Below, one piece after another: positions 1-44,462 of a DNA stretch of 44,462 nucleotides. How positions within the stretch are numbered: the stretch's first letter is position 1; the number at the start of each line of letters is the position of its first letter. Position numbers and translations under genes: made by a program. Below the pieces are notes generated by a model. It had not been told where the DNA came from. It saw nothing but the letters and a program-made list of their open reading frames with translations, and ran no database searches. Source of the DNA: Nitrospirota bacterium (GTDB taxonomy: Bacteria > Nitrospirota > Thermodesulfovibrionia > UBA6902 > DSMQ01); contig JACRGX010000008.1 of NCBI GenBank assembly GCA_016212185.1, forward strand, positions 1 through 44,462, read 5' to 3'.

Positions 1-2
1 AC

Positions 3-1253
3 TTAAGGCTCTTGTTTTTACCAATAAACCAGAACCTTGATTATGACTATCCGGTATATCATTCATTTTTTGAGCCGAATGTATTTTTATCGTTTATGTT
101 TTTATTGTTTGTTTTTGGGCTCGGGGTTTATCTGTTTTATTGTTCAAAAACCAAACAACAAACCCCGGATACGCAGGCTGAAGCCCCGTATCAAGTACGG
201 GGCAGGCTCTGCGGCTACGCTGAACGCCTTACTCCTCACGTTTTACGTCTTACACCTTACCTCTTACGCCTCACCGCCTTCGGCCTTTTCTGGTTTTTTA
301 TAACCCTCTCTATTGAATCATCTATTATTCCTCTAAAAGATGTAATATTTGAACACAGGCTGTATCTGCCAAGCATAGGGTTAATAATCGCCTTTGTCAG
401 CGTCGCCTTTTATTTCATTCCTTATCTTTCATCCCTCATTTTTCAACCTTCAACCTTCAACCCTCAACCTTCATCTTCCCCCTCTCATCACTCCTCCCGT
501 CTTTCCCTTACTACTTGCTACTTGCTACTTACTACTGCTGTTATTGTGTTCTCCATCGCCGCTTATGAACGAAATACTATATGGAAAAGTGACATAAGTT
601 TATGGGAAGATGTTGTAAGGAAGAGTCCAAATAAAGAGGGCGGGTATCTCAATCTGGGCTTGGCTTATCTATCACAAGGCTTAACAGACAAAGCTATAAA
701 ATGTTTTTTATTTGCCTCTCAATTAAAACCGGAATTCCCTGATTCTTACATTAACCTTGGTCTTAGTTATTACACTCAAGGCGCTTTTGCTAAAGCCATA
801 GAATACTATCAGACTGCATTAAGACTAAATCCGGAATCTCCGCATATAATACATAATAATATTGGGACTGCTTATGATTCTATGGGTTTAATAAGCAACT
901 CAATTGAACACTATGAGATTGCATTAAAACTAAACCCTGATTTCGCAGAGCCTTATATTAATCTCGGCATTATTTATCACTCTCAAGGACTGATAGATAA
1001 AGCCATAGAATCCTATCAGATTGCGCTAAAATTAAATCCTGATTCTTCAGAAGCACATTACAATATGGGTATTTCATACAGTTTAAAAGGTTTAACTGAT
1101 AATGCAATAAAGCACCTTGAAAATTCTTTAACTCTAAAACCTGATTTTGCAAAAGCACATTATTATTTAGGGGTTGAATACCGCAAAAAAGGTCTCATTG
1201 ATAAAGCTGAAGAGCATTTTCGCATAGCTGACAAGCTAGGATATACAAATTAA
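3..1253 (+). CDS. TMTC-like membrane protein with C-terminal TPR repeats (5' partial)
   Basis: The frame is open to the left edge, so the start lies outside the window; the TTG at position 12 is not the real start. The visible part begins with LRLLFLPINQNLDYDYP, which the next gene also has (as LRLLFSPLNQNLDYDYP), so the missing part is probably the multi-membrane GT-C-like half. Several membrane segments follow, then about six 34-residue TPRs over the last 200 residues with the usual LNP/LKP turns. Family knowledge: TMTC-type proteins are membrane proteins related to O-mannosyltransferases; the bacterial members are mostly uncharacterised. Two loops carry low-complexity, repeat-derived sequence (about 171-290 and 440-540) at the same places as in the downstream paralogue. 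Function in glycosylation or surface assembly is inference. Confidence 0.75.
   Translation, partial: LRLLFLPINQNLDYDYPVYHSFFEPNVFLSFMFLLFVFGLGVYLFYCSKTKQQTPDTQAEAPYQVRGRLCGYAERLTPHVLRLTPYLLRLTAFGLFWFFITLSIESSIIPLKDVIFEHRLYLPSIGLIIAFVSVAFYFIPYLSSLIFQPSTFNPQPSSSPSHHSSRLSLTTCYLLLTTAVIVFSIAAYERNTIWKSDISLWEDVVRKSPNKEGGYLNLGLAYLSQGLTDKAIKCFLFASQLKPEFPDSYINLGLSYYTQGAFAKAIEYYQTALRLNPESPHIIHNNIGTAYDSMGLISNSIEHYEIALKLNPDFAEPYINLGIIYHSQGLIDKAIESYQIALKLNPDSSEAHYNMGISYSLKGLTDNAIKHLENSLTLKPDFAKAHYYLGVEYRKKGLIDKAEEHFRIADKLGYTN
171..290. repeat. In-frame palindrome and short-repeat insert in TPR gene 1
   Basis: Contains the palindrome GCCCCGTATCAAGTACGGGGC followed by reiterated cttac/cctcac-type units (TTACGTCTTACACCTTACC and similar). 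The frame stays open and it encodes a CGYAERLTPHVLRLTPYLLRL-like loop. The loop sits just before the conserved LTAFGLFWFFITLS membrane segment, where the paralogue carries a different insert. Confidence 0.7.
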
Positions 1254-1268
1254 AAAATGAGGGAAAGA

Positions 1269-3263
1269 ATGCAATCAGATTCACAAGCGGTTAACATTAA
1301 GACAGCATTTCCGTTTAACCCAATCTTTCATCTCATACTGATTGCTGTTATCGGTCTGCTTGCTTACTCCAATACCCTTAATGCTCCATTTTATTTTGAT
1401 GACGCATTCAACATTGTAGAAAATCCTATTATCAAAGACCTTCAATATTTTGCAGAACCTTCAAAGGCAAAAGAATTTCCCTTGTACAACACTTTTAAAA
1501 ACCGCTTTATAGGCTATCTCGCTTTTGCACTAAATTATAGACTGCACGGTCTTGATGTCACAGGTTATCATATCGTCAACCTCTCAATCCATATCATAAA
1601 CGCACTGCTTGTGTACTGGCTTGTGCTGCTGACATTCTTTAGAGTGGCAAAGGGACAAAGGGACAAAGTGGCAGAGGGGCAGGATTCACTGTCAACGGTT
1701 AACGGTCAACAGTCAATAAACTTAATTGCCCTTTTCTCCGCCCTTATCTTTATCTCTCATCCTATTCAGACGCAGGCAGTCACTTACATTGTCCAGAGGT
1801 TTACATCCCTTGCAACAATGTTTTATCTCCTAAGTCTGGTGATGTATGTGAAATTCAGAACTCAGAACATAGAGCACAGAACACAGAACACAGACAAAAG
1901 GCAAAAAATCTTTAGTCTGTCATCTGTGTTCTGGTATCTGGGCTCTGTCCTTTCTGCTGTCCTTGCCATGAAAACTAAGGAAATTGCCTTCACCCTCCCT
2001 ATAATCATTGTCCTTTATGAATTTGTTTTTTTCTCTCCAAATTCGCAGGCTAAAGCCTGCGGCTACGCCTCACGCCTCACACTTTACGCCTTACGTTTTC
2101 TCTATCTTATCCCTTTTCTCCTCACCCTGCTCATCATCCCATTAGGCATTATTGACTTCAGTAAAAGCACTGAAGATTTGATTGAAAGTATTAGTGAAAC
2201 AACAAAAGTCCAAGTTGTTACCATATCAAGGTGGGAATACTTTTTTACACAGTCAAGGGTAATCGTCACTTATATAAGACTACTATTTTCCCCTTTGAAC
2301 CAAAACCTTGACTATGACTATCCAATATATAACTCATTTCTAAATCCAAACGTGTTCCTGTCGTTTCTGCTTTTATTGTCTATTCTCGGACTTGCCGTTT
2401 ATCTATTTTATTATTCAAAAAATCCCCTCTATGAGCCGTTGGCTCCGAGTCATAGGCCTCTATCCCTGCCTACCGGACAGGCAGGCCCCTTTGACAAAGG
2501 GGGAATAAAAGGGGGTCGTTCACCGTTCACCGTTCACTGTTCACTGTTCACTGTTCACTATTTACGCCTCACCGCCTTCGGCCTTTTCTGGTTCTTCATA
2601 ACCCTGTCTGTTGAATCAAGCTTTATACCGATTGTGGATGTAATTTTTGAGCATAGAGTTTATCTGCCAAGCATAGGGTTAATAATTGCCTTTGTCTCAG
2701 CCGTTTTTTATTTTAGTCCTTATCTTTCATCCTTCAACCTTCAACCTTCATCCTTTCTTTCTCATCACGCATCACGCATTACGGTCTTACTGCTTGCTGC
2801 TGTAGTTCTTTCCCTTTCCATCGCCGCTTATCAGAGAAATGCCGTATGGCAGGATAAGGTAAAGTTATGGGAGGATGTGATAAGAAAAAGCCCTGGGAAA
2901 GCAAGAGGATATTTTCAACTCGGGGTGGCTTACTTTGATAAAAACGATCTAACCGCAGCTACTAAATACTTTGAAATATCAAAACAAAGTTTTTTTATGA
3001 TTGAGTCTCATGCTTATCTTGGCAATATTTATGCACTCATGGGACAGTATAACAAAGCAATTAATAATTTTACAATTGCTATAGATAAATACGATTACGC
3101 AGTATGGAAGGACAAGACAAACAACGCATACCTTTATTATAATCGCGGGCAAGCTTATTACGAGTCAGGGGCGATTAATAACGCAAAGGAAGACTTCACC
3201 ATTGCCTGCCAGAAAGGTTTTGATAGAGGCTGTTATAAGTTAAGCGGGTTAACCGTAAAATGA
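1269..3263 (+). CDS. TMTC-like polytopic membrane protein with TPRs
   Basis: Full-length paralogue of the upstream gene, about 664 residues. I place the start at 1269 because GAGGG lies five bases before that ATG; an in-frame ATG at 1257 is possible. Early in the protein the motif YFDDAFNIVENP follows the first membrane segment; an acidic pair here is typical of GT-C transferases that use lipid-linked sugar donors. Many hydrophobic segments follow, then about three TPR-like repeats (from GYFQLGVAYF on). The protein resembles TMTC proteins in order and motifs, but acceptor and donor are unknown. It starts 15 bases after the upstream stop, so the two are probably cotranscribed. Two loops contain repeat-derived insertions absent from a minimal version of the fold (around 2040-2065 and 2440-2565). 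Confidence 0.75.
   Translation: MQSDSQAVNIKTAFPFNPIFHLILIAVIGLLAYSNTLNAPFYFDDAFNIVENPIIKDLQYFAEPSKAKEFPLYNTFKNRFIGYLAFALNYRLHGLDVTGYHIVNLSIHIINALLVYWLVLLTFFRVAKGQRDKVAEGQDSLSTVNGQQSINLIALFSALIFISHPIQTQAVTYIVQRFTSLATMFYLLSLVMYVKFRTQNIEHRTQNTDKRQKIFSLSSVFWYLGSVLSAVLAMKTKEIAFTLPIIIVLYEFVFFSPNSQAKACGYASRLTLYALRFLYLIPFLLTLLIIPLGIIDFSKSTEDLIESISETTKVQVVTISRWEYFFTQSRVIVTYIRLLFSPLNQNLDYDYPIYNSFLNPNVFLSFLLLLSILGLAVYLFYYSKNPLYEPLAPSHRPLSLPTGQAGPFDKGGIKGGRSPFTVHCSLFTVHYLRLTAFGLFWFFITLSVESSFIPIVDVIFEHRVYLPSIGLIIAFVSAVFYFSPYLSSFNLQPSSFLSHHASRITVLLLAAVVLSLSIAAYQRNAVWQDKVKLWEDVIRKSPGKARGYFQLGVAYFDKNDLTAATKYFEISKQSFFMIESHAYLGNIYALMGQYNKAINNFTIAIDKYDYAVWKDKTNNAYLYYNRGQAYYESGAINNAKEDFTIACQKGFDRGCYKLSGLTVK
2466..2560. 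repeat. Composite in-frame repeat insert in TPR gene 2
   Basis: Three repeat kinds abut: the palindrome CTGCCTACCGGACAGGCAGG, a CCCCTTTGACAAAGGGGG palindrome (peptide PFDKGG), and a run of heptamer-like TTCACCG/TTCACTG units giving an FTVHCSLFTVHY peptide. All are read through in frame. Related FTVHC-type units form the LolA signal peptide near 21200. Confidence 0.8.
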
Positions 3264-3309
3264 CTGTTCCTATTAAAATATCTCCTATCCTCCAAATGAC
3301 AACAAGAGG

Positions 3310-3366
3310 GGCGGGGAAAATATAAAATCCTTCCTTGTTAAATTTCCCCGCATTTTACATTTTTAG
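3310..3366 (+). terminator. Likely intrinsic terminator after the TPR genes
   Basis: Perfect 9-bp arms GCGGGGAAA (3310-3318) and TTTCCCCGC (3342-3350) with a 23-base loop, followed by a T-rich tail ATTTTACATTTTTTT. The long loop lowers confidence; an attenuator for argG, which begins 43 bases later, is the alternative. Confidence 0.45.
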
Positions 3367-3408
3367 AACCTTTGTGATATGTTTATAAAATTCAGGGAGA
3401 AAACAAAT

Positions 3409-4611
3409 ATGAAGATTAATAAAATTGTTTTGGCTTATTCGGGCGGACTTGATACATCAGTTGCAATAAAGTGGCTTAAGGAGACTTACGGGTGCGAGGT
3501 TATTGCATTCTGCGCAGACTTAGGGCAGGAAGAGGAATTAAAAACAGTAAAAAGCAAGGCTCTTAAGACCGGCGCCTCAAAGGCTTATGTGGTTGACTTG
3601 AAGGAGGAGTTTGCAAAAAACTACATATTCCCCATGCTCCGGGCAGGCGCGGTTTATGAGGGAGCATATCTTCTGGGCACTTCAATCGCAAGGCCTCTTA
3701 TAGCCAAAGCGCAAATTGAAATAGCAAAAAAGGAAAATGCCGATGCAGTTGCGCACGGTGCAACGGGCAAGGGTAATGATCAGGCGCGCTTTGAGCTTAC
3801 TTACTATGCGCTTAAACCTGATATAAAAGTCATAGCTCCATGGAGGGAATGGTCGTTTAATTCAAGGGGGTCGCTGATAAATTATGCAAAGGCGCACTAT
3901 ATCCCCGTAACTGCCACCAAGGCAAAACCTTACAGCACTGACCGGAATCTTTTTCATATAAGTTATGAGGGCGGGATTTTAGAAGACCCGTGGGCAGAGC
4001 CGCCTGAAGACATGTTTACCCTGACTGCATCGCCTGAAAAGGCGCTGTTAAAGCCTGTGTATCTGGAGATCGGATACAAGGACGGCGACCCGGTATCGCT
4101 AAATGGAAAAAGGCTTTCCCCTGCATCCCTGCTTAAAGCCCTTAATTCAATTGCAGGAAGACACGGAATCGGCAGGCTTGATATTGTTGAAAACAGATTT
4201 GTAGGCATAAAATCACGCGGGGTTTATGAAACTCCGGGCGGGACCGTACTTCATACGGCACACAGGGCAATTGAGTCCATAACAATGGACCGGGAGGTAA
4301 TGCACCTAAGAGATTCACTGATGCCGAAATATGCGGAGCTTATATATTACGGCTACTGGTTTTCGCCGGAGAGAGAGGCGCTTCAGAATTTTATTGATAA
4401 ATCACAAAAGGGAGTTACAGGCGCCGTAAGGCTCAAACTCTACAAGGGGAACTGCACGGTAACCGGAAGAAAATCTCCGGTGTCTTTATACAAGCCTCAG
4501 CTTGCCACATTTGAGGCTGAACGGGTTTACAACCAGAAAGACGCAGAGGGCTTTATAAAGCTTAATGCGTTAAGGCTCAAAACAAGAAAATTTCAAAAAG
4601 GAAAAATCTGA
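3409..4611 (+). CDS. argG: Argininosuccinate synthase
   Basis: Catalyses ATP-dependent condensation of citrulline and aspartate to argininosuccinate, the penultimate step of arginine synthesis, in the cytoplasm. The N-terminal ATP pyrophosphatase loop [11 protein letters not shown] is intact, followed by [18 protein letters not shown], the [10 protein letters not shown] loop that contacts citrulline and aspartate, and [15 protein letters not shown]. Length from the chosen ATG is 400 residues, normal for the family. I prefer 3409 over the ATG at 3379 because AGGGAGA lies nine bases before it and because [13 protein letters not shown] is the usual beginning. No other arginine gene is in the window. 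Identification is secure. Confidence 0.97.
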
Positions 4612-4647
4612 AAGACTGTTATTAGTTATTGGTTATTAGTTATACGA

Positions 4648-4675
4648 TTAACAATTAACAAATAACGAATAACAT
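4648..4675 (+). promoter_or_regulatory. Candidate dprA promoter built from short tandem repeats
   Basis: TTAACA (4648-4653), 16-base spacer, TAACAT (4670-4675), then only seven bases to the dprA ATG. The region 4619-4680 is made of reiterated TTAGTTATTGG / AACAATAAC-like units, so the promoter seems to have arisen from repeat DNA. No Shine-Dalgarno is present. Confidence 0.45.
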
Positions 4676-4682
4676 TTTTGTT

Positions 4683-5801
4683 ATGTCTGACCTTAAATAC
4701 TGGCTTGCCCTCAATCTGTTGCCTGACATAGGCCCTTTTTATGCAAGGCGGCTTTTGTCTGCCTTTGGAAGCCCTGAGAATATTTTTCAGATGCCGGCTG
4801 GCGAGCTGAGAAAAATTGAAGGCATAGGCGAAAATAGGGCAAAAAGCATTGCCGGCTTCAGGCAGTGGGATGTTGTTGACAAAGAGATTAGTTACGCAAA
4901 AAAAAATAATGTAAAAATACTCCCCTTTAAAGACCCTCTGTATCCTGAGCGGCTGAGGCAGATACCAGACGCTCCGCTTTTGCTGTATGTTAAAGGCGAT
5001 CTTAGAGATGACGATAAGTACGCCATGGCAATAGTCGGCTCAAGGACTCCGACAGACTACGGGCTTCAGGTTGCCGAGAGGATAAGTTATAAACTTGCTG
5101 CATACGGGCTGACTGTTGTAAGCGGAATGGCAAGAGGCATAGACGGCGCATCGCACAAAGGGGCGCTGATGGCAGGCGGCAGGACGCTTGCAGTGCTCGG
5201 CTCAGGCATTGATGTGCCTTATCCCCTTGAAAACAAGGGGCTGATGAGGGCGCTCATGCCGTCCGGCGCTCTTATAAGCGAATTCCCGCTTGGGACTAAG
5301 CCCAATACAGGGAATTTTCCAAAGCGAAACCGCATAATAAGCGGGCTGTCTTTGGGCGTGCTTGTCATTGAGGCAGGTGTTGACAGCGGCTCTCTGATTA
5401 CTGTAGGGTATGCCCTTGAGCAGGGCAGAGAAGTCTTTGCCGTGCCCGGAAATATAACATCAAAGACTTCTAAGGGGACCAACGACCTTATAAAAAAGGG
5501 CGCCAAGCTCGTTGAGAACGCCGATGAAATCATTAATGAACTGGCGCCTCAGATTAAAGGCATTCTTAAAGAAACGCAGACAGAAGAAAGACAGCAGAAT
5601 ATTTCCGCTCCGGCGCCGCATATGACTGAGGCTGAAAAAAAAGTTTATAATATTCTGTGCAAGGGGCCAAAGCATATAGACGCAATCACAAGAGAAGTTA
5701 ATATCCCTGCGTCAGAGGCATTGTCTACACTGTTAAGCCTTGAACTTAAAGGCGCTGTAAGACAGATGGATGGAAAAAATTTTCTTGCCGCTAATTGCTG
5801 A
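4683..5801 (+). CDS. dprA: DNA-processing protein DprA (Smf)
   Basis: DprA binds incoming single-stranded DNA during natural transformation and loads RecA. The protein has an N-terminal helix-hairpin-helix part (PDIGPFYARRLLSAFG and GIGENRAKSIAG, residues 14-60), the Rossmann-like core with VGSRTPTDYG (about 118-127), SGMARGIDGASHKGAL (147-162), NFPKRNRIISG (211-221) and EAGVDSGSL, and a C-terminal winged-helix region. At 372 residues it is complete. The start has no Shine-Dalgarno; a -10-like box lies seven bases upstream, so the mRNA may be leaderless. It is followed 36 bases later by topA, a common neighbour. The type IV pilin at 35376 would fit a competence role, but no uptake genes are seen here. 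Confidence 0.96.
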   Translation: MSDLKYWLALNLLPDIGPFYARRLLSAFGSPENIFQMPAGELRKIEGIGENRAKSIAGFRQWDVVDKEISYAKKNNVKILPFKDPLYPERLRQIPDAPLLLYVKGDLRDDDKYAMAIVGSRTPTDYGLQVAERISYKLAAYGLTVVSGMARGIDGASHKGALMAGGRTLAVLGSGIDVPYPLENKGLMRALMPSGALISEFPLGTKPNTGNFPKRNRIISGLSLGVLVIEAGVDSGSLITVGYALEQGREVFAVPGNITSKTSKGTNDLIKKGAKLVENADEIINELAPQIKGILKETQTEERQQNISAPAPHMTEAEKKVYNILCKGPKHIDAITREVNIPASEALSTLLSLELKGAVRQMDGKNFLAANC

Positions 5802-5837
5802 CAGACATCATAATCAAACAGAGGAGGAGCATCACAG

Positions 5838-8135
5838 GTGAAATCACTTTTAATTGTTGAGTCGCCTGCAAAGGCAAAGACCCTTAACAAATTTCTTGGC
5901 AGCGGTTTTTCTATTAAAGCATCAGTCGGTCATGTAAAAGACCTGCCTGCCAAAGAATTAGGCGTAGATGTTAAAAAAGACTTTAAGCCTACATATGTGG
6001 TTATCGGCGGCAAGGAAAAGGTTTTAAAAGAGCTGAAAAAGGCGGCAAAAGAATCAGACAGGGTCTTTCTTGCGCCTGACCCTGACAGGGAGGGCGAGGC
6101 TATTGCATGGCATATAGCAGAGGAGTTAAACGGGGATTCAGGCAAGGTTTTCAGGGTTACCTTTAATGAAATAACTGAAAAGGCAGTGACAGAGGCCATC
6201 AAGCATCCACGGAGGATTGATCTTAATCTCGTTGATGCACAGCAGGCAAGAAGGGTTCTTGACAGGCTCGTCGGCTACAAACTTTCCCCGCTTTTATGGC
6301 GCAAAGTAAGGCGGGGGCTGAGCGCAGGCAGGGTTCAGTCAGTCGCCTTAAGGCTTGTCGTTGACAGGGAACGCGAGATAACCGCATTTACCTCCGTGGA
6401 ATACTGGAGCATAACGGCAACACTTGAAGGCAAGGAACCGCCTTTTTTCCATGCGAAACTATTTCAGATAAACGGGCAGAAAGCTGACATTAAAAATGAG
6501 CAGGAAGCAAACGGTATTCTCCAAACACTAAGCGGCAGACCGTTTACAGTAAGGACGATTGAGAAAAAGGGCAAAAAACGCACGCCTCCTCCTCCATTTA
6601 TCACAAGCACGCTTCAGCAGGAGGCGGCAAGAAAGCTTCGCTTCCCGGCAAAAAAGACAATGTTTATTGCTCAGCAGCTTTACGAAGGGATTGAGCTTGG
6701 AGAAGAGGGTTCGGTTGGTCTTATAACATATATGAGGACAGACTCGGTAAGAGTCGCGGCAGAGGCACAGCAGGAGGCAAAGGCTTACATAGGCAAGGCA
6801 TTCGGCAGTAATTACGCCCCTGAAAAACCGCCTGTTTACAAAAGCAAGAAGACGGCGCAGGAGGCGCATGAGGCTATAAGACCTACATCAATCCTGCGGG
6901 CTCCGGAGGGGATAAAAAAACATCTGTCAAAAGATCATTTTAACCTTTACAGCCTTATCTGGAACCGTTTCCTTGCAAGCCAGATGATACCGGCGCTCCT
7001 TGAGCAGACTACCATTACTATTGATGCCGTTAACCCCCAATCCCTAAACCCTAATTCCCAATTTGAATTCCGCGCAACAGGCACCATTGTCAAGTTTCCG
7101 GGCTTCATGGCAGTTTATATTGAGGGTGCGGATGAAACCGCGGAAGAAGAAGAACTTCTACCTTCGCTTAACGAAGGCGATGCACTGAAGGTGCTGGAGA
7201 TTTCCCCAAAACAGCATTTCACACAACCGCCGCCCAAATATACAGAGGCCACCCTTGTCAAAGACCTTGAGGCAAAGGGCATTGGAAGGCCGAGCACCTA
7301 TGCCACAATACTTTCAACCATACAGGACAGGAAGTACGTGGAGAAATCCGAGGGCAGGTTTATGCCGACAGAACTCGGCATGGTCGTCAATGACCTGCTT
7401 GTGGACAAATTCCCTGAGCTTATGGACATCGGCTTCACCGCAAAAATGGAAAACAATCTTGACAAGATTGAAGAGGGGGATCTTAAATGGATTAAGGTTG
7501 TGCATGATTTTTATACGCCCTTTGACAAAGACATTACAGAGGCAATGCAGAGCACCGGCAGAGTAAAGCCTGCGGATATTCCAACTGATAAAACCTGTGA
7601 GAAGTGCGGCAAGCCCATGATTATCAAATGGGGCCGGCACGGAAGGTTTCTGGCATGTTCGGGCTATCCTGAATGTAAGACGACAATGCCGCTTGAAGGA
7701 CAGACATCTGAAGGAGACGGGCAGAAGCCGGAAGCAGGAATGCCTGAGATTAATGAAAAATGCGCAAAGTGCGGCTCTCCGATGGTGCTTAAAACAGGGC
7801 GGTTCGGGAGATTCCTTGCGTGCAGTAAATATCCTGAATGTAAAACGGCAAAGCCCTTAAGCACGGGCATTAAATGCCCTGAGGACGGCGGAGATATTGT
7901 TGAAAGGAAAACAAAACGCGGTAAGTTGTTCTTTAGCTGCGGCAATTATCCAAAATGCAAGTTTGCAACATGGTACAGGCCTGTTGCAAAAAAATGCCCC
8001 AAATGCGGGGCAGGCATACTGATTGAGAAGCGGACCAAAAAAGAAGAGGTGCTGGCCTGCCTTAAAAAAGACTGCGGCCACAAAGAAGAACTTCAATCCG
8101 CCGGAGACGCTGACACCGAAGCAACAAAGACCTGA
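5838..8135 (+). CDS. topA: DNA topoisomerase I (type IA)
   Basis: Relaxes negative supercoils. TOPRIM motifs LLIVESPAKAKTL near the N-terminus and PDPDREGEAIAWH are present; the catalytic tyrosine lies in GLITYMRTDS at residue 298. The C-terminus carries four zinc-ribbon modules (CEKCGKP...CSGYPEC, CAKCGSP...CSKYPEC, CPEDGGD...CGNYPKC, CPKCGAG...CLKKDC). The start is GTG with a strong GAGGAGG nine bases upstream. Around 7030-7068 a run of AATCCCTAAACCCTAATTCCC-like units is translated (NPQSLNPNSQFEF), an apparent in-frame repeat insertion between conserved blocks. Length 765 residues is normal. A terminator follows at 8175. Confidence 0.97.
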   Translation: MKSLLIVESPAKAKTLNKFLGSGFSIKASVGHVKDLPAKELGVDVKKDFKPTYVVIGGKEKVLKELKKAAKESDRVFLAPDPDREGEAIAWHIAEELNGDSGKVFRVTFNEITEKAVTEAIKHPRRIDLNLVDAQQARRVLDRLVGYKLSPLLWRKVRRGLSAGRVQSVALRLVVDREREITAFTSVEYWSITATLEGKEPPFFHAKLFQINGQKADIKNEQEANGILQTLSGRPFTVRTIEKKGKKRTPPPPFITSTLQQEAARKLRFPAKKTMFIAQQLYEGIELGEEGSVGLITYMRTDSVRVAAEAQQEAKAYIGKAFGSNYAPEKPPVYKSKKTAQEAHEAIRPTSILRAPEGIKKHLSKDHFNLYSLIWNRFLASQMIPALLEQTTITIDAVNPQSLNPNSQFEFRATGTIVKFPGFMAVYIEGADETAEEEELLPSLNEGDALKVLEISPKQHFTQPPPKYTEATLVKDLEAKGIGRPSTYATILSTIQDRKYVEKSEGRFMPTELGMVVNDLLVDKFPELMDIGFTAKMENNLDKIEEGDLKWIKVVHDFYTPFDKDITEAMQSTGRVKPADIPTDKTCEKCGKPMIIKWGRHGRFLACSGYPECKTTMPLEGQTSEGDGQKPEAGMPEINEKCAKCGSPMVLKTGRFGRFLACSKYPECKTAKPLSTGIKCPEDGGDIVERKTKRGKLFFSCGNYPKCKFATWYRPVAKKCPKCGAGILIEKRTKKEEVLACLKKDCGHKEELQSAGDADTEATKT

Positions 8136-8174
8136 GACAACAAGATACGTGCGCGTACTGGTTTGTTATCTGCT

Positions 8175-8218
8175 CCCCGTCGGATCAGCCTCCTGGCCTC
8201 TGGCGGGGTTATTTTTTT
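8175..8218 (+). terminator. Intrinsic terminator of topA
   Basis: CCCCGTC (8175-8181) pairs with GGCGGGG (8202-8208), one G-T pair, followed by TTATTTTTTT. It marks the end of the housekeeping block and the left edge of the accessory island. Confidence 0.6.
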
Positions 8219-8285
8219 ATGAGGGAGAAACATATCCAATAGACATCCTCCTTGAAAAATCGGGCGATAATTGATACCTTACCCT

Positions 8286-11200
8286 ATGCAGAGAACAAAT
8301 CTTGACCTCACCTTTATAACCAACGAAGGCGGGCAGAGCCTTAAACAAAGGTTTGAGGTTCTTATCAAAGATACAAGGCTCTTTGACTGTCTTGTCGGTT
8401 ATTTTTATACAAGCGGTTTCCATGCCATTTATAGGTCGTTAGAAAATACCGATAAAATCAGGATCCTTATCGGCATAAGCACAAACAGGCAGACCTATGA
8501 TTTATTAAAAACTGCATCGCATGAAAACCAGCAAGCTCTTCAGTTCTCTCATTCGGAAACAAAGCAGGCGATTGAAGGTTTGGTGGAAAAAGAGATGGAG
8601 GATTCCGACGACAACCGGAAGGTGGAAGATGGCGTTGTAAAATTTATTGAATGGATTCGTGGCGGCAAATTGGAAATCAGGGCATACCCGTCACAAAATA
8701 TACATGCCAAACTTTACATTATGACCTTTGCTGAAGGCGACAGGGACGCCGGCAGAGTTATAACAGGCTCAAGCAATTTTACTGAGGCTGGTTTAATAGA
8801 TAATCTTGAATTTAATGTGGAACTCAAGAACCGCTCTGACTATGAATTTGCAAAAGATAAATTTGAACATCTCTGGAAAGATGCCGTTAATGTCAGTGAA
8901 AAATACATTGACACCATTGAAGGCAAAACATGGCTCAATCAAAATATTACTCCATATCAGCTATATCTGAAATGTCTCTATGAGTATTTCAAAGATGAGC
9001 TTAGCAGCTCTGCTGAGGTCTTTGCAAAATATCTCCCGCAGAATTTCAAAAGATTAGAGTATCAGGAGCAGGCGATACTTAACGCCAAAAAAATACTGGA
9101 GGAATATGGAGGCGTATTTATCTCCGATGTAGTAGGACTTGGCAAAACATATATCGCCGCGCTTCTTGCTGGACAGATAGACGGCAGGACCCTTGTAATT
9201 GCACCGCCTGTGCTTCTTGATAAAACAAACCCCGGCTCGTGGCCCAATGCCTTTTCCGATTTCAGAATACCGGCTGACTTTGAATCCATTGGCAAACTTC
9301 AAGACATACTGGATAAGGGAACGGACAAATATTCCAATATCATCATTGATGAGGCACACCGCTTTAGGACAGAAACAAACATCACCTATGAAATGCTTGC
9401 TGAGATATGCAGAAGCAAGCGTGTAATACTCGTTACCGCAACCCCGTACAACAACTCTCCTAAAGACATCCTGAGTCAGATTAAGCTCTTTCAGAAATCC
9501 AAAAAGAGCACTATCCCAAATCTGCCAGACCTTGAGGCATTTTTCGGAAGGCTTGAGAAGAAGCTTAAGGGACTTGACCGTCAGAAGGATTATCATGAAT
9601 ACATCAGGGTTGTAAAGGAGAATGCCCGTGAAATCCGGGATAAGGTGCTCAAATATCTGATGGTGCGGCGCACAAGAACAGAGATTACAAAATATTTTGC
9701 TGATGATCTTAAACATCAGAACCTTAAATTTCCAGAAGTTAAAAACCCTGAACCGCTATTTTATGAACTCAATGATATTGAAGATGAAATATTCAATAAG
9801 ACGATAGAACTTATTGTGCAAAAGTTTAAATATTCACGCTATACTCCTTTGCTGCCTGAATATTACAAAGGAGTAACTGACCAACCCACCAGATTAGCAC
9901 AGGAAAATATGGGCAAATTCATGAGGATCCTTCTTGTGAAGAGACTGGAAAGCAGCTTCTTTGCCTTTAAAAATTCAATCGACCGTTTCATTCATTCTTA
10001 TGAGATGTTTATCAAGGAATTTAAAAAAGGGAATGTGTATGTGAGTAAAAAACATACTAACAAAATTTTTGAGTTATTAGAAAATGATGATGATCAGGCG
10101 ATACAGCAATTAATTGATGAGAGGAAAGCCGACAAATACGATAGCAAGGAATTTACAGATGGGTTTATCAACGACCTGCAAAGCGATTCTGCAATTCTAA
10201 AACAGGTTAAGACCTTATGGCAGAAAGTTGATCGGGACCCAAAGCTGCTTACATTTCTGAATGCACTCTCCAAAAAACAAACCCTGAAACAAAACAAACT
10301 CATTATCTTTACCGAATCCAGGGAAACTGCCGAATATCTTACCAAAAATATAGAGAAGAGCTTTCCCGGCGAGAGTCTCTGTTTTTCAGGCGGCTCTGGG
10401 GAGGCTGTTCGCGACAAGGTGATTGAAAACTTTGACGCCAAAGCCCGGCATCCAAAAGATGATTACCGCATTTTGGTTTCAACCGAAGTCCTCTCTGAAG
10501 GCGTAAACCTGCATCGGTCCAATGTGGTAATTAATTATGACATACCATGGAACCCGACGCGTATGATGCAGAGGGTCGGACGCATCAATAGGATTGACAC
10601 AGAATTTGACAAAATTTATACCTTTAACTTTTTCCCGACAAAGCAGTCCAATGATCAGATAAAGCTTGAAGAGGCGGCAGAAGCAAAAATAAGCGCATTT
10701 CTTACTCTGCTTGGTGGCGATGCGGCGCTCCTGACAGAAGGCGAACCAGTGGGATCTCACGAACTCTTCAACAGACTAATATCCAATAAAGCGATCATAG
10801 GCGATGATGGAGACGATACCTCGGAGCTTAAATACCTTAAAGTAATAAAGGACTTGAGGGACAAAGACCCCGACACCTTTGAAAAAATAAAGAAGCTTCC
10901 GAAAAAGGCGCGGTCAGCCAAAAATCCCCCCATCCCCCCTTTAGTAAAGGGGGGCGAGGGGGGATTTCAGGATTCTCTTATAACCTATTTCCGCCGTGGA
11001 AAACTGCAAAAGTTCTTCATGGCAGGTGATACTAAAAACGCACAGGAACTTGATTTCATCTCTGCCGCCGCAATCCTTGAAAGCGGGTTTGAAAACAAAA
11101 GGCTTAAACTGCCGGAGAGGTTTTACGAACTTCTTGATATGAATAAAGGGGCATTTGTTTTTGCCACTACAGATGGAATGCCGGAAGCACATGGCAGAGC

Positions 11201-11294
11201 CGGGAGGGACAGCGCAGGCCGGATACTTGGAATCCTCAAGGCAACAATGAAGAACACAAAGCAGTTAACCGATGAGCAGGAGCTTTATTCTTAA
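8286..11294 (+). CDS. PLD-nuclease / SNF2-type helicase of a defence locus
   Basis: About 1002 residues. The N-terminal part carries a phospholipase-D-type half site: IHAKLYIM with H140 and K142, then GSSNFTEAGL, as in PLD nucleases. The superfamily 2 helicase core follows: Walker A VVGLGKTYIAA (GLGKT at 284-288), DEAH at 355-358, VTATPYNNS (motif III), IIFTESRETAEYL and the motif VI QRVGRINRID (from 762). PLD nucleases paired with helicases are known in restriction systems such as NgoAVII and CglI; here both are one chain. I chose ATG 8286; a TTG at 8271 is possible and neither has a clear Shine-Dalgarno. Near the C-terminus a palindrome is inserted in frame (10922-10967). The protein stops at DEQELYS, and the next frame seems to hold its natural C-terminus. 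Confidence 0.85.
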   Translation: MQRTNLDLTFITNEGGQSLKQRFEVLIKDTRLFDCLVGYFYTSGFHAIYRSLENTDKIRILIGISTNRQTYDLLKTASHENQQALQFSHSETKQAIEGLVEKEMEDSDDNRKVEDGVVKFIEWIRGGKLEIRAYPSQNIHAKLYIMTFAEGDRDAGRVITGSSNFTEAGLIDNLEFNVELKNRSDYEFAKDKFEHLWKDAVNVSEKYIDTIEGKTWLNQNITPYQLYLKCLYEYFKDELSSSAEVFAKYLPQNFKRLEYQEQAILNAKKILEEYGGVFISDVVGLGKTYIAALLAGQIDGRTLVIAPPVLLDKTNPGSWPNAFSDFRIPADFESIGKLQDILDKGTDKYSNIIIDEAHRFRTETNITYEMLAEICRSKRVILVTATPYNNSPKDILSQIKLFQKSKKSTIPNLPDLEAFFGRLEKKLKGLDRQKDYHEYIRVVKENAREIRDKVLKYLMVRRTRTEITKYFADDLKHQNLKFPEVKNPEPLFYELNDIEDEIFNKTIELIVQKFKYSRYTPLLPEYYKGVTDQPTRLAQENMGKFMRILLVKRLESSFFAFKNSIDRFIHSYEMFIKEFKKGNVYVSKKHTNKIFELLENDDDQAIQQLIDERKADKYDSKEFTDGFINDLQSDSAILKQVKTLWQKVDRDPKLLTFLNALSKKQTLKQNKLIIFTESRETAEYLTKNIEKSFPGESLCFSGGSGEAVRDKVIENFDAKARHPKDDYRILVSTEVLSEGVNLHRSNVVINYDIPWNPTRMMQRVGRINRIDTEFDKIYTFNFFPTKQSNDQIKLEEAAEAKISAFLTLLGGDAALLTEGEPVGSHELFNRLISNKAIIGDDGDDTSELKYLKVIKDLRDKDPDTFEKIKKLPKKARSAKNPPIPPLVKGGEGGFQDSLITYFRRGKLQKFFMAGDTKNAQELDFISAAAILESGFENKRLKLPERFYELLDMNKGAFVFATTDGMPEAHGRAGRDSAGRILGILKATMKNTKQLTDEQELYS
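10922..10967. repeat. In-frame palindrome in the helicase gene
   Basis: Near-perfect 46-base palindrome: AAATCCCCCC and CCCCCCTTTA arms answered by AAAGGGGGG and GGGGGGATTT. Read in frame as a PPIPPLVKGGEGGF peptide. The same PP-(I/L/F)-x-KGG peptide signature recurs in the methyltransferase gene and in TPR gene 2. Confidence 0.85.
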
Positions 11295-11523
11295 AAGGGT
11301 CTTCCTCCAGCTTGAAGAAGGCGGCATCCCCAAACAGACAGCCAAAGAGACGCTAAAGGCATTGGATGAGCTCAAAAAAGAAATAATGAACCCATTGAAA
11401 GTTCTGGCAGTTCTTCAAACGCAGATACCTGAGCGCTTTCTTTCAGGGCACTATGCAGAGCGCCATCCTCAATCCTTCAGCAAGAGAGAGGTAATATTAT
11501 CAATGTATTTGATAGGAGGATAG
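11272..11523 (+). CDS. Probable detached C-terminus of the helicase (frameshift) or small coupled protein
   Basis: An 83-residue frame overlapping the helicase end by 23 bases. Its sequence continues the helicase naturally: helicase ...LTDEQELY plus LKRVFLQLEEGG from this frame gives one smooth amphipathic segment, and only one T needs removing in TTTATTCTTAA near 11285-11294. The rest (NPLKVLAVLQTQIPERFL, then KREVILSMYLIGG) looks like a domain end rather than a free small protein. Alternatives: a real overlapping gene translated from ATG 11272 by coupling, programmed frameshifting, or a sequencing error. It ends two bases before the next gene, so no independent signals are visible. Confidence 0.6.
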   Translation: MSRSFILKRVFLQLEEGGIPKQTAKETLKALDELKKEIMNPLKVLAVLQTQIPERFLSGHYAERHPQSFSKREVILSMYLIGG

Positions 11524-11525
11524 AT

Positions 11526-12353
11526 ATGGAAGACACAAAAATAGCATTGTTTAAAGGCAGGAAAATCAGAAAGACACTCCATAATGATGAATGGTGGTTT
11601 GTTATTGTCGATGTCGTGGCAGCTTTAACTGACTCTTTACAGCCTGATGGATACCTTAAAGATATGCGGAGACGCGATCCGGAACTTTCAAAAGGGTGGG
11701 GGCAAATTGCCACCCCCCTTTTTATAAAGACTGAGGGCGGACAACAGAAAATTAACTGTGCCAATACCGAAGGGGTTTTCCGTATTATCCAGTCTATCCC
11801 TTCGCCCAAAGCAGAACCCTTCAAAAGATGGTTAGCAAAAGTCGGTTATGAACGAGTACAGGAAATAGAAAATCCTGAACTTGCCACCAAAAGAACAAGA
11901 ATGCTGTATAAACTCAAGGGCTATCCAGACGACTGGATTGAAAAAAGGATGCGCGGAATAGCTATCAGAGAAGAGCTGACTGATGAATGGAAAGAGCGGG
12001 GAGCAAAAGAAGAGAAGGACTATGAAATTCTGACTGCTGAGATATCCAAAGCCACTTTTGGAGTAACGCCGGGTGAATATAAGAATCTCAAGGGTTTAAA
12101 GCGTGAAAACCTGCGGGATCACATGGATGATTTTGAACTGATCTTTAACATGCTTGGTGAAAAATCCACCACAGAGATTCACCGCACGGAAGATTCCCAA
12201 GGCATAAGTAAATTGAAATCAGATGCCAAAGCCGGAGGGGATATTGCCGGCAATGCCAGAAAACAGCTTGAGAAGAGACTCGGCAGATCTGTTGTTACTA
12301 AAACCAATTTCCTGCAACAGCCTTCAAAGACTAAGAAACTACCCAATAAATAA
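11526..12353 (+). CDS. Bro-N (phage antirepressor-like) domain protein
   Basis: 275 residues. The N-terminus is a BRO-N domain: WWFVIVDVVAALTDS, then YLKDMRRRDPEL, CANTEGVFRIIQSIPSPKAEPFKRWLA. The C-terminal half has a conserved region ATFGVTPGEYKNLKGLKRENLRDHMDDFELIFNMLGE (shown in parts: ATFGVTPGEYKNLKGL, ENLRDHMDDFELIF), known in chromosomal Bro-N proteins and followed by a basic tail. GGAGG lies just before the start. It sits between the helicase fragment and the methyltransferase, one base from the latter, so it belongs to the operon. Bro-N proteins bind DNA; a regulatory or specificity role in this system is inference. Confidence 0.85.
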   Translation: MEDTKIALFKGRKIRKTLHNDEWWFVIVDVVAALTDSLQPDGYLKDMRRRDPELSKGWGQIATPLFIKTEGGQQKINCANTEGVFRIIQSIPSPKAEPFKRWLAKVGYERVQEIENPELATKRTRMLYKLKGYPDDWIEKRMRGIAIREELTDEWKERGAKEEKDYEILTAEISKATFGVTPGEYKNLKGLKRENLRDHMDDFELIFNMLGEKSTTEIHRTEDSQGISKLKSDAKAGGDIAGNARKQLEKRLGRSVVTKTNFLQQPSKTKKLPNK

Positions 12354-12354
12354 C

Positions 12355-15300
12355 ATGGATAAGCAACAGGCTCAGGATATTGTTAAAGAGACTTTTGAAA
12401 GTTCTTTTGATAAGGGCATGTTCACCGGCTTTATAAAAAATCTTCTGAACTCTATAGAAGACGCTCCATTTTCTTACAAAGGCAATCTCATACCTGACGC
12501 ATATGAGCAATATATAAGCACTCTTGAGCGCATCGGAAAATATTCTGCCGGTGATCATAAGATTGACATCCTTGTTGTAAAGCTCAAGAAAAAAACATCC
12601 ATTGAACGCGCCCGCACCATGCAGAGAAATTTTATCGCGTGGTACTTAAACGGCAGTCGCGGCGGCGAGATGAAAGACGCCGCCCTCGCAGCATTTGTGT
12701 CACCGAATGGAGAGGACTGGCGGTTCTCTCTGGTTAAGATGGACTACCGCTTTGAAGAAGGGAAAAACAGCAAGGTCAAAGTCAAAGAAGAATTTACCCC
12801 TGCACGCAGATGGTCTTTTCTGGTCGGCAAGAATGAAAATAGTCATACTGCACAAAGCAAGCTTTACCCGATTATTGCTGATGACGAGCACAAACCCACA
12901 CTTGCAGAGCTTGAAGAAACATTTAATATTGAGAAAGTCACCAAAGAGTTCTTTGAAAAATACCGCGACCTTTTTCTGCGGACTAAAGAAACTCTGGATG
13001 AAGTTGTTTCTGGAGATAAAAAAATCAAGGCAGATTTTGAAGCCAAGGGCGTTAACACCGTTGACTTTGCAAAGAAACTTTTGGGGCAAATCGTATTTCT
13101 CTATTTCTTGCAGAAAAAGGGATGGTTTGGAGTCAAAAGGGATACTGAGTGGGGAACCGGCACTAAACATTTCTTGAGGGAACTATTTGAGGGCAGGCAC
13201 GGCACATACACCAATTTCTTTAACGATATTTTAGAGCCTCTTTTTTACGAGGCGCTTCGCATTGACCGGAGCCATGATGATGGATATTACAGCCGCTTCA
13301 ACTGCAAAATCCCTTTCTTAAACGGCGGACTCTTTGACCCCATAAACAATTATGACTGGGTGCACACCGATATCATTCTACCGAATGAACTTTTCTCTAA
13401 TTCTTTCAAGACAAAAGAAGGTGATAAGGGCAATGGTATTTTGGACATCTTTGACCGTTACAATTTTACTGTCAAAGAGGACGAGCCGCTGGAAAAAGAA
13501 GTGGCTGTTGACCCTGAGATGTTAGGCAAAGTTTTTGAAAATCTGCTGGAAGTTAAAGACCGAAAATCCAAAGGCACCTACTACACACCGCGCGAAATTG
13601 TTCACTATATGTGCCGGCAGAGCCTTATCAGTTATCTGGCGACAGAACTATCTGATTGTCATTCCCCCTCATCTTCTTGTCATTCCTGCAAAGACGGGAA
13701 TCCAGTCCCTTCCAGAGAAGACATTGAAACCCTCATCAAATACGGCGAGCAGGTGGGCGAGAATGAGGCAACTGTCGTCGCCAAGGGAAGAGAGACGGAT
13801 ACTTATTATCATAAACTGCCGGAAAGAATCCGTCAGAATGCCGTGCTCATTGACGAAAAGCTTGCCAATATCAAAGTCTGCGATCCGGCAATCGGCTCAG
13901 GGGCTTTCCCTGTGGGCATGATGAGCGAGATTGTAAAGACAAGGCAGATACTGAGCGCTTATTTATCACCCTCCCCTTCCTCCCCTCCTATCAAGGGAGG
14001 GGAAATAGATGGGTCCCCTCTCCCCCGGCGGGAGAGGGCAAGGGAGAGGGGGGCTGAAAGAACTCCCTACAATTTCAAACGCGAGTGCATAGAAAAATCA
14101 CTCTACGGCGTGGACATCGATCCGGGCGCGGTAGAGATCGCCAAGCTCCGCCTGTGGCTGTCGCTGATGGTAGATGAGGAAGACATCAAGCAGATAAAGC
14201 CCTTGCCGAATCTGGATTATAAAATTGTCTGTGGCAATTCGCTGTTGGGTGTGAACCTGATGTTCCATCATCAGGCTTTGCTAAAGTTTGAAGACCTTAA
14301 AGGCAAATTCTTTGAAGAGACGAATCCGAAAAAGAAGACCGAATTTAAAAATGAGATTGATAACCTCATACGCGAGATCACAAATGATGACAAGCACTTT
14401 GATTTCAAGATTTATTTCAGTGAGATCTTTAACCCCTCTGTGTCCCCTCTTATTAAGGGGGGTGGTTTTGATATTGTCATAGCAAACCCGCCGTATGTGC
14501 GGCACGAAGCTATCAAAGATATGAAACCGGAGCTAAAAAAGCAATTTGGCGAGTTCTTCTGCGGTACGGCAGATATATATACCTATTTTTACCATCGGGG
14601 GCTGGATGTGCTCAAGTCCGATGGACATCTCTGCTTTATCGCGCCGAATAAGTTCATGCGTGCTGGATACGGCAAAAACACAAGGGCGCTGTTGGCTACC
14701 AAAGCAACGCCAAAAATTGTCATAGATTTTTGCGACTTGCCGATATTTGATGCGACTACTTATCCTTCGGTTTTACTCGTAGAAAAGCGAAAGCCGTCTG
14801 AACAAGACAAAACTTTCGCTGTAACATTTACAACAGAAGAACAACTTGCTCATATTGATGAAACCATTGGGATAATTGGTTTCGAGATGCCGATATTGGC
14901 GCTTAGGCCGGAAGGCTGGAATCTTGAACAACCTGAGGTCATAGCATTGATGGAGAAGCTACGCAAAGCCGGAATGCCGCTGGGCGAATATGTACATGGG
15001 AAATTTTATTATGGAATTAAGACTGGATTAAATGAAGCCTTCGTGATTGATTTAGATACGCGAAAGAGGCTGATAAAAGAAGATCCGAAATCAAATGAAC
15101 TTATCAAGCCGTGGCTGAGAGGACGGGACATTAAAAAGTGGACGGCTGAATGGGCAGGGCTGTATCTTATTAATATCCAAAGCAGTTCTAATCATCACTG
15201 GCCCTGGTCAGATGAGAAGGCAGAATCCAAAGCAAAAAAAATCTTCAAGGAAACTTACCCATCAATTCATGACCATCTGACACAGTGGAAAGATAAATTA

Positions 15301-15831
15301 CAGCAGAGAGACGATCAGGGGAAATTCTGGTGGGAGCTGCGGTCATGCGCTTATTATCAGGAATTCGAGCAGCCGAAGATAACCTGGGGTAATCTCGCTA
15401 CTGAACCAAAGTTTGCTATTGATGAAGAGGCATGTTACGTGAGTGCACCCGCCGTTATAATTCCAACAAATGACGTCTACCTTTTAGCTGTTCTCAATTC
15501 ACCGCTTTGCAAATGGTGGATCAGCATGCAAGCAGCAGTGCGTTCAGGCGGCTTTCTGGAATATAAACCAATGTATGTCGGAACAGTGCCAGTAGTTAAA
15601 ACCACCGATAAACAAAAAGTTTCTATAGTCACCCTTGTCAACCAAATCCTCACCGCCAAAAAACAACCCCCTTCATCCCCCTTTTCTAAGGGGGAATTAT
15701 CTAACGCCGACACCTCTCTGCCTGTGCGTTGCACGCAGACAGGCGCCCTCGAAAAACAAATCGACGAAATGGTCTACGCCCTCTACGGCCTTACGCCGGA
15801 AGAGATTGCGATTATTGAAGGACGAAAATGA
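12355..15831 (+). CDS. Eco57I/PglX-like N6-adenine DNA methyltransferase
   Basis: About 1158 residues starting one base after the Bro-N stop. Motifs: DPEMLGKVFENLLEV and GTYYTPREIVHYM before the catalytic core, SAM-binding motif I CDPAIGSGAFPVGM (D at about 510), LYGVDIDPGAVEIAKLRLWL, and the adenine-methylase motif NPPY (711-714). The C-terminal third resembles a TaqI-type specificity region (WLRGRDIKKW, then APAVIIPTNDVYLLAVLNSP). I see no unambiguous nuclease motif; HKIDILVVKLKK near the N-terminus is only weakly suggestive. With the PLD-helicase it could form a restriction-modification or BREX/DISARM-like system. The gene carries at least four in-frame repeat inserts, one ending only eight residues before NPPY. 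Confidence 0.88.
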   Translation: MDKQQAQDIVKETFESSFDKGMFTGFIKNLLNSIEDAPFSYKGNLIPDAYEQYISTLERIGKYSAGDHKIDILVVKLKKKTSIERARTMQRNFIAWYLNGSRGGEMKDAALAAFVSPNGEDWRFSLVKMDYRFEEGKNSKVKVKEEFTPARRWSFLVGKNENSHTAQSKLYPIIADDEHKPTLAELEETFNIEKVTKEFFEKYRDLFLRTKETLDEVVSGDKKIKADFEAKGVNTVDFAKKLLGQIVFLYFLQKKGWFGVKRDTEWGTGTKHFLRELFEGRHGTYTNFFNDILEPLFYEALRIDRSHDDGYYSRFNCKIPFLNGGLFDPINNYDWVHTDIILPNELFSNSFKTKEGDKGNGILDIFDRYNFTVKEDEPLEKEVAVDPEMLGKVFENLLEVKDRKSKGTYYTPREIVHYMCRQSLISYLATELSDCHSPSSSCHSCKDGNPVPSREDIETLIKYGEQVGENEATVVAKGRETDTYYHKLPERIRQNAVLIDEKLANIKVCDPAIGSGAFPVGMMSEIVKTRQILSAYLSPSPSSPPIKGGEIDGSPLPRRERARERGAERTPYNFKRECIEKSLYGVDIDPGAVEIAKLRLWLSLMVDEEDIKQIKPLPNLDYKIVCGNSLLGVNLMFHHQALLKFEDLKGKFFEETNPKKKTEFKNEIDNLIREITNDDKHFDFKIYFSEIFNPSVSPLIKGGGFDIVIANPPYVRHEAIKDMKPELKKQFGEFFCGTADIYTYFYHRGLDVLKSDGHLCFIAPNKFMRAGYGKNTRALLATKATPKIVIDFCDLPIFDATTYPSVLLVEKRKPSEQDKTFAVTFTTEEQLAHIDETIGIIGFEMPILALRPEGWNLEQPEVIALMEKLRKAGMPLGEYVHGKFYYGIKTGLNEAFVIDLDTRKRLIKEDPKSNELIKPWLRGRDIKKWTAEWAGLYLINIQSSSNHHWPWSDEKAESKAKKIFKETYPSIHDHLTQWKDKLQQRDDQGKFWWELRSCAYYQEFEQPKITWGNLATEPKFAIDEEACYVSAPAVIIPTNDVYLLAVLNSPLCKWWISMQAAVRSGGFLEYKPMYVGTVPVVKTTDKQKVSIVTLVNQILTAKKQPPSSPFSKGELSNADTSLPVRCTQTGALEKQIDEMVYALYGLTPEEIAIIEGRK
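13656..13707. repeat. In-frame GTCATTCC-type repeat in the methyltransferase
   Basis: Contains ATTGTCATTCCCCC and then GTCATTCCTGCAAAGACGG with GGGAATCCAG, the same family as the intergenic palindrome at 18250-18306. It encodes a cysteine- and serine-rich loop (CHSPSSSCHSCKDGNPV) out of character with the rest of the enzyme. Confidence 0.7.
13967..14053. repeat. Double in-frame palindrome in the methyltransferase
   Basis: Two palindromes back to back: CCCCTCCTATCAAGGGAGGGG and CCCTCTCCCCCGGCGGGAGAGGG (shown in part: CCCTCTCCC / GGGAGAGGG). Read as a SPPIKGGEIDGSPLPRRERA-like loop between motif I and the LYGVDIDP motif. A CCCTCTCCC / GGGAGAGGG hairpin also occurs between genes at 19588. Confidence 0.8.
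14431..14466. repeat. In-frame palindrome next to the NPPY catalytic motif
   Basis: CCCCTCTTATTAAGGGGGG palindrome encoding SPLIKGGGF, eight residues before the NPPY motif. Its tolerance so close to the active site is notable. Confidence 0.75.
15667..15744. repeat. Two in-frame palindromes near the methyltransferase C-terminus
   Basis: CCCCCTTTTCTAAGGGGG (peptide SPFSKGE) followed by CTGCCTGTGCGTTG / CACGCAGACAGG (peptide SLPVRCTQTGA). After them the protein returns to family-like sequence LEKQIDEMVYALYGLTPEE. Confidence 0.75.
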
Positions 15832-15853
15832 TATCTTTTACAAGGCAACCGCT

Positions 15854-16414
15854 ATGGCCCAATATTTAATATTCCCAATTTTCACGATCCCGTTTTATTT
15901 GCATAGTCCGAAACAATTCCAGAATTTACGCAATAAGGAGGCTAAAAAAGTTGCAGCCTCTTTTAAACGCAGTAGTGGTAAGTATTACGGAAAAAATCCA
16001 AAAGAACTTGAAAGAATAGTTTTAAGGGCCATAGAAAATAAATATCCATCTCCGATGTATTACAATGATATAGCTGGATTTATAGCTATTAAGATAGAAA
16101 ATCCTATAGAGTGTTATAGAGTTATAGCAGAAGTTTGGGGAATAAAGAACAGGCGATTTAAATCGAAGAAAATATTCCAGAACGTTTGGACGGAAAGAGA
16201 ATTTATTGATAAGGAAATGCTTAATGACCCTGTTAAATTTAATCTTGAGTTTTTTGAAGCAGTAAAAAAATTAATTAATAAGATCAAAAAAAATTATTTG
16301 TGTCCTAAAAAGTTTTATTTTTCCATGAAAGATTCTTTTCTTAATTTCGACTTCCTTAAATCATGTAATGTCGCTGGGTTTCTTAATAATCTGGGAAAAG
16401 ACTGGATATATTAG
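15854..16414 (+). CDS. Hypothetical protein, third gene of the defence operon
   Basis: 186 residues from ATG 15854, 22 bases after the methyltransferase stop. I do not recognise the family. The open frame extends upstream to 15635, but that part is the antisense-frame reading of methyltransferase and repeat DNA, so I reject it. The protein starts with a short hydrophobic stretch (YLIFPIFTIPFYL), is then basic and helical (LERIVLRAIENK, FFEAVKKLINKIKKN), and has no cysteine motif. It is AT-rich compared with topA or tsaB. The position suggests an accessory component; function unknown. Confidence 0.55.
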   Translation: MAQYLIFPIFTIPFYLHSPKQFQNLRNKEAKKVAASFKRSSGKYYGKNPKELERIVLRAIENKYPSPMYYNDIAGFIAIKIENPIECYRVIAEVWGIKNRRFKSKKIFQNVWTEREFIDKEMLNDPVKFNLEFFEAVKKLINKIKKNYLCPKKFYFSMKDSFLNFDFLKSCNVAGFLNNLGKDWIY

Positions 16415-16510
16415 GGTGGATATATTTCAAGAGGAAAAAGGCACGGGCATATTAGCTGCCGGGTGGGATGCGGTATCGCAAAATGCAATGCTTCCAGAAT
16501 ATAATTTTTT

Positions 16511-16539
16511 CTGCCAACTCCTCAATAATATTGTATAAT
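16511..16539 (+). promoter_or_regulatory. Candidate promoter of the toxin-antitoxin pair
   Basis: CTGCCA (16511-16516), 17-base spacer, perfect TATAAT (16534-16539). The transcript would have a leader of about 70 bases that includes the palindrome over the toxin start. The rest of 16415-16510 shows nothing I can name. Confidence 0.5.
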
Positions 16540-16606
16540 TACACAGTTAGTATAAAATTAAAAGCTGATAAAGACAGTTGGCGCTATAGAATCTGATTGA
16601 CAGGGA

Positions 16607-16623
16607 GTTAACATTATGTTAAC
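16607..16623. promoter_or_regulatory. Palindrome over the toxin start codon, candidate antitoxin operator
   Basis: GTTAACATTATGTTAAC is a perfect 17-base palindrome: GTTAACAT, a central T, ATGTTAAC. The second arm contains the start codon itself. MqsA-type antitoxins autoregulate by binding palindromes at their operons; this is the best local candidate. Confidence 0.5.
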
Positions 16624-16939
16624 ATTTAAACGAGGCAATGAAAGCAACAAGCCTTATGCAAAATCTCAAGCAACACAGCTAATCAAATCAATTGCGCGGA
16701 ATGGCAGTGTAAGACCAACAAAGCATTCTAAACAAAGAATGCAGGAGCGGAATATCACGATGCAGGATGTTCTGTACGCATTCAGAAACGGCAGAGTTAT
16801 TAATGAGCCTGAACTGGATATAAGAACAAACCGCTGGAAATACAACATCACCGGAAACGGGATAGACGCCAAAAACATAACGGTAACAACTGATATAAAT
16901 GAAAAGGAGAATTTTATCCTCATTATTACCGTTTTTTAG
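16616..16939 (+). CDS. DUF4258 family protein, putative toxin
   Basis: 107 residues with AGGGAG eight bases before the ATG. The DUF4258 core is visible: KHSKQRMQERNITMQDVLYAF, then WKYNITGNGID, ITVTTDINE and a terminal ILIITVF, i.e. a small helix-plus-sheet fold like RelE/BrnT-type ribonucleases. Family knowledge: such proteins often precede a zinc-ribbon/HTH antitoxin of the MqsA kind, as here, twelve bases downstream. That pairing is the main support for calling it a toxin. RNase activity is inference; no catalytic residues are assigned. Confidence 0.75.
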   Translation: MLTFKRGNESNKPYAKSQATQLIKSIARNGSVRPTKHSKQRMQERNITMQDVLYAFRNGRVINEPELDIRTNRWKYNITGNGIDAKNITVTTDINEKENFILIITVF

Positions 16940-16951
16940 AAAGGGAGAAAA

Positions 16952-17440
16952 ATGAATTGCCCTGTATGTGGAAAAAAGACAATTAAGAAAAGCGCCCTGC
17001 ATCATTACACGGAATCCGGCTTGGACAATGTGTTCCTTGAGACGGATGTATATAAATGCAAATGCGGGGAAGTTATCCCGAATATCCCTAATATTTATGG
17101 TCTCCATGGACTAATTGCAAAAGACCTGGTCAGAAAAGATTCACCCTTGACAGGCAATGAATTAAAGTTCCTGAGGAAACAGATGAATCTGAAGGCAAAT
17201 GAATTAGCCCAAATACTCAGTGTTCACAAGGTAACAGTATCAAGGTGGGAAAATGAAGCGGAGAAGATCAGCATTGGCTATGATAAGCTGATACGGTTTT
17301 TGTACACGCAAATGCTTCAGGAAAAATGCAATAACATTGTAAAAATAGTGGCAGACATCAAAGAAATCCGCTCCGGCGCAAAACGCGAGAAAATAGTAAT
17401 CCCCCAAAAAGAAATGAGAGAAGCCATCTGCCATTTATAA
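16952..17440 (+). CDS. MqsA/YgiT-type zinc-ribbon HTH antitoxin
   Basis: 162 residues. The N-terminal zinc ribbon has CPVCGKK (residues 3-9) and a second pair KCKCGEVI; the C-terminal half is a helix-turn-helix of the Xre type: LTGNELKFLRKQMNL, ANELAQILSVHKVTVSRWENE. This two-domain order is that of MqsA, the antitoxin of MqsR. It binds DNA and neutralises the toxin in known pairs. AAAGGGAG precedes the start. The likely operator is the palindrome at 16607-16623. Confidence 0.85.
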   Translation: MNCPVCGKKTIKKSALHHYTESGLDNVFLETDVYKCKCGEVIPNIPNIYGLHGLIAKDLVRKDSPLTGNELKFLRKQMNLKANELAQILSVHKVTVSRWENEAEKISIGYDKLIRFLYTQMLQEKCNNIVKIVADIKEIRSGAKREKIVIPQKEMREAICHL

Positions 17441-17491
17441 AACAGCTTAGGTAAAATCAAGCAAAAATGAAAGCGAACAACCCTTCTGCTG

Positions 17492-17520
17492 TTTACTCTG
17501 CCAATCCTTTCAGTTAAACT
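17492..17520 (+). promoter_or_regulatory. Candidate leaderless promoter of tsaB
   Basis: TTTACT (17492-17497), 17-base spacer, TAAACT (17515-17520), six bases, then ATG. No Shine-Dalgarno precedes the gene. Confidence 0.45.
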
Positions 17521-17526
17521 ATCCCC

Positions 17527-18246
17527 ATGAAAATACTTGCATTAGAGACAGCCACTATGGCGGGCAGCGCCGCGATTGTTTCAGACGAAGAGCTAATCGG
17601 CGAGATACGGGTAAACATCAGCGTGGCTCATGCTGAAAGGCTGATGCCTTCCATTGAATATCTCCTGAATGCCTCCCGCATCTCAATCAAAGATATTGAC
17701 GCATTTGCAGTGTCCATCGGGCCTGGCTCTTTCACAGGGCTTAGAATCGGCTTGAGCACTGCAAAAGGCTTTTCATATTCAACCGGCAGACCAATCATAT
17801 CCGTACCCACGCTTGATGCATTTGCAAGGACCCTGCCGTTTTGCCCGCACTTTATATGCCCCCTGCTTGACGCAAGGAAAAATGAGGTGTATGCAGGGCT
17901 TTATAAATGGGAAAGGGGCATATGCACAAAGATTGTGCCTGAGACCGCAATAAATCCCGCTGATTTTTTAAGACAGATAAAAGGACCAGCCGTTTTTATG
18001 GGAGAAGGCGCAAAGATTTATAGAAAATTCATTGAAGATGTCCTCGGGGATGCCGCTTTATTTGCACCGGCGGCAAAGATGATACCTTCGGCCTCAGCAG
18101 TCGGCGAGATTGCACTTGAAAAATTAAAGGAGGGCACAATTGCCGACCCCGTGAGCCTCGCCCCGTTTTATTTAAGGAAGTCAGAGGCAGAGATAAAACA
18201 AAATGAACCACCCAGCACTCCCGACATTTCGGGACGAGGTATCTAA
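17527..18246 (+). CDS. tsaB: tRNA t6A synthesis protein TsaB
   Basis: Inactive ASKHA-fold partner of TsaD, needed for N6-threonylcarbamoyladenosine at position 37 of ANN-decoding tRNAs. Starts MKILALETATMAGSAAIV, then HAERLMPSIEYLL and the family hallmark SIGPGSFTGLRIGLSTAKG, followed by PLLDARKNEVYAGLY. Normal length. The final residues (about PPSTPDISGRGI) derive from a palindromic repeat, TCCCGACATTTCGGGA, that overlaps the gene end. No Shine-Dalgarno; -10-like TAAACT lies six bases before the ATG. rimI follows, the usual pairing. Confidence 0.95.
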   Translation: MKILALETATMAGSAAIVSDEELIGEIRVNISVAHAERLMPSIEYLLNASRISIKDIDAFAVSIGPGSFTGLRIGLSTAKGFSYSTGRPIISVPTLDAFARTLPFCPHFICPLLDARKNEVYAGLYKWERGICTKIVPETAINPADFLRQIKGPAVFMGEGAKIYRKFIEDVLGDAALFAPAAKMIPSASAVGEIALEKLKEGTIADPVSLAPFYLRKSEAEIKQNEPPSTPDISGRGI

Positions 18247-18249
18247 ACC

Positions 18250-18306
18250 GTCATTCTGGCTTGTCCAGAATCTCTCTGAGAAAGATTCCCGACAAGCGGG
18301 AATGAC
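18250..18306. repeat. Palindromic GTCATTC repeat between tsaB and rimI
   Basis: Outer arms GTCATTC and GAATGAC enclose two inner hairpins (TCTGGCTTGTCCAGA and TTCCCGACAAGCGGGAA), a REP-like cruciform. A relative sits in frame in the methyltransferase gene (13656-13707). The remaining 18307-18394 holds a small CGAAGCTAAGCTTCG palindrome and nothing else I can name. Confidence 0.75.
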
Positions 18307-18394
18307 AACAAGAAACGATAATTTATATCCCGAAGCTAAGCTTCGTGGAATTCTTTGATTAAAAATTACAATTAAATGAATTGCATTCCCGCAT

Positions 18395-18850
18395 ATGCCT
18401 GATTTTTTCATCAGAGAAGCTAACGCATCAGACCTGCCTGAGATTATGGAGATTGAGAATGCCTCATTCACTCTTCCATGGTCGCAGGGTTCGTTTAAGT
18501 ATGAACTGATGCACAAAGAGACTATCTTTACAGTAGCTGTTTCAAATGGAAAAATTATCGGTTATATCTGTGCAAGGGTAATTATAGATACTGTTCATAT
18601 TCTTAATCTTGCCGTCGCTCCCGAATTCAGGCGCACGGGAAGCGCAAGCGCCCTTCTTCAAAATGCGCTTGAAGAATTTAAAAGATCAGCGCAGGGAGTG
18701 AATTTTGTAATACTTGAGGTAAGGGAGTCAAATATACCTGCCATAAGGCTTTATGAAAAATTCAGATTCAATATCATGTACAAAAGGCGCCATTATTACC
18801 AGATGCCTGACGAAGACGCAGTCGTTATGGGAAAAGAGCTAATGGCATAA
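18395..18850 (+). CDS. rimI: GNAT N-acetyltransferase RimI
   Basis: 151 residues. Ribosomal-protein-S18-alanine N-acetyltransferase family. The start MPDFFIREANASDLPEIMEIE, then ENASFTLPWSQGSF (the PWS motif typical of RimI), NLAVAPEFRRTGSASALL (acetyl-CoA loop, with RRTGSA in place of the usual R/QxxGxG/A), and VILEVRESNIPAIRLYEKFRF. Complete and next to tsaB as in many bacteria. No clear Shine-Dalgarno. Whether its real target is S18 is unknown, but the family call is firm. Confidence 0.9.
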   Translation: MPDFFIREANASDLPEIMEIENASFTLPWSQGSFKYELMHKETIFTVAVSNGKIIGYICARVIIDTVHILNLAVAPEFRRTGSASALLQNALEEFKRSAQGVNFVILEVRESNIPAIRLYEKFRFNIMYKRRHYYQMPDEDAVVMGKELMA

Positions 18851-18937
18851 TATCTGGCGCATCCTGTATAGCTGCGATTTATACTTACAGTATTTACAAC
18901 CAATAAATGAATATACTTTTTATGTCTTTCAGACGGA

Positions 18938-19325
18938 GATACTTTCTTTGACCACCAAAGAAAGTATCCAAAGAAATGTGGCCCCCAGCTATTTTTTAAC
19001 GGTTTCATACTCAATGAAAGGGGAGTGATTCAACTCTGCCCCGACAAGTCGGGGCATCAGACATAAATTCACTCTTTATCCCTTTCATTTTCGCCTGAAA
19101 CCTAAAATATCTGAAGGGGAACCCTTGAACTACTATTTTATAACCCCTTTCGAAGATTTCAGGAGAGAGCAGGAAGTCGCAGGGTTAAAAATTAATTCAT
19201 GTTTGAAGACCGAAGGGCTGAGTTTGAATTAATTTACCGGAGACTGACTGAACGAACCGCCCGGAAATCTTCGCAGGGTGCCCTTCTTTGGGTTACGTTT
19301 CTTGGGCACGCAAGAAAGGTAACCC
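18938..19325. ncRNA. Structured block bounded by hairpins: candidate structured RNA or small mobile element
   Basis: Fills most of the gene-free 18851-19408. Left hairpin: GATACTTTCTTTG (18938-18950), loop ACCAC, CAAAGAAAGTATC. Next: AATGAAAGGG (from 19013) pairs with CCCTTTCATT (to 19090), enclosing TGCCCCGACAAGTCGGGGCA. Next: CCTGAAA (19094) with TTTCAGG (to 19163); CGAAGATTTC (from 19151) with GAAATCTTCG (to 19273), the two competing; inside, AAATTAATTCA (from 19189) with TGAATTAATTT (to 19235). Right hairpin: GGGTTACGTTTCTTG, loop GGCACG, CAAGAAAGGTAACCC (19290-19325), one mismatch. No convincing ORF. Terminal hairpins recall IS200/IS605-type ends, and HEARO-type RNAs belong to that world; identity is unproven. 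Confidence 0.5.
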
Positions 19326-19408
19326 GGGTGTGGGCGGAGCGCCACATATTCTGTTAGATTGACGATAGTTTTACAAAATCTATAAAGACAAATATTAACT
19401 AATGCACT

Positions 19409-19564
19409 TTATGCCTGCGCCTTTACCTCTTCAGCAGGCTTGGCTTCAATACCCTCTTTAAATACCTCAATAATGCTTGTAACCTTTATGCCGGCAGCTT
19501 GCAGCGCCTTCTGCACATCTGACATTTTAGCATCCTGAACCTTCAGCACAAAATTAATATCCAT
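19409..19564 (-). CDS. Small conserved-looking protein, 51 residues
   Basis: Begins at 19564 with GGAGG five bases upstream (GGAGGAATTATG on the minus strand) and ends at 19409. Residues start MDINFVLKVQDAKMSDVQKA and run through ALQAAGIKVTSIIEVFKEG to a charged AKPAEEVKAQA tail: a beta strand, a helix, another strand and helix, with clean codon use. I do not recognise the family. It lies between the structured block and a repeat-filled spacer before the deacetylase gene, so it may be its own unit or end the minus-strand operon. Confidence 0.65.
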   Translation of the reverse strand: MDINFVLKVQDAKMSDVQKALQAAGIKVTSIIEVFKEGIEAKPAEEVKAQA

Positions 19565-19587
19565 AATTCCTCCATTCTAAAACTATT

Positions 19588-19673
19588 CCCTCTCCCTTGA
19601 CGGGAGAGGGTTGGGTGGGGGTGAACTTTAAAAGTTACCCCTCCCCCTCGCCCCCTCCCGCAAGGGGAGGGGG
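19588..19673. repeat. Two GC-rich hairpins in the spacer
   Basis: CCCTCTCCCTTGACGGGAGAGGG (shown as arms CCCTCTCCC / GGGAGAGGG, 19588-19610) and CCCCCTCCC / GGGAGGGGG (19651-19659, 19665-19673). Same repeat types are found in frame in the methyltransferase gene. Confidence 0.75.
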
Positions 19674-19680
19674 TTTTAGG

Positions 19681-20499
19681 TCAAGGCTTTGCCGCTTCAG
19701 ACAGAGGCACAATCATTACCTCTTTATTATCCCGAATAACATTTTTCAAAAATTTAATTGTGTTTTTTCTTGGATGGGCAAGGACAACCGCATATCCCTT
19801 TTCTTTTGCAATTTTTACCGTTTTATCCCACTGGGCTTTAATGTCCTCCGGGGTGTCCTTTTCATCAAGAAAGACATCGCGCTTAAACAGCTTTATCCCA
19901 TGCGCGCCTGCTGTTTTTGCACCTGCTGATTTCGGAGTAGTAATGCTGTCAAGGAAAAAAAGGTTGTGCTTTTTTATCCCTGAAAACAGTGCCTTCATTG
20001 CGCGTTCATCCTCTGTGAATGCAGAGCCCATGTGATTGCTTACGCCTTTAATATGCGGTATTGAGTTTATGTCCTCCTGAAGCGTCTTAAGGATTTCATC
20101 GTCTGACATCCATGTGTAAAGCCCGCCCCTGCCGAGCTTATGCGGCTCCTTAGCCTCCATCGGTATATGCCCTACGATGTCATGCCCAAGCTTATGCCCC
20201 TCTTCTGCAACCCATTTTGTATACGTTTCCTGCGGCAGCACAGAGAGTGTAAGCGCCGGGCTGATCTTTAAAACCTCCTCAGCCTTTTTTTTGCTTGAAC
20301 TTAAATCATCTATCACAACCGCCACTCTAAGAAGCGCTGAAGGCTTTGGCTCTGTCTTAAATAGAGCAGAAATATCCTTCCGCACACTTTCTTTGCTTGC
20401 CTCTTTGTGAAGAAAAAAAACCACCCCTGCAATAAGAAGCAAAATTAATAATATATGATGGTTTTTAGTCCCGGGCTTGCCCTTTCCCTTTGAAGCCAT
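19681..20499 (-). CDS. Divergent polysaccharide deacetylase (YibQ family)
   Basis: 272 residues. A basic N-terminus and one membrane segment (HHILLILLLIAGVVFFL, about 14-30) anchor the protein, with the catalytic domain outside the inner membrane. Domain start LLRVAVVIDDLSSS, then ALTLSVLPQET, HDIVGHIPMEAKE, KGVSNHMGSAFTED and FFLDSITTPKS match the divergent deacetylase family related to the chitin-deacetylase fold. GGAGGGA precedes the ATG. It sits 39 bases after lolA on the same strand, so it may be part of the ftsK-lolA unit. Substrate unknown; envelope polysaccharide is inferred. Confidence 0.85.
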   Translation of the reverse strand: MASKGKGKPGTKNHHILLILLLIAGVVFFLHKEASKESVRKDISALFKTEPKPSALLRVAVVIDDLSSSKKKAEEVLKISPALTLSVLPQETYTKWVAEEGHKLGHDIVGHIPMEAKEPHKLGRGGLYTWMSDDEILKTLQEDINSIPHIKGVSNHMGSAFTEDERAMKALFSGIKKHNLFFLDSITTPKSAGAKTAGAHGIKLFKRDVFLDEKDTPEDIKAQWDKTVKIAKEKGYAVVLAHPRKNTIKFLKNVIRDNKEVMIVPLSEAAKP

Positions 20500-20538
20500 T
20501 TAATCCTCCCTTTGCCGCTTGCTGCTTATTGCTTTGTT

Positions 20539-21237
20539 TTACGGATTAAATTCAAATACATCCACGCCTGAGGGCGCTTTGAAAATAAAAACCTGCTCTC
20601 CAATGCCGGAATTTATCTGAGCGTCTTTTAATGCTATTTCAATCCTGTTGCCGTAAACATCAAACATGGTAAATGATTCTACCGGAAAGTCTTTTGTGTC
20701 CGTAATAAGGTGTATTTTTTTTATAAAGCCCATCTGCTGTTTTGGTTTCAGCTCAAGGGTATCATCCTTCAACGCGCTTATATCAAAATTTGCCTTTAAA
20801 TTCCCGATGCTGTTTAAAAGCGCCATGGGGATCTGACCATAAGAGTCTTTGCCGAATTTGCCCTTAAGCGCCTGCTTCTCAGACCTTTTGTAAACCCAGA
20901 TGTCAGCGCCGTTTATAAAGACCTCTTCATCCCGCGGACTGGTGTATAGCCATTTCATTTTCATCACCGGCTTCATGGATATGAAAAATCTTCCCTCATA
21001 TCGTTCTGTTTTTTCAATGTCCTTTATATAACTTTTCTGCGAAAACTTCCCCCGGACATCATTTATTCCCTCATACTTTTTCTGCAGAGACTCAACAATC
21101 TCATCAACAGTTGCAGCATAAACGGCAGTGAACAGTAAACAGTGAACAGTCAATAAAACAGTGAACAGTAAACAGTGAACAGTAAACAGTCTTTTAACTG
21201 ATAACTGATAACTGATAACTGATAACTGTTTTTTCAT
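20539..21237 (-). CDS. lolA: Outer-membrane lipoprotein carrier LolA
   Basis: 232 residues; periplasmic chaperone that ferries lipoproteins from LolCDE to the outer membrane. The mature part has VDEIVESLQKKYEGINDVRG, FSQKSYIKDIEKTERYEGRFF, WLYTSPRDEEVFINGADIWVY, typical of LolA. The start overlaps the ftsK stop (ATGA) and has AGGAGG upstream, so translation from 21237 is well supported. This makes the first 41 residues, with a hydrophobic core LFTVHCLLFTVLLTVHCLLF and an AVYA cleavage site, entirely encoded by short tandem repeats. A normal signal peptide has thus been built or rebuilt from repeat DNA. Confidence 0.88.
   Translation of the reverse strand: MKKQLSVISYQLSVKRLFTVHCLLFTVLLTVHCLLFTAVYAATVDEIVESLQKKYEGINDVRGKFSQKSYIKDIEKTERYEGRFFISMKPVMKMKWLYTSPRDEEVFINGADIWVYKRSEKQALKGKFGKDSYGQIPMALLNSIGNLKANFDISALKDDTLELKPKQQMGFIKKIHLITDTKDFPVESFTMFDVYGNRIEIALKDAQINSGIGEQVFIFKAPSGVDVFEFNP
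21126..21230. repeat. Heptamer-type tandem repeats encoding the LolA signal peptide
   Basis: On the plus strand, alternating CAGTGAA / CAGTAAA units (21126-21190) followed by four TAACTGA units (21197-21227). Read on the minus strand in the lolA frame. The array is not spacer-separated, so it is not CRISPR. Confidence 0.9.
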
Positions 21238-23312
21238 AGCCTCCTCTTCAGTATTTCCCTGGGTTTGCCTGCTTCTCCCGGCGGGCCTACGAGTCCGTCT
21301 TCCTCCATCATCTCCATAATCCTTGCCGCCCTATTATAGCCTATTTTCAGCCTCCGTTGTATGTATGATATTGATGCTTGTCCTGTAGAGAGAATCAGGT
21401 CTTTTGCCTGATGATAAAGCTCATCCCTGTCCTCGCCGGCCGCATCTTCGGTCTCTTTAAATGTAAAGGTCTCAAATGCCGTATAGTCAGGGCTTCCCTG
21501 CGCCTTTATAAAGTCAACTACCTCTTTTATTTCTTCCTCGCCTACATAAGCGCCGTGCACACGCATGATCCTGCTGCCTGCGCTCATAAACAGCATATCG
21601 CCCTTTCCCAGAAGCCTTTCTGCGCCATAGGTATCAAGGATTATCCGGGAATCCACTTTGGAAGAAACCTGAAACGATATCCTTGAAGAAAAATTAGCCT
21701 TGATTACGCCTGTGATTACGTCAACCGACGGCCTCTGTGTGGCAAGTATAAGGTGAATCCCGGCGGCCCTTGCCATTTGTGCCAGTCTTGCAATTGAGTC
21801 CTCAACTTCATGCGCCGAGACAAGCATAAGGTCTGCAAGTTCATCAATAAATATCACAAGATACGGCAGGGTCTCGCTCCCCGCAATTGACTTAACCTTT
21901 TTATTATACGCCTCAATGTTTCTTGCGCCTGTCTCAGACAGAATCATGTATCTGCGCTCCATCTCAAGGACGACTTTCTTAAGAGATTCTGCGGCATCCC
22001 TGGGAGATGTGATTACAGGAAGCATGAGGTGAGGGATTGCATCATAAACCGGAAGTTCAAGCATTTTAGGGTCTATCATCAACAGCTTTAACTCCGTGGG
22101 CTTGGCCCTGTAAAGCAGGCTCAAAACCATTGCGTTTATGGCAACGCTCTTGCCGGAACCCGTGGCTCCTGCAACAAGCAAATGCGGCATGCGGTTCAGA
22201 TCAGCTACAATTGGATTGCCGAATATGTCTTTCCCGAGGGCAAGGGTAAGTTTGGAAGGGCTTTTTCTGAATGCATCGGACGACAAAATGTCTTTAAGAA
22301 ATACATCTTCACGTTCCTTGTTCGGCACCTCAATGCCGATTGTCGCTCGGCCCGGGATCGGGGAAACCCGCACATTGACAGCCTTAAGCGACAGCGCAAG
22401 GTCGTCTGCCAAAGACAGGACTTTCTGTATTTTGACTCCTGGAGCAGGTTCAAATTCAAACATTGTTACAATGGGACCCGGCGATACATGCGTAACCCTG
22501 CCTTCTATGGAAAAATCCTGAAGTTTTTTCTCAAGAATGCCCGAACCAAGCAAAAGATCTTCTTTTGTAGGCCTTGAGTTAAACGGCGGAGGATCTTTTA
22601 AAAATGAAATCCTGGGCAGTTCATAATCACCCTTAAACCTTGGAGCAGGTCTTATTTTGGGCTCCGGATAAACAAAGGGAAGCGCCTCCTGTTTGTAGGG
22701 CGGCGGAGCAACTATTATGCCTTCTGATTGCAAAGCCTCTTTCTTTTTTTCTGTCACAGCCGGCACGGGAACCGGTCTAATCGTTGTTTTAGTTTTTGCA
22801 GCCTTCCCGATGGCTGTCTTTAAAACATCAACCACTGAAAACGGCAGGAGGTACATCAGGCTGACAAGGATAAGCGGGATAAAAAGAAGATAAGCGCCTG
22901 TGGTTGAGATGACCTTGACTGAAATTTTTGTTATGAGAAAACCTAAAATCCCTCCGGAAGAGCCTTTAAAAACAAGGGCCAGCAGGGCAGACAGGGACAA
23001 CATCAGCACAACTACGCCTGAAGATGCAATCAGCCGTGGTTTTTTTTCTTTTTTGAGCAGTCTTCTTGCGCCGTACAAAGCCAGAGTTAACGGAATGACA
23101 TAAGCAGTGAAGCCGGCAACCTGAAGCAGTATATCAGACAGATAGGAGCCAAACGGGCCAAGGAGATTCCTGATGCTCTCATTTTTGGGCAGGTGAGTGA
23201 AAATTGAGGGGTCCCATGGGTCATGGCTTAAAAGGCTTATGAGAATAACTACACACAGGATTATGGCAAGGATTCCTGATATCTCGTCCTTTATCTTTTC
23301 AGCCCTGTCCAT
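21234..23312 (-). CDS. ftsK: DNA translocase FtsK/SpoIIIE
   Basis: 692 residues. Pumps chromosome termini through the closing septum. The N-terminus has four membrane segments (GILAIILCVVILISLL onward), then a short linker rich in proline, then the RecA-like motor: Walker A VAGATGSGKSVAI (GATGSGKS at 382-389), Walker B YLVIFIDELADLML, ATQRPSVDVITGVIKANF. The gamma winged helix ending SISYIQRRLKIGYNRAARIM that reads polar DNA signals is present. Linker is short, as in many non-enteric FtsK. Transcribed toward lolA, with ATGA overlap. Confidence 0.96.
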   Translation of the reverse strand: MDRAEKIKDEISGILAIILCVVILISLLSHDPWDPSIFTHLPKNESIRNLLGPFGSYLSDILLQVAGFTAYVIPLTLALYGARRLLKKEKKPRLIASSGVVVLMLSLSALLALVFKGSSGGILGFLITKISVKVISTTGAYLLFIPLILVSLMYLLPFSVVDVLKTAIGKAAKTKTTIRPVPVPAVTEKKKEALQSEGIIVAPPPYKQEALPFVYPEPKIRPAPRFKGDYELPRISFLKDPPPFNSRPTKEDLLLGSGILEKKLQDFSIEGRVTHVSPGPIVTMFEFEPAPGVKIQKVLSLADDLALSLKAVNVRVSPIPGRATIGIEVPNKEREDVFLKDILSSDAFRKSPSKLTLALGKDIFGNPIVADLNRMPHLLVAGATGSGKSVAINAMVLSLLYRAKPTELKLLMIDPKMLELPVYDAIPHLMLPVITSPRDAAESLKKVVLEMERRYMILSETGARNIEAYNKKVKSIAGSETLPYLVIFIDELADLMLVSAHEVEDSIARLAQMARAAGIHLILATQRPSVDVITGVIKANFSSRISFQVSSKVDSRIILDTYGAERLLGKGDMLFMSAGSRIMRVHGAYVGEEEIKEVVDFIKAQGSPDYTAFETFTFKETEDAAGEDRDELYHQAKDLILSTGQASISYIQRRLKIGYNRAARIMEMMEEDGLVGPPGEAGKPREILKRRL

Positions 23313-23326
23313 AATATAGGAAAAAA

Positions 23327-23493
23327 TAAACCACAGAGGACACTGAGATTAATTTTAATAATTTTATAAACATACTGCCTCCAAATATCCCCAGTGTTTT
23401 ATATTTTGCTTTTGCCTGATATTATACCCTACTTCTGCTATTTATTAAATGCGATTATCGGGAAGATATTCCCTCTGTGCTCTCTGTGGTTAA
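23327..23493. repeat. Inverted repeats flanking the ftsK-uppP spacer
   Basis: TAAACCACAGAGGACACTGAG (23327-23347, first 20 bases shown as TAAACCACAGAGGACACTGA) and its imperfect complement CTCTGTGCTCTCTGTGGTTA (from 23473). About 165 bases apart, with AT-rich DNA between and no gene. Possibly a degenerate small mobile repeat; any ftsK promoter must lie here. Confidence 0.55.
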
Positions 23494-24273
23494 TCAGTTT
23501 TTTGTCAATACGGATAATATGATAACAAAAGCAAGAAAAAAACGATAATAGGCAAATGGTGCAATGGAATGGCGCTGCAGAAATCTGAGAAGGTATTTTA
23601 TTGCAAAATAACCCGTGACTGCCGAAACAACCGTGCCGGCAATGAAAATGTCATATTGAACATCCGGAGCATGGAGCAGTTTTCTTGCCTCAAGAAGGCT
23701 CGCCCCGGCAATAGCAGGCGTGCTTAAAAGAAATGAAAATCTTGCGGCATCTTCTCTTTTCATGCCTTTTACAAGCCCGGCGACAATCGTTATCCCTGAC
23801 CTTGATACGCCCGGGATAAGGGCAAATGCCTGCGCAATGCCGATGAACAAGGAATTTCCGAAACTGACCTTTTCAATCCCCGTACGCTCTGATTTACCGT
23901 AATTTCTTTCCGACAAAATCATAAACAGAGAGACAATGCAGAGGGTGAAGGCAATGATGCCGGGGCTTCTGTTTTCTTCAATCAAATCATGCAGGAAGAC
24001 ACCGGCAACACCTGCAGGTATAGTTCCGATAATAATCTTCCAGAGCATGCAGTCTTTATTTACAGAGGTCTTTAATAATTCAATCCAGTCCTTCCTGAAA
24101 TAAAACAAAAGCGCCATGAGAGTGCCTGTATGCAGCGCAACATCAAAGGCAAGGCTGTCTATAATCCCCTGCCATCTGAAAAACCACGGGAATAGTATCA
24201 GATGCGCCGAACTGCTTACAGGAAGGAACTCCGTCAGCCCCTGAACAATGCCAAGTATCACTGCTTCAAACAT
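23494..24273 (-). CDS. uppP: Undecaprenyl-diphosphatase UppP (BacA)
   Basis: 259 residues, inner-membrane enzyme that recycles undecaprenyl pyrophosphate to the phosphate carrier for peptidoglycan and surface glycans; also linked to bacitracin resistance. The signature QGLTEFLPVSSSAHLIL is at the N-terminus, with E and the SSSAH motif intact, and the second motif PGVSRSGITIVAGL is present; the rest is membrane helices. The ATG is preceded by perfect TATAAT at six bases and no Shine-Dalgarno, so the mRNA may be leaderless. It diverges from atpZ with only 64 bases between. Confidence 0.96.
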   Translation of the reverse strand: MFEAVILGIVQGLTEFLPVSSSAHLILFPWFFRWQGIIDSLAFDVALHTGTLMALLFYFRKDWIELLKTSVNKDCMLWKIIIGTIPAGVAGVFLHDLIEENRSPGIIAFTLCIVSLFMILSERNYGKSERTGIEKVSFGNSLFIGIAQAFALIPGVSRSGITIVAGLVKGMKREDAARFSFLLSTPAIAGASLLEARKLLHAPDVQYDIFIAGTVVSAVTGYFAIKYLLRFLQRHSIAPFAYYRFFLAFVIILSVLTKN

Positions 24274-24279
24274 TTACAG

Positions 24280-24307
24280 ATTATAACAAATTTTTTATTC
24301 CTTTGAA
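24280..24307 (-). promoter_or_regulatory. Promoter of uppP, overlapping the atpZ promoter
   Basis: On the minus strand TTCAAA (24302-24307), 16-base spacer, TATAAT (24280-24285), then CTGTAA and the ATG. Its -35 occupies nearly the same bases as the atpZ -35 (24303-24308), so the two promoters should compete. Confidence 0.55.
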
Positions 24308-24330
24308 TTTTCTGTTCTTTTTGCTAAACT
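24303..24330 (+). promoter_or_regulatory. Promoter of atpZ
   Basis: TTGAAT (24303-24308), 16-base spacer, TAAACT (24325-24330), seven bases to the ATG at 24338. No Shine-Dalgarno, again leaderless geometry. Confidence 0.5.
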
Positions 24331-24337
24331 TTTTCAA

Positions 24338-24616
24338 ATGACTGACAATACCGGACAACGGAATTCTCCTGAGAAAAAACCCGGGCGGGAATTTTTTCGC
24401 CTGCTTGCCACAGCAAGCACAGTCGGGATAAATCTTGTCCTAAGCACATTTATTGGCTTTGCGCTTGGATATTACCTTGTTGACAGGTATTTAAACACAT
24501 ACCCGTGGTTTACCATAATTTTTCTGCTTCTGGGCATTGCAGCCGGTTTTAAACATTTGTTTAAAATCGCATTTAAGGCAGGCGCGGATGAAGAAAATGC
24601 AAAATTGAAAAAGTAA
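24338..24616 (+). CDS. atpZ: AtpZ/AtpI-family ATP synthase accessory protein
   Basis: 92 residues with two membrane helices: TVGINLVLSTFIGFALGYYLVD and WFTIIFLLLGIAAGFKHLF (each shown within limits; the first as INLVLSTFIGFALGYYLVD). The glycine-rich first helix and the G-x-x-x-G in the second fit AtpZ, which sits next to atp operons and has been linked to Mg/Ca transport or c-ring assembly. Here it is followed by a second AtpI-like gene but not by atpB; the F1Fo subunits must be elsewhere. Confidence 0.8.
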   Translation: MTDNTGQRNSPEKKPGREFFRLLATASTVGINLVLSTFIGFALGYYLVDRYLNTYPWFTIIFLLLGIAAGFKHLFKIAFKAGADEENAKLKK

Positions 24617-24633
24617 AATTAAAATTTTTCGAT

Positions 24634-24981
24634 ATGGAACTTTTAAAAGGCGTAATCAAAAAAAGCATCATTATCCTCGTGCCGGCTGCAATTGCATCTG
24701 TGTTTCTGAAACAAGAGCGGCTGCCGCTGGGAATTTTAATTGGCGGGCTGTTCGGACTCCTGAACCTGAGGGGGCTGGCGCGAAGCGTTTCAGGACTTAT
24801 CGGCACGGAAAAGGCAGCGGCAAAGATTGTATTTTTAAATATGATACGGCTGCTTTTATTATTTTCTGCAATTTTTATTCTTGTTTATTTTAAAATAGTC
24901 AATGTCTTCGGATTGCTATTTGGCTTTACCGTAGTTTTTGTTTTGATACTTGTTGAAGGGATGAGACAGAGCAAAATTTAA
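24634..24981 (+). CDS. ATP synthase subunit I-like membrane protein
   Basis: 115 residues, four predicted membrane helices, starting MELLKGVIKKSIIILVPAAI and including LPLGILIGGLFGLLNLRGLA. Resembles the AtpI-like proteins that follow AtpZ in many Nitrospirota and Deltaproteobacteria, supposed helpers of c-ring assembly. 17 bases after atpZ and 20 before pgi, so the three probably form one operon, a link between energy conversion and sugar phosphate metabolism that is not usual. Confidence 0.7.
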   Translation: MELLKGVIKKSIIILVPAAIASVFLKQERLPLGILIGGLFGLLNLRGLARSVSGLIGTEKAAAKIVFLNMIRLLLLFSAIFILVYFKIVNVFGLLFGFTVVFVLILVEGMRQSKI

Positions 24982-25001
24982 AGTTAAGAGGGGAGCGTTA
25001 A

Positions 25002-26330
25002 ATGATAACCTTGGATTTTACAAATATGATGACTGCTCAGGGGCTGACCCCTGAAGACATAAACGCCCTTAAAGACAGGCTTAAGATAATTCATGCGGAC
25101 ATAACACAGAAAAAAAACCGTGAATTTCACTTTCTGAACCTGCCATCTGAAAATACCGAACAGATAAGCCTGATGGCGGATAATGTAAAAAATACCTCTG
25201 ACTTTTTTTTGCTTCTCGGTATCGGCGGTTCGGCTCTGGGGCCAAAGGCAATACTTCAGGCCTTAAAACCGTTTTACAACCTTAAACACTCCCCAAAGAT
25301 TTTTATTTACGATAATGTAGACCCCGGCACTCTTACATCAATACTGTCAATTGTTGACCTAAAGAGGACCACGGTAAATGTCATCACAAAATCAGGCAGC
25401 ACGGTTGAAACAATGGCTTCTTTTTTAATCCTGATGAATGCCTTAAAAGAAGTGCACGGAGATAAATTTTCAAAACGGATTATTGCAACTACGGACCCGG
25501 AAAAAGGCGCCCTGAGGGAAATAGCCGCGAAAACCGGCTTCAGGACCTTGCCTGTTCCGCCTGATGTAGGCGGCAGATACTCTGTCCTCAGTCCGGTCGG
25601 GCTTTTATCGTCCGCGGTTGCAGGAATAAATATAAACGGGCTGCTGAAGGGCGCGCGCGACATGCTCAAAAAATGCAGTGATGAAGATATATGGAAAAAT
25701 CCTGCATACATGGCCGCATCCCTTATGTATCTCATTGACAAAAAGAAAGGGAGAAATATATCAGTGCTGCTTCCGTATTCCGACAGGCTGAAAACCTTTT
25801 CTGAATGGTACTGCCAGTTATGGGCAGAGAGCCTTGGAAAAAATGGCGCGGGACAGACGCCGTATCCGTCATTAGGCACAACTGACCAGCATTCACAGCT
25901 TCAGCTCTGGATAGAGGGTCCGGCAGACAAGGCCGTAACCTTTATAAAAATTGATGATTACGGCTCAGATATGCTTATTTTAAAGGAAGACTCAGGCTCC
26001 ATGGGCTACCTGAAAAATCACAGTCTCGGAGAGCTGATTAAGGCAGAACAGGAGGCTACGGAGCTTGCGCTTCAGAAAGCAGGCATCCCCAATATGCGGC
26101 TTAATGTGCCCATGATAGATGCATATTACACGGGTCAAATCTTCCTGTTTTTTGAACTTGTAACTGCCGTAACAGGCATGCTTTACGGGATAAATCCCTT
26201 TGACCAGCCGGGGGTAGAGGAAAGCGAGCATTTAACCTATGGGATAATGGGCCGTGAGGGCTATGAAAATAAAGGACGGGAAGTGTCAAACTACAGGGAG
26301 AAAATACAAAAGTCAAAATATAAAATTTAG
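25002..26330 (+). CDS. pgi: Glucose-6-phosphate isomerase (complete copy)
   Basis: 442 residues. Interconverts glucose-6-phosphate and fructose-6-phosphate. SIS-domain phosphosugar motif NVITKSGSTVETMA, GIGGSALGPKAIL before it, and the C-terminal signature LGTTDQHSQLQL with the catalytic His. AGAGGGGAG lies about eight bases before the ATG. The last 98 residues (from LIKAEQEATELALQKAG) recur about 5.4 kb downstream, next to pyrE, differing by 11 residues in my hand alignment. So either this 3' end or the downstream one was brought in when the intervening operon arrived. Confidence 0.95.
   Translation: MITLDFTNMMTAQGLTPEDINALKDRLKIIHADITQKKNREFHFLNLPSENTEQISLMADNVKNTSDFFLLLGIGGSALGPKAILQALKPFYNLKHSPKIFIYDNVDPGTLTSILSIVDLKRTTVNVITKSGSTVETMASFLILMNALKEVHGDKFSKRIIATTDPEKGALREIAAKTGFRTLPVPPDVGGRYSVLSPVGLLSSAVAGININGLLKGARDMLKKCSDEDIWKNPAYMAASLMYLIDKKKGRNISVLLPYSDRLKTFSEWYCQLWAESLGKNGAGQTPYPSLGTTDQHSQLQLWIEGPADKAVTFIKIDDYGSDMLILKEDSGSMGYLKNHSLGELIKAEQEATELALQKAGIPNMRLNVPMIDAYYTGQIFLFFELVTAVTGMLYGINPFDQPGVEESEHLTYGIMGREGYENKGREVSNYREKIQKSKYKI
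26035..26330 (+). repeat. Direct repeat, upstream copy (pgi 3' end)
   Basis: Matches 31407-31702. The two copies start together at TGATTAAGGCAGAACAGGAG and are identical for about 25 bases, then diverge mainly at third codon positions to the stop. Sequence before the start of the match is unrelated. Spacing between copies is 5372 bases. Confidence 0.9.
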
Positions 26331-26379
26331 AGTAGAATGTCAAAACGACACGCATGGGTCATTGCGAACGTAGTAAAGG

Positions 26380-27957
26380 TTACACTTGATCTCTTTTACT
26401 GTCGTAACTCCAAAAAAGTTTCCTACAGTTTTTAAGAATTATATCAATTACATTAAGATATTGTGATATTGAGGGATCCAGTTGTTTTTTAAAGTTTACA
26501 TCCGGATTTTGTGTAATGATTTTGACAATTTTCAGAGCTAACTTTCTGGTGTATCTGACAAAGTCTGATCGGATAGAATAGTATCTATCTACGATTTTCC
26601 CCTCTTTCTTCTCTACAACGAAACTTAAATCGAACATCAAGGAATATAGCTCTTTTACTTCATTCTGCTCGGCTATAAACATAAAAGCTTTTTCTATATT
26701 AGCCATTATAGGTCTTCCTAAATTTTTATCATAGGCGTAGCTCCAGTATGATGGGTGAATAAAAGATGAAAATTCATTTTTTATTAAATCGGGAAATTTT
26801 GATTTCATTTTTGTCAATAAATGAGTTCCCGGATACAAATCTAATTTTTTTAACAATAGACGCCATGATAATGCATTGTGCATTGATAAAACATTAATAA
26901 GATCAAGAAGTTCTTCAGGTGATAAAAAAGGATGTAATGTTATGATACCTGGAAGTATGTTAATTCCAAATTTTCTTGCTGTATTCCAGAATAGCAAATT
27001 GTTTTGTCTAGTAGTATTCTTGCCTAGAAATTTTAAGGTATTATCAGAAAAACTCTCAAATCCAACGAAAGCAGTAATATGAGCAATTTGACTCAACTGA
27101 TTTAATGCATCTAAAGGCATGTGTGGTTCAAGAAAAAGCTTAAGGTAAAGACGGGCCTTTTTTAGGTCGCAATTCTTTACTAAATTGCAAAAAAGAATTG
27201 TTCGATGAGATAATTTTGGTGGGCAAAAATTCTCATCAGCAATATAGAAGGTATCTATTCCTTTATGCCAAGCTGCCTCCATTACCTGTACTAATTTCTC
27301 TATACTTGCCAGTTCTTGCCATTTCGGAGAGGGGCAAAAGTGGCACCTATTGGGACACCCTTTCGCGGTGATCAGCTTCAATATGGATTTCTTCATATTA
27401 GGCACATTAAACTGTATAGAAATAGGCTTTGAATTCTTTGAAGAAACTTGTAGAGAAGAATCCTTGCCCGCATTAATTATTTGTCCTGAAAATCGTAAAA
27501 AAGTACCGTTTGTAATTTCAGGTGTAACACCTCCACCATCTTTTAATCGTAGAAGAATTTTCTCAAGACTACTTTCCCCTTCACCCTTAATTACAATATC
27601 AATATTAGATTCAGCCAATAAGATTTCTCTCCCAGCCGGCCAATTAGGACCTCCTATAAGTATAATAGAGTTAGGATTTTTATCCTTGATAAGAGAAGAT
27701 AATTCAAAAATAGTTTTCATATTTGTGTAGACAGCATAGAAGCCAACTACTGCAGAGACTTGTATTCTCTTTAAAATTTCCGCTTTGTCTAATTTTTTAT
27801 AAGCTCCATCCAGAATTTCTATTTTAAAACCTCTATTTGTTAAATAGTCTCTGAGGACATATAGACCCATGGTTGGTTCATGAAGCATTTGACCATAACT
27901 TCTTGTACTAGAATATATGCCAGGATTTATTAGCAATAAATCATTCTGCTGCTTCAT
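26380..27957 (-). CDS. B12-binding-domain radical SAM protein
   Basis: About 525 residues from ATG 27957 (a TTG at 27972 is less likely, since the ATG overlaps the upstream stop as ATGA). N-terminal cobalamin-binding Rossmann part: LLLINPGIYSS, then PTMGLYVLRDYLTNRGFKIE, VVGFYAVYTNM, IILIGGPNWP. Radical SAM cluster motif CPNRCHFC (C201, C205, C208), then YIADENFCPP and GFESFSDNTLKFLGKN, typical of the MiaB/BchE-like class. Last gene of a four-gene AT-rich operon. Such enzymes methylate or rearrange unactivated carbons; the substrate here is unknown, perhaps made by the kinase and isomerase upstream. Confidence 0.85.
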   Translation of the reverse strand: MKQQNDLLLINPGIYSSTRSYGQMLHEPTMGLYVLRDYLTNRGFKIEILDGAYKKLDKAEILKRIQVSAVVGFYAVYTNMKTIFELSSLIKDKNPNSIILIGGPNWPAGREILLAESNIDIVIKGEGESSLEKILLRLKDGGGVTPEITNGTFLRFSGQIINAGKDSSLQVSSKNSKPISIQFNVPNMKKSILKLITAKGCPNRCHFCPSPKWQELASIEKLVQVMEAAWHKGIDTFYIADENFCPPKLSHRTILFCNLVKNCDLKKARLYLKLFLEPHMPLDALNQLSQIAHITAFVGFESFSDNTLKFLGKNTTRQNNLLFWNTARKFGINILPGIITLHPFLSPEELLDLINVLSMHNALSWRLLLKKLDLYPGTHLLTKMKSKFPDLIKNEFSSFIHPSYWSYAYDKNLGRPIMANIEKAFMFIAEQNEVKELYSLMFDLSFVVEKKEGKIVDRYYSIRSDFVRYTRKLALKIVKIITQNPDVNFKKQLDPSISQYLNVIDIILKNCRKLFWSYDSKRDQV

Positions 27958-28709
27958 TTCCTTGTAGGCCAAAGAATTTCTGCCTCTTGGTTACTTGTAT
28001 ATTCTTGGAATTTTTTTTCTGCAAAGTGGAGTAAAGCAACACCAGTTTCTGTTGTTCTATCTACAAAGATTTGTATATTGCGGCGTCCAGCAATTTTTGT
28101 GTTTCTGTCATAATATGTGTACCATCCGACAATACCATAACGCGGACCACGGGAATCTGCTAATAAAATGCAGCGGAATGAAGGCGTATTATGTGACCTA
28201 TATATCTTTAGCCGAGATTCTACATCTGGGACATCCAGTTCAAGGTCATGTATAATTTTATAATACATAGCTGGCCCAAGTTTTTCACGATCCCTTGGAT
28301 CAGGATTAGGGCTTCTTTCACTAAAACAAGTAATTATTTCGATTTTATATTTTCTATGTGATTCTATGAGCTCACGTAAAAAGGAGGATCGAGAAGATAG
28401 TCCAGCAGATAAAACATTTATTGATTTAATAGCAGTATCTTCCTTTAATAGATATCGTACTTTTTCTTGTGCCTCCTCTTCAGATCCAATGGCTAAAGGT
28501 GTTACTCGCCAAAGGCTGGTTGATAGAAGAAGAAGTACCTCGACAAGTGTAGTCAGAACTACTATTTCAAAAAGATGTTTTTCTATTAAAAACTGTAACA
28601 CCTGGGGAGCAATAAGACTTGCAATAAGAAGGATGTCAAGTATAAATAATATCGTAACTAATGTAATAACAGAGTGCTTTCCTATTAAGAAGTTTATAAT
28701 TTTTTTCAT
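27954..28709 (-). CDS. Unrecognised membrane protein with cytosolic domain
   Basis: 251 residues. Two membrane helices at the N-terminus (VITLVTILFILDILLIASLI and IVVLTTLVEVLLLLSTSLW), then a soluble region from about residue 80. The soluble part has SAGLSSRSSFLRELI, ITCFSERSPNPDPRDRE, CILLADSRGPRYGIVGWYTYY and IFVDRTTETGVALLHFAEKK. The tail order (an LLAD strand, GxxxY, a final helix) reminds me of phosphatidyltransferase/PLD-like folds, but I see no HKD motif and will not assign it. ATGA overlaps at both ends tie it to pfkB and the radical SAM gene, so it acts with them. Confidence 0.7.
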   Translation of the reverse strand: MKKIINFLIGKHSVITLVTILFILDILLIASLIAPQVLQFLIEKHLFEIVVLTTLVEVLLLLSTSLWRVTPLAIGSEEEAQEKVRYLLKEDTAIKSINVLSAGLSSRSSFLRELIESHRKYKIEIITCFSERSPNPDPRDREKLGPAMYYKIIHDLELDVPDVESRLKIYRSHNTPSFRCILLADSRGPRYGIVGWYTYYDRNTKIAGRRNIQIFVDRTTETGVALLHFAEKKFQEYTSNQEAEILWPTRK

Positions 28710-29623
28710 ATTATTCTTTGTGTTATGTCACATTGTATGTTACAAAGATAGTTCGGAATTAGTTTGCGAGAAATTTCACCAAGAGGAAAATCACGAGTGA
28801 AAGATGCTCCACAGGCAATGGCAAACTGGACTGCTTCACCAAAACTACATTTATCCAGAAGGGCACTAATCGCTCCAGCAAGAAAAGCATCGCCTCTTCC
28901 ATATATACGCTTGGTAAATTGTGTGAAGTTTGGATAGCGCCAAATATAATTATCGTAAATTGCATAACAGTATCTTTCGGTATTAAGTACCACAAGGGCA
29001 ACCCCTTTCTTATGTAAATTACAAGCAGCTTGGATGTCCCGGTTAATTCTTGAGATACCTTGATTGTTATACTTAATAAAATAAGGGGTTTTCTTATATA
29101 CATTTTGCGCGAATGTACCTCTTGAATCAACAATTACTTTTACCCCTTGCTTAATAAGTGAATTCACTAAGTCTAAGATAATGCGCTCAGAAAACTCATC
29201 TGGAACACTTCCGCCGATTAAAACGACCGTGTTATCAGCAATTTCGGAATAGTAATCATAAATAAATTTTCTAAGTGTAGCTGAATCAATCTTAGGGGAA
29301 GGTGCAACAAACATTTTTCTGTTATTACCACTCATTAATATTGAGGTAACTCGGGTTTCCTCCTTATTCTCAGAGAAGCAAAATGGAACCCCCTCTTTAA
29401 CCAGATCCATCCTTACTAACGTACCAATCTCCCCTCCAATAATAATATAAAGTTTGAAAGAACGCTTAAGCCCTTGAAGCCCTCTTGCAACGTTAACTGC
29501 CGATCCACCAGCAGCAATACAACTATGTTTTGTAAATATCTTTTGGTTAAAAGAAAAGTCTTCTCCTTGAAAAAATATATCAAGCGTGGGATTTAAGGTT
29601 ATTAATGCAACATTTTTCCTCAT
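28706..29623 (-). CDS. PfkB-family sugar kinase (1-phosphofructokinase-like)
   Basis: 305 residues of the ribokinase/PfkB fold. LNPTLDIFF at the N-terminus, AAGGSAVNVARGLQ (38-50) as in 1-phosphofructokinase and tagatose-6-phosphate kinase, a VDSRG strand, FIKYNNQGIS, and the C-terminal active-site loop. That loop reads YGRGDAFLAG (241-250) where the family has GAGD; the catalytic D245 stays but the anion-hole alanine is arginine. So activity may be altered or the donor unusual. 35 bases after pgi2 and ATGA-overlapping with the next gene. Product could be fructose-1,6-bisphosphate or a related ester. Confidence 0.85.
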   Translation of the reverse strand: MRKNVALITLNPTLDIFFQGEDFSFNQKIFTKHSCIAAGGSAVNVARGLQGLKRSFKLYIIIGGEIGTLVRMDLVKEGVPFCFSENKEETRVTSILMSGNNRKMFVAPSPKIDSATLRKFIYDYYSEIADNTVVLIGGSVPDEFSERIILDLVNSLIKQGVKVIVDSRGTFAQNVYKKTPYFIKYNNQGISRINRDIQAACNLHKKGVALVVLNTERYCYAIYDNYIWRYPNFTQFTKRIYGRGDAFLAGAISALLDKCSFGEAVQFAIACGASFTRDFPLGEISRKLIPNYLCNIQCDITQRII

Positions 29624-29658
29624 AAGCCTAAAGTGACTAATACTTTCTTACCCTTATT

Positions 29659-31059
29659 CTAAAATAGAAATAGTTTACGTTCATTATCGAATGCAGCCAA
29701 TTCGGCTTCATATTGTGAACGCATAGAAGCGTGGTCTTTCCTTCCCATGAGAGAATATGTAATATTTTTTCCTTCCTCTACCCCAGGTTGATCAAACGGG
29801 TTGACATTCCAAAGTTTGGCAGTAAAAACAACAAGTGACTCCATAAAGTAAAATAGTGCCCCCAAGGTAGAAGCAGAGATGTCTTTAAGAAAAATTCGAT
29901 AGCAAGGACGGTTAGCCCGCACTAAACTTATCTCAGTAGATAGTTGCTCAATCTTAAGTTGCTCACTCAAAGTATGTCCGGCGAAGTAAGAATATTCCAC
30001 TTCAGAGGGGAATTCATTAGTTAGTGTAATATCGGATGGAAAATCATCAACTGTAATGAAACCGAAAACTTTATCGTCTGGCCCTTCTTTAAAAAGCTGC
30101 AAAAGCGAATGTTGATCCGTAGCCCCTAAAGCGGCAAGTGGTGTTGTACCTGCGTTGATAACATTTCCAGTTGTAGACTTTTTCTTCCCAAGGCTTTCTG
30201 ACCATAATTGAACGAACCAAAGGCCAAATTCAGAAAGAATATTACTATAATTGAATAATACGTGAATTGACTTGCCGTTGTTGGATAGTTCCGATAAGCA
30301 AGATCCTAGTGTAAATATAGCATTTTGTTGGGCTGGGGTGCTAACAATTGCATGATGCATTTTGGCTGCACCCTCTAAAAGTTCTCTGCTATCTATACCA
30401 ATAAGTTCAGAAGGTAGGAATCCGACCGGAGATAAAACTGAGTATCTGCCAGGCAAGTCGGAAGGGACATGCAGTATGTGGCATCCAATATTTCTTGCTA
30501 TGCGGTTAATACCATTATCCCCCGGATCGCAAATAATGACTATATCTTTTGTAAAACCTCCAGCTTCTCTATACTTTTTATAAAAGTAAACGAAGTTTGC
30601 TGCTGGTTCGGGCGTAGAACCTGACTTGCTTATATAAACGAGAGCAGTTTTCCTGAAATCAAGGATATCCCCCAAATGCTTTGCAAGTATAGGATCCACA
30701 TTGTCCAGAACAAAAACACGTGGCCAATCACGTAATATAGCTTCAAAATTACGAAAAGGCCCTTTAAGATATTGAACGATTGTCCTAAAGCCTAATGTGG
30801 AGCCTCCAATACCAATAACAAGTATATTTTCATATTTCCCTCGTAAAGATTCAGCTATATCTTTGATAGCTAATATAGAGGACTCTGTCAAAAATGAACG
30901 AGTAATCGGTGATATTTTCTGTTCCAAAGATGCCCGAATTTCATCAAAACAAGAATTATATTTTTCATGAAAAGAATTAAAAGTGGACAAAGAAATAAAG
31001 TTCTTAGTATCTTCTTCGTCAAGCAAATGACCGACATCAACTTTTAATATTTCCTTCAT
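29659..31059 (-). CDS. Second, divergent glucose-6-phosphate isomerase-like protein
   Basis: About 466 residues from ATG 31059, chosen because GGAGAG lies seven bases before it; an ATG at 31074 would add MESNS. SIS motifs IGIGGSTLGFRTI and YISKSGSTPEPAAN, and C-terminal ALGATDQHSLLQL with NPFDQPGVEEGKN. It aligns with the complete pgi along its length but is clearly a different, more AT-rich lineage, so not a recent duplicate. First gene of the four-gene minus-strand operon. Substrate may be F6P/G6P or a related sugar phosphate. Confidence 0.88.
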   Translation of the reverse strand: MKEILKVDVGHLLDEEDTKNFISLSTFNSFHEKYNSCFDEIRASLEQKISPITRSFLTESSILAIKDIAESLRGKYENILVIGIGGSTLGFRTIVQYLKGPFRNFEAILRDWPRVFVLDNVDPILAKHLGDILDFRKTALVYISKSGSTPEPAANFVYFYKKYREAGGFTKDIVIICDPGDNGINRIARNIGCHILHVPSDLPGRYSVLSPVGFLPSELIGIDSRELLEGAAKMHHAIVSTPAQQNAIFTLGSCLSELSNNGKSIHVLFNYSNILSEFGLWFVQLWSESLGKKKSTTGNVINAGTTPLAALGATDQHSLLQLFKEGPDDKVFGFITVDDFPSDITLTNEFPSEVEYSYFAGHTLSEQLKIEQLSTEISLVRANRPCYRIFLKDISASTLGALFYFMESLVVFTAKLWNVNPFDQPGVEEGKNITYSLMGRKDHASMRSQYEAELAAFDNERKLFLF

Positions 31060-31074
31060 ACTATTGCTCTCCAT

Positions 31075-31405
31075 TATAATTTCCGGGATATTCTAAAAAA
31101 AGAAAAGATAACTATTTACAAAATCGTTCAGAGAATCCAATAATTTTATCTTTGATAAATTAGACCTCCCTCCCCACACAGTAATATTATATCAACATCC
31201 TTATGCGTGGTAATATTCGTAAGTTCATTATATTTTTAATACTAAATTATTATACAAGGGTTATTCAAAAAAATAAACTCTCCATATCACCTTTGCCTAA
31301 GATGTTATTGTATGCTATTATCTTAGCTAAAGATGCAGATTTCAAGATACCAAAAGTATTCGAAGACGTGGAAGGCATGAATTATCAGGGCATAGTTTTT
31401 GCAAA
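31075..31405. other. AT-rich spacer, right edge of the pgi-flanked operon
   Basis: No convincing gene. A 68-codon plus frame (31203-31409) lacks a ribosome site and reads straight into the pgi fragment junction, so I reject it as a gene. The region should carry the promoter of the minus-strand operon: on the minus strand TATAAT occurs at about 31187-31192, but no good -35 accompanies it. Confidence 0.5.
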
Positions 31406-31702
31406 TTGATTAAGGCAGAACAGGAGGCTACAGAGCTTGCGCTTCAGAAGGCAGGCGTCCCGAATATGAGGCTTAATGTCCCGATGATAGATGCGTATTA
31501 CACCGGACAGCTCTTTTTGTTTTTTGAACTCGTGACTGCCGTAACAGGCATGCTTTACGGGATAAATCCCTTTGACCAGCCTGCAGTGGAAGAGGGCAAG
31601 AATCTGACCTATGGGATAATGGGACGCAAAGGCTATGAGCAAAAAGGACTTGAGGTATCAAATTACAGGGATAAAATTCAGAAATCAAGGTACAAGATAT
31701 GA
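31406..31702 (+). pseudogene. pgi 3' fragment (98 codons, no 5' part)
   Basis: Encodes the last 98 residues of Pgi from LIKAEQEATELAL to KSRYKI, about 87 of 98 identical to the end of the complete Pgi. Upstream of TTG 31406 the sequence is unrelated, so there is no start signal and no SIS domain. It lies directly before pyrE. Likely the original pgi end displaced by insertion, or what is left of a tandem second copy. Confidence 0.85.
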
Positions 31703-31740
31703 GAAGGGGGCAAGGATTCAAGGGGGCAAGGGGTAAAGAT

Positions 31741-31793
31741 TTCAAAATTCGTGACCCGTTACGCGTTACGCGTCAAGGGTCACGAATTTTGAA
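31741..31793 (+). promoter_or_regulatory. 17-bp perfect hairpin before pyrE
   Basis: TTCAAAATTCGTGACCC (31741-31757) and GGGTCACGAATTTTGAA (31777-31793), loop of 19 bases with ACGCGTTACGCGT. Eleven bases before the pyrE ATG, so it would sequester or space the start. It could be a repeat element or an attenuator. Confidence 0.5.
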
Positions 31794-31803
31794 CCCTGCT
31801 GAA

Positions 31804-32376
31804 ATGAAACAGCGGCTTATTGAATTAATACTTGCGCGTTCTTTTAAATTCACAAAAAAACCTTCATTCACCCTTGCTTCAGGGAAAAAAAGCAATTTTT
31901 ATTTTAACTGCAAACTAACAACTCTTAATTCAGAAGGAAAATATCTCATAGGCAATCTTTTGTATAAAATAATTGAAAAGTGGAAGCCGGGCGGGATTAA
32001 AGCAGTCGGAGGACTCACGCTGGGCGCAGACCCCGTTGCAAATGCAATTGCCTATACGGCACATCTCAAGGGGAAAAATATGGAGGCATTTGTCGTAAGA
32101 AAGGCCGCCAAAAAACACGGCACCATGCAGTGGATAGAGGGCCATGTAAAAAAAGGCGATAAGGTCATAATCGTGGAGGACGTCATCACAACCGGAGGCT
32201 CAAGTATTGAGGCAATTAAAAAAGCCGGAGAATGCGGGCTGAAGGTCGCAGGCGTCCTTGTGCTTATAGACAGGCAGGAAGGCGGCAGGGAGGCGATAGA
32301 GGCATTGGGCATACCTGTCAAAATCCTGCTGACAAAAGAAGAGATTTTCAAGGCGTATAAAAACAGATGTAAGTAA
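31804..32376 (+). CDS. pyrE: Orotate phosphoribosyltransferase
   Basis: 190 residues. Converts orotate and PRPP to OMP in pyrimidine synthesis. PRPP-binding motif VIIVEDVITTGGSSIEAI is intact; FTLASGKKSNFYFNCK and MEAFVVRKAAKKHG are the substrate regions. ATG 31804 is chosen because the extension up to 31699 reads through repeat DNA and the hairpin and is not family-like. No good Shine-Dalgarno is visible, perhaps because the hairpin ends just before. Confidence 0.95.
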   Translation: MKQRLIELILARSFKFTKKPSFTLASGKKSNFYFNCKLTTLNSEGKYLIGNLLYKIIEKWKPGGIKAVGGLTLGADPVANAIAYTAHLKGKNMEAFVVRKAAKKHGTMQWIEGHVKKGDKVIIVEDVITTGGSSIEAIKKAGECGLKVAGVLVLIDRQEGGREAIEALGIPVKILLTKEEIFKAYKNRCK

Positions 32377-32517
32377 AATGTCTAATTACAAAATTCAAAT
32401 GCCAAATGAAGGTTGGGGGGTCAGAATTTGAAATTTGGGTTTTAGAATTTGACATTATTTCAGCTATAATCCGCCTTAGGCAGACAAGTCTTGCACTCTG
32501 AATCCTGTATCTGTTTT

Positions 32518-33378
32518 TTACTCTTCTCCGCTTCCCCATAGTCTCGGGTCAATGGCATCCCTCAGGCCTTCTCCCATAAGGTTATAGCTCAAAACGGTAA
32601 ATAAGATGGCAAGCCCGGGAAATACAGAAAGCCACCACGCTATTTCAATGTTGTCTTTCCCTGACGTCAATATGTTGCCCCAGCTCGGCACCGGCGGCTG
32701 AACGCCGAGGCCTAAAAATGAAAGGCCGGACTCGGTAAGTATTGCGCCTGCAATCCCCATAGTTGCGGCGACAAAAACAGGGGCAAGGGCATTCGGCAGA
32801 ATATGGCGGAAGATAATACCCGCATCCTTTACGCCTATGGACCTTGCAGCCCAGACAAAGTCCCGCTCTTTTAATGTCAGAAACTCCGCCCTGACAAGCC
32901 TCGCAACATCCATCCACCCCGTCAAACCTATTATCAGCATGATTAAAAAAATGCCGGGGCCTATGATTGCAACAACTGCAAGTATCAAAAACAATGTGGG
33001 GAATGTAAGCATTATATCAACAAACCGCATGAGCGCCGTATCAATCCATCCGCCGTAATAGCCGGCAACAGCGCCGACAATAATGCCTGTGATTATCGCA
33101 ATGCCTACAGCCGCAAAACCAACTGACAGCGATATGCGGCTGCCCCAGATCATCCTTGACAGCAAATCCCTTCCGAGGTCGTCGGTCCCAAGAGGATGCG
33201 CTCCACTCGGCGGAGAAAGCACATTGGTGATATCTATATCCGCAGGGTCATAGGGGGCGATAAGCGGCGCTGACAGCGAAATAACTATCAGAAAAATAAT
33301 TATCACGGCGCTGAACAGGGCCAGCCTGTTTCTGCAGAACCGCCTCCAGATAACGTTAAACAGCCTCATCTGCCTCAT
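32518..33378 (-). CDS. Peptide-type ABC transporter permease (DppC/OppC family)
   Basis: 286 residues. N-terminal RRFCRNRLALFSAVIIIFLI helix and the family's SAPLIAPYDP, then HPLGTDDLGRDLLSRMIWGSRISL, then the EAA loop (RSIGVKDAGIIFRHILPNAL) and SFLGLGVQPPVPSWG. Inner-membrane channel subunit. It follows the DppB-like gene by 20 bases. The ATPases and binding protein are not in the window, and pyrE converges on its end, so the transporter is encoded at more than one place. Substrate (peptide, nickel or other) cannot be read from the sequence. Confidence 0.92.
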   Translation of the reverse strand: MRQMRLFNVIWRRFCRNRLALFSAVIIIFLIVISLSAPLIAPYDPADIDITNVLSPPSGAHPLGTDDLGRDLLSRMIWGSRISLSVGFAAVGIAIITGIIVGAVAGYYGGWIDTALMRFVDIMLTFPTLFLILAVVAIIGPGIFLIMLIIGLTGWMDVARLVRAEFLTLKERDFVWAARSIGVKDAGIIFRHILPNALAPVFVAATMGIAGAILTESGLSFLGLGVQPPVPSWGNILTSGKDNIEIAWWLSVFPGLAILFTVLSYNLMGEGLRDAIDPRLWGSGEE

Positions 33379-33398
33379 TATCCTTCAACCCTCAACCT

Positions 33399-34379
33399 TC
33401 AACCTTTTCCCCCAATCTTCACCCTCGGGTCAACAAGCGCATACCCGATATCTGCAAGGCGGTTGCCGACAAGCGTCAGGAAGGCCCCGATAACGAGTAT
33501 CCCCATTATTACAGGATAATCTCTTGACATTGCAGATGAATAAAAAAGCTGTCCCATGCCCGGAATGGAAAACAGTGTTTCAATTATTACGCTGCCGCCT
33601 ATAAGCCCCGGGACCGAAAGCCCGAGGATAGTAACAACCGGCATTAAGGCATTGCGGAAGGCATGTTTAAAAATCACCTCCGAGTTTTTAAGCCCTTTGG
33701 CCCTGGCGGTTTTTATATAATCCTGCCTTATCACTTCAAGCATATTTGAACGGCTGTAACGGCTTAACCCTGCAACCCCTCCGAAGGAGCCGACAAAAAT
33801 TGGCAGTATAAGATGATGCGCCCTGTCCATAAAAAGCTGAAGCCGGTTCATATCACTTACATCAAGGCTCTGCAGTCCTGATATGGGAAGCCAGCCAAGC
33901 TTAATGCTGAATAAAATCATCAAAAGCAGCGCAAGCCAGAAATGCGGCGTTGAAAAACCGATAAATACTGAGACCGTTGTGATTTTATCAAATAAAGAGT
34001 TCTGTTTAACCGCCGAGAAAATCCCAAGCGGAAGGGCAATGAGAAATATCAAAAAAAGTGATATGACGTTTATGGTTAATGTTATGGGAATCCGTTCTGT
34101 AATTTTTTCAAGGACCTGCCTGCCGTCAACAAAAGATGTTCCAAAATCAAAAAACACAAATCTCTTCAGCCAGTCTATGTACTGCACATGCAGGGGTTTA
34201 TCAAGCCCGTAAAGCCTTTTTAAGTTCTCAATTGCCTGCGCAGATGCCTTTAAACTCATCTCCGCCTGAATCTCTGCCGGCCCGCCTGGGGCAAGGTGTA
34301 TGATTACAAAGGTTATAAGGGTAATGCCAAGTATCATTGGTGCCATCAGCAAAAGTCTTTTTAGCAGAAAATACGGCAT
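33399..34379 (-). CDS. Peptide-type ABC transporter permease (DppB/OppB family)
   Basis: 326 residues. [20 protein letters not shown] start helix, [31 protein letters not shown], then the permease domain with EAA loop [20 protein letters not shown] and [16 protein letters not shown], all as in DppB/OppB. Pairs with the DppC-like gene. A perfect TTGACA -35 lies upstream and a -10-like box is only five bases from the ATG. The stop region contains CAACCTTCAACC-type short repeats (33380-33410). Confidence 0.93.
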
Positions 34380-34384
34380 GGATT

Positions 34385-34413
34385 AAATTAATTGATAAAG
34401 CGCCTGTTGTCAA
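34385..34413 (-). promoter_or_regulatory. Candidate promoter of the permease genes
   Basis: Minus strand TTGACA (34408-34413), 17-base spacer, TAATTT (34385-34390), five bases, ATG. Perfect -35, weak -10, no Shine-Dalgarno. Confidence 0.5.
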
Positions 34414-34441
34414 CTGCCCGATGACAGATAATGCCATGCAC

Positions 34442-34470
34442 TTGCCGAATACTTTGCAATGTTGCATAAT
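34442..34470 (+). promoter_or_regulatory. Candidate promoter of the Crp-family gene
   Basis: TTGCCG (34442-34447), 17-base spacer, CATAAT (34465-34470), ten bases to ATG 34481. The expected transcription start is within about four bases of the start codon. Diverges from the permease promoter with 28 bases between the two -35 boxes. Confidence 0.5.
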
Positions 34471-34480
34471 TAATGTACAT

Positions 34481-35170
34481 ATGGAATCCAAGCCTTATAA
34501 CATTATAAAAACCATCCCGTTTTTAGCCTGCCTTTCAGACGAAGAACTATCCGGCATGGAACAAATCTTCCAGAAAAAACATTTTTCAAAAAACGAGATA
34601 ATTCTGCTGGAAGAAGATACTCATAATTACATGTATATCGTTTATTCCGGAATGGTAAAGGTAGTGCAGACAAGCGTTGAGGGAAAAGAGCAGATACTTG
34701 CAATCCGTAAGAAAAGCTCTTTCTTCGGAGAGATGTCGCTGCTTGACGGAAAAACCGCGCCTGCTACCGTCATAGCAATGGAGGATTCAGATGTCTGGAT
34801 AATAACAAAAGAGGATTTTGAGAAATATTTATTAAAAAACACCAAAGTCCTGAAAGAGATTGTCCCGATGCTTTGCCAGAGATTAAGGGAGGCATGGCTG
34901 ATGCTTAAGGTGTCGCGCTTTGCCGGAGCCGAACAAAGGGTCAGGGCAATTCTTAATCTCATCGGTTCGCAGTACGGGGTAAAAGATATGAGAGGGACTA
35001 TCATCTCTTTAAAACTCACCCATGAGGATATTGCTGGGTATGCCTCTGTCTCAAGAGAAACTGTAACCCGCTTTATAAGCAGGTTTTTAAAGGGGGGCGA
35101 GGTTGAAATCCTTGACAACAGATATATACTCCTTAAACCCGCTTTCTTTAAAAAAATACCGATTATGTGA
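34481..35170 (+). CDS. Crp/Fnr-family transcription regulator
   Basis: 229 residues from ATG 34481; the longer open frame overlaps the permease start and is rejected. N-terminal cNMP-binding-type barrel with FFGEMSLLDGKTAPATVIAM (82-100): the phosphate-binding arginine-serine of true cAMP receptors is replaced by A-P-A, so cAMP binding is doubtful. No cysteine cluster of the FNR type. C-terminal HTH: LTHEDIAGYASVSRETVTRF, whose SRETVTR matches the SRETVGR recognition helix of E. coli CRP. That predicts TGTGA half sites, and a perfect one lies just after the stop codon. The likely ligand is unknown. Predicted target is the downstream pilin promoter. Confidence 0.9.
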   Translation: MESKPYNIIKTIPFLACLSDEELSGMEQIFQKKHFSKNEIILLEEDTHNYMYIVYSGMVKVVQTSVEGKEQILAIRKKSSFFGEMSLLDGKTAPATVIAMEDSDVWIITKEDFEKYLLKNTKVLKEIVPMLCQRLREAWLMLKVSRFAGAEQRVRAILNLIGSQYGVKDMRGTIISLKLTHEDIAGYASVSRETVTRFISRFLKGGEVEILDNRYILLKPAFFKKIPIM

Positions 35171-35181
35171 TTTATGTCACA
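35166..35181. promoter_or_regulatory. Perfect CRP-type operator before the pilin promoter
   Basis: TGTGATTTATGTCACA, i.e. TGTGA-N6-TCACA, the ideal CRP palindrome, overlapping the stop codon of the regulator gene. Its centre (35173.5) is about 94 bases upstream of the expected pilin transcription start, close to a class I activator position. Confidence 0.7.
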
Positions 35182-35233
35182 TTAACTTTCTTTTCCAGAG
35201 TGGTATGCTTAAGTCAAACGCATACGAAAAAGC

Positions 35234-35261
35234 TTGACATAATATATAAAATGACTATACT
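35234..35261 (+). promoter_or_regulatory. Promoter of the pilin gene
   Basis: TTGACA (35234-35239), 16-base spacer, TATACT (35256-35261): the best sigma-70-like promoter in the window. Expected start near 35268, giving a leader of about 108 bases. I see no sigma-54 site, although many pilA genes use one. Confidence 0.65.
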
Positions 35262-35267
35262 TTAATA

Positions 35268-35375
35268 AGGTAATTTAAAAGGAGGTGAGACCACCCGAAA
35301 AAAGACTCAAGGCTTGTACGAAGGTCGCTAACGACCTGTGATTTAATAATTTAATTCAGAAAAGGAGGAAAGGTA
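35268..35375 (+). promoter_or_regulatory. Structured 5' leader of the pilin mRNA
   Basis: Contains GGTGAGACCACC (35284-35295, a 4-bp hairpin) and a perfect hairpin AGGTCG-CTAA-CGACCT (35322-35337), with GACC of the first able to pair with GGTC of the second instead. A GTG frame at 35285 (18 codons, ending at TGA 35341) follows AAGGAG without spacing. The pilin's own AGGAGG is at the end. Does not match any riboswitch I know by eye. Confidence 0.4.
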
Positions 35376-35873
35376 ATGTTTAAGGCAGTAGATAATTTAA
35401 AAGAGCAAAAAGGCTTTACCCTTATTGAACTGCTCATCGTCGTTGCAATCATCGGTATCCTTGCTGCTATAGCAATACCCGGATATCTCGGCATGCAGGA
35501 AAGGTCCAGAAAGGGCGCTGTCACAAGGTCTGCGTCAGCTGCAGAGCCTGAACTTCAGGCATGGCTTAATTCTTCTTTGAAAACAGGCACCGGCGCAACA
35601 TTAAGGGAAAATGACACTGACGGTAACGGCGCTATTGACGGTAGTGATGATACAAATTCCGAACTGTCTGTGGCAGGCGTATGCGCCGAGTATATAGTCG
35701 CTCAGACTGCATTGGGCAGACAATCCCCATGGGCAGGCGTGGGAAACCTCTGGTCTACTGCTGTAGGCAGCGGACAGATTGCATGTATCATGTCTGGCAC
35801 AACAGCCGTGTCAATAACTGCAAGGGACAACGGCGGAGTTAATATCCATACCAAGACTATTTATTCTGATTAG
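35376..35873 (+). CDS. Type IV pilin with an EF-hand-like loop
   Basis: 165 residues. Class III signal: short leader, then QKG-FTLIELLIVVAIIGILAA, with cleavage after G13 and the conserved Glu at +5, followed by the hydrophobic spine helix. The globular part holds DTDGNGAIDGSD (80-91), a 12-residue calcium loop with D at 1, D at 3, N at 5, D at 9 and D at 12. Two cysteines (in GVCAEY and IACIMSG) could close a disulfide. Strong AGGAGG precedes the ATG. Whether it is a major pilin or a minor/pseudopilin cannot be told; no assembly genes are in the window. A terminator follows at once, inside the next gene. Confidence 0.9.
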   Translation: MFKAVDNLKEQKGFTLIELLIVVAIIGILAAIAIPGYLGMQERSRKGAVTRSASAAEPELQAWLNSSLKTGTGATLRENDTDGNGAIDGSDDTNSELSVAGVCAEYIVAQTALGRQSPWAGVGNLWSTAVGSGQIACIMSGTTAVSITARDNGGVNIHTKTIYSD

Positions 35874-37813
35874 TGGCAACTCATTGTGATTCAAAGCCTG
35901 GGGAAGCCGTCTTCCCCAGGCTTTTATTATTCCTGCTTTCATTCTCCTTAATACTTGTTTATTCCTTAGCCCCAACTGTTTATGTCGGCGACAGCGGTAT
36001 TTTTACCGCTTCATCATATTCCCTCGGTTCGGCGCATCCGCCCGGCTATCCGTTATTCTTACTGCTTGGGAAGCTTCTGACTTTCATACCGTTTGGAAAC
36101 ATTGCATTTAAGGTCAATCTCGTGTGCGCTGTTTTCGGGGCGCTGACCGTCCTGCTGTCTTACATGACAGCCTTTTACCTTACAAAAAATTATGCCGCAG
36201 GCATAGTTGCATCACTTGCCGTTTTAGCCTCGCCCAACTTTATCCTTGAGTCTTCAAAGGCAGAGGTTTATACGCTAAATACTTTTTTAATCGTCCTTAT
36301 ATTTTATTTAGGGCTGAGGGCCTTAAAAGAAACCGATTTCTTCCGGAGCATATTAATCTCATCTTTTATCTTAGGGCTCGGCATGGGCAATCACCATATA
36401 GCCGGTTTTATGCTCATTCCCCTGCTTTATGCGGTCTTTGCAAGGAGAAAGGATATTCCTTTTGGCACAATCACACTAAGCATTCTTTTATTCATTACAG
36501 GGTTTTCCGTTTATCTTTACTTGTACATCAGGAGCCATACAAATACCTTTATTGATTATTCACAGGTTCATTCCTTCAGGGACTTTCTTACGGTTTTTTT
36601 CAGGGCTGAATATTCAGGAGGCACTCTTAAGACCATTGAAGGCACTCCTAATTACAGTATCGGCTGGCTTTATTCCATAAAAAATATCGGACGAATCCTG
36701 TCCTCAGAGGTTCACCCTGTCATATGGCTTTTTGCACTTATAGGCACGGCAAGCCTGCTTAAAAACAAAAAGCTCTTCGGATATATTTTTATTTCGCTTG
36801 TGATATGGCTGCTTCTTGCCAAAATGACTATCGGTCAAAAAGAGCCTACTTATCATGACCTGTTTATTATCAGCCCGTATTTTCTGCAGCTTATTCCTAT
36901 CGCTGGGATTCTTGCCGGTGCAGGCTTATATAAATGTTATGAAAAAATTAATGCCCGTTCATCCCTTGTGGCTCAAACCGTAGCACTCGGATTAATTATT
37001 TTTCAGGCAGCTTACGTCCCAGTCGCAATTCAAAAATCATCCCTCACCGAATACTTCACCGCATATAACTGGATAAAAGATATTTCAAAGGTCTTAAAAA
37101 CAAAGAGCTTTTATTTTGCATTCGGGGATAATCCCGCCTTTTTAGGCTTTTATGGTTTTGGAGTTGAACGGCTGAGAGACGATGTGCTGTACATGGATGC
37201 CGCTTCTGGAAACAGCAGCTTTCGCCTTATCCTTTCTCCCCGGTGGAAATTCGGCATGTGGTATCCTGAGTTCTACGAAACGGCAGGAACCTCCATCAAA
37301 TACTTTTATCCCATCGCTGAGGAGGGCCGGTTGTATGCAAGCAGTATCGGCTCGCTCCCTCAGTTTTTCAAAAACAGGTTTGACGTAAAAGGCTATGTCA
37401 TAATCCCAATACTCCTGCCTAAAGGCAACAAATTTCCGTTGAACGAACAGTTGAAAGAAAACTTTGAGAAAATTGATTATCTTCCCATAATTACAGGAGA
37501 CAACAGGGATATCATGACTGCGGATATCCGCAGATCCTATGTATTAACCATATGGGAATATGCCAACCTTCTTGCCGCTGAAAATTCAAAAGACACCGAC
37601 TATTTTTACAGGCTTGCATTTTTTATAGCAAGAAGGGGGTTCAAGGATGAAATAATAAAAGATTATGTAAATTTTTTGTATGATAAAAGGGGCAATGCGG
37701 CCGCCGCAAAATTCATCTCAGAGCTCAAATATGCCGTGTCTGATACGGAGATGAAAAACGATATAGCCGTCATTGAAAAATGGTACAGGACTGAATTTAA
37801 TAGCAGGAAGTAA
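35873..37813 (+). CDS. DUF2723 multi-pass membrane protein (GT-C-like)
   Basis: 646 residues. The start is GTG 35873, overlapping the pilin TAG; no other usable start lies before the first helix. About a dozen membrane segments. The motif VGDSGIFTASSYSLGSAHPP (short acidic site then AHPPGYPLF) is the hallmark of DUF2723, a GT-C-type family thought to transfer sugars from lipid carriers to proteins. A soluble part follows. A long hairpin in its first codons (35893-35924) should limit its expression relative to the pilin. It may glycosylate the pilin or act in the polymer pathway below; inference only. Confidence 0.82.
   Translation: MATHCDSKPGEAVFPRLLLFLLSFSLILVYSLAPTVYVGDSGIFTASSYSLGSAHPPGYPLFLLLGKLLTFIPFGNIAFKVNLVCAVFGALTVLLSYMTAFYLTKNYAAGIVASLAVLASPNFILESSKAEVYTLNTFLIVLIFYLGLRALKETDFFRSILISSFILGLGMGNHHIAGFMLIPLLYAVFARRKDIPFGTITLSILLFITGFSVYLYLYIRSHTNTFIDYSQVHSFRDFLTVFFRAEYSGGTLKTIEGTPNYSIGWLYSIKNIGRILSSEVHPVIWLFALIGTASLLKNKKLFGYIFISLVIWLLLAKMTIGQKEPTYHDLFIISPYFLQLIPIAGILAGAGLYKCYEKINARSSLVAQTVALGLIIFQAAYVPVAIQKSSLTEYFTAYNWIKDISKVLKTKSFYFAFGDNPAFLGFYGFGVERLRDDVLYMDAASGNSSFRLILSPRWKFGMWYPEFYETAGTSIKYFYPIAEEGRLYASSIGSLPQFFKNRFDVKGYVIIPILLPKGNKFPLNEQLKENFEKIDYLPIITGDNRDIMTADIRRSYVLTIWEYANLLAAENSKDTDYFYRLAFFIARRGFKDEIIKDYVNFLYDKRGNAAAAKFISELKYAVSDTEMKNDIAVIEKWYRTEFNSRK
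35893..35929 (+). terminator. Intrinsic terminator of the pilin gene inside the next coding start
   Basis: AAAGCCTGGGGAAG (35893-35906), loop CCGT, CTTCCCCAGGCTTT (35911-35924), then TATTATTCC. 14-bp perfect stem. The codons it spans read SKPGEAVFPRLL of the DUF2723 protein. Confidence 0.75.
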
Positions 37814-37826
37814 TCCTTATAAAATA

Positions 37827-39077
37827 ATGAAGGTTGTCCAGATAACAAATCTTTATCCCCCCTTTGCCAGAGGAGGCGCGGAAATATATGTTGAAAATCT
37901 TGTAAAGGCATTGTCTTCCGGCAGTGCAGATAATGTCTATGTAATTACAAATGTCCGCGGCAGGGAATTTAAAGACAGGCGCATTATCAATCTGAATCTT
38001 AGAAACTCTGATGCCCTGACATCCCTTCTCATTCCAAATTTTTTAATTTATAAAAAAATTAAAAAATTTCTCTCGGAATTACAACCTGATATCGTGCATG
38101 TGCATAATATTCACGCCACATTAAGCTCTGCCGCCGTCTTTGCCTCGCGAGGCTTCCCCCTTGTCATGACCGTGCATGATTTCTACCTTTTCTGCCCGAC
38201 ATTACGGTTTGTGCATGAGGATGGGAAAATATGCGCCATGGACAAATGTATTACCTGCATGAAAAAATACTATTCCTCCGAAATAAAAAAAAGGTGGGGC
38301 GCATGCCGAATCTTTTCCGGAATGCTGAGATCTGATATGTTTTGCAGACTGCTTTATGAAATCCGCAAAAACCGCCTGAAGCGGATAATCCCCCTTATTG
38401 ATAAATTCATCTGCCCCAATAAATCACAAAAAGAATTGCTTAAGGTAGCAGGCGTGCCGGAAGACAAACTGACAACACTGCCTTACACATCTGACTTTAA
38501 AGTAAAAGAAATTGCCCGGCCCGAAGGGAAATATATAGGCTACGCAGGAGGACTCATCAGGGAAAAGGGAGTTCATGTACTGCTTGAGGCATTGAGCCTT
38601 TTGCCTGAAGACACAAAACTCCTAATTGCCGGCGACGGCATATTCAAAAACGAGCTTGTACGGATGTCTGGGAATTTAGGCATAAAAAACAGGGTGCGCT
38701 TTCTGGGAAAACTCGGAAGGGATGAGATGAGAAGTTTTTATGATAAGATACATGTGCTCGTTGTTCCATCCCTCTGGCCCGAGGTGCTTGGTATTGTGGG
38801 GCTTGAGGCAATGACATCAGGGAAGCCGGTTATTGGCAGCAATATAGGCGGCATACCTGACTGGATAGAAGACGGCGTTAACGGTTTTCTGGTTCCTCCT
38901 GATTCGCCTAAGTCGCTTGCAGAAAAGGCAATGACTTTATTTAATACGGAAGACATGATTTATAAATTCGGGCTTAACGGGCAGAAAAAATTTACAGATG
39001 AATTTTCGCCCGAAGTTCATAAAAACAAGATAATTAATTTATACAGAAAGCTCTTGCATGGACATAACATTAATTGA
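37827..39077 (+). CDS. GT4-family glycosyltransferase
   Basis: 416 residues from ATG 37827, chosen because MKVVQITNLYPPFARGGAEIYVEN is the standard GT-B start (quoted in part: NLYPPFARGGAEIYVENL); the frame opens earlier inside the previous gene. C-terminal donor site: KYIGYAGGLIREKGVHVLLE, then PSLWPEVLGIVGLEAMTSGKPVI with the E-x7-E. A cysteine-rich insert (FCPTLRFVH, CAMDKCITCMKK) is typical of some GT4 subfamilies. Cytoplasmic, membrane-linked, uses nucleotide sugars. Overlaps the next gene by 20 bases. Confidence 0.9.
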   Translation: MKVVQITNLYPPFARGGAEIYVENLVKALSSGSADNVYVITNVRGREFKDRRIINLNLRNSDALTSLLIPNFLIYKKIKKFLSELQPDIVHVHNIHATLSSAAVFASRGFPLVMTVHDFYLFCPTLRFVHEDGKICAMDKCITCMKKYYSSEIKKRWGACRIFSGMLRSDMFCRLLYEIRKNRLKRIIPLIDKFICPNKSQKELLKVAGVPEDKLTTLPYTSDFKVKEIARPEGKYIGYAGGLIREKGVHVLLEALSLLPEDTKLLIAGDGIFKNELVRMSGNLGIKNRVRFLGKLGRDEMRSFYDKIHVLVVPSLWPEVLGIVGLEAMTSGKPVIGSNIGGIPDWIEDGVNGFLVPPDSPKSLAEKAMTLFNTEDMIYKFGLNGQKKFTDEFSPEVHKNKIINLYRKLLHGHNIN

Positions 39078-40470
39078 CCCGACAGGCGCAACGAGGGGGC
39101 TGAACGCCGGACTGGCATATCTTGCAGGCTCGCTCTTGTCCAAAGGCAAAACAGTCAGAGTTATTGACCTCAACAACCGGCAGGATAATTTTGAACAAAG
39201 GATACGGCAGATTGACAGCGGCATTGTCGGAGTCTCGCTTAAATCCGCCACTGCCGCCTCTTCAAAACCGCTGATTAAACTTCTGAATGAAAATAAGAAA
39301 ATACGATTTAAGCTCTGCGGAGGCCCTCACATCACGGTAGCAGGCAGGGACTTTATTGAAAAATACGGTTTTGACGCCGGAGTAATCGGAGAGGCTGAAA
39401 ATACAATAGTAAATTTTCTGGAATATGCAGAGGGCAGAAGGGACCTTGGCAGTATCGGCAATATCTGGCACAGGGACAAAACAACAGGCGATATTTGTCA
39501 TTTCGGGCTGAAAGAACATGAGCAAAACCTGGACCTGCTGCCGTTTCCTGATTATGAGGTATTTGACTCCTTCAGGGGCCTAATAGAAGACTATCCGCTT
39601 CTTACAAGCCGAGGCTGTCCTTATCAGTGCATCTACTGCTGTGTCGGAGCAGTCTCAGGCAGGAAATGGCGCGCAAGGGAAGTTGACAACATAATTAAAG
39701 AACTCCTTGAGGCGCAGAAAAAATATCATTTTAAAAAATTTCATATAATAGATGACAACTTCACGCTTGATACCGGCAGAACAAAAGATTTTTGCAGGAG
39801 ATTGCTTGAAAGCGGACTGCAAAAGGAATGGCATTGCCCCAACGGCGTAAGGGCTGACAGGCTGGACGAAGAATTGCTGAGCCTGATGAAGATGTCAGGC
39901 TGTTCGTCTATTAATATCGGGATTGAGAGCGGCGTTCAAAAGGTTTTTGACAGTCTGAAAAAAGGAGAGGCGCTTGCAGATATAGAACAGGCCATAAAAT
40001 CGGCTGAAAAAACCGGCATCAGGGTTAATGGATTTTTTATCCTCGGACTGCCGGGAAGCACTTATGCGGATGATATGAAAAGCCTTGAATACAGTGAGGC
40101 GCTCAGGTTAAATGATGCGCTTTTTAACCTTATCAGCATTTATCCAGGCACAGAACTCTGGGAAAACATAACCGGCGACAAAAGGATAAAAATCCTCAGA
40201 GACTGGACAGACTCTTTTCATTTCGGAGGCAATGCAGAGCCCGTGTTTGAGACGGAAGATTATGCGGCTAAAGACAGAAAAAAGGCATTTTACATCTCAA
40301 ATTTAAAGAGAAAGCATTATCTGGTTGTTGCGGGCGAGACCGGAAGTGTTTTAAAAAGGGCGCTGACAGCGCTGAAAATTATCCTGAAATACGACAGGCG
40401 CTCATTTTTCAGCCATGTCTTTTTCATCTTAAAAAATATGCGAAAGGTGCTGAGTCATGTCAGAAATTAA
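39058..40470 (+). CDS. B12-binding-domain radical SAM protein
   Basis: 470 residues. N-terminal cobalamin-binding region (LIDPTGATRGLNAGLAYLAG, then GIVGVSLKSATAASS, FKLCGGPHITVAGRDF, GVIGEAENTIVNFLE). Radical SAM motif CPYQCIYC (C187, C191, C194), then HIIDDNFTLDTGRTKDF and GIESGVQKVFDSLKKGE, GFFILGLPGSTYADD. Same broad class as the 26380 gene but in GC-richer DNA of host type. Overlaps both glycosyltransferase neighbours (20 and 14 bases), so it works on the same glycan, perhaps C-methylation of a sugar or a lipid; substrate unknown. Confidence 0.88.
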   Translation: MDITLIDPTGATRGLNAGLAYLAGSLLSKGKTVRVIDLNNRQDNFEQRIRQIDSGIVGVSLKSATAASSKPLIKLLNENKKIRFKLCGGPHITVAGRDFIEKYGFDAGVIGEAENTIVNFLEYAEGRRDLGSIGNIWHRDKTTGDICHFGLKEHEQNLDLLPFPDYEVFDSFRGLIEDYPLLTSRGCPYQCIYCCVGAVSGRKWRAREVDNIIKELLEAQKKYHFKKFHIIDDNFTLDTGRTKDFCRRLLESGLQKEWHCPNGVRADRLDEELLSLMKMSGCSSINIGIESGVQKVFDSLKKGEALADIEQAIKSAEKTGIRVNGFFILGLPGSTYADDMKSLEYSEALRLNDALFNLISIYPGTELWENITGDKRIKILRDWTDSFHFGGNAEPVFETEDYAAKDRKKAFYISNLKRKHYLVVAGETGSVLKRALTALKIILKYDRRSFFSHVFFILKNMRKVLSHVRN

Positions 40471-42274
40471 AAAAATAGATATTCTCATAATATGCTACGA
40501 GCGCACGCCGTTATTAGAGCAGTGCATAGAAAGCATTGATAAATTTACCCCGGGCATTGATTATAAAGTGCACGTTGTTGAGGGCAGGCGGAGCGCCGCT
40601 GAAAACAGAAACATAGCGCTTTCCATGGTCCGCTCTCCATGGTTTGTTATGATGGATGATGACGTAACCGTCTCGGATGGCTGGCTTGAAAAATTGCTTA
40701 AATACGCAGGCAACGGCATCGGACAGATACAGTCAAAACTGCTTTTCTCGAACGGACGGATTTTCTCTGCAGAGAAAATCTTTATTGCTCCATGGGGTGA
40801 AAACAAAGTCATCGGCATGGGCGAAAAAGACAACGGCCGGTTTGACTATGTAAGAACCGCTGAGCTGCTGTCCGGGACCTGCAATCTCTATAATTCAAAA
40901 ATACTTGACGCCTGCTCCTTTGATACAAACTATAAAGGCGCGCAGTGGGAAGACTGCGATTTTTCAATGCAGATAAAAATGAGCGGTTTTCATCTGCTTT
41001 ACTGCGGGGAATCGGCGGTATATCATCACAACCTTTACCGCAACGCCTTAACGGAAAATTATAATTATTTCAAAGAAAAATGGTTCGGCAGGCGGGAGCT
41101 GACCGGACGGGGCGTTCTATATGTGGGTTTGGCGTGTGATATTGACTGCGCCTTCTGTTATTACAAGCACGCGGCAGAAAGAAAATTTCATCCGCTTAAA
41201 GACCTGAAAAATAAATGCAGCAGGTTTAAAAAATTCTACGGCAATACGCATGTGGACATCACAGGCGGAGAGCCTACTATATACCCCTATATAATTCCTC
41301 TTGTTGAGCATTGCCGTATTATGGACCTCAAACCGACCATTATAACTCACGGGCAAAGGCTCACCCCGCAGCTTGTAAAAAACTTAAAGGACGCCGGCAT
41401 AGAGGATTTTCTTATTTCATGCCACGGCATGGAAAAAGAGCACGATTATGTAGTAAATAAACCCGGAGGATATAAAGCCATGCGCGCCGGCATTAAAAAT
41501 GTCCTTGATGCAGGGTTAACCTTCAGGACCAACACCGTCGTGACAAAGGTAAATTACAAAACCCTCCCCGGGCTTGCAAATGAATTCGCGGAAATGAAAC
41601 CCAAAGTTGTCAACCTCATCATGTTCAACCCCTTTCAGGAATGGATTAATCTTCCGCTGCAGGAATTCCAGATGCAATACAGCGAAGCGGCGCCGTACAT
41701 CATGGAAGCTGTTTCAATCTTAAGTTCAGCGGGGATTGAGGTGAATGTAAGATATATGCCCTTCTGCCTTTTTGAAGGCTTTGAAAAACACGTCATGAAT
41801 TTCCCCCAGCTTCCCTTTGACAGATGGGAATGGGACTTTAAGCCTTGCCACAGGCTTGACGGAGAATATGACTATCTTTTTTACGCCATGAAGGAAAATG
41901 CCATAAGATACGAACAGCCGCCTCCGTGCCGAAAGTGTTCTTTACTGCTTATCTGCAGCGGCCTGCCGAGGCAATACTCCAATGCATTTGGATATAATGA
42001 ACTTAAGCCCCGGGGCGGCAGGCCTGTGAGGGACCCGCTTTATTTTAAGGGCCTTAAATCCATTGCGGCATCTGCAAATAATGCCGTCCCTTATGCTCTG
42101 TCCCCCGAGGATTTTATTAAAACATATCCTGAATTAAAAAATTCAGACCCGCTGATTTATTATCAGACCCTGCCTTTTGAAAAAATAAATAAATTTTTGC
42201 TTGCCAAACATTTGTTTTTGAGAAAGGCTCTGCTGCGTCTGAAAAAAACAGCTAAGGCGCTTATTCAAAAGTGA
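40457..42274 (+). CDS. Fusion: GT2 glycosyltransferase + radical SAM
   Basis: 605 residues. Residues 1 to about 215: GT-A fold, KIDILIICYERTPLLEQCI start, AENRNIALS, then WFVMMDDDVTVSDGWLEKL with the metal-binding DDD (67-69), and QWEDCDFSMQIKMSG. From about 220: radical SAM, GVLYVGLACDIDCAFCYY with C227, C231, C234, then VDITGGEPTIYPYI (the GGE motif) and NTVVTKVNYKT. Near the end CRKCSLLLICSGLP suggests an auxiliary Fe-S site. Both halves keep their motifs. I do not know this combination as a named family. It suggests one chain that attaches and modifies a sugar. Confidence 0.88.
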   Translation: MSEIKKIDILIICYERTPLLEQCIESIDKFTPGIDYKVHVVEGRRSAAENRNIALSMVRSPWFVMMDDDVTVSDGWLEKLLKYAGNGIGQIQSKLLFSNGRIFSAEKIFIAPWGENKVIGMGEKDNGRFDYVRTAELLSGTCNLYNSKILDACSFDTNYKGAQWEDCDFSMQIKMSGFHLLYCGESAVYHHNLYRNALTENYNYFKEKWFGRRELTGRGVLYVGLACDIDCAFCYYKHAAERKFHPLKDLKNKCSRFKKFYGNTHVDITGGEPTIYPYIIPLVEHCRIMDLKPTIITHGQRLTPQLVKNLKDAGIEDFLISCHGMEKEHDYVVNKPGGYKAMRAGIKNVLDAGLTFRTNTVVTKVNYKTLPGLANEFAEMKPKVVNLIMFNPFQEWINLPLQEFQMQYSEAAPYIMEAVSILSSAGIEVNVRYMPFCLFEGFEKHVMNFPQLPFDRWEWDFKPCHRLDGEYDYLFYAMKENAIRYEQPPPCRKCSLLLICSGLPRQYSNAFGYNELKPRGGRPVRDPLYFKGLKSIAASANNAVPYALSPEDFIKTYPELKNSDPLIYYQTLPFEKINKFLLAKHLFLRKALLRLKKTAKALIQK

Positions 42275-43359
42275 AAATCCTTCATTTAATTTACGACCAT
42301 ATAAATAACCCGTGGGTCGGCGGCGGCGGGGCCGTCAGGGTTTATGAGCTTTATAAAAGGCTCTCAGAGAGGCATCACATAACCGTTGTCTGCGGAAAAT
42401 ACCCCGGAGCAACAGACTACAGCGAGAGGAATTTAGATTTTCATTTTGTTGGAACACACAAAAATAATTATGTATTAAGCACATTCTGCTATGCCGCAAA
42501 GGCTTCGCAATTTCTGCTTTCAAATTCAAAATCTTATGATGTCATAGTTGAAGATTTCGCGCCTTACAATCCCCTGTTCTCAACACTAATGACAAAGACT
42601 CCGCATGCCGTACAGGTTCACCATAAAGAAGGGATAAATTTATTTAAAAAATATTTCATTTTTGGACTGCCGTTTATGACCGTAGAGAAGTTTTATCCGG
42701 GACTTTTTAAAAACAGCATCTGCGTCTCTGAGGCCAGCAGGGATAAATTCGGGCTTCCGGGCGCAGTCATCATTTCTAATGGAATTAATGAAAAACTGTT
42801 TGATGAACCCGGATTCCATGAAGAAGATTATATATCATACATGGGGCGGCTGCACATCCATAACAAAGGTCTTGACACCCTGATTAAGGCAATACAAATG
42901 ATTAATGAAAGACTTGTTATCGGAGGGGCGGGAAAAGACAAAAATAAATTATTTTCTCTTGTTAGAAAATCCGGGCTGGACAAAAAAGTCCAATTTAAAG
43001 GCTATCTAAATGACGATCAAAAGAGAGATTTTATAGGCAGGTCAAAATTTTTTGTGCTTCCGTCACGCTATGAAGGCCAGGGCATAGTCATACTTGAAGC
43101 CGCGGCCTGCGGCAAGCCTGTAATCATAAGCAGCATCCCTGAGTTAAAATACGCCGTTGACGCAGGCTTCGGCATATCATTTAAAACAGGCGATGCAGAT
43201 GATCTGGCCGGGAAAATAAATTTTCTTCTTGAAAATGACACGTTAAGAAAAGCCCTGGGGCAGAAGGCAGGGGAATATGCAAAAAAATATCTGTGGGATA
43301 ATATTGCCCGTGATTATGAGAGATTTTTGATTAAGGTTATGAGCGGACAAAATTCATAA
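42271..43359 (+). CDS. GT4-family glycosyltransferase
   Basis: 362 residues. GTG start, overlapping the previous stop as GTGA. Starts MKILHLIYDHINNPWVGGGG, with AVRVYELYKRLSERH. Donor domain: ISYMGRLHIHNKGLDTLIKA, then FVLPSRYEGQGIVILEAAAC with the E-x7-E pattern, GKPVIISS. Complete. Its Shine-Dalgarno-bearing end AAGGAGG leads into the flippase gene. Confidence 0.9.
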   Translation: MKILHLIYDHINNPWVGGGGAVRVYELYKRLSERHHITVVCGKYPGATDYSERNLDFHFVGTHKNNYVLSTFCYAAKASQFLLSNSKSYDVIVEDFAPYNPLFSTLMTKTPHAVQVHHKEGINLFKKYFIFGLPFMTVEKFYPGLFKNSICVSEASRDKFGLPGAVIISNGINEKLFDEPGFHEEDYISYMGRLHIHNKGLDTLIKAIQMINERLVIGGAGKDKNKLFSLVRKSGLDKKVQFKGYLNDDQKRDFIGRSKFFVLPSRYEGQGIVILEAAACGKPVIISSIPELKYAVDAGFGISFKTGDADDLAGKINFLLENDTLRKALGQKAGEYAKKYLWDNIARDYERFLIKVMSGQNS

Positions 43360-43373
43360 GGAGGATTACCAAC

Positions 43374-44462
43374 ATATTTCATAACTTTATTTATCTGTCT
43401 CTTTCTTTTATCGCAACTACGGTCTTCGGCTATGTGTTTCATGCGGTTGTCAGCAGACAGCTCGGGCCTGCCGTATATGCAGAGTTCAGTGTTCTTTACG
43501 CCCTGATGATTGCGCTGTCAAGACCTGTAAATATTTTAAGCGGGGCCGTCACACGAGTTGCAGTAACAGGCAGGGCTACAGGCGTTGCTTTTGAGGAAAT
43601 AAAAAGCTTTTCCCTCAGACTGGGTTTTCTTCTGGCATTAGCCGTTGGTTTGGGCCCTGTGATTTTATCTCCTTTAATCAGTGGCTTTTTAAAAGCAGGT
43701 AATCTGCCAATATTTATTTCAGTCGGACTGGCACTATTCATCTGGAGCTTCACAGGAGTCCTGCGGGGTCTGTTTTCCTCGGTTGAGGCCTTTGGCGTGC
43801 TTTCTTACACCGCCGCCGCTGAGCTTTTCATAAGGGCCGTCTGCGGCATAGGGCTCGTGCTTTGGGGCCTTAAGGTATTCGGGGCCATAGCCTCTTCGGT
43901 TTTTGGCGCCTCCGCCGTCTTTATCTTTCTTTATGCAAAGAGAAAATACCTCATTGACGCCTACAATGAACGGCTGAGGCAGGGCGCACCTGAATCAGGC
44001 TTTAAAAATATAACTGCAAAGGTTTTTTTTATTGCCTTACCCGTAGGTTTTTTCCTTGAGCTTGATATGCTTCTTGCTAAGAGATTCTTCATGCCTGAGG
44101 ATGCAGGCATATATGCGGCGGCAGCTTTAATCGGGAAAGGACTGCTTGCGTTTTCCATGATAGCCTCGGCAGTTGTCTATCCAAAACTCATAGAGGAGCG
44201 GCTGAACAAAAAGGGGCTGCTCGCATTTCTCTGGGGCTTAGGCATCACCGTAATTTTATTCATTTCAGGATATGCCTTCTTAAAACTTTTCGGGAAACCG
44301 GCAGTCGGGCTTTTATTCGGCGATAAATATCACGGCGTCATAGAGATTGTACCTGTCTATGCCTATTCCATCATTCCGCTCGCAATCCATCTGCAGATAA
44401 CAAATTTCAAGGGCGCAATAGGTGGATGGGTTGAAGGCGCATGGCTGTGGCTGCTGCTTGCA
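43374..44462 (+). CDS. Wzx-type polysaccharide flippase (3' partial, odd start)
   Basis: Open to the window edge, at least 363 residues. Membrane-rich with the O-antigen flippase look: FGYVFHAVVSRQLGPAVYAE, SFTGVLRGLFSSVEAF, FFMPEDAGIYAAAALIGKG, SAVVYPKLIEERL. Flips lipid-linked glycan units to the outer face. The frame has no ATG, GTG or TTG before the first helix; the previous in-frame stop is at 43332. AAGGAGG (43358-43364) lies nine bases before ATA 43374, so an AUA start, a G-to-A base change, or a CTG at 43395 must be invoked; the first GTG (43434) would delete half of helix 1. Confidence 0.85.
   Translation, partial: MFHNFIYLSLSFIATTVFGYVFHAVVSRQLGPAVYAEFSVLYALMIALSRPVNILSGAVTRVAVTGRATGVAFEEIKSFSLRLGFLLALAVGLGPVILSPLISGFLKAGNLPIFISVGLALFIWSFTGVLRGLFSSVEAFGVLSYTAAAELFIRAVCGIGLVLWGLKVFGAIASSVFGASAVFIFLYAKRKYLIDAYNERLRQGAPESGFKNITAKVFFIALPVGFFLELDMLLAKRFFMPEDAGIYAAAALIGKGLLAFSMIASAVVYPKLIEERLNKKGLLAFLWGLGITVILFISGYAFLKLFGKPAVGLLFGDKYHGVIEIVPVYAYSIIPLAIHLQITNFKGAIGGWVEGAWLWLLLA

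Follow-up and report, generated by a model that had tools for sequence, protein, structure and literature searches.

Restriction enzymes of Type ISP are single chains with an Mrr-type nuclease, and the type IV enzyme SauUSI carries a PLD nuclease and an SF2 helicase in one chain. In the BREX-related Type-2 BR systems, a Swi2/Snf2 helicase with a fused HKD/PLD nuclease at its N-terminus is accompanied by an N6-adenine methylase, DUF499 and DUF3780, and HEPN/MNT, PIN and Schlafen genes are built into them as backup effectors (PMC12839542). Outside restriction, the DNA-binding protein DdrC binds single- and double-stranded DNA, shields it from nucleases and closes linear DNA into circles (PMC5436757).

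The window analysed here, a stretch of 44,462 nucleotides from a Nitrospirota bacterium, contains a locus that an earlier note had described as a four-gene defence unit. Its genes were confirmed, but the conserved unit is smaller and comprises two genes, for the PLD-helicase and the methylase; that this core is a restriction-modification-like pair is well supported at the level of sequence. The supposed four-gene system is thus reduced to a minimal, widespread and directly testable two-gene pair.

Gene content and the conserved core

Four genes of the forward strand lie between topA and tsaB as the earlier note had placed them, and encode a PLD-SNF2 helicase, a Bro-N protein, an Eco57I/TaqI_C methylase and a 186-aa ORF; an 83-aa ORF (11272..11523, + strand) had been overlooked, however, and a toxin-antitoxin pair outside the core, of a DUF4258 protein and an MqsA-type antitoxin (16616..17440, + strand; Pfam, NCBIfam), separates the 186-aa gene from tsaB.

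The PLD (HKD) nuclease and the SNF2/SF2 helicase form one chain (8286..11294, + strand; 1,002 aa), as had been claimed, with Pfam PLDc_2, SNF2-rel_dom and Helicase_C in the same ORF (PADLOC HKD+Snf2). The helicase of the conserved core has about 1,070 aa, and the open frames of relatives are mostly of 1,058-1,135 aa. A single extra T at position 11291 (+/-1; + strand), seen in a DNA alignment with five relatives (window TTTATTCTTAAAAGG versus TTTATCTTAAAAGG or its variants), shifts the frame, so that the window helicase is truncated to 1,002 aa; the 83-aa ORF represents its displaced C-terminal tail (about 76 aa), the counterpart of which is in frame and contiguous with the helicase in almost all relatives whose 3' end is intact. 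A programmed frameshift joining the two ORFs was rejected, and inspection by eye showed no slippery site of a known kind. Since the frame of the relatives is uninterrupted and has one base fewer, the extra T is judged to be an indel or an assembly error, i.e. a real mutation or an artefact that look alike in the sequence here, and this frameshifted copy of the helicase may be damaged and non-working. Across the family (73 homologues), the PLD residues H140, K142, N164 and E175 are invariant (68 of 68 aligned rows), and the helicase retains its Walker A motif (K287; 68/68), the D/E of the DEAH motif (355-358; 71/71), and R763 and R766 (73/73).

The N6-adenine methylase (12355..15831, + strand; 1,158 aa; Pfam Eco57I, TaqI_C; PADLOC REase_MTase_IIG, 1183.5 bits) belongs to a BrxX/CamA-like type of about 1,130 aa in the conserved core. 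It consists of an N-terminal alpha/beta domain (1-190), a helical spacer from about residue 192, and a methyltransferase core with the motifs DPAIGSGAF (510-518) and NPPY (711-714), followed by a swapped target-recognition domain (TRD; about 715-1090) and a conserved C-terminal tail; DPA.GSG and NPP are invariant in 33 of 33 homologues. Its AF2 model (pLDDT 82) matches CamA (Z 34.4), BrxX (Z 28.9) and MmeI (Z 27.8), with listed matches confined to residues 194-1150, a comparison that barely covers the N-terminal domain. The earlier note had seen no nuclease in this protein, which holds for the motifs, but the model shows the extra domain at the place of the MmeI-type nuclease. No conserved D...(D/E)xK residues were found in this domain among 33 homologues, its conserved polar residues are mainly R, S, T and K, and the domain is unlikely to be the nuclease.

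The specificity domains of these methylases are freely swapped, as is expected for restriction-modification. The identity of the core does not correlate with that of the TRD (r = 0.03, 521 pairs). In alignment A3, the TRDs are less than 40% identical in each of the 11 pairs whose cores are at least 75% identical, and the window methylase and that of locus L030 are 33% identical in the core and 68% in the TRD. DNA related to the 3' end of the methylase gene (15744..15821, + strand; single copy in the window) recurs in several sister loci, where orphan copies of it follow the methylase downstream; silent spare specificity domains were considered and rejected for these, since most are C-terminal tails without a TRD.

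Among loci with at least 1.5 kb of downstream sequence, the methylase gene follows directly downstream of the PLD-helicase gene on the same strand in 69 of 73. The pair is spread over many bacterial phyla and archaea, always as separate ORFs in the loci listed. The gap between the two genes is at most 150 bp in 34 of 76 loci, with many abutting or overlapping; in the other 42 it contains additional sequence, usually an accessory gene or two. The loci were sampled from the best-scoring matches, hence close relatives are over-represented; the linkage is far above chance. Conserved co-occurrence of all four families, as the four-gene reading implied, extends to this pair only, and neither to Bro-N nor to the 186-aa gene (15854..16414, + strand). 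The latter was rejected as a component: the ORF has no match in PADLOC, Pfam or NCBIfam and no relative at the sister loci, and a search of 294 other genomes of the phylum gave a single, unconvincing match (E 6.5e-4).

The slot between helicase and methylase, and the Bro-N family

The junction of helicase and methylase genes is, with good support, a slot open to accessory genes, most of them from known toxin-antitoxin or backup-effector families (SLFN_AlbA, MNT/HepT, NYN, PIN, Fic, YhcG, ORF6N, HigBA, and Bro-N). Near-identical cores have unrelated accessory genes in this position, and the 15 classes of slot content require 35 changes on the helicase tree versus a mean of 37 for shuffled labels. 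Bro-N occupies only five of the slots found; the nearest sister loci of the window have SLFN or NYN instead. The view of Bro-N as a built-in component was thus given up: since the slot genes are exchangeable, with other families or none elsewhere, Bro-N is an optional guest, and its family also occurs in unrelated immune operons.

The window Bro-N protein (11526..12353, + strand; 275 aa; Bro-N Pfam) is a full-length member of the PADLOC candidate family PDC-S13 (372.8 bits, residues 1-270), which is listed there as a single-gene candidate only, whereas we find it placed recurrently inside CRISPR and restriction operons. These comprise CRISPR types I-B, I-C and I-E (neighbours cas3, cas4/cas1, cas7/cas1 and cas1e) and type I and type III restriction operons (neighbours mod/res, hsdR and TRD), and the family is also found beside the type IV enzyme GmrSD. 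Outside the phylum sample, the settings res-BroN-mod, hsdM-BroN, hsdS-BroN-hsdR and GmrSD were observed, as well as an annotated cas4-BroN-cas1b in Arcobacter cloacae; the ATP-binding protein encoded between cas3 and cas4 in Arcobacter was considered as SLFN and rejected, as it belongs to a different family. CRISPR-linked copies cluster on the tree more than shuffled labels do. Members also adjoin RhuM, YhcG, SLFN and MNT/HepT genes and follow parAB on plasmids. The immune association is not absolute, for about half of the sites in genomes outside the phylum sample, and all five sampled sites in one Altiarchaeales genome, adjoin ordinary genes. In the open-licence literature, no match to PDC-S13 and no paper placing Bro-N inside CRISPR or restriction operons was found. 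The occurrence of one family inside both CRISPR and other restriction operons suggests a shared helper role.

Proposed functions and alternative explanations

The invariant catalytic motifs, the conserved linkage and the swapped specificity domains support, at the level of sequence, the claim of the earlier note that cutting falls to the nuclease-helicase and marking to the methylase. We infer a restriction activity with the following division of labour. The methylase would read a DNA motif via its exchangeable specificity domain and methylate adenine on self DNA; at an unmethylated site it would probably recruit or license the helicase, which would travel along the DNA in an ATP-dependent manner while the PLD domain cuts. 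The PLD-helicase probably acts as a dimer, since each chain has one HKD-type site. Taken as a whole, the explanation by a two-gene core of restriction-modification type, a guest slot and Bro-N as a guest that binds DNA breaks is in our view fairly probable.

Two other readings of the core were weighed. The PADLOC label of the methylase, and its N-terminal domain of alternating helices and strands at the place of the MmeI nuclease, would be in line with a self-sufficient Type IIG/IIL enzyme that cuts via this domain, next to a separate, Type IV-like PLD-helicase; the lack of a conserved D...(D/E)xK in the 33 homologues and the tie to the PLD-helicase in nearly all loci make this improbable. A system of four components, in which nuclease-helicase, Bro-N, methylase and 186-aa protein work together and Bro-N is an essential DNA sensor or adaptor, is highly improbable: the four genes of the window adjoin each other in one orientation, and L017 and L052 are further loci in which Bro-N lies directly against the methylase, but few sampled slots hold Bro-N, SLFN or NYN replaces it in the nearest sister loci, and the 186-aa gene is without a relative at other loci.

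For Bro-N itself, structure prediction suggests a possible DNA-binding role. DinD of E. coli has the same length as the Bro-N protein and a Bro-N-type N-terminus; the C-terminal half of Bro-N (residues 145-254) resembles DinD weakly (hhalign E 1e-3), and the NCBIfam DinD model gave no match. The AF2 model of Bro-N (pLDDT 86.6) has a Bro-N-like winged domain and a C-terminal helical bundle, a predicted fold similar to the DNA-damage protein DdrC of Deinococcus radiodurans over nearly its full length (E 2e-6, Z 14.7, 218 of 219 residues), at 10% sequence identity and an rmsd of 11.7 A that stems from a domain shift or from error; at the sequence level, the search for links to solved structures, DdrC included, gave a chance match only. 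We propose from this model that Bro-N binds to the DNA breaks or single strands that these nucleases produce, and we infer all of its action: as a DdrC/DinD-like protein it would hold nicked, broken or single-stranded DNA that arises from helicase-nuclease immunity, and would thereby block repair of the invader or limit damage to self. Break binding of the DdrC type would explain the position of Bro-N beside Cas3, HsdR, type III Res and PLD-helicases alike. The wider claim, that the Bro-N/PDC-S13 family partners DNA-cutting immunity in general, as a DdrC-like binder of breaks or single strands from all of these enzymes that is common to CRISPR and restriction and moved as an exchangeable guest, is tentative and rather unlikely when taken in full.

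Somewhat unlikely, too, is a role of Bro-N as an antirepressor-like transcription factor that regulates the host operon or invading phages. Bro-N domains occur frequently among phage antirepressors, a comparison with the viral structure library returned proteins with Bro-N and repressor domains, and residues of about 40-80 are the most variable, as might be expected of a sequence reader; however, the full-length match to DdrC (Z 14.7) exceeds the N-terminal-only matches (Z at most 8.6), the conserved part of the protein is its C-terminal half, and the same family is found in unrelated operons. That Bro-N is a selfish or addiction element, settling in immune islands without a functional tie to the nucleases, is unlikely. 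Its places beside RhuM, YhcG, SLFN and MNT/HepT and after parAB, and the ordinary surroundings of half of the sampled sites from outside the phylum, would be compatible with such an element, but Bro-N also sits between essential partners (cas4/cas1, res/mod, hsdS/hsdR) of operons that are unbroken, and the clustering of CRISPR-linked copies goes beyond that of shuffled labels. If it is true that Bro-N handles DNA ends left by the nucleases of CRISPR and restriction, immune systems that are otherwise unlike would have a component in common, which would open a route to the old question of the fate of cut phage DNA and of how a cell survives its own nucleases.

Comparison with known systems

The pair is partly anticipated by the Type-2 BR systems (PMC12839542), which share the fusion of an HKD nuclease to an SNF2 helicase and the N6-adenine methylase with the window locus. 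The match to this named system is partial: Type-2 BR needs the DUF499 ATPase and DUF3780, whereas two genes would suffice in the window locus. DUF499 (PF04465) is absent from the whole genome (a control genome was positive), no standalone DUF3780 gene was matched among the locus proteins, and guests of the Bro-N, Fic or NYN families are not mentioned in the Type-2 BR paper.

The absence of hallmark genes that the earlier note had reported was borne out, with no match to DUF1998, PglZ, BrxC or BrxL among the proteins of the locus and 20 of their neighbours in the window, and membership in BREX, DISARM and Type-2 BR was rejected on the grounds of such missing genes. Residues 192-1156 of the methylase model align with BREX BrxX/PglX from BrxX residue 1 (Z 28.9), but the window methylase has an extra N-terminal domain and its locus is without PglZ, BrxC and BrxL; the NCBIfam BREX models score far below cut-off, and the BrxHI match reflects the shared helicase domain only. 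With DISARM (DrmD, DrmC, DrmMI), the locus shares an SNF2 helicase, a PLD nuclease and an adenine methylase, but in the window the PLD domain is fused to the helicase. The DrmD profile scores 135.6 bits, with all DISARM models far below cut-off; neither DrmA nor DrmB (DUF1998) was found among the locus and scanned window proteins, a weak DrmA match falling on the helicase part of the PLD protein.

SauUSI has no partner methylase and attacks modified DNA, whereas a methylase partner is nearly obligatory in the window family. The nuclease, helicase, helical spacer, methylase and target-recognition domain of the Type ISP enzymes LlaGI and LlaBIII are likewise present in the window pair, the methylase model of which aligns to the Type ISP structures 5ffj (Z 24.8) and 4xqk (Z 24.4). 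Type ISP enzymes are single polypeptides, whereas the window pair is of two chains with a PLD nuclease; by analogy, the pair may be likened to a Type ISP enzyme that is divided over two proteins and has PLD instead of the Mrr-type nuclease.

Gene content and the two-gene core

Downstream of topA, the window carries on the forward strand genes for a PLD-SNF2 helicase (8286-11294; PADLOC HKD+Snf2, 162 bits), a Bro-N protein (11526-12353; PADLOC PDC-S13, 373 bits, full length), an Eco57I/TaqI_C-type adenine methylase (12355-15831; PADLOC REase_MTase_IIG, 1183.5 bits) and a 186-aa protein (15854-16414), followed by a DUF4258/MqsA-type pair (16616-17440) and tsaB; the source genome comprises 2.3 Mb in 103 contigs, including this 44-kb contig. 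PADLOC, one of the checks proposed in the earlier note, already knows the components, naming helicase, Bro-N and methylase each; the 186-aa protein was left unmatched, with zero matches across three profile libraries.

The first gene list overlooked a helicase frameshift. In almost all relatives whose 3' end is intact, the helicase frame continues for about 76 residues; in the window these C-terminal residues lie in a separate, displaced 83-aa ORF (11272-11523). Helicase alignments stop at residue 1001, and the ORF takes over directly at the following base, in frame. DNA alignment with five uninterrupted relatives places a single extra T in the window (TTTATTCTTAAAAGG), which shifts the frame; barring an assembly error at this T, the helicase copy here is truncated.

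Scanning named genomes of bacteria and archaea produced 79 helicase loci among the best matches listed, and 95 once loci of related genomes were added and duplicates removed; because the scan gives the best 80 matches only, the sample is skewed to near relatives. The methylase lies within 3.5 kb downstream on the same strand in 69 of the 73 loci with at least 1.5 kb of downstream sequence, and the gap is 150 bp or less in 34 of 76 measured loci, with overlapping start and stop codons in many. Near relatives of the helicase occur in named Nitrospirae and Thermodesulfovibrionia genomes, and hosts of the pair include Nitrospirota, Desulfobacterota, Verrucomicrobiota, Planctomycetota, Chloroflexota, Thermotogota, Omnitrophota, Patescibacteria-type groups and several archaea. 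The four same-strand genes first described are present, but the conserved unit is two genes, helicase and methylase, between which the content changes freely. The searched literature (open-licence papers) yielded no description of this two-gene core as such.

The PLD residues H140, K142, N164 and E175, which form the H-K-N-E arrangement of BfiI-type nucleases, show no variation in any row covering them, and the same is true of the Walker A lysine, the DEAH motif and the helicase arginines; the DPA.GSG and NPP motifs of the methylase are likewise invariant (33/33). From about residue 190 onward, the methylase model (pLDDT 82) matches CamA (Z 34.4), BrxX (Z 28.9), MmeI (Z 27.8) and Type ISP enzymes (Z about 24.5). 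The earlier description of a methylase lacking a visible nuclease holds in that the alignment contains no conserved D...(D/E)xK residues within residues 1-190, but this stretch forms an extra domain at the position of the MmeI nuclease. Cutting is therefore probably the task of the PLD domain.

Repeat-like in-frame inserts encoding NPPIPPLVKGGEGGF-type peptides, absent in many relatives, lie in helicase and methylase (10926-10964, about 13660-13700, 13966-14058, 14434-14466 and 15667-15741); one includes a DNA inverted repeat (14441-14464). At one of these methylase sites, the methylase ORF of locus L025 (11776-15951) contains a long insert, also in frame, that includes MPNHVHLL and resembles a REP-associated transposase. 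Locus L015 retains, behind an intact helicase and Bro-N gene, a 237-aa methylase remnant (13935-14648) with its first residues fused to the end of the target-recognition domain.

Exchange of guests and recognition regions

Spacing between helicase and methylase exceeds 150 bp in 42 of 76 loci and usually holds one or two genes: SLFN_AlbA_2 (about 14), Bro-N (5, including L015), MNT or MNT/HepT (4), NYN (3), PIN (3), Fic (2), ORF6N (2), and also YhcG, Gp49/HigA, TumE, GIY-YIG, DUF4160 and 23S_rRNA_IVP; in a few gaps no gene can be recognised. Most of the guests belong to toxin-antitoxin or suicide-effector families already known. The 15 content classes require 35 changes on the helicase tree, near the 37 expected when labels are shuffled, and the window's sister locus (L016) holds SLFN and a near relative (L026) NYN; slot content is exchanged freely between loci.

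Identities of the methylase core (1-425) and recognition region (730-1040) are uncorrelated (r = 0.03, 521 pairs). All 11 pairs with core identity of at least 75% fall below 40% in the recognition region (alignment A3), and the window and distant locus L030 share 33% in the core and 68% in the recognition region. Such uncoupling is the signature of a restriction-modification system under diversifying selection.

Downstream of the methylase, L017 (genome G031, 1978-5611) and seven other loci carry additional stretches of about 75-150 bp that duplicate the 3' end of the methylase gene, with 85-95% DNA identity among most L017 and L026 copies. They alternate, in L017 and several other loci, with DUF433/DUF5615, DUF4258/DUF2283, Bro-N, YhcG and SLFN modules, a pattern that recombination at the methylase tail might leave if it added accessory module and tail together as one unit.

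The Bro-N protein

The Bro-N family occurs in 40 of 295 genomes of the phylum. Among 20 sites read, picked by high score rather than at random, nine lie in or adjoin CRISPR operons: four before cas3, including the window genome's second Bro-N (contig C60, 37939-38757; 60% identity), one each in the orders cas4-BroN-cas1 and cas7-BroN-cas1, and one each adjoining cas1e, cas5c and, judged by eye, a cas1-like piece. Four lie in restriction loci (two mod-BroN-res, one before hsdR, one after a specificity-domain fragment), three adjoin RhuM, SLFN or YhcG, and four have ordinary surroundings. The 20 sites from other genomes, mostly outside the phylum, adjoin type III (two) or type I (three) restriction genes, GmrSD (one), and RhuM, YhcG/Fic or ORF6N/YhcG (three); one is near a weak cas5-like match, and ten have ordinary surroundings. 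An Arcobacter cloacae plasmid is annotated cas7-cas5b-cas3-ATPase-cas4-BroN-cas1b-cas2, and on the Bro-N tree the copies linked to CRISPR are more clustered than under label shuffling. Many immune operons thus host Bro-N as a guest; the notion of a built-in component is not supported, with five sampled slots only and further copies in CRISPR and type I and III restriction operons. One 1.4-Mb Altiarchaeales genome has nine family matches; the five sites read are all beside ordinary genes.

The Bro-N model (pLDDT 86.6) matches DdrC of Deinococcus radiodurans almost over its full length (E 2e-6; Z 14.7; 218/219 residues) and other families at Z 8.6 at most; the large rmsd points to a shift between domains. 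DdrC binds both single- and double-stranded DNA and shields it from nucleases, and it also anneals strands and closes linear DNA into circles (PMC5436757). Residues about 40-80 (window 11640-11770) are the most variable stretch, flanked by strongly conserved blocks, and look as if they might read different targets. The C-terminal half is weakly similar to DinD, which is reported to modulate RecA filaments. Bro-N and DinD genes take the same position after parAB on plasmids (two from Chlorohelix, one from Thiothrix), hinting at equivalent roles.

The property shared by the host systems is DNA unwinding and cutting, and for this reason we propose that Bro-N may bind the products. That it acts instead as a regulator, or is a selfish hitch-hiker, are live alternatives.

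Comparison with known systems

Judged by their defining genes, the locus is not a DISARM, BREX or Type-2 BR system; DUF499 is absent from the window's whole genome. For BREX and BR loci, HEPN/MNT, PIN and Schlafen genes embedded in them have already been described as backup effectors, with no mention of Bro-N, Fic or NYN guests (PMC12839542). The locus would work in the manner of a Type ISP enzyme divided over two proteins, with a PLD nuclease.

Follow-up and report, generated by a model that had tools for sequence, protein, structure and literature searches.

Mobile elements that integrate within coding genes are generally assumed to leave their target functional. In Escherichia coli, e14 is inserted near the 3′ end of a metabolic gene, icd, which it supplies with a new in-frame tail, while the native icd 3′ end (165 bp, icdC) is displaced to the other side of the element (PMC11148124). 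Site-specific integration in protein-coding genes is likewise described for the genomic islands situated at the 3′ end of trmE or in dusA (SGI1 type) (PMC8409611, PMC4482086). Here, we describe a locus that shares these features, in which a 5.37-kb AT-rich islet interrupts the 3′-terminal part of host pgi in a Nitrospirota genome. Only this genome is known to have the islet; its assembly is a draft in 103 contigs and metagenome-like.

In the window, i.e. the whole stretch of 44,462 nucleotides that was analysed, the islet is flanked by a 292-bp direct repeat, the two copies of which are 84% identical, are spaced by 5372 bp and correspond to a duplicated piece of the pgi 3′ end (Table 1). The repeat starts at a 25-bp core that is identical in the left copy, the right copy and the pgi gene of G001, a genome of the same genus. 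When up to three mismatches are allowed, this core occurs twice in the genome, and both occurrences are the islet junctions. The first-pass annotation, which treated the four genes between the copies as an operon, overlooked that the unit sits between two copies of the host pgi 3′ end.

Table 1. Features of the islet and its flanks, with positions in the window.
Feature	Position	Strand	Evidence or remarks
Host pgi, 442 aa; codons 1–345 native, followed in frame by a foreign tail	25002..26330	+	PGI family matches; 89.4% overall to G001 pgi
Incoming pgi 3′ tail, the left repeat copy	26035..26330	+	K409E; 84% identical to both the right copy and G001
Left core (attL-like), TGATTAAGGCAGAACAGGAGGCTAC	26035..26059	+	Identical to 31407–31431
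B12-binding radical SAM protein, 525 aa from ATG	26380..27957	-	Pfam B12-binding and Radical_SAM, 1e-10 each; CPNRCHFC
Membrane protein, 251 aa	27954..28709	-	Hydropathy
PfkB-family kinase, FruK/LacC/Pfk-2 group, 305 aa; GRGD, altered donor site	28706..29623	-	Pfam PfkB 3e-15
Pgi2, complete xenologous glucose-6-phosphate isomerase, 471 aa	29659..31074	-	Pfam PGI 1e-30; 58–66% to Desulfotomaculia/TA06 PGIs
Non-coding, AT-rich stretch at the right end of the islet	31075..31406	.	Short ORF runs into the core
Right core (attR-like)	31407..31431	+	Same 25 bp as the left core
Displaced native pgi 3′ fragment	31407..31702	+	95.2% to G001 pgi; catalytic Lys kept, codons GGC AAG AAT
pyrE	31699..32376	+	Ancestral downstream neighbour of pgi

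The empty site is preserved in G001, where uppP, atpI, pgi and pyrE follow one another uninterrupted, and pyrE is close to pgi in eight related loci. The right copy of the repeat, which adjoins pyrE, shares 95.2% identity with G001 pgi, whereas the left copy reaches only 84.0%. Along the hybrid gene, the identity to G001 measured by windows is about 0.82–0.98 up to the core and 0.72–0.77 near the end. This split indicates that the left tail arrived with the insert and that the native tail was displaced. Comparison with G001 places both crossovers within the 25-bp core, at codons ~345–353 of host pgi. The displaced fragment differs from G001 at two non-synonymous positions in 97 codons, which shows that the displacement is recent, and it is absent from all related pgi loci checked. 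Combined, the insertion, its exact ends and the foreign origin of the tail are well supported.

Judged by its sequence features, the locus has the anatomy of an integrative element that entered a coding gene site-specifically, with a duplicated 3′ end that restores the reading frame, identical cores and an empty site in a relative. Another hallmark, an encoded integrase, is missing: neither an integrase nor any other mobility gene was found in the insert, and positions 26331–31406 contain no gene beyond the four listed. Therefore, the islet would be either a remnant or an element mobilised in trans. The core was not found in viral contigs, nor the pgi tail in plasmids, and the window contains no tRNA or Rfam RNA.

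All four islet genes are on the minus strand in one operon-like unit, with ATGA overlaps at 28706–28709 and 27954–27957; the first-pass annotation had stated the common direction and the two overlaps. A distance of 49 bp separates the end of host pgi from the radical SAM gene. Promoter-like sites for the operon are not more frequent than expected by chance in the non-coding right end. The GC content of the islet is 0.33–0.38, and GC3 is 0.23–0.30 in all four genes compared with 0.41–0.56 in the flanking genes. Furthermore, codon usage is alike among the four genes and unlike that of every flanking gene tested. Because these shared properties differ from those of the flanks, the four genes are one acquired unit, transferred jointly from a more AT-rich source.

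The tail that the islet provides to host pgi is in frame, but it replaces the C-terminal lysine of the GVExGK motif by glutamate (K409E), with GVEEGK becoming GVEESE and the residues GKN becoming SEH. This lysine is invariant in all 109 PGI homologues compared, and both the displaced native fragment and G001 retain it. Of the 40 alignment columns in which at least 93% of these homologues agree, the hybrid protein departs at one, E409. We take Lys516 of wheat PGI to be equivalent to Lys518 of the rabbit enzyme and to the lysine lost in the host tail. Wheat Lys516 is a strictly conserved active-site residue that contacts O1 of the sugar and possibly has a role in ring opening (PMC9436075). Published activity data for a mutant at the Lys518 position were not found in the literature. 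Compared with G001, the tail has a dN/dS of 0.066 at a dS of about 1.0, and the 5′ part of host pgi a dN/dS of 0.078, so that both parts are under constraint. These observations suggest that the hybrid host enzyme is probably inactive or nearly so, yet folded.

The islet brings its own isomerase, Pgi2, which retains all catalytic residues (K, R, E, H and K). The ORF call starts at 31074, and the start given in the first-pass annotation, 31059, is an in-frame ATG. In a scan of 84,980 species, the closest PGIs among the matches listed are six proteins sharing 58–66% identity with Pgi2, of which five are from Desulfotomaculia-type Bacillota and one is from candidate division TA06; the next among those listed share 34–44%. 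In a quick tree built from 101 PGIs, the partner of Pgi2 is the TA06 sequence, within the Desulfotomaculia/TA06 group with a support of 99 and far from the host PGI; the deeper placement of this group was flagged as a possible long-branch join. In each of the six genomes, the relative of Pgi2 is the sole PGI, which argues that Pgi2 is a housekeeping-type isomerase. The protein had been called divergent; it is instead an ordinary PGI of this type from another lineage. Taken together with the probable defect of the hybrid enzyme, Pgi2 has likely replaced the host PGI.

The kinase encoded next to Pgi2 is most similar to the 1-phosphofructokinase, tagatose-6-phosphate kinase and Pfk-2 families, all with scores under the curated cut-offs, and its top matches among solved structures come from these families too. 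TIGR03168, the 1-phosphofructokinase/hexose-phosphate kinase group, is still its best family with 128.6 bits against a cut-off of 216.4. With residue roles that we assign from E. coli Pfk-2, the comparison with 23 homologues shows that D15, N44, R91 and S139 on the acceptor side and the catalytic D245 are all kept. In contrast, the donor side is changed by A/S243R in the GXGD motif, E189G in NXXE, and S/T214N and G216E in the SLG loop. The GRGD noticed in the first-pass annotation is real: the loop reads YGRGD, and in 22 of the 23 homologues the position of the arginine is filled by A, S, C or T, the remaining one being unaligned there. The donor side is also changed at F275, where others have the small residues A, T, N or S; in TM0415, the two large hydrophobic residues that fill the ATP pocket are F221 and M266.

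The second residue of GXGD is small in ATP-dependent enzymes of the ribokinase family, whereas the PPi-dependent members are marked by an Arg in GXGD, an Arg two positions before it and a Lys, as described by Nagata et al. (PMC5931981). The first-pass annotation had taken GRGD as a hint of a changed reaction, and the loop is indeed part of this published signature (PMC5931981). The islet kinase has the Arg of GXGD (R243) and also the signature Lys, though that Lys is general in its group. It lacks the Arg at position −2 of GRGD, where I240 is found, with R239 at −3, and it lacks the Glu of NXXE, which TM0415 retains. It seems reasonable to hypothesise that the protein is a hexose-phosphate kinase that uses pyrophosphate. 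Since the acceptor and catalytic residues are intact, a changed phosphate donor is favoured over a pseudokinase, which we consider less likely.

The radical SAM protein contains a B12-binding domain, a radical SAM domain and the CxxxCxxC motif of its superfamily; its matches to subfamilies are remote, with scores well below all curated cut-offs. In the membrane protein, a soluble C-terminal domain follows a hydrophobic N-terminal region with about two segments, the strongest peak of which covers residues 12–38. It gave no match in Pfam, PADLOC or PDB and only sub-threshold matches in NCBIfam and PHROG. No relative was found in the plasmid, phage and viral collections or in a pattern scan of the 84,980 species, and none that was credible in 200 relatives, 396 Nitrospirota and 300 genomes of the Desulfallas phylum; one weak match (L141) looks like a chance alignment in a GC-rich region. 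Two single-sequence AlphaFold predictions reached pLDDT values of only 44 and 37, because no homologues were found for an alignment. A phospholipase-D-like fold was considered from the order of strands and helices and is not claimed. A defence system was also considered and dropped, as PADLOC gave only a weak match to the radical SAM protein. The two proteins are co-transferred partners in the islet.

The first-pass annotation had envisaged the four genes as a pathway of their own and proposed a search for the same set in other genomes. At the 80 best PGI loci of the 84,980-species scan, the other three genes never adjoin, and the membrane protein is without a relative in about 700 whole genomes and in collections of plasmids, phages and viruses. 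The first-pass annotation had named a lack of co-occurrence elsewhere as counting against its reading, and within the range of these searches that is what was observed. As they turned up no further copy of the operon, a new pathway shared by several genomes was dismissed.

We favour, with a probability of about 0.55, an acquired integrative islet that replaces the host PGI through insertion in pgi, delivery of a tail without the active-site lysine and takeover by Pgi2. The islet would have recombined at the 25-bp core in host pgi and would have supplied its own tail with the reading frame kept, so that the native 3′ end came to lie beyond the islet, as with e14 in icd. With the hybrid enzyme presumably inactive or nearly so, Pgi2 would carry the exchange between glucose-6-phosphate and fructose-6-phosphate. 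Pgi2 could then feed fructose-6-phosphate to the co-operonic FruK-type kinase, whose kept sugar-phosphate site and donor site unlike an ATP site suggest that it may use pyrophosphate. Such a state may have arisen neutrally: a Pgi2 islet in a related donor would have relaxed selection on the pgi of that donor, so that drift removed its lysine, and the islet, together with the decayed tail, later moved into this genome. This sequence of events involves no selfish logic and is one possible origin of the state just described. It needs no special design; relaxed selection is what one would expect from a redundant PGI, and the dS of the tail shows that it originated in a separate lineage. However, the tail is otherwise constrained, with the lysine as the sole near-invariant site changed, and the few non-synonymous differences of the displaced fragment leave little neutral time in this genome. 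We regard the neutral route as a serious but somewhat less than even prospect.

Selection on the element itself would offer another origin, a selfish disable-and-rescue scenario in which the tail is kept catalytically dead but folded, so that integration kills the host PGI and the islet PGI makes the host dependent, which prevents loss of the islet without any toxin. The cargo enzyme is indeed the enzyme of the target gene, and among the near-invariant residues the catalytic lysine alone is lost, in an otherwise preserved fold. This scenario seems unlikely, as it would rest on a single example without an integrase, precise excision might restore the native gene via the displaced fragment, and bacteria often tolerate the loss of PGI. 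Alternatively, the islet may be ordinary cargo whose tail leaves the host with an active Pgi in spite of K409E, with Pgi2 and the kinase serving a separate pathway, in line with the proposal of the first-pass annotation. Both the intact reading frame and the constraint on the tail would agree with this, and known elements do restore their target gene (e14 in icd, PMC11148124), but the presence of the lysine in every one of the 109 homologues and in the active site (PMC9436075) renders it rather doubtful. An assembly chimera of two related strains is quite improbable. The core is an exact shared word on which both junctions lie, as a chimera at this core would produce; two junctions at one word, however, would need another strain with the islet between two cores, in which case the islet would be real there.

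In this islet, the tail takes away an active-site residue and the cargo supplies the corresponding enzyme from a foreign source. If the favoured replacement of the host PGI is correct, this would point to the in-place replacement of a core glycolytic enzyme by mobile DNA and possibly to a toxin-free way for such DNA to become indispensable. The candidate PPi-using kinase would, if true, extend the use of pyrophosphate to the hexose-phosphate branch of the PfkB family.

Among the individual proteins, Pgi2 resembles the Desulfotomaculia and TA06 PGIs in identity (58–66%), in its complete set of catalytic residues and in clade, whereas in those genomes the gene stands alone on the chromosome and encodes the sole PGI. 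The radical SAM protein shares both domains and the CxxxCxxC motif with the B12-binding enzymes PhpK, HpnR, OxsB and TokK, but its identity to the proteins found is at most about 25%. The kinase has in common with the TM0415-type PPi-kinases (RXGRGD) the GRGD anion-hole loop, a Lys two residues before the Asn of NXXE and possibly, through F275, a bulky side chain close to the adenine pocket (PMC5931981). It differs from them in grouping by sequence with the hexose-phosphate kinases, and in having neither an Arg at −2 nor the NXXE Glu.

As a whole, the SGI1-type islands differ from the islet in being large and in carrying an integrase and other mobility genes (PMC8409611, PMC4482086). The e14 element has phage genes and its own integrase, whereas the islet has neither an integrase nor a mobility gene. 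We know of no trmE- or dusA-type island that carries a foreign homologue of its target. The e14 tail changes two residues, conservatively, while the islet tail changes 11, including the catalytic lysine, and, unlike e14, the islet encodes in its cargo the same enzyme as its target gene.

The short ORF at the right end of the islet (MLLYAIILAKDADFKIPKVFEDVEGMNYQGIVFAN) enters the right core, the attR-like copy of the 25-bp core, and ends there. It had no Pfam match and may be a truncated leftover of a longer gene. Elsewhere in the window, a segment grouping a helicase, a BRO-N protein and a large ORF is a possible defence or mobile region. A row of consecutive genes spanning 35376-43359 could represent a glycan-modification cluster.

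Features outside the four islet genes, in window coordinates
Feature	Position	Strand
Helicase with PLD-like domain, 1007 aa	within 8271-15831	
BRO-N protein	within 8271-15831	
ORF, 1202 aa	within 8271-15831	
Short ORF	31300-31409	+
Pilin-like protein	within 35376-43359	+
TMEM260-like O-mannosyltransferase	within 35376-43359	+
GT4 glycosyltransferases (two)	within 35376-43359	+
Further B12-radical SAM protein, besides the islet's own	39058-40470	+
GT2/radical SAM fusion	40457-42274	+

In candidate division TA06 (SM23_40; L061:4415-6224), the closest relative of Pgi2, the islet's own glucose-6-phosphate isomerase (PGI), is preceded by a small cupin-like gene, recognised by eye, which possibly encodes a second sugar-phosphate isomerase.

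Many genomes of the host's order contain a much longer PGI of about 555-575 aa with an identity of only 27-31%. PGI has thus already undergone replacement within this order.
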